This document shows positions 1 through 22,717 of a DNA stretch of 22,717 nt, one piece after another. This DNA comes from a virus: IMG/VR virus record IMGVR_UViG_3300021091_000452, positions 1 to 22,717 of that record, one strand, 5' to 3'. The notes under the pieces were generated by a model. The model did not search any database, had not been told where the DNA came from, and saw only the letters and a list, made by a program, of their open reading frames with translations. The position numbers and the translations under genes are program-made. Every line of letters begins with the position of its first letter. The stretch's first letter is position 1.

Positions 1-313
1 TCATCAGCGTTCTATTGAGCGATTTGATGCAGTTCCTGGTTATCATCAGCGCAAGATTGATGAACTCAAGTCTGGTAAGTGTGACATTGACTATACCATC
101 GAGACTGGTAAAAAGTATCACAAAATCATCTTTGTTGATGGTGGTGGACAACGCTCTGCTCATGCTTTCATTGACAAGAACACTGGCGAAGTGTATAAAA
201 CTGCCTCATGGAAGTCTCCTGCCAAAGGTGTTCGTTATGACCTGCGATTGATTGCTGATCGTGAATACCTGCTGGAACATGCAGATTGGAGCGGGGGGTA
301 TTTATACAAATAA
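1..313 (+). CDS. Small conserved cyanophage protein, C-terminal part (5' end outside window)
   Basis: The frame starting at base 2 is open to the TAA at 311-313 and gives 103 residues with no start codon required, so the gene enters from the left edge. The visible part has charged and glycine-rich stretches, including FVDGGGQRSAHAF, and ends in a well-formed C-terminus with ASWKSPAKGVRYDL and then DWSGGYLYK. I recall this VYK-ASW-PAKGVRYDL pattern from small cyanophage proteins of unknown function, but that is memory, not a search. An overlapping frame from 15 to 251 also stays open but has leucine/serine-rich, non-protein-like content. No catalytic motif is visible and no function is proposed. 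Confidence 0.85.
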   Translation, partial: HQRSIERFDAVPGYHQRKIDELKSGKCDIDYTIETGKKYHKIIFVDGGGQRSAHAFIDKNTGEVYKTASWKSPAKGVRYDLRLIADREYLLEHADWSGGYLYK

Positions 314-375
314 CTCACTCCCAGTCAGTTGGAACTTTCTATGATGCTATTGGAAACTCTGGACATTATTGCACG

Positions 376-576
376 ATGACTTACACTGACATCACAAAAC
401 TTGAGAATTGCCCTGAGTGTGGTGCAAACTGGGTTGAAAAACTCATCCCACAAAAATACTGGGAAAACTATTCTCCACCCTATTTTTATAGTCGTGTGAT
501 TGGTATTGAATTGCTTGGTGAAGATCGTATCAATCATTGGGTGTGCCCTGATTGTAACCACAAGTTTCCACGATGA
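376..576 (+). CDS. Small zinc-ribbon-like protein (two CxxC pairs)
   Basis: The 66-residue product has two cysteine pairs, CPECG near residue 13 and CPDCNH near residue 60, the layout of a treble-clef or zinc-ribbon metal site. The segment between them is aromatic (KYWENYSPPYFYSR). A single Zn ion is the likely ligand; the partner (nucleic acid or protein) cannot be told. I chose ATG 376 because the next gene starts in an almost identical context (ACGATGACTTAC). The frame also extends upstream to a TTG at 286, which would overlap the previous gene by 28 nt and add 30 residues with no clear pattern. The stop overlaps the next start as ATGA. Confidence 0.75.
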   Translation: MTYTDITKLENCPECGANWVEKLIPQKYWENYSPPYFYSRVIGIELLGEDRINHWVCPDCNHKFPR

Positions 577-827
577 CTTACTCTAACCTCTCCAAGATTC
601 GCCCGAAACTGAGAACATCAGGTAACATCACAGGTAACTTTGGACGCTCTAAAGCTAAAGCAGGTTCTTCACTCAATGATCTGGGTGGTGATGGTAACAT
701 TGGTTCCACACAGACTGAATACCTGAACCGATTGTATTATGCTTTTGATCATACTACCGAACCTCAACTTCGTTCATTTCTTTACACCGAAATTCGCAAG
801 ATTCTCATTCAACAAGGTAAATGGTAA
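573..827 (+). CDS. Hypothetical 84-aa basic protein
   Basis: ATG 573 overlaps the preceding TGA (ATGA), which suggests translational coupling. The N-terminal half is basic and rich in Gly, Ser and Asn (KIRPKLRTSGNITGNFGRSKAKAGSSL), probably flexible. The C-terminal half (from about residue 49) looks like an amphipathic helical pair, TEYLNRLYYAFDH and then PQLRSFLYTEIRKILIQQGKW. No enzyme motif is seen. No Shine-Dalgarno site precedes the start. I do not assign a function. Confidence 0.75.
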   Translation: MTYSNLSKIRPKLRTSGNITGNFGRSKAKAGSSLNDLGGDGNIGSTQTEYLNRLYYAFDHTTEPQLRSFLYTEIRKILIQQGKW

Positions 828-831
828 TCTC

Positions 832-975
832 ATGAAATACGAAGTCAAGTTATATGTTGGTGGCAAAGTTTTCACCGAAAGTGTAGAAGCCGTCAACAAT
901 CAGGACGCAAAAGCAACAGCACTTGCTCGCAATCCGAAAGCAAAAGTGATTGGAGTTAATCCAGTTTTCCGGTAA
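832..975 (+). CDS. Hypothetical 47-aa protein
   Basis: The product starts MKYEVKLYVGGKVFTESVEA and continues with NNQDAKATALARNPKAKVIGVNPVFR. It looks like a small alpha/beta fold: a beta hairpin, a helix with Ala-rich face, and a last beta strand. The frame is open further upstream to 739, but that part only shadows the previous gene, and ATG 832 lies 4 nt after its stop, so 832 is the natural start. The stop codon TAA at 973-975 overlaps the first base pairs of the repeated leader element. I recall similar short KYEVKLYVGGK proteins in cyanophages; function unknown. Confidence 0.75.
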   Translation: MKYEVKLYVGGKVFTESVEAVNNQDAKATALARNPKAKVIGVNPVFR

Positions 976-1011
976 TTAAAATAGCTCACCTCCAAAGCGT
1001 TCCTATGGTAT
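974..1011 (+). repeat. Leader repeat, copy 1
   Basis: A 38-bp sequence identical to 1639-1676 (AATTAAAATAGCTCACC, then TCCAAAGCGTTCCTATGGTAT). The core 978-1009 also matches 3924-3955 with two substitutions. It sits between the stop of the 47-aa gene and the start of the next. No Shine-Dalgarno site lies between it and the start. The first bases, TAAAAT, resemble a -10 box, but no matching -35 hexamer is visible. Confidence 0.9.
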
Positions 1012-1027
1012 GAGCACCACCCCAACC

Positions 1028-1291
1028 ATGATCGACTTCCCCACACTACAATCTAAGGATGGCACAATGCTAGTCGGATTCTATCCTGTTCAGACGCCAT
1101 TTGGTGACATTTCAGAAGAGTGGTGCCTGCAAATCTTGTCTTGGAAAGGTATTGATCAGATCAGCAAAAAGTATCTGAATCGTGTTGAAAAGTCTCTTGC
1201 AATTCGTGACCGTCTCAATCATGATTACATTCTGACTGGTGATAATCAAGATTTGCCACAACAAGGTAACCCTTTCTACGGTGCAGTCTGA
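1028..1291 (+). CDS. Hypothetical 87-aa protein behind leader repeat
   Basis: The product begins MIDFPTLQSKDGTMLVGFYP and continues with a mixed alpha/beta pattern ending NPFYGAV. No known motif is recognised. An ATG at 1010 would add MSTTPT, but it lies in the tail of the repeat; in the second copy the equivalent bases are not ATG, while the tails align (CACCAC...CCAAC) so that ATG 1028 matches the start of the gene behind copy 2. That is why 1028 is preferred. Its TGA overlaps the next ATG (TGATG at 1289-1293). Confidence 0.75.
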   Translation: MIDFPTLQSKDGTMLVGFYPVQTPFGDISEEWCLQILSWKGIDQISKKYLNRVEKSLAIRDRLNHDYILTGDNQDLPQQGNPFYGAV

Positions 1292-1488
1292 TGCGATTCC
1301 AAGTTACTCAAATTGAGTTTGATTTTGATGATGAAGAGGAGATGAATGAGGACGAAAAAAATACTATCACCAACGAATGTATCGGTCAAGTATGGGAAGC
1401 AATCGATGAAGATGACTTGATTGAAGAGATCACATGTACAACTGGTTGGTGTATCAAATCGATTGACTATCGTCATGTGTTAGTCTAA
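1291..1488 (+). CDS. Small acidic protein (65 aa)
   Basis: The start overlaps the preceding stop by one base (TGATG), a coupling signature. The protein opens with MRFQVTQIEFDFDDEEEMNE: a beta strand and a strongly acidic run, then a helix, then another acidic helix (EAIDEDDLIEEI) and a C-terminal strand ending SIDYRHVLV. Acidic small early proteins of phages often bind host proteins, but nothing here identifies a target. A fragment resembling its C-terminus appears again at 2040-2069. I recall the VTQIEFDFDDE opening from cyanophage genomes; function unknown. Confidence 0.8.
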   Translation: MRFQVTQIEFDFDDEEEMNEDEKNTITNECIGQVWEAIDEDDLIEEITCTTGWCIKSIDYRHVLV

Positions 1489-1491
1489 ACA

Positions 1492-1644
1492 ATGAGACGC
1501 AAATCCCTGACTTTTAAGAAACTCAATTCCATGAAAGTTCTCACACTCATCTTCATCGTAGCATTGTTTTTTTCACCCTCTGTTCGATCACTGACTTCCA
1601 ATACTTTACATACGGTAGCAGATCTGATCTCTTCGAGCAATTAA
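1492..1644 (+). CDS. Small membrane or exported peptide (50 aa)
   Basis: This frame is only 50 codons. Its N-terminus is basic (MRRKSLTFKKLNSMK), followed by an uninterrupted hydrophobic stretch at residues 16-27 (VLTLIFIVALFF) and a polar tail (SPSVRSLTS and onward). That is the layout of a signal peptide or a single membrane segment. A second ATG at 1531 would give 37 residues starting just before the hydrophobic core and is equally possible. Neither start has a Shine-Dalgarno site; ATG 1492 is 4 nt after the previous stop. The TAA at 1642-1644 lies inside leader repeat copy 2. Function unknown. Confidence 0.6.
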   Translation: MRRKSLTFKKLNSMKVLTLIFIVALFFSPSVRSLTSNTLHTVADLISSSN

Positions 1645-1676
1645 AATAGCTCACCTCCAAAGCGTTCCTATGGTAT
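1639..1676 (+). repeat. Leader repeat, copy 2
   Basis: Perfect 38-bp direct repeat of 974-1011, beginning within the last codons of the small membrane-protein gene and ending 21 nt before ATG 1698. The 3' flank CACCACTCACTCCAACTCATC is also partly alike in copy 1. No Shine-Dalgarno site lies between repeat and start. Confidence 0.9.
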
Positions 1677-1697
1677 CACCACTCACTCCAACTCATC

Positions 1698-2012
1698 ATG
1701 CGTAAGATCGAATCCCAGATGAACACTGCTATCACTGAGCACAAAGATCTCAAGTCAGGCAACACTCAAGTGGTTACTTATACCAACTGTTCTGATGTCT
1801 ATCTGCACGGTAATCTGATCGCTCGGATTGGTGAAACCTGGATCGAATTGTTCGATGGTGGTTGGCAATCACATACCACAAAGTCTCGCCTCAATGCACT
1901 TCTCCAAGCGTTTGGTATGCCTGGTGAGTATGTCTTCCAAAAGAACTTTCAGTGGTTCGTTCAATACAACGGAGCACCGATTCCTTTCTTCTCTGGTATG
2001 CGTCTCGCTTGA
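1698..2012 (+). CDS. Conserved cyanophage protein of unknown function (104 aa)
   Basis: The product starts MRKIESQMNTAITEHKDLKSGNTQVV. Its centre has DVYLHGNLIARI, followed by GGWQSHTTKSRLNALLQAFG near residues 57-76 and a C-terminal FQKNFQWFVQYNG segment. The NTxV / VYLHGNxIA / GGWxSxTTKSRLNA pattern is one I associate with a family widespread in cyanophages, with no known function; this is memory only. The start is fixed by the leader repeat ending 21 nt upstream. The frame continues past the TGA with an in-frame fragment described separately. Confidence 0.8.
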   Translation: MRKIESQMNTAITEHKDLKSGNTQVVTYTNCSDVYLHGNLIARIGETWIELFDGGWQSHTTKSRLNALLQAFGMPGEYVFQKNFQWFVQYNGAPIPFFSGMRLA

Positions 2013-2069
2013 ATCTTTCTCACTTTAATTAACAACAAAACCATTGATTATCGTCACATTCTCAAATGA
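2013..2069 (+). pseudogene. Possible remnant of a paralogue of the 65-aa acidic gene
   Basis: After the TGA at 2010-2012 the same frame runs 18 codons to TGA 2067-2069 and ends TIDYRHILK. The 65-aa gene at 1291-1488 ends SIDYRHVLV. At DNA level ATTGA-TATCGTCA is shared apart from third-codon changes. The fragment has no start and no acidic N-terminal part, so it looks like a 3' scrap left by duplication or recombination; a chance match is possible. Its stop overlaps the next start as ATGA. Confidence 0.4.
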
Positions 2070-2239
2070 CTGACCTTCGTTACTCTACGGGTGAAGAACT
2101 TGAAGAGTTCCTGTATGAAAAGTGCAGGCAAGATCCTGATCTTCTCGCTACTATCATCAATGAGTATGTGTGCTCGCTGAGTGATAACAAACTGATTGAA
2201 CTTGAAGACTTTCTCACTAACAACTTTGGAGACGATTGA
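2066..2239 (+). CDS. Small acidic protein (57 aa)
   Basis: The product MTDLRYSTGEELEEFLYEKC continues with RQDPDLLATIINEYVCSLSD and ends NKLIELEDFLTNNFGDD. It is acidic and apparently all-helical. It begins in an ATGA overlap with the remnant fragment and ends in a TGATG overlap with the next gene. The C-terminal SD--LI--LEDF pattern resembles the C-terminus of the next gene (SD--LI--VEEY), and both encode exactly 57 residues, so they may be tandem paralogues. No function assigned. Confidence 0.75.
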   Translation: MTDLRYSTGEELEEFLYEKCRQDPDLLATIINEYVCSLSDNKLIELEDFLTNNFGDD

Positions 2240-2412
2240 TGAACCGCACTGAACTCCAAGAATCATACATTCAACAGGTGATTGATAGTATGGACTACAA
2301 AACAATGGAACGTTTTGTGTATGATAATCTACAAGATAATCTGCAAGGTTATAGCGACGAAGAACTGATTGCAGAGGTTGAAGAATACTATCCCGAACTG
2401 CTGGAAGATTGA
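2239..2412 (+). CDS. Small acidic protein (57 aa), recurrent in cyanophages
   Basis: The start ATG 2239 overlaps the previous TGA by one base. The product begins MNRTELQESYIQQVIDSMDY and ends YSDEELIAEVEEYYPELLED after a central FVYDNLQDNL segment. It is helical and acidic. I recall the YDNL---GYSDEELI-EVE-Y-PELLE pattern as a frequent small cyanophage protein without known function. Coupling to the upstream gene is clear from the overlap. Confidence 0.8.
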   Translation: MNRTELQESYIQQVIDSMDYKTMERFVYDNLQDNLQGYSDEELIAEVEEYYPELLED

Positions 2413-2461
2413 ATCATGACGCATTATGTTTAATCTTTGTATCATTATCTGAACCAAGCTC

Positions 2462-2581
2462 ATGTATCTCAAAGTCACAAGATTGTCCCGCAGCAAAAAC
2501 GAATGGACGAGATTTGTTCATTTTCCTGATACTTACACTTTCCGCCATGCTGTTCGTCTTTTAGGCAATTCTCGCAAATGA
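2462..2581 (+). CDS. Small basic peptide (39 aa)
   Basis: The 39-codon frame encodes MYLKVTRLSRSKNEWTRFVH and then a tail ending VRLLGNSRK. It is basic, unlike its acidic upstream neighbours, and reads as one beta-rich unit followed by a helix. The stop TGA (2579-2581) overlaps the first bases of the terminator stem, typical of a last gene in a phage operon. A 49-nt gap without another good frame separates it from the previous gene. Short length is the main reason for doubt. Confidence 0.6.
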   Translation: MYLKVTRLSRSKNEWTRFVHFPDTYTFRHAVRLLGNSRK

Positions 2582-2604
2582 CCCTACTTATAGGGTCTTT
2601 TTTT
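2580..2604 (+). terminator. Rho-independent terminator of the first small-gene block
   Basis: Stem GACCCTA (2580-2586) pairs perfectly with TAGGGTC (2591-2597) around a CTTA loop and is followed by seven T residues (2598-2604). The last codon of the 39-aa gene overlaps it. The endonuclease gene on the other strand ends in the T-run. Confidence 0.9.
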
Positions 2605-3487
2605 ATGTCTTGTAATACCAATAACAACCAACCCAACTATTTTTTCCTGGATTTTTAAGTGATTTAAGTAATCCTGTTCCACGCTTTCCTCTTATAGTTA
2701 ATGATGCTTTATTTGCACTTTCAAACTCATAAACAAGTTTGCCAGTTTTCTTATCATAACCAACCACAGGTTTAATGACTGGTCTATTGTCGAGTTTCGT
2801 CCATTTATATCCATAAGCAGTCCAACCTTCTTTCATTGCTCTACATATGTTTCCTGCATATTTTTCGTTTCCTGTTACTTTAAGTGCTGCCTCTCTTGTA
2901 CCATCAAACTCAACAATCTCACCAGTTGTTATACTCTTACCCTGAATCTTTCGTTTTGCATGTGTACCACCTAAGTTCTTTTGTAAGAACATTCCCCACT
3001 TTTCTCCACGTTCTAACTTATTTTTAAGTCCAATACTTATACTCTCTTTCCACTCATCAGAACGAGAAACATTGCTCATCGTTTCTGATATTTTCTGTTT
3101 CGTATCTTCTGTGTGCTCAAAGTATTCTCCACCAGTTGTTGCATTATATCCACCCCGATATGAGTCGAGAAAATCTATCCACCATATTTCACGCTCATTT
3201 AGTATATCTACATTACACTCTTCAAGTATACGAATCTTGAATTTTTCTAGACCATACTTATTGATTGCCTTGTAGAGTGGTCTATCACTATGGATTCTAC
3301 TTTCTGTGATGTGTGCTAACCAACGTTTGTTGAGTTGTTGTCTTGTTTGACCAACATACTTCTTATCATTAACTGTGTTGGTGATGAGATAGATTATTCC
3401 TTGTTCCAATTCTATAACGTGCTGAGTGATTTGGTGGTATTTATGATAACCTACTGTCTTTTGGCAAGTTTTCCACAATTTCCACAA
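2603..3487 (-). CDS. GIY-YIG homing endonuclease with two C-terminal DNA-binding repeats
   Basis: Residues 30-35 (GIIYLI) and 43-48 (KYVGQT) form the GIY-YIG signature. Downstream are the expected Arg 55 in NKRW, Glu in LNEREIWWI (98-100) and Asn 115 in GYNATTGG, so the nuclease centre looks complete. The C-terminal half has two tandem modules, about 196-230 (REAALKV ... YGYKW) and 250-292 (ANKASLTI ... GCYWYY), of the NUMOD type that binds target DNA in free-standing homing endonucleases. The enzyme would cut a phage allele lacking the gene and promote its spread. The listed start is TTG; no ATG precedes the domain. A TTG at 3409 would give a compact N-terminus, MEQGIIYLI. The gene is antisense to all neighbours and stands alone. 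Confidence 0.85.
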   Translation of the reverse strand: MWKLWKTCQKTVGYHKYHQITQHVIELEQGIIYLITNTVNDKKYVGQTRQQLNKRWLAHITESRIHSDRPLYKAINKYGLEKFKIRILEECNVDILNEREIWWIDFLDSYRGGYNATTGGEYFEHTEDTKQKISETMSNVSRSDEWKESISIGLKNKLERGEKWGMFLQKNLGGTHAKRKIQGKSITTGEIVEFDGTREAALKVTGNEKYAGNICRAMKEGWTAYGYKWTKLDNRPVIKPVVGYDKKTGKLVYEFESANKASLTIRGKRGTGLLKSLKNPGKNSWVGCYWYYKT

Positions 3488-3680
3488 TCTGGGGAAAACG
3501 TTTATAAAAATAGGTTTGTGTGATTGTATAAAATTAGTGTTGTAATTAAATGCTTCTGGGTGTTGTTATCTTACAGGTCAGTTTATCACACGCCCGCAAA
3601 AATGTCAAGACCCCCGTGATCAGAAAATCTCCACAATCGCAAAAAAACTATAAGGACCGCAAATAAATATCCCTAGACCA
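3488..3680. other. Intergenic stretch upstream of the endonuclease and second small-gene block
   Basis: The intergenic span to 3736 contains no convincing gene. A 38-codon frame (3550-3666) exists without a ribosome site. An ATAAATA sequence at 3663-3669 matches the late-promoter core seen before gp25 and gp8. For the - strand endonuclease, TATACAAT (3518-3525, read on -) and TATAAA (3501-3506, read on -) are possible promoter elements, but neither has a good partner box. Confidence 0.4.
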
Positions 3681-3709
3681 TTGACATTTACGCCACAGTA
3701 TCTTAGAGT
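3681..3709 (+). promoter_or_regulatory. Sigma70-like early promoter
   Basis: TTGACA (3681-3686, consensus) is followed after 17 bp by TAGAGT (3704-3709, four of six matches). It lies 28 bp upstream of a gene with a good AGGAG ribosome site, so it is well placed to be read by host RNA polymerase. Confidence 0.65.
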
Positions 3710-3736
3710 AGTTTCATAACACACAGGAGCGAACTT

Positions 3737-3910
3737 ATGTCAGTTGTATATCAGCAGGCACAGAAGCAGCGTTATAGGATCACTCTGGATCTATCAGTAT
3801 TCGGTGACTTCGACCCACACCAGATTGATTGGGAGAAGTTATTCAAGTTGGAAGGTGCGGAGAAGTGTGAAGCTTATGTTGAGGATCTAAGTACACCTGA
3901 CCGTTGGTGA
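3737..3910 (+). CDS. Conserved small cyanophage protein (57 aa)
   Basis: ATG 3737 has a clear Shine-Dalgarno site, AGGAG at 3725-3729, with 7 nt spacing, one of few in this half of the window. The product starts MSVVYQQAQKQRYRITLDLS and continues with VFGDFDPHQIDWEKLFKLEG, ending YVEDLSTPDRW. I recall the RYRITLD-SVF-DFDPHQIDW and EDLSTPDRW patterns from many cyanophages, function unknown. It is the first gene after a sigma70-like promoter, so it is probably early. Its codon use (CTG, CGT, GAC) is less AT-biased than that of the structural genes. Confidence 0.85.
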   Translation: MSVVYQQAQKQRYRITLDLSVFGDFDPHQIDWEKLFKLEGAEKCEAYVEDLSTPDRW

Positions 3911-3923
3911 TTATAGGGATTCA

Positions 3924-3955
3924 AAAATAGCTCACCTTTAAAGCGTTCCTATGGT
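3924..3955 (+). repeat. Leader repeat, copy 3 (diverged)
   Basis: Thirty of 32 bases match the core of copies 1 and 2; CACCTCC becomes CACCTTT. It lies 13 nt after the stop of the 57-aa gene and 35 nt before ATG 3991. The conserved blocks are AAAATAGCTCACCT and AAAGCGTTCCTATGGT. Confidence 0.85.
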
Positions 3956-3990
3956 GCAAGGGTCACTCCCACACAGTCACTGACACTTTG

Positions 3991-4272
3991 ATGCTGAACT
4001 TCATCCCCTACGCTATTCGTCGTCCGTTCTACTATGTGTTCGACCTGATCGCATGTTCTGATTTTCGCAATGAAGAATTCGGTCGGATCTTTGATGCCTA
4101 TGAGTATGAGCAATCAACGCAAATCCTAGGGTTCATTAACTACTTGGGTATGTCAGGTCAGTTAGATCTACCTGAGAACTTTGACCTGTTCGCTGATGTT
4201 GAAACTCTAGAGCAAGCAGTAGAGAAGTGGAATGATTATCAGGACTTGATGAACACTTCCACGCTGGCATAG
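3991..4272 (+). CDS. Hypothetical 93-aa protein behind leader repeat
   Basis: The product starts MLNFIPYAIRRPFYYVFDLI and continues with ACSDFRNEEFGRIFDAYEYE. A central helix (TQILGFINYLGMSGQLDLP) and an acidic C-terminal half follow, ending KWNDYQDLMNTSTLA. A TTG directly before the ATG also opens the frame, but ATG is the plain choice. The N-terminal aromatic and basic stretch could be membrane-peripheral, but no true transmembrane segment is present. Function unknown. It follows leader repeat copy 3 with no Shine-Dalgarno site. Confidence 0.75.
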   Translation: MLNFIPYAIRRPFYYVFDLIACSDFRNEEFGRIFDAYEYEQSTQILGFINYLGMSGQLDLPENFDLFADVETLEQAVEKWNDYQDLMNTSTLA

Positions 4273-4293
4273 GTAACAACAAAGGGGAATGAG

Positions 4294-4341
4294 ATGCGCC
4301 TCTATAAAGACACTCACTGTTCCACACTTATTCTAACATAA
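4294..4341 (+). CDS. Possible 15-residue peptide with strong ribosome site
   Basis: AAGGGGA at 4282-4288 lies 5 nt before ATG 4294, the best ribosome-site match nearby, but the frame is only 15 residues (MRLYKDTHCSTLILT). It ends 10 nt before the next gene, so it may be a coupling leader, or the ribosome site may be accidental. Confidence 0.25.
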   Translation: MRLYKDTHCSTLILT

Positions 4342-4351
4342 AACACGAAAA

Positions 4352-4477
4352 ATGTCCAAGTCTGTGATGCTTTCTCTTCTTGCTCAGGGTAACACTGGCA
4401 GCGAGATTCTGTCGATTCTTGATACTCTCGCTGCTGAATCTGTGAGTGATACTGAGGAGAGCACTATCGAGTTCTGA
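4352..4477 (+). CDS. Small conserved cyanophage protein (41 aa)
   Basis: The product is MSKSVMLSLLAQGNTGSEIL followed by SILDTLAAESVSDTEESTIEF: a short N-terminal helix, a GNTGSEIL turn, a second helix and an acidic tail. I recall the MSKSV---LL--GNTG-EIL-ILD pattern as recurrent in cyanophages, without known function. No Shine-Dalgarno site precedes the ATG; the leader is A-rich (ACACGAAAA). It is the last intact gene of the accessory block; a promoter for the next region starts 26 nt after its stop. Confidence 0.75.
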   Translation: MSKSVMLSLLAQGNTGSEILSILDTLAAESVSDTEESTIEF

Positions 4478-4502
4478 TTGTTAACAACTGTGCGTCCCCT
4501 GG

Positions 4503-4531
4503 TTGACACTGGGGGGCGTTTATGTTATACT
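4503..4531 (+). promoter_or_regulatory. Near-consensus sigma70 promoter
   Basis: TTGACA (4503-4508) and TATACT (4526-4531) are separated by exactly 17 bp: eleven of twelve bases fit the consensus. It is the strongest host-type promoter in the window. The -35 box lies between CCCC (4497-4500) and GGGG, a partial dyad that could hold an operator. No gene of normal size follows for about 350 bp. Confidence 0.8.
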
Positions 4532-4537
4532 CGTAGA

Positions 4538-4620
4538 TATCAGTGCGGGCCAGTGTTTTGCCGCCCGTTGTTGATGGCGTCGTGGCGGCGTTGCGTTAAT
4601 TAACCCCCGTATTAAAAAAA
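4538..4620 (+). ncRNA. Possible structured leader or small RNA
   Basis: Just downstream of the promoter is a GC-rich stretch, unlike its AT-rich surroundings. CGGGC (4546-4550) can pair with GCCCG (4563-4567); GCCGCC (4560-4565) can pair with GGCGGC (4584-4589). The two stems share 4563-4565 and exclude each other. A 9-codon frame (4574-4603, MASWRRCVN) lies across the second stem. A 10-bp palindrome GTTAATTAAC is at 4595-4604. No clear terminator hairpin is seen. Confidence 0.3.
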
Positions 4621-4699
4621 GCAAACATCCCTAATCTATAACAACTCCGTACCACGGCATCGATATATTTCTCTTATAAAAAAATTTTCCGGAATTATA

Positions 4700-4853
4700 A
4701 TGAGACACAAAAACCCCCCGCCACCCCTATTGGAACTTTTGGAAGGTTGTTTTTGTTGGTTGGTTAATACGACATCCCGATAAGGTTTTCCGAATCATTG
4801 GAATACCTATTGGGATTCTTATTGTAATGATATATAATGCGGTAATCAAATAA
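4700..4853 (+). pseudogene. Small membrane protein split by one base in a C6 run
   Basis: ATG 4700, with GGA 6 nt upstream, encodes MRHKNP and then meets a run of five A and six C (4709-4719). In this frame it stops at 4781-4783. The +1 frame is open from 4704 to TAA 4851-4853 but has no ATG before codon 4827. Skipping one C joins them into a 50-residue protein: MRHKNPRHPYWNFWK, a hydrophobic segment VVFVGWLI, RHPDKVF, and a second hydrophobic segment RIIGIPIGILIVMIYNAVI. That is a plausible two-segment or re-entrant membrane peptide. A real frameshift mutation, a homopolymer sequencing error and programmed +1 slippage at CCC-C all fit. Confidence 0.5.
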
Positions 4854-4889
4854 AAGAGTTAGAAAAAATTTCCCGGAAAAAAAATTTAT

Positions 4890-5081
4890 ATGGAAAAGAT
4901 TTATCACATATATGCAAAGGATAAGTGTATATCTCATTCAGTAAAAGAAGAAGACTTTGATAAGGTTTGGAAAGAGATAAAAGGTATGATTGGTCTTATG
5001 AAAACTGACTATTCAGTAGAGGATCTTTCTTATGAGGAAGTGGTCATAAACAAAGAAGTAATACTTAACTCTTCCCATTGA
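4890..5081 (+). CDS. Conserved small cyanophage protein (63 aa)
   Basis: The product starts MEKIYHIYAKDKCISHSVKE and continues with EDFDKVWKEIKGMIGLMKTD, ending VILNSSH. The pattern KIYHIYAKDKC---S--EE-F---W--L-GM-GLMKT is one I recall from many cyanophages, function unknown. It looks like a small alpha/beta protein with a single conserved Cys. GGAAA lies 12 nt upstream, a weak ribosome site; the leader TTCCCGGAAAA resembles that of the split membrane frame just upstream. Its stop codon overlaps a downstream -35 box. Confidence 0.8.
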   Translation: MEKIYHIYAKDKCISHSVKEEDFDKVWKEIKGMIGLMKTDYSVEDLSYEEVVINKEVILNSSH

Positions 5082-5107
5082 CAAACACATATATAAACTG
5101 ATAAAAT
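5078..5107 (+). promoter_or_regulatory. Sigma70-like promoter before the glycosyltransferase-like gene
   Basis: TTGACA (5078-5083) overlaps the preceding stop codon; TAAAAT (5102-5107) follows after 18 bp. The spacer holds TATATAAAC, which partly resembles the late-promoter core. Confidence 0.5.
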
Positions 5108-5131
5108 TGATTTTGAAGGTTATTTCAACTT

Positions 5132-5899
5132 ATGGCAAAAGGATTTACTGTTAAAGCAACTGCACCAAAGCCCAGTGAACAGACATGGGACTATGATGCA
5201 ATTAAAGAAAGGATGCGAGGAAAGTCAATTGTATTCTGCCTGCCTGGTAGAGGATGCTCGTTTATTTTTCTGAAAGCATTTGTACAACTATGCTTTGATA
5301 TGGTACAGAATGGAATGAGTATTCAAATTTCTCAGGACTATTCTTCTATGGTGAACTTTGCACGTTGTAAGGTACTTGGTGCAAATGTTCTTCGTGGACC
5401 AAAGCAAATTCCTTGGGATGGAAAACTGCAATACGATTATCAACTTTGGATTGACTCGGATATTGTCTTTGACACTAACAAGTTCTGGCAACTCTGTGAT
5501 CTTGCTCTGAATGAAGAAGGAGAAGAGAAGGAGATTGTTGCTGGATGGTATGCAACAGAAGATGGTCACACAACCTCTGTCGCACACTGGTTAGAAGAAG
5601 ATGACTTCCGCAAGAATGGCGGGGTGATGAATCATGAAACCGTTGAGTCTATCTCAAAGCGTCGGAAGCCATTTACTGTGGATTACACTGGATTTGGTTG
5701 GGTTCTGATTAAGAATGGCGTCTTTGAAAATCTCGAATACCCTTGGTTTGCTCCTAAGATGCAAGTCTTTGAATCTGGTGCAGTTCAAGATATGTGTGGA
5801 GAAGATGTTTCATTCTGTCTTGATGCAAAAGAGGCAGGTTTTGAAATTTGGTGCGATCCTCGGATTCGAGTGGGACATGAAAAAACTCGCGTAATCTGA
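5132..5899 (+). CDS. Glycosyltransferase-like protein (GT-A type, DSD motif)
   Basis: The 255-residue product has a GT-A style core: a strand with IVFCLPGR (33-40), a helix with conserved ARCK (77-80), the metal-binding LWIDSDIVF with DSD at 108-110, AGWY (137-140), an acceptor-side segment TGFGWVLIK (186-194), GEDVSFC (223-229) with the acidic GED found in many family 2 type enzymes, and a final His 249 (RVGHEK). It would transfer a sugar from a nucleotide sugar in a Mn/Mg-dependent reaction. The acceptor is unknown; its place before the late structural genes makes a virion protein, phage DNA or a host glycan possible. The first 30 residues are a polar extension. GAAGG (5115-5119) is a distant ribosome site. 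Related predicted enzymes are common in cyanophages. Confidence 0.7.
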   Translation: MAKGFTVKATAPKPSEQTWDYDAIKERMRGKSIVFCLPGRGCSFIFLKAFVQLCFDMVQNGMSIQISQDYSSMVNFARCKVLGANVLRGPKQIPWDGKLQYDYQLWIDSDIVFDTNKFWQLCDLALNEEGEEKEIVAGWYATEDGHTTSVAHWLEEDDFRKNGGVMNHETVESISKRRKPFTVDYTGFGWVLIKNGVFENLEYPWFAPKMQVFESGAVQDMCGEDVSFCLDAKEAGFEIWCDPRIRVGHEKTRVI

Positions 5900-5929
5900 T
5901 TAAACATTATATAAAGGAGAAAAGATTAA

Positions 5930-6070
5930 ATGGCAAAAGGTGGATCTAACAAAGTAGTATTTGAGCCTGGTACTCCTAAGAAGACTCGTCAGGGACGTTC
6001 ATCACGTACATTATTGAGTGCAACGTCTCGTAATGGACGTAAGAAAAAATATCGTGGTCAAGGTAAATAA
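5930..6070 (+). CDS. 46-aa strongly basic peptide
   Basis: ATG 5930 follows AAAGGAGA (5913-5920), the best ribosome site in this region, at 9 nt spacing. The product MAKGGSNKVVFEPGTPKKTR continues QGRSSRTLLSATSRNGRKKK and ends YRGQGK. It has about a dozen Lys/Arg and almost no acidic residues, with Gly and Ser between them, so it is probably extended and binds nucleic acid or an acidic protein. A DNA-bound role in the late phase or in the virion is possible but unproved. It sits 31 nt after the glycosyltransferase-like gene and directly before a strong terminator, so high expression seems likely. I recall similar MAKGGSNKVVFEPG peptides in other cyanophages. Confidence 0.8.
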   Translation: MAKGGSNKVVFEPGTPKKTRQGRSSRTLLSATSRNGRKKKYRGQGK

Positions 6071-6078
6071 TAATATTC

Positions 6079-6112
6079 AGAGTGCTTAAATAGACTTAGG
6101 CACTCTTTTTTT
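6079..6112 (+). terminator. Rho-independent terminator with a late-promoter-like loop
   Basis: AGAGTGCTTAA (6079-6089) pairs with TTAGGCACTCT (6096-6106), 11 bp with one G-U, around ATAGAC, followed by a run of T to 6112. TTAAATA at 6086-6092 differs by one base from the ATAAATA core. Confidence 0.9.
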
Positions 6113-6637
6113 ATGTTTTCAGAAAAAGAACTTCATATTTTAAATTGGATTCAAAAAGTTTCGAAAATTAGAACTGAATTAAAAGGTTTTGCAATTTGTC
6201 CTTTTGCAGCAAAGTCAAAATATCGCATTGTAGAGTGCTCTGCAAGCGCCATAGAGCCCATTCAAGACATGGATGTGGTAATCTACATCATAGAAGATGC
6301 ATTTAATCTCAATGAGGTTCAGCAATGGGTTGGTGTTTGCAATTCAAAGTATGAAGGATGGAAGTTTTTTGAAGATTGTGGTGCATATAAGACATACATT
6401 AATGGGATTCAGACAAACAATGGTAAATATAACTTGATTTTAGGGCAACCAACTAAGAAATTGCGTAAATTTAGAGAAAACTTAGCAAAAACATCATACT
6501 ATGAGATGTGGGATAAGAACTATTTGAAGGAAATACTTGAAGATGATTATGATATCATTGAAACACGGGATAGCAACCCCGTAAAAAGTTCTGATTTAAC
6601 AAATCAGGAGCAAAACAATGACCAAACAAGTCGATAA
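6113..6637 (+). CDS. Uncharacterised protein, 174 aa
   Basis: The start ATG 6113 is the first base after the terminator U-tract; there is no ribosome site. The protein begins MFSEKELHILNWIQKVSKIR and has GFAICPFA at 25-32, then an IVECSASAIEPI segment and VVIYIIEDA. The opening WIQKV--IR--LKGFAICPFA vaguely recalls the W--R-----G-CPFA opening of DUF1415-type proteins, but length and remainder do not allow a firm match. The C-terminal 30 residues are acidic and polar, ending NNDQTSR. It overlaps the next gene by 20 nt. The gene lies between a terminator and the gp25 late promoter; its role in infection is unknown. Confidence 0.75.
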   Translation: MFSEKELHILNWIQKVSKIRTELKGFAICPFAAKSKYRIVECSASAIEPIQDMDVVIYIIEDAFNLNEVQQWVGVCNSKYEGWKFFEDCGAYKTYINGIQTNNGKYNLILGQPTKKLRKFRENLAKTSYYEMWDKNYLKEILEDDYDIIETRDSNPVKSSDLTNQEQNNDQTSR

Positions 6638-6866
6638 AGACGAAACTTTTATGAAAAATGAGTGGGGAACTCAGTATTTGTCAAGTGAATATGGTTGGGA
6701 GACTAAAATTCAGAAGCCAAAAATGCTTCGTGAGATCGCAAATGATGATTTGACTCCCAAAAAACACGATTTTTATCATCAAAATGAAATTCATGAAAAA
6801 ATTCGCAATGATGAGGACTATGATGATTGGGAATATGGCACAGAACCGCTTTATGAATCTAAATAA
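6618..6866 (+). CDS. Small acidic protein, 82 aa
   Basis: ATG 6618 is preceded by AGGAG (6606-6610) at 7 nt, so initiation here is well supported although it lies inside the end of the previous gene. The product MTKQVDKDETFMKNEWGTQY has a conserved-looking SSEYGWETKIQKPKM stretch, and an acidic C-terminus with DYDDWEYGTEPLYESK. It is charged, without hydrophobic core segments, so probably disordered or a small adaptor. It is the last gene before the gp25 late promoter. Function unknown. Confidence 0.75.
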   Translation: MTKQVDKDETFMKNEWGTQYLSSEYGWETKIQKPKMLREIANDDLTPKKHDFYHQNEIHEKIRNDEDYDDWEYGTEPLYESK

Positions 6867-6871
6867 CGCTA

Positions 6872-6878
6872 ATAAATA
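6872..6878 (+). promoter_or_regulatory. Late promoter core before gp25
   Basis: ATAAATA (in CTAATAAATAATATAG) matches the single-box late promoter read by the T4-type sigma factor gp55. It lies 29 bp before the gp25 start and would drive the baseplate wedge operon. Confidence 0.8.
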
Positions 6879-6889
6879 ATATAGATTTT

Positions 6890-6909
6890 ATAAAATTTAT
6901 AAATTTTAT
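6890..6909. repeat. Perfect 20-bp palindrome spanning the gp25 start
   Basis: ATAAAATTTATAAATTTTAT equals its own reverse complement. Its last two bases are the A and T of the gp25 start codon. All pairs are A-T, so an RNA hairpin would be weak; a DNA site for a dimeric protein is an alternative. Confidence 0.85.
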
Positions 6910-7309
6910 GCCTGTCGAACGGGTAAGTAAAGGTTTTAAAGATTTAAGTATGACTTTTCAGGTTAATCCTGTTAGTTTTGACATGATTGCAATTAAAAAT
7001 GAAAATGCAATTGCCCGTTCAATCAGAAATTTGGTTTTTACTCTTCCCGGAGAAAGATTTTTTAATCAAAATTTGGGATCAAGAGTAACTCAATCTCTTT
7101 TTGAGAATATGGATGGCATTAATGCATCTATCATTAGAGATGAAATTGAAAATACAATCAAAAATTATGAGCCAAGAGTGAAGTTAATAGATGTAATCGT
7201 AGAACCTAATTACGATGATAATGAATTTAATGTGATCATAAACTTTCGTATTATTGGAATTGAAGCTCTTCCACAACAATTATCATTCGCACTGCAGCCA
7301 ACACGATAA
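6908..7309 (+). CDS. gp25: Baseplate wedge subunit gp25
   Basis: The 133-residue product matches T4 gp25 (about 132 aa) in length and belongs to the GPW/gp25 family. Visible family features are the N-terminal strand region (LSMTFQVNPVSFDMIAIKNE), the helix AIARSIRNLVFT, the signature LPGERFFNQNLGSRV at 46-60 and the C-terminal strands VIVEPNYDDNEFNVIINFRI. gp25 is the part of the wedge that contacts the tail-sheath start and helps trigger contraction. The start follows a late promoter with a short AT leader and no Shine-Dalgarno site. The stop overlaps the gp6 start by one base (TAATG), so the two are translationally coupled. Confidence 0.95.
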   Translation: MPVERVSKGFKDLSMTFQVNPVSFDMIAIKNENAIARSIRNLVFTLPGERFFNQNLGSRVTQSLFENMDGINASIIRDEIENTIKNYEPRVKLIDVIVEPNYDDNEFNVIINFRIIGIEALPQQLSFALQPTR

Positions 7310-9225
7310 TGGCATTAGTTAATTTCACAAGTCTAGATTTTGATCAAATAAAGACTTCGATCCGTGAGTATCTCAGATCGAATTCTGATTTTACTGACTA
7401 TGATTTTGAAGGATCAAATCTTTCAGTATTAATTGATATTCTAGCATATAACACATATATCTCCTCATATAATGCTAATATGATTAGCAATGAGGTTTTT
7501 ATTGATAGCGCAACACTGAGAGAAAATGTAGTTGCTCTTGCTAGAAATATTGGTTATGTTCCCAAATCCAGAACAGCAGCAAGGGCATCAATTTCATTCT
7601 TTGTAGATACTACAAACTTCTCCATAAAACCACTTACTTTAACATTAAATAAAGGTGTTGTATGTGCATCGGCAAATGTGTTTGGAAATGAAAGTTATAG
7701 TTTTGCTATTCCAAATGATATAACAGTTCCAGTTACTAATGGAATTGCTTTTTTTGAGGGTGTCGAAATTTATGAGGGAACATTTTTAACTTCAAACTTT
7801 GTAGTCCCCTCTGGTACATCTTTTGAAACCCAAAGATACATTCTTGATAATGCAAACATTGATACATCAACTATTTCAGTAACAGTCAGAGACACCCAAT
7901 CAAGTACATATTCTAGAAAATTTGTTTTATCCAATAATTTACTTTCGGTAAATTCAAAATCAAGAGTATTCTTTATACAAGAAATAGAAGATCAAAGATA
8001 TGAGTTAATTTTTGGTGATGGTATATTTGGGGAAAAACTATCTGCTTTAAATTATATTAATGCCTCTTACATTATTACGAGTGGAGAATCAGGAAATGGA
8101 ATATCTTCATTTACATTCAATGGTAGAATTGTAGACAATAACAATGGTCTCGTCACTAATGGAATTTCTCTGGTAACAACAAATACTGCATCTCAGGGAG
8201 GAAAAGAAATTGAATCCTTGGATTCAATTAAAAAGTATGCTCCAAGAGTTTATTCATCTCAAAATCGCGCAGTAACTGCAATGGATTATGAAACCATTAT
8301 ACCAAGAATTTATCCAGAAACTCAATCAGTATCAGTATTTGGTGGAGAAGATCTAGATCCACCTCAGTTTGGAAAGGTGTTCATTACTATCAAACCATCT
8401 TCTGGGTCATACATTCCAAGTTCAATAAAAGATAATTTAAAAAAAGAACTTAGAAAATATAGTGTTGCGGGAATTGTTCCAGAAATTCTTGACATAAAAT
8501 ACCTTTATGTTGAAGCTGACATTACTGCCTACTACAATCCCAATCTTGCACCAAATTCAGAGTATGTTAAAACTTTAATATCAAATAATATTAATTCATA
8601 TACAAATTCTACTGAATTGAACCGCTACGGTGCGAAATTTAAATATAGCAAATTCCAAAAAATTATAGATGATAGTCATGAATCTATTACTTCTAATATT
8701 ACAAAAATTCAAATTAGAAGAAATTTAAATCCAAATCTAAATCGGTTTGCTAATTATGAACTTTGTTATGGAAATTCTTTTCATATTAAGAGTATGGGAG
8801 GATATAATATAAAATCCTCTGGATTTACAATAAGTGGAATACAAGAAACTTGCCATCTATCAGATCTACCAAATTCGAATAAAAAGACAGGCACAATTTT
8901 TATATTTACGAACCCCGACTCAATTAATCCAGTAATTCAAAATAAATCAGTTGGAACCATAGATTATGAAAAAGGTGAGATTATACTTAATGAAATTCAA
9001 ATAATATCTACATCAAAAACTTTTAATGGAGAACCTATAATTGAAATTGCTGCGATTCCATCTTCGAATGATGTTATCGGAAAACAGGATCTTTATTTGG
9101 AACTAGATATTAATAACACAACCTTAAACATGAAAATTGATGATATTTCTTCTGGTGCAGATATTTCTGCATCTTTATATGATTCCACCATAAGTTACAC
9201 AAACGGTAGTCGCGTAAGAAAATAA
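7309..9225 (+). CDS. gp6: Baseplate wedge subunit gp6
   Basis: The 638-residue protein is close to T4 gp6 (660 aa) and belongs to the baseplate J-like family. The N-terminal part has the signature LIDILAYNTYISSYNANMIS followed by NEVFIDSATLRENVVALARN and GYVPKSRTAARASI (about 43-95). The centre has RYELIFGDGIFGEKL (about 227-241), and AVTAMDYETIIPRIYP (about 322-337) followed by GGEDLDPPQFGKVFI, a typical J-like block. gp6 dimers link wedges into the ring of the baseplate inner part. The C-terminal quarter is less recognisable and contains one Cys pair. A 5-nt gap separates it from the giant gene. Confidence 0.95.
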   Translation: MALVNFTSLDFDQIKTSIREYLRSNSDFTDYDFEGSNLSVLIDILAYNTYISSYNANMISNEVFIDSATLRENVVALARNIGYVPKSRTAARASISFFVDTTNFSIKPLTLTLNKGVVCASANVFGNESYSFAIPNDITVPVTNGIAFFEGVEIYEGTFLTSNFVVPSGTSFETQRYILDNANIDTSTISVTVRDTQSSTYSRKFVLSNNLLSVNSKSRVFFIQEIEDQRYELIFGDGIFGEKLSALNYINASYIITSGESGNGISSFTFNGRIVDNNNGLVTNGISLVTTNTASQGGKEIESLDSIKKYAPRVYSSQNRAVTAMDYETIIPRIYPETQSVSVFGGEDLDPPQFGKVFITIKPSSGSYIPSSIKDNLKKELRKYSVAGIVPEILDIKYLYVEADITAYYNPNLAPNSEYVKTLISNNINSYTNSTELNRYGAKFKYSKFQKIIDDSHESITSNITKIQIRRNLNPNLNRFANYELCYGNSFHIKSMGGYNIKSSGFTISGIQETCHLSDLPNSNKKTGTIFIFTNPDSINPVIQNKSVGTIDYEKGEIILNEIQIISTSKTFNGEPIIEIAAIPSSNDVIGKQDLYLELDINNTTLNMKIDDISSGADISASLYDSTISYTNGSRVRK

Positions 9226-9230
9226 AAAAC

Positions 9231-12200
9231 ATGGTAGTTACAAGAATCAAAATTAGTTCAGTTGTTGAAAATCAACTTCCATCTTTTGTAAGAGATGAAT
9301 TTCCACTTGTAAATGAATTTTTATCTGAATATTATAGTTCACTTGAATATCAAGGTGGTGTATTAGATCTTTTGCAAAATATAGATCGATACATTAAATT
9401 AGATCAACTTACTAATCTTGTAGATTCCACAACGATTACATCTGAAATTAATCTTGGCGATGCCACAATAAATGTACAATCGACAAAAGGATTTCCGGAT
9501 TCTTATGGATTATTAAAAATTGGGTCCGAAATTATTACGTACAAATCCAAAACCAATACTTCATTTAATGAATGTGTTAGAGGATTTAGTGGGGTAATTT
9601 CTCACCAAAATCCATTAAAACCAGATAATTTGATTTTTACAACATCAGCAAGAGAAGAACATGTGAATGGTTCTTCTGTTTTGAATTTAAGTATTTTATT
9701 TTTAAAAGAATTTTATAAAAAAGTAAAAAAACAATTTTCGCCAGGATTTGATGAAAGAGATTTATTTTCAAATTTAAATCAGAGTCTTTTTATAAAGCAA
9801 GCGAAGGACTTTTATTCTTCAAAAGGGACCGACCAATCCTTTGAAATTCTTTTTAGATCTTTATATGGAGAAGATGTTGAGGTAATTAAACCAAGAGATT
9901 ATTTGTTTACTCCATCGGATGCACAATATAGAATTACAAAAGATTTGATTGTAGAAGAAATTGAAGGTAATCCTTTTGATCTTCTCAACAGAACTCTTTA
10001 TCAAGATGAAGATTCTTATTTTAAATCGACTTTTGGATCGGTTAATAATGTTGAGAAAGTATCTAGGGGTGGAAAAGATTATTATGCTATTAGTTTAGAT
10101 TATGATCCCAATGTAGATTTAGAAAAAGATTCTCAACGTTCTGATTTTTCTATTCACTCACAAACAAAATTAGTTACATCTTGCTCAATTGGATCAGATG
10201 TTATAGATGTTGATTCTACAATAGGATTTCCAAATTCTGGATTTTTAGTTGCAGATTTATCTAACGGAACATCTCTTACCATTTCATACACATCAAAGTC
10301 ATACACACAATTTTATGGATGTACTGGAATAGATCAGGAGTTAATTTCTGGGCAAAATATTAGAATTAATTCATATGCCTATGGATTTGTTGGATCAGAC
10401 GTTGTTAAAGTAAGAGTCACCGGAGTTTTATCTAATTTAAATTATGGTGTTGATACCAAGTATCATGATGAAGGAGAGTCTATTCAAATAAAAACTATTG
10501 GAAAAGATTCTAATGATGTAAGAGCAAATAACTGGATTTTTAATATTGCCACAACATATGATATTGACACTCTAACATTAACAGATTTAGTAAATTTTTC
10601 TTATAGAATTGTAACAATAGATAATCATAGCATATATGTTGGGGATAGTGTAAAGTTAATTTTCACCGATAGTACCGAAGTAGTATCTTCGGTAGTTGAA
10701 GTTTTAAATCAAAAATCTTTCATTATTGCAGATCAAGGACAAATTGACGTAAACAAAAAATATAAGGTTCAAAAATTAATATCCAAGACAAATGCTTTAA
10801 ATTTTTCATCATCTAATATTTACAGCACTAATGTACAGAATACATATCAAGATGGAAAAAACTCTTTTTATGTAACTTCATCTTCTCTACCAAGTTACTT
10901 GAATCAGTCATTATTGGTAAAAGATAGGTCTGTAACTTTCTCCGGATTCTTTAATGGTGTAGATTTAGTAATCGGAAATCATGGATTCTATACAGGAGAT
11001 GCTGTTTTTTATTCTGCAGAGTCAGTCTCTAATAGTCTAGGTATTCAAGATCAAATTTATTTTGTCAATAGAGTAAATTCAACAACAATTAATTTATCTA
11101 GAAGTAGATCTAACCTTTACGAAGACAAATTTATTTCATTTAATGCTACTGTCACAAATAATAAATTAGTTTTTAATGATTTTTATAACCAAACTCTTGA
11201 TAATCAAAAATTAGTAAGAAATATTTTATCGCCAGAAATTGCGTCAAATTCTACTGAGACCTCCCCAGGACCGATAGGAATTTTAGTTAATGGAGTTGAA
11301 ATATTAAATTATAAATCAAGAGACAGTCTTTTTTATGGACCATTGGAGGAGATAAATGTTTTATCTCCTGGATCAAATTATGATGTTATAAATCCTCCCA
11401 TTCTTTCAATATCAGACCCTGTTGGATTTGGAGCAACTGGATTTTGTGAAGTTGAAGGGGAGTTTGAAGAAATACAAGTTATTGATGGTGGTTTTGATTA
11501 CATAACAGAACCTGTAATTAGTGTTACTGGTGGTTCTGGGTCGGGAGTTCAAGCAAAGGCTCAACTCATTGATTTTAGTCATGCTGTTTCTTTTAATGCA
11601 ACATCTTTCGGAGATGTTAATCTCACCAATGACACAATTACATTTTCAAATAACCACAAATTTAGAAATGGTGAAGTAGTTATCTATGACCCAGAAGGTC
11701 AACAGTCTGTTGGTGGATTGAGCACAAATTCCACTTATTATATCTCAACGCAAACAGAAAAGCAGATAAAAATTCATACTAATGCAAATGATGCACTTAC
11801 AAATACAAATCCAATAAATCTCACCTCATATGGTGTTGGTAATCATAGACTTATTTCGGTTCAATTAAAGAAAAAGATTTCTTCTGTTATACTAACTAAT
11901 AAAGGAACAAAGTATAAGAATAGAAAAATTTCAATAAGTCCAGTAGGAATTAATACATTTTCAAATATAATTGAAGCAAAAAACCATGGATATTCAACGG
12001 GAGATATAATTGTTTATTCCACAACCGGCAGTGAAATTGGTGGGTTGCAAAATGGAAAATCTTATTTTGTAACTTCTCTTGATGAAAATTCCTTTAAACT
12101 ATCTAATGTTGGAACATCAAGCACTATTGGAATAGGGTCAGCTATTGTTGGTGTATCAACTTCCCTAGATTTCTATTTTAAAAATAAACAGTATGTTAAT

Positions 12201-15200
12201 CTCTCAGGTAAAGGAACAGGAAATCATATTTTTAACTATCCACAAATTAATGTATCGATTAGTGGAAAAATAGGAGTCTTCTCTCCATCGGGAACAGATT
12301 ATCAAGCTGTTTTACAACCAATTGTAAGGGGACAAATTAAATCTGTATTTTTAGAGTCTGGTGGAACTAATTATGGATCTGAAAAAATTCTAAACTTTAA
12401 TAGACAAGCCTCAATAACACTCAAAAGTGGTCAAGGTGCTGAGGTAATTCCAGTTTTATCGAATGGAAAAATAGTACAAGTTTTAATCACAAATCCTGGA
12501 TCTGGTTACAATTCTCCACCAACTTTAATTGTTTCTGGTCCTGGAATTGGAGCAAAACTAACTCCCATTATTTCAAATGGATCTTTAACAGAAGTAAAGG
12601 TTATAAATGGTGGAGTTGGGTATGATACTGCATTAATTAATGTTGTTTCCTCTGGAACAGGCGCAGAATTTAAATCTGTCCCCCAAAAATGGACTGTGAA
12701 TTTGGTTGAAAGAAATATTCAAAGCAATCAAATTACAGATGATGATGGAATAATTGATACTGGGATCAATTCAAATTATGGGTTACAATATACACATCTA
12801 TATGCTCCAAGAAAATTAAGACAAACTATTTTTTCCCGTGAAGTTATAAATGGTCAAATTTCATATTTACCTGACTTAAAGATAGAAAATGGAAAAGAAT
12901 CTCTTTCAAATACACATTCACCAATTATTGGGTGGGCATATGACGGCAATCCAATATATGGACCATATGGATATTCAACAATAAATGGAGGATCTGTAAA
13001 ACCAATAGAATCTGGATATTACCTATCTTTAAAACCAAATAGACCATCAACTTCAATTTTTCCAGAGGGATTTTTTGTCGAAGACTACTCATACAGGTCA
13101 AGAGGAGACTTAGATGAGTACAATGGTAGATTTTGTGTAACTCCGGAATTTCCAAATGGAGTTTATGCTTATTTTGCAACTATTGATGGGTCTGGCGTTG
13201 AATCATCTCCACCTTTTAGAAATTATAGAAAACCAGTTTTTCCATACTTTATTGGTAACAGTTACAAATCAAAACCAAATCAGTATAATTTTTCTCCTCT
13301 GTCAAATCAAGATAATATTGATCTGAAAAATACTACATTTTTTAGAAACACTACTCCATATAATTTATTGGATAAAAATAGTGGATATGACTTTATAGTA
13401 AATTCAAATAATATTAAGAGACAAAATTCTATTGTAAGGTATGTAAAACCAGGAATTGTGGATTCTATTGGTATTAAAACCGGGGGATTCAACTATAAAA
13501 TTGGAAATAAAGTTATTTTTGACAATTCAAAATCTGGGGGACAGGGAGTATCAGCTGAGGTTAACTTACTAAACGGAAAACAAATAAGAAACATCAGTGT
13601 TAACTCGGTTTCCATTAGTGGAGTTGAATTTATTTCAAATCCACAAGGTATTATTGGGTTTGCTACATCACCACACAATCTTTCTATTCCATCTAATAAT
13701 GTTATAATTACAGGATTAAACACTTCTACCTCAAATCTAAATGGAAATAATGTTGTTGGTGTTAGATCTGAGACCTTTTTACTTTCTGTTGGAGTTGGAA
13801 CAACAGGATCTACTGGTATAGTAACTTATTTCAGTGTTTTTGGTCCTCTCGATTTTCCTAATATTAGAGAAAATGATGTTTTAAAAATAGATTCTGAGAA
13901 ATTAAAAGTATTAAATATTGATCGTGAATCATCAAGAATAAGAGTTTTAAGAGAATATGAAGGGTCAACTGGATCTTCTCATACAGTATCATCTTTAATA
14001 TATGAAGATTCTAGAAAATTTACAGTTTCTTATAATCCAAGAATTGATTTAAAATCAACAAAATATAATAAAGAGATTTATTTTAATCCCCCAGAATCTA
14101 TTGGAATTGGAACAACATCAGGAATAGGAATAGGTGCAACTTTATTTTTCTCAAATCCAGGAGTTGGTGCATCATCTCTCTTCATCCCAACTAGAACAAT
14201 ATACTTGCCAAATCATAATTTATCTACGGGAGATGAATTAATTTACTCATCAAATGGTGGTAATCCAATAACAGCGTCTACAAATGGAATATCAACTTTC
14301 CAATTAGTAGATGATCAGATTGTTTATGTAGCCAAAGTAAACGATAGTTTAATTGGAATAGCAACAAATCAGGTTGGAGTAGGTTCTACTGGTATTTTTG
14401 TGGGTATAAACAGTTCTGTTACCACAGAAATTTTATATTTTACAGATCCTGGACTTGGAGAAATTCATAGTTTTACAACAAACTATAAAGATATTGTAGT
14501 TGGAGAAGTTAATAAAAATTTAGTTACAGTTTCCACTGCTGAGACTCATGGGTTAAATGTTAACGATATCGTAAATATTTCTTGTTTGTCTGGAATATCT
14601 ACTACTTATGTTATCAAATATGATGATTACAATAGAAGAATGGTCATTGATCCAAAATCATTTATATCCGGAGATGTAGATGCTTCTAATGACACGATTC
14701 AAATTCTTTCTCATGGGTATATTACCGGACAAAAAGTTATTCATACTTCATCTTCCCCTGCCGGTGGTCTTGAAAATGGAGAAATTTATTTTGTTGTAAA
14801 AGTAGATAATAATAGATTAAGACTAGCAAAAACTTATTATGATTCGACATTAAGCGATCCGAATTATGTTAATATAACTAGTGTTTCCTCTGGAACATTA
14901 TCGCTTGTAAATCCTCCAATTACAGGAACCAGAAATCAGCAAATTATTTTTGATGTATCAGATTCATCTTTATCATATAATATAAGTTTTAATAAGTATC
15001 CAGCATTTAAATTTGATATATACACAGATTCTTCTTTTGATACTACTTTTGATTCTAGAAAAAAGACTGGTGAATTAAATATTATTAGAAATGGTATATT
15101 GGGAGTAGATGCAAATGCTACTGTTACAATCAATCTTTCAAATGATGTTCCAAATACACTTTATTATCAACTGACTCCCGTTGATTATGATACAAATAAT

Positions 15201-18200
15201 ATTACAAAACTAGAAATAATATCTGATTCTGAAAATATTTTAGATAATAATAAAATACTTGTAAATCCAAGTATTTATAGTGGTAGACATTCAATTTCAG
15301 GAATCGGATCAACTACATTTTCATATACTATTTTTAATAAACCAGAAAAGTTATCATACACGGATTCAGAAGCTACGCTTTCATATACAACAAATTCTTT
15401 AACAGCATCGGGTGGAATTTCTAGTATTAGAATAAATTCTGGTGGATATGGATATGAAAGTTTGCCTGCTATCGTAAGAATAGATTCCTTAGATGGATCT
15501 GGCGCTGTAATAGAACCATCAGGATCTACCGTAGGAAGAATTTCTTTAACGGAGATACTCGATATTGGATTTGAGTACTCATCGGATCCATCAATAAGAC
15601 CTATTGCAAAAATTCCACAAGTTTTAAAATTAAAAACAACATCATCATTTGAAAGAATAGGTATTTCTTCAATAGGAAAACAATATAACATATCTCCGGA
15701 TCTAATTGTCATAGATTCGATTACAAAACAAATTGTTTCCGATGTTGATCTAAGATATAAACTTGGAGATAAAGAAGTTACTATCTTAAAAAATACAGGT
15801 GGAATTAGTAATTCAATTCCAGAAATTATACCAATCAATAATCCAAATGGTGTTGGAATTAATTCAATATCTTATAATGAATCAACAAAAGAAGTTACTG
15901 TTGGATTAGCAGTAAGTTATAGTTCTTCTAATGATTATCCATTTTCGGTTGGTGATAAAGTAATTATTGAAAACACTAGAGTTGGATTTTCAACCTCAGC
16001 AAAAGGATATAATTCCTCTTCATATGGATATGCTTTGTTTACCTTGAAGGCAATAGATCCAAATATTGGTGGAGCAAATGGAACTGTAACTTATAGTCTA
16101 GGAGAATATCTATCATCTGGAGAAAATCCAGGAGTATTTAATTTATCTCTTTCTGCGGGAAGAATTACTCCACAAAAGTTTTTCCCAATATTTGATGTTA
16201 AGTTGAAAAAAAATGAACTTAGAATTGGAGAAATAGTTTCTACCGAAACTGCAAGTGGCACAGTTGAAAAATGGTATTTTGATAATGATATATTGGTAGT
16301 TTCTACAACTCAAGATTTTAAATCTGGTGATATATTAGTAGGATCTTCATCAAAAACAAAATGCTCAATTGAATTAGTTTTCTCAAATGATGCTGACTAT
16401 AATATTTCTGCAACATCATTAGTTAAGAGGGGTTGGAACTTAGAGTCTGGATTTTTAAATAATGATTACCAAAGAATACACGATAGTGATTATTATCAAT
16501 ATTTTTCATACTCTTTAAAATCAAAAATTGAGTATGAAGATTGGAAAGATCCTGTCAGTTCAATGAACCACACTGCAGGATTTAAAAAATTCTCAAATTT
16601 AATCATTGAATCAAATGACGCATCTTTTAGTGGAATATCAACCGAACAAAACTTGGGAGATTTCACTGCAACTGCGGATATTATTAATGTTGTTGGATTA
16701 AACTGTGTTAATGACTTCGATCTTGCAAGAGAAAACAAATTGACAATAGGATCTGATATTATTTCAGATGAAATAATATTAAATTCATCTTCAATTCAAG
16801 ATTATTTTGAATCTGTTGGAAATAGAGTTTTAGTAATTGATGACATTAGCAGCAGATTTAATAGTAATCCAAGGCCAACTCCTTTTAGTGCAGTAGATTC
16901 GTTTGATCTATCAACTGTAAGATCTAAAAAATACATATCATATATTGTAGATAGAAGATTCACTGGAGAAAAACAAATAAGTGTTACTACACTGTTGCAT
17001 AATGATCTTTTTGGATTCTTAAATCAATATGGAAGAGTTGAAACCGCAAATGATCTTGGTTCATTTGATTTTATCATTAGTGGAAGTGAAGGGCAACTTT
17101 TATTCTATCCAACAAAATTCCAAGCAAATGATTATAGTATAAATCTATTCTCATATGATATAAAGAATACTGTCTCTGGAATAGGCACTATCAATCTAGG
17201 AGATACTGTAAAAATAAACAGTAGCATCAAAACAATTCCAGTGGGATTTAGCACAACAACTAATTTAGTCAGCTTTGCTTCCACATATAGAGCATCAAAA
17301 ATTATTGTTCAATATGCAGCGATAGATAATTCTTATTTCGAATATGATGAACTTACTATTATTCACGATGGATCATCTGCTAATATTCTAGAATATGGAC
17401 AACTATCTACTAATATTTTATCCCCACTTGGATCAAGTGGGATAGGAACTTATAGTGCATATCTTTCGGGGTCGGAGGTAAAGTTAGATTTTACTCCAAA
17501 TGTAGGATTATCTACATCTTATCATGTCAATTCAATTTTGGTTTCAATAGCAAATACCTCATCATCAGGAATTTCTTCAACAACTCTGAGAACTGGCAAA
17601 CTAGAATCAGCAATAACTTCTATTGCTTCTTCAACATCACCAACACCCACAGTAGTTTCCGAGTATGAAAATACTTATTCGGCAGCTTATTATATTGCAA
17701 GTGTAGAAGATACTACAAATAATCAATATCAAATATCTGAAATTATTGTTGTGGATGATGGAACAACACCATCAATAACTGAATTTGGTATTTTGCACAC
17801 ATCTTCAAATATTGGAAATTTTGATGCTAGCATTTCTGGTGGAAAAACAAAATTAACATTTACTCCAATAGCAAATTCAAATGTTGAAGTAAGAGTTTTC
17901 CAAAATTCACTAAGATTTTTTGATGAAAATCTTACAGAATTAATTGATTTTACAAATGCTTTAATTGATACAGGAAGCGGAACTTATGATGGAACAGAAT
18001 CTGATATAAGAAGAATTTTTGAGTTAACACATAAAGGACTTCCAATATTCAGAAGAAATATTTTAGGAAATTCTTCAACCGTTGTTGATTTGACAAATAA
18101 CCTTATTAAAATTCCCAACCATTATTTTGTAACTGGCGAAGAATTGAGGTATACCCATTCCGGACAAGGAACTTCACAATCTATTGGTATTTCAACAGAA

Positions 18201-21200
18201 ACAATAGTTGGAGTGGGAACAACTGATAAGTTGCCTCAAACTGTATATGTCATAAAAGTTACCGATGCGGCAATAAGATTAGCATCATCAGCAGAAAATG
18301 CTCTTAAAACTGTTCCAATACCTCTTATTATTTCATCTGTTGGAATTGGCACATCTCATGCATTAACTTCTAAAAAACAAAATACAAAAGTTCTGATATC
18401 GATCGATAATGTAATACAATCACCTGTTGTATCATCAGCATTGACTTCTATTTTACTGAAAGAAATTTCGTCTATTGATCAAATAATAACAGTTTCTGGA
18501 ATCACTTCTTTCTTCAGTGGAGATTTGATTGAAATTAATAATGAGATTATGAAAGTTGATGCTGTTGGATTTGGTAGTACTAATGTTTTCTTAGTAAAAC
18601 GTCCATGGATGGGAACAGGAATATCTTCTCATGCCAATGGATCTCTTGTTAAGAAAATTGAGGGTGATTATAATATAATTGACAATACAATAAACTTTGT
18701 TACTGCTCCATATGGATTAGTTCCAATTGGAACATTTACTGATGGACCAAATAATATCGATTATTTGGGAATAAGCACATATTCTAATTTTAGTGGTAGG
18801 AGTTTTATAAGATCTGGTATACCAGATACTGATAAAGAACCATATACTAATAACTATATTTTCAATGATATCTCACCACAATTTACCGGATATTCAACTT
18901 CATTTATTTTAAAATCAAATGGACAAAATATAACAGGAATTTCGACAGATAATGCTATTATTTTAGTAAATCAAGTTTTCCAAGGTCCAAAGAAACTTGA
19001 TGCTCCAGTTAGTTTTGTTAGTGATTATGTTCTCAGAGAAAATTCTGGTATAACAAGCATTCAATTCAGTGGATTCATATCTACTACATCATATGATGTA
19101 AACAACAATAACTTACCTCGCGGTGGAATAATTGTTTCCGTTGGAGCATCGAAAGGATTTGGGTATCAACCAATTGTAGCAGCTGGTGGAACTGCTATTA
19201 TTTCTGGATTAGGAACAGTAGCATCTATTAGTATAGGAAACAGTGGGTCAGGATACAGATCAGGTTTACAAGTTGTTAAAGTTGGAGTAAAAACAGAAAA
19301 TCTGGAAAATGTACAAATTACATATGTTGGAACAGCAACAATCTCCGATGGAAATGTTGTAAGCGTTGCAATTACAAATCCAGGAACAGGATATACAACA
19401 TCAAATCCACCCTTTGTAGTTTTTGACGATCCTTTAAATTATTTTAATCTACCATTAGTTTATAGCTCTTTAAATCAAGGAATTGGAATTGGTACTGGTG
19501 CAAGAGTAAATGTTGTAGTTGGTCAGGGATCAAGTGTCATAGACTTTGAAATCACAAATTTTGGGTATGGATATGGTCAAGGAGAAATTTTAACTGTTGG
19601 GGTAGGTGGAACTGTTGGAATACCAACGAACACCTCTTTATCATACAGTGAATTCAATATTACAGTTGATAGAACATTCTCAGATACATTCTCAGGATGG
19701 ACATTCGGAAATCTTCTTGTCTTAGATTCATTTGACAACTTATTTGATGGTATCAAAAAGTCTTTCCAAATTACTTCCAATGGATCCCCAAGATCTATTA
19801 GATCAAGATCTGGTTCTAATATTGATGTTGAATCAACCCTTTTAGTCTTTATTAATGATATTTTACAAGTTCCCGGAGAGGGTTACATATTTGATGGTGG
19901 CAGTTTTATCGATTTTACAGAAGCTCCAAAATCAGGAGATAAATCAAAATTACTCTTCTACCAGGGAACTTCTTCTGTCGATGTCACTAATGTTGACATA
20001 TTAGAAACTATTAAACCAGGAGATATTGTAAGATTGAATGATGACAACATTTCTTATAAACAAAATGATAGACTTGTCACTGATATTATTTCAATCGATA
20101 CTCTAAAAACTAATCCATATAAGAGTCCAGGTTTATCTGATGATCAAGCATATGTACGTCCTATAATTTGGTGCAAACAAACTGACGATTTATTCATTAA
20201 TGGAAAAGAGGTTGGAAAAGATAGAGTTTTATATGAACCATTGATTTATCCAAATACAAGGATTATACAGACAGTTGGATCTGCCTCGACGATAATTTTT
20301 GTTGAAAGTGTAAAAACTTTCTTTGATAGTAATAAAGAAAATTATTCGGGACAAAACAGAATTAGATTAGTTTCACAAGAAAATATTGTGGGAGCATCAG
20401 CAACTGCAATCGTATCGATTGCAGGGACTATTTCCTCAATTTCAATTACAAATTCTGGACTTGGATATACATCTGCACCAACTGTTATTGTTGGTAATCC
20501 AGTTGGTCTTGGATCTACACAAAGAGCATTAGCAACCTCAACTATATTTGATGGATCTGTAACTTCTATTCAGGTATCTTTCCCTGGAACTGGATATACT
20601 TCTTCAACTCCACCATCAGTTTTGATAGATTTTCCAAGATCTTCATATTTTATAGAAGACATATTATCAATTTCTTACAGCGGTGATTTTGGAATTATTT
20701 CTGGAATTTCAACAACTACTGTTGGAGTAGCATCAACAGGAATTATTTTTGATCTTGTAATACCACAAGATTCTTTCCTAAGAGATACCTCTATTGTTGG
20801 TACTGCACTGACAGTAAGTGGAATTCAAACTGGATATTATTTTGTTGTTTATAATTCAAATGTTGGCAGTGGAGTTACTTCACTAAGATCTGATGGTTCT
20901 ATTGTAAGCATTGGAAGTTCATTCCTAGATAATGTCTATTATGCATCCAAAGTTTCAATTGCACAAACAAGTGTTTCCGGATTTGGAGTAACTTATGTTG
21001 CAAAAGTAACTGTCAGTGTTAGTGATTACAACGGACTCAGTGGAATTGGTTATAGTAGTTTCTTTGGAGAGTATAGTTGGGGTAGAATTTCTGCACCATC
21101 TAGACCAAATCCCAAAAACTTTACTTATTATAATAATGGACTACTGGGAATTTCTACTTCTCCAATCGTTGAAAGATTTAACCCTCTTAAATATTCAAAT

Positions 21201-21209
21201 TATAATTAA
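9231..21209 (+). CDS. Giant modular virion protein (3,992 aa), positional gp7 equivalent of the baseplate wedge
   Basis: The protein lies between gp6 and gp8, the place of T4 gp7 (about 1,030 aa), but is nearly four times as long. Its first 260 residues (PSFVRDEFPLVNEFLSEYY, then FLKEFYKKVKKQFSPG and AKDFYSSKGTDQSFEILFRS) resemble an anchoring wedge domain; the remainder is beta-rich. Module types visible: Thr/GFP blocks (78-120, 320-365) with LKIGSEIITYK; about eight NHG--TGD---Y...YFV units (from 465 to 3020); GSGY/GTGY strands (705-785, 1034-1150, 2062-2125, 3304-3457, 3720-3804); a YHYH-like domain (1229-1340); three FTP-ending modules (2558-2898). The C-terminus is a WGRI...FTYYNNG...STSP segment. 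It is probably a wedge arm or peripheral baseplate fibre contacting host or other virion parts. Start ATG 9231 is A-rich without a ribosome site. It is one uninterrupted frame. Confidence 0.85.
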   Translation: MVVTRIKISSVVENQLPSFVRDEFPLVNEFLSEYYSSLEYQGGVLDLLQNIDRYIKLDQLTNLVDSTTITSEINLGDATINVQSTKGFPDSYGLLKIGSEIITYKSKTNTSFNECVRGFSGVISHQNPLKPDNLIFTTSAREEHVNGSSVLNLSILFLKEFYKKVKKQFSPGFDERDLFSNLNQSLFIKQAKDFYSSKGTDQSFEILFRSLYGEDVEVIKPRDYLFTPSDAQYRITKDLIVEEIEGNPFDLLNRTLYQDEDSYFKSTFGSVNNVEKVSRGGKDYYAISLDYDPNVDLEKDSQRSDFSIHSQTKLVTSCSIGSDVIDVDSTIGFPNSGFLVADLSNGTSLTISYTSKSYTQFYGCTGIDQELISGQNIRINSYAYGFVGSDVVKVRVTGVLSNLNYGVDTKYHDEGESIQIKTIGKDSNDVRANNWIFNIATTYDIDTLTLTDLVNFSYRIVTIDNHSIYVGDSVKLIFTDSTEVVSSVVEVLNQKSFIIADQGQIDVNKKYKVQKLISKTNALNFSSSNIYSTNVQNTYQDGKNSFYVTSSSLPSYLNQSLLVKDRSVTFSGFFNGVDLVIGNHGFYTGDAVFYSAESVSNSLGIQDQIYFVNRVNSTTINLSRSRSNLYEDKFISFNATVTNNKLVFNDFYNQTLDNQKLVRNILSPEIASNSTETSPGPIGILVNGVEILNYKSRDSLFYGPLEEINVLSPGSNYDVINPPILSISDPVGFGATGFCEVEGEFEEIQVIDGGFDYITEPVISVTGGSGSGVQAKAQLIDFSHAVSFNATSFGDVNLTNDTITFSNNHKFRNGEVVIYDPEGQQSVGGLSTNSTYYISTQTEKQIKIHTNANDALTNTNPINLTSYGVGNHRLISVQLKKKISSVILTNKGTKYKNRKISISPVGINTFSNIIEAKNHGYSTGDIIVYSTTGSEIGGLQNGKSYFVTSLDENSFKLSNVGTSSTIGIGSAIVGVSTSLDFYFKNKQYVNLSGKGTGNHIFNYPQINVSISGKIGVFSPSGTDYQAVLQPIVRGQIKSVFLESGGTNYGSEKILNFNRQASITLKSGQGAEVIPVLSNGKIVQVLITNPGSGYNSPPTLIVSGPGIGAKLTPIISNGSLTEVKVINGGVGYDTALINVVSSGTGAEFKSVPQKWTVNLVERNIQSNQITDDDGIIDTGINSNYGLQYTHLYAPRKLRQTIFSREVINGQISYLPDLKIENGKESLSNTHSPIIGWAYDGNPIYGPYGYSTINGGSVKPIESGYYLSLKPNRPSTSIFPEGFFVEDYSYRSRGDLDEYNGRFCVTPEFPNGVYAYFATIDGSGVESSPPFRNYRKPVFPYFIGNSYKSKPNQYNFSPLSNQDNIDLKNTTFFRNTTPYNLLDKNSGYDFIVNSNNIKRQNSIVRYVKPGIVDSIGIKTGGFNYKIGNKVIFDNSKSGGQGVSAEVNLLNGKQIRNISVNSVSISGVEFISNPQGIIGFATSPHNLSIPSNNVIITGLNTSTSNLNGNNVVGVRSETFLLSVGVGTTGSTGIVTYFSVFGPLDFPNIRENDVLKIDSEKLKVLNIDRESSRIRVLREYEGSTGSSHTVSSLIYEDSRKFTVSYNPRIDLKSTKYNKEIYFNPPESIGIGTTSGIGIGATLFFSNPGVGASSLFIPTRTIYLPNHNLSTGDELIYSSNGGNPITASTNGISTFQLVDDQIVYVAKVNDSLIGIATNQVGVGSTGIFVGINSSVTTEILYFTDPGLGEIHSFTTNYKDIVVGEVNKNLVTVSTAETHGLNVNDIVNISCLSGISTTYVIKYDDYNRRMVIDPKSFISGDVDASNDTIQILSHGYITGQKVIHTSSSPAGGLENGEIYFVVKVDNNRLRLAKTYYDSTLSDPNYVNITSVSSGTLSLVNPPITGTRNQQIIFDVSDSSLSYNISFNKYPAFKFDIYTDSSFDTTFDSRKKTGELNIIRNGILGVDANATVTINLSNDVPNTLYYQLTPVDYDTNNITKLEIISDSENILDNNKILVNPSIYSGRHSISGIGSTTFSYTIFNKPEKLSYTDSEATLSYTTNSLTASGGISSIRINSGGYGYESLPAIVRIDSLDGSGAVIEPSGSTVGRISLTEILDIGFEYSSDPSIRPIAKIPQVLKLKTTSSFERIGISSIGKQYNISPDLIVIDSITKQIVSDVDLRYKLGDKEVTILKNTGGISNSIPEIIPINNPNGVGINSISYNESTKEVTVGLAVSYSSSNDYPFSVGDKVIIENTRVGFSTSAKGYNSSSYGYALFTLKAIDPNIGGANGTVTYSLGEYLSSGENPGVFNLSLSAGRITPQKFFPIFDVKLKKNELRIGEIVSTETASGTVEKWYFDNDILVVSTTQDFKSGDILVGSSSKTKCSIELVFSNDADYNISATSLVKRGWNLESGFLNNDYQRIHDSDYYQYFSYSLKSKIEYEDWKDPVSSMNHTAGFKKFSNLIIESNDASFSGISTEQNLGDFTATADIINVVGLNCVNDFDLARENKLTIGSDIISDEIILNSSSIQDYFESVGNRVLVIDDISSRFNSNPRPTPFSAVDSFDLSTVRSKKYISYIVDRRFTGEKQISVTTLLHNDLFGFLNQYGRVETANDLGSFDFIISGSEGQLLFYPTKFQANDYSINLFSYDIKNTVSGIGTINLGDTVKINSSIKTIPVGFSTTTNLVSFASTYRASKIIVQYAAIDNSYFEYDELTIIHDGSSANILEYGQLSTNILSPLGSSGIGTYSAYLSGSEVKLDFTPNVGLSTSYHVNSILVSIANTSSSGISSTTLRTGKLESAITSIASSTSPTPTVVSEYENTYSAAYYIASVEDTTNNQYQISEIIVVDDGTTPSITEFGILHTSSNIGNFDASISGGKTKLTFTPIANSNVEVRVFQNSLRFFDENLTELIDFTNALIDTGSGTYDGTESDIRRIFELTHKGLPIFRRNILGNSSTVVDLTNNLIKIPNHYFVTGEELRYTHSGQGTSQSIGISTETIVGVGTTDKLPQTVYVIKVTDAAIRLASSAENALKTVPIPLIISSVGIGTSHALTSKKQNTKVLISIDNVIQSPVVSSALTSILLKEISSIDQIITVSGITSFFSGDLIEINNEIMKVDAVGFGSTNVFLVKRPWMGTGISSHANGSLVKKIEGDYNIIDNTINFVTAPYGLVPIGTFTDGPNNIDYLGISTYSNFSGRSFIRSGIPDTDKEPYTNNYIFNDISPQFTGYSTSFILKSNGQNITGISTDNAIILVNQVFQGPKKLDAPVSFVSDYVLRENSGITSIQFSGFISTTSYDVNNNNLPRGGIIVSVGASKGFGYQPIVAAGGTAIISGLGTVASISIGNSGSGYRSGLQVVKVGVKTENLENVQITYVGTATISDGNVVSVAITNPGTGYTTSNPPFVVFDDPLNYFNLPLVYSSLNQGIGIGTGARVNVVVGQGSSVIDFEITNFGYGYGQGEILTVGVGGTVGIPTNTSLSYSEFNITVDRTFSDTFSGWTFGNLLVLDSFDNLFDGIKKSFQITSNGSPRSIRSRSGSNIDVESTLLVFINDILQVPGEGYIFDGGSFIDFTEAPKSGDKSKLLFYQGTSSVDVTNVDILETIKPGDIVRLNDDNISYKQNDRLVTDIISIDTLKTNPYKSPGLSDDQAYVRPIIWCKQTDDLFINGKEVGKDRVLYEPLIYPNTRIIQTVGSASTIIFVESVKTFFDSNKENYSGQNRIRLVSQENIVGASATAIVSIAGTISSISITNSGLGYTSAPTVIVGNPVGLGSTQRALATSTIFDGSVTSIQVSFPGTGYTSSTPPSVLIDFPRSSYFIEDILSISYSGDFGIISGISTTTVGVASTGIIFDLVIPQDSFLRDTSIVGTALTVSGIQTGYYFVVYNSNVGSGVTSLRSDGSIVSIGSSFLDNVYYASKVSIAQTSVSGFGVTYVAKVTVSVSDYNGLSGIGYSSFFGEYSWGRISAPSRPNPKNFTYYNNGLLGISTSPIVERFNPLKYSNYN
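12915..13245 (+). other. YHYH-like domain within the giant protein
   Basis: Residues about 1229-1340 read HSPIIGWAYDGNPIYGPYGY, then DEYNGRFCVTPEFPNGVYAY and PVFPYFIGN. This is the layout of the YHYH family: H-P--G-A-DG-PIYGP, followed by L-E-NG-F--T-E-P-G-Y-Y and a final P-F-G. In the YHYH signature itself the second His is here an Ala (VYAYF). Confidence 0.75.
16903..17922 (+). repeat. Three related protein modules in the giant gene
   Basis: Residues about 2558-2644, 2683-2774 and 2812-2898 share a pattern: YRA/YSA/RSKKYI near the start, a DE-TIIHDG / SEIIVVDDG strand, EYGQL / EFGIL / QYGRV, a G-F/Y-A-SG strand and a last L-FTP or LLFYP strand. Copies 2 and 3 are closest. DNA identity is low, so the duplications are old. 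Confidence 0.7.
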
Positions 21210-21215
21210 TAAATA
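21209..21215 (+). promoter_or_regulatory. Late promoter core before gp8
   Basis: ATAAATA within TTAATAAATAGATAA overlaps the last base of the giant gene's stop codon and lies 17 bp before the gp8 start. The shared AATAAATA before gp25 and gp8 supports the same sigma factor. Confidence 0.75.
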
Positions 21216-21231
21216 GATAAAAAATCGCAAA

Positions 21232-22717
21232 ATGTCTGCAATTATAACTGATCAACTTAGAATTTTAAACGCTAAGAATTTTGTAGCGGCTGCAACCTCA
21301 GATACTAATAATTATTATTCTTTTGTTGGGTTGCCGAACGCTACTGATTATTCTTCAACCTGGGATGCAAATCCTCCTGCACCTAAAGATAGTTTTGAGC
21401 AAGAAAATGATTATTGGGACACTATGGTAGCCCTTAAAAAAATTCCTGCTGGCAATGTTAATCAAGTTGTAAGAAAAAATACTTGGACATCTGGCATAAC
21501 ATATGATATGTATCGTCATGATATAAGTAGAACAAACACATCAAAACCATCAGAAGCAACTAATTTATATCTCGCAAATTACTTTGTAATTAATGATGAC
21601 TTTAAAGTTTATATTTGTTTGCAAAATGGAACTGATCCAGGAAACCCATCTGGTAGACCTTCACTAGACCAACCAACATTTGTAGATCTAGAACCCAGAG
21701 CAGCTGGTGATAGTGGAGATGGATATATTTGGAAATACTTATACACAATTAAACCAAGCGAAATTGTAAAGTTTGACTCAACAAATTATATTCCTGTTCC
21801 AAAAAATTGGGATACTAGTTTAGAAAATTCAGCAATAAGAAATAATGCAGCAACTAGTGGTCAATTAAAAATAGTAACAATAAAAAATCGTGGAGTTGGA
21901 CTAGGAACAGCAAATAGAACTTATACAAGAGTTCCTATTAAGGGAGATGGGCAGGGAGCAGAGGCAACAATTGTAATAAACAATGAATCAAAAGTAGATT
22001 CAATAACTGTCTCTAACGGAGGTTCTAATTATACGTATGGAACAGTAGATTTAGTTGCTGGGGGAGTTCCAACAGGATCAACTTCTCCAATTTTTGATGT
22101 CACAATTCCACCCAAAGGTGGACATGGATATGACATTTATAGAGAACTAGGTGCATATAATGTTCTTATTTTTTCTAGAATAGAAAATGATATTGAAAAT
22201 CCCGATTTTATTACAGGTAATCAAATATCTAGAATTGGAATCGTTGAAAATCCAGAAAGTTTTGGATCATCTTCACAATTAACAAGCGACAAAGCCAGCG
22301 CACTTTATGCAATTCGATTAGTTGGGTCTGGTTATAGTTCGGCTGTTTTTACTCCCGATTCTAGAATTACGCAAACGATTGGAATAGGGTCAACTGCTGT
22401 TGGTAGAGTAGTTTCTTATGATCAAACAACAGGTGTTTTAAAATATTGGCAAGATAAATCTTTGGTTGGATTTAATAGTAATGGAACGCAAAATTCATCC
22501 CCAATATATGGATTTAATGTTAATAGATTTACAGCATTTCCATCTAATGGAGGTTCTATAAACGTAGTTGGTGGGTCTTTAACTTTACAGATAGGAACAA
22601 GTTTTTCTGGTGTATCTACCACAATAAATAGTAGAACATACTATCTTGGCCAATTATTTGCCAATGGACTTTCAAATCCAGAAGTTAAAAAATATTCTGG
22701 CAATATAATTTATATTG
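21232..22717 (+). CDS. gp8: Baseplate wedge subunit gp8 (3' end outside window)
   Basis: ATG 21232 opens a frame that is still open at the window end, with 495 full codons. The N-terminus MSAIITDQLRILNAKNFVAA is followed by SFVGLPNATDYSSTWD, an aromatic NDYWDTMVALKKIP block, YFVINDDFKVYICLQNG (near 120-140) and the family signature GDGYIWKYLYTI (near 162-173), comparable to GDGYVWEYLFEI in T4 gp8. T4 gp8 (334 aa) forms dimers on the outer wedge. The product here is already longer, because of inserted repeat strands (VTIKNRGVG, SITVSNGGSNYTYG, LVGSGYSS) of the kind seen in the giant protein. It follows its own late promoter with an A-rich leader. Confidence 0.9.
   Translation, partial: MSAIITDQLRILNAKNFVAAATSDTNNYYSFVGLPNATDYSSTWDANPPAPKDSFEQENDYWDTMVALKKIPAGNVNQVVRKNTWTSGITYDMYRHDISRTNTSKPSEATNLYLANYFVINDDFKVYICLQNGTDPGNPSGRPSLDQPTFVDLEPRAAGDSGDGYIWKYLYTIKPSEIVKFDSTNYIPVPKNWDTSLENSAIRNNAATSGQLKIVTIKNRGVGLGTANRTYTRVPIKGDGQGAEATIVINNESKVDSITVSNGGSNYTYGTVDLVAGGVPTGSTSPIFDVTIPPKGGHGYDIYRELGAYNVLIFSRIENDIENPDFITGNQISRIGIVENPESFGSSSQLTSDKASALYAIRLVGSGYSSAVFTPDSRITQTIGIGSTAVGRVVSYDQTTGVLKYWQDKSLVGFNSNGTQNSSPIYGFNVNRFTAFPSNGGSINVVGGSLTLQIGTSFSGVSTTINSRTYYLGQLFANGLSNPEVKKYSGNIIYI

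Follow-up and report, generated by a model that had tools for sequence, protein, structure and literature searches.

A repeated intergenic element of T4-like cyanophages with a shared core and phage-specific boxes, best read as a promoter family

Introduction

What might be the function of a short sequence that recurs, almost unchanged, ahead of small genes that do not resemble one another? This question is raised by a 22,717-nucleotide stretch of viral DNA (IMG/VR record IMGVR_UViG_3300021091_000452), referred to here as the window, in which a preliminary description had reported a three-copy repeat. That description had proposed a regulatory element acting by translation control, RNA processing or protein binding, with a simple local duplication as the alternative. 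Judged by sequence comparison, the window represents part of the genome of a T4-like cyanophage. The phage records similar to its bases 1-4600 were named for Synechococcus, Prochlorococcus or cyanophage in 280 of 281 cases, and genes for gp25 and for a gp6-like protein were located in it by family search.

Results

The window was found to hold three copies of a 32-base element, at 978-1009, 1643-1674 and 3924-3955. The repeat was reproduced as it had been described: the stretches 974-1011 and 1639-1676 were identical over all 38 bp, and the copy at 3924-3955 matched the core pattern at 30 of 32 positions, the two changed positions being CC to TT. When the window was scanned with the 32-base pattern, allowing up to 3 mismatches, 3 matches were obtained vs 0 in 100 dinucleotide shuffles. 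Every window copy was flanked by an upstream stop codon and a downstream gene start on the same strand, and no Shine-Dalgarno site was seen by direct reading between the element and the gene start in any of the three, in agreement with the earlier reading on both points. The features are the following:

980-991, plus strand: phage-specific box AATAGCTCACCT of copy 1 (pattern search and box comparison)
992-1009, plus strand: shared core CCAAAGCGTTCCTATGGT of copy 1, with the AAA at 994-996 nearly invariant across the family
1010-1291, plus strand: gene behind copy 1, from its probable start (ATG 1010, at the element end); 93 amino acids, weak match to phrog_500
1645-1656, plus strand: phage-specific box AATAGCTCACCT of copy 2 (pattern search)
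1657-1674, plus strand: shared core CCAAAGCGTTCCTATGGT of copy 2 (pattern search)
1698-2012, plus strand: gene behind copy 2, Kyano_Gp96 family (PF23790)
3926-3937, plus strand: phage-specific box AATAGCTCACCT of copy 3 (pattern search)
3938-3955, plus strand: shared core TTAAAGCGTTCCTATGGT of copy 3 (pattern search)
3991-4272, plus strand: gene behind copy 3; 93 amino acids, no match in the family search
6908-7309: gp25 (PF04965), by family search
7309-9225: gp6-like protein, by family search

As these assignments show, the products of the three downstream genes are indeed unalike.

The search was then extended to relatives. With the strict motif, 473 copies (363 distinct) were found in 118 viral contigs and phages amounting to 1.46 Mb, a count that gives breadth and not frequency, as most of the 118 sources had been fetched for a matching motif. 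No copy of the strict motif was present in the T4-like cyanophages Syn9, S-PM2, S-CREM1, DSL-LC02 and S-ShM2 (about 0.9 Mb). Exact or near copies of the window version occurred in 24 IMG/VR contig stretches, at most 7 per stretch, ahead of small genes; among these close relatives, AAAATAGCTCACCTCYAAAGCGTTCC on the left and the GT were nearly constant, and the four bases preceding the GT were variable (TATG, TACA, AGTG, CATA, CACA and AATG). Among cultured Synechococcus phages, S-B43 carried 8 copies of a diverged version, TTACTCACCTCCAAANGTCCACTATAGTGTAAG, and SynMITS9220M01 carried 12 copies of another, TTACTCACCTCTAAAGTGTCCCTATAGTGTAAG, both of the same length, and about 12 copies were found in S-SM2, with GGGGGGTCG in place of TTACTCACC and with CTAAAGCGTCCCTATAGTRTRAG retained. 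Matches were also found in the cultured phages S-B05, RN05-S and RB11-B. A scan with the core only (CTAAAGCGTCCCTATAGTRTRAG) returned 72 IMG/VR stretches with many different left parts, among others GTTAGTAACCT, GTTAGGATCGT, AACAGGGAGCCC, CACTGAGGCCT, AGCCGGCCCT, AACTGGTACCC, ACTTGGATCCT, TAGTGGGCCAC and TTGCGCACCT. Additionally, host genomes were considered as a source of copies: a scan of genome contigs with TACTCACCTYNAAANGTCC gave 10 isolated matches in unrelated bacteria, consistent with chance.

A simple local duplication without function would account for the two copies identical over 38 bp, but not for hundreds of copies in other phages where shuffled sequence leads one to expect none, and its probability is negligible. 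As far as sequence can establish it, the element is real, widespread and regulatory, in line with the earlier proposal.

All element-bearing phages had in common the core CTAAAGYGTCCCTATAGTRTRAG, which was preceded by a box of about 10 bp, and at least 15 kinds of box were distinguished across phages. In the 66 sources with at least 3 copies, box identity was 0.86 within a contig vs 0.41 between box types, and core identity was 0.84 vs 0.78; since the box types are defined by box difference, the informative point is the likeness of the core. The orthologues of the Gp96-family gene (1698 in the window) were preceded in different phages by at least 9 boxes, and the box at this gene was that of the other copies of the contig wherever several existed. 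Hence, the box tracks the phage and not the gene. Two sources departed from box uniformity, L002 with two box types and L172 with one odd copy. Several boxes contained GG-NN-CC or similar dyads, with a summed dyad score above that of shuffles (4 of 1000 reached it). A lone box copy or an antisense partner was sought in S-SM2 and rejected, as each of the 12 exact GGGGGGTCG sites had a core behind it, degenerate in a single case.

Concerted evolution, too, can make copies uniform in one phage, and a recombination cassette of the PeSL type, spread and kept uniform by gene conversion and with no specific factor binding the box, would have that effect. Flanks switched at 0.91 of element junctions vs 0.77 of other gene junctions, although the pairs are interdependent and the whole region is plastic, and window copies 2 and 3 switched flanks against L013 and L001. 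Shuffling at repeated elements, of the kind proposed for PeSLs, would fit this pattern. Nevertheless, phages keep the core in common but not the box, so selection on the core would still be needed, and the spacing of 0 or 14-25 nt to the start codons is of a regulatory kind. We consider such a cassette improbable.

The position of the copies relative to genes was regular. In all 80 sources with at least 2 copies, the copies lay on a single strand per source, and a gene start was found at position 0 or up to 40 nt downstream for 315 of the 363 distinct copies of the strict set. A looser set gave a gene start near the element in 341 of 400, vs 19 when mirrored; it includes a few chance matches (for example at 12952 of the window, minus strand), and the strict numbers are preferred. 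Copies clustered in the small-gene region ahead of gp25 in SynMITS9220M01 and in the window, and in S-B43 both near gp25 and around the helicase gene. Syn9, too, has a small-gene region of this kind ahead of gp25, including a helicase gene.

Position 0, the purine (R) after TATAGT, was A or G in all copies, as fixed by the search, with a T before it. In 140 of the 363 copies the element ended in an ATG at this position, and of the 86 distinct genes concerned, 79 had an open frame from that ATG. Where another ATG followed within 40 nt, it was in frame with the first in 50 of 54 cases (p about 9e-20); no second start lay within 40 nt in 32 of the 86 distinct genes of this class. This frame evidence indicates that the element-end ATG is translated, so that some mRNA must include it. 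Copies without the ATG showed a weak frame preference (53, 36 and 33), and the starts behind them lay mostly 14-25 nt downstream. Concerning the window, the starts given previously at 1698 and 3991 were retained, and that at 1028 was corrected: the copy-1 gene probably begins at ATG 1010, in frame with ATG 1028, because an ATG at that place is in the gene frame in 50 of 54 distinct cases across relatives.

Such an arrangement could also belong to an element acting in RNA, either a translation-start leader or a site at which polycistronic mRNA is cut, with 5' ends at R. In most copies the start codon lies either at position 0 or 14-25 nt further on, the position-0 ATG is in use, and in tandem genes the copies directly follow a stop codon, all of which would suit a leader or a cut site. 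RNAalifold on the element copies gave 0 conserved pairs, an Rfam search with the element gave 0 matches, and single-strand folds of copies were not clearly better than those of shuffles. Upstream of the element, A/T-rich positions were seen at -47 to -43 and -35 to -28 (264 distinct upstream contexts), where UP elements could lie; these weak tracts fall inside unrelated preceding genes. Furthermore, in at least 8 distinct cases (L186, L228, L199, L183, L164, L197, L217 and L187, several of them ahead of genes of one family) an intrinsic terminator, a hairpin followed by a T-run, ended 12-21 nt upstream of the box, with a gene right after the element. Upstream transcripts should end at such a terminator, and the gene behind it would therefore need transcription to begin within the element. 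The individual cases carry this argument, since terminators were only slightly enriched overall (11 of 394 copies, 2.8%, vs 33 of 2000, 1.7%). The missing fold and Rfam family, the upstream tracts, the copies immediately behind strong terminators, and a phage-specific box for which it offers no reason make an element acting in RNA rather unlikely. Of the three mechanisms proposed at the outset, translation control and RNA processing are thus disfavoured, and protein binding to DNA, as at a promoter, is favoured.

With regard to the kind of promoter, TATAGT matches TATAAT at 5 of 6 positions, it lay 11 bp from the box in many copies, and an A was preferred at +6 in 73% of copies. These features would suit an ordinary sigma70 promoter of the host in which TATAGT is the -10, with a MotA-like activator at the box and a start six bases after R, genes with only the position-0 ATG being served by read-through mRNA. 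The spacing recalls the 12 +/- 1 of T4 middle promoters (PMC2988021). The T and A at the first two positions of the hexamer were less conserved than its TAGT end, so that the second-position A is not the most conserved base, and some copies had AGTAGT or TGTAGT instead; the three window copies, which carry TATGGT at this place, were not among the predictions of a promoter scan. No -35 TTGACA, as in the early sigma70 arrangement TTGACA-N17-TATAAT, appeared in the upstream profile of the 264 distinct contexts. A translated position-0 ATG argues against a simple sigma70 promoter, whose start would fall six bases downstream of it. The two could be reconciled by read-through mRNA where the gene has a second ATG. 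This is harder for the 32 of 86 distinct genes that have no second start within 40 nt, one of which (L187) sits behind a terminator. The sigma70 version is a sub-version of the promoter reading, so its likelihood overlaps with that of the latter, and we regard it as a minority possibility of real weight.

Finally, a trans-acting factor was sought by phyletic pattern, among genes common to the element-bearing phages and absent from Syn9, S-PM2, S-CREM1, DSL-LC02 and S-ShM2. Several small proteins of no recognised function were obtained, none of them clearly DNA-binding.

Discussion

The best reading of these results, to which we assign a probability of roughly 0.6, is a modular promoter family with phage-specific boxes. 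The element would be a promoter-type DNA site starting transcription of small genes, in a plastic region beside gp25/gp6. The shared core would probably be read by RNA polymerase, and the box by a factor that differs between phages and may be an activator, a sigma-like protein or a repressor. The genes behind the element are predicted to be early. Going by the ATG evidence, the mRNA 5' end would be the R that follows TATAGT or a position upstream of it, at any rate where the gene has no other start; under the sigma70 version, this end would instead be the preferred A six bases further on.

A more specific form of the promoter reading is doubtful and is put forward tentatively: the small genes served by the element would probably be early or middle ones, at least 15 box versions would each be matched by a fast-evolving phage factor, transcription would begin on or close to the start codon to give leaderless mRNAs or very short leaders, and the polymerase arrangement would be neither sigma70/MotA nor T7-like. 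If at least 15 boxes do have matched factors, co-infecting phages would not fire each other's genes. The element bears on how T4-like cyanophages time their non-late genes, as the marine ones have been reported to be without T4-like middle promoters and motA and/or asiA (PMC5780444). The motif family offers a concrete candidate regulon in the cultured phages S-SM2, S-B43, S-B05, RN05-S, RB11-B and SynMITS9220M01, in which co-variation of box and regulator provides a route to the matching regulator and the start site is testable. In many small phage genes that lack annotation, it would also help to locate promoters and gene starts, the element-end ATG being often the true start.

What appears to be new is a shared core joined to a box that keeps one form in each phage and changes from phage to phage. 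Literature text searches, with Doron 2016, Arbiol 2010 and Comeau 2014 outside their coverage, returned no account of the motif.

T4 middle promoters combine a MotA box with a sigma70 -10 at the spacing given above (PMC2988021). The present element resembles them in having a box some 11-13 bp upstream of a TATAAT-like hexamer and many copies per genome. It differs in that the box is not TGCTTtA and varies between phages while the core is shared, and in that start codons lie at the hexamer end; the MotA box (a/t)(a/t)(a/t)TGCTTtA was not found in boxes such as AGCTCACCT, TTACTCACC and GGGGGGTCG. Where a -10 would be expected, about 12 bp after the box, many copies have TATAGT at 11 bp, but the window has TATGGT and some copies elsewhere have AGTAGT or TGTAGT, and the position-0 ATG conflicts with such a -10.

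An early-gene regulatory element of cyanophage Syn9 was reportedly described by Doron et al. in 2016 (ISME J). The likeness would be that both elements are repeated and regulate genes of T4-like cyanophages; the difference is that Syn9 has 0 copies of the present motif. Its small-gene region contained a different composite, CAGTT-N-AAGTGTCCAC followed after about 28 nt by GTGTATTCTATAAGAGT, and a de novo motif search of that region did not return the present element. The AAGTGTCC found in both could be, but need not be, a homologue of the present core.

T7-family promoters are long and conserved; each phage has one uniform version, part of which changes from phage to phage, and TATAG lies close to the start. 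The present element shares the uniformity within a phage, the phage-differing region and the TATAG near the start, but its variable region lies further upstream. A PF00940 search for a single-subunit RNA polymerase in S-B43, SynMITS9220M01 and Syn9 gave no match, and the control was also silent.

The PeSL promoter-stem-loop cassettes of T4-type phages, as far as they are related in PMC4503421 (after Arbiol 2010 and Comeau 2014), are likewise short regulatory units repeated between the genes of a plastic region; the flank switching described above would agree with gene shuffling at such units, and a few of the present copies follow a terminator. Compared with that account, most present copies are without a stem-loop (a terminator adjoined 11 of 394), they have no TTGACA/TATAAT pair, and a phage-specific box is an added feature; few PeSL-like units were reported in S-PM2 (Puxty 2015). 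In halovirus HF2, according to the abstract of PMC8707807, nine intergenic repeats ahead of genes were tested and all were active promoters. The placement ahead of genes is alike, but HF2 is an archaeal virus, the sequence is unrelated, its repeats are conserved within the genus, and that abstract contains no diverging box.

Taken by analogy, the element may work like a class of phage promoters with a phage-specific recognition box, as T4 middle and T7-family promoters do, which is offered as a candidate likeness and not as membership.

Genes and composites associated with the element

A GIY-YIG homing endonuclease gene was found between the second and third copies of the element in the window, on the strand opposite to that of the element:

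2603-3487, minus strand: GIY-YIG homing endonuclease gene (PF01541, phrog_314)

Since the spacing between these two copies was about 1.06 kb greater than that of the corresponding elements in the compared contig L001, this gene may be a recent insertion.

In several of the other viral contigs, composites formed by a terminator, the element and a gene were observed:

L186, about 870-950: terminator-element-gene composite
L228, about 2810-2900: terminator-element-gene composite
L187, L164, L183 and L199: further composites of this type

Behind most of them stands one conserved gene family, characterized by the N-terminal motif HxEHPEDxILTG. A few copies in L013, L027 and L029 are an exception to the rule that the ATG at the end of the element is in frame with the following gene: in these copies it opens a frame of at most 10 codons (MSTTPTPLYF*), which stops ahead of the real gene. 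Two box types, TAGTGGGCCAC and TAGCTCACCT, were present within a single contig (L002, around 4031 and 6113), which is possibly a recombinant of two phage types.

Comparison with Syn9 and other phages

The element was absent from Syn9 (L070, L089-L097), DSL-LC02, S-ShM2 and S-CREM1, where a different repeated composite was located before small genes, consisting of a dyad, CAGTT-N-AACTGTCCAC, followed after 25-30 nt by GTGTATTCTATAAGAGTC or a similar sequence. This composite possibly corresponds to the early-gene element described for Syn9 in Doron 2016.

Furthermore, one long reading frame was detected in the window:

9231-21209: one open reading frame, 3992 codons long, located after gp6

At the matching position, Syn9 carries an 18-kb gene for a putative fibre protein.
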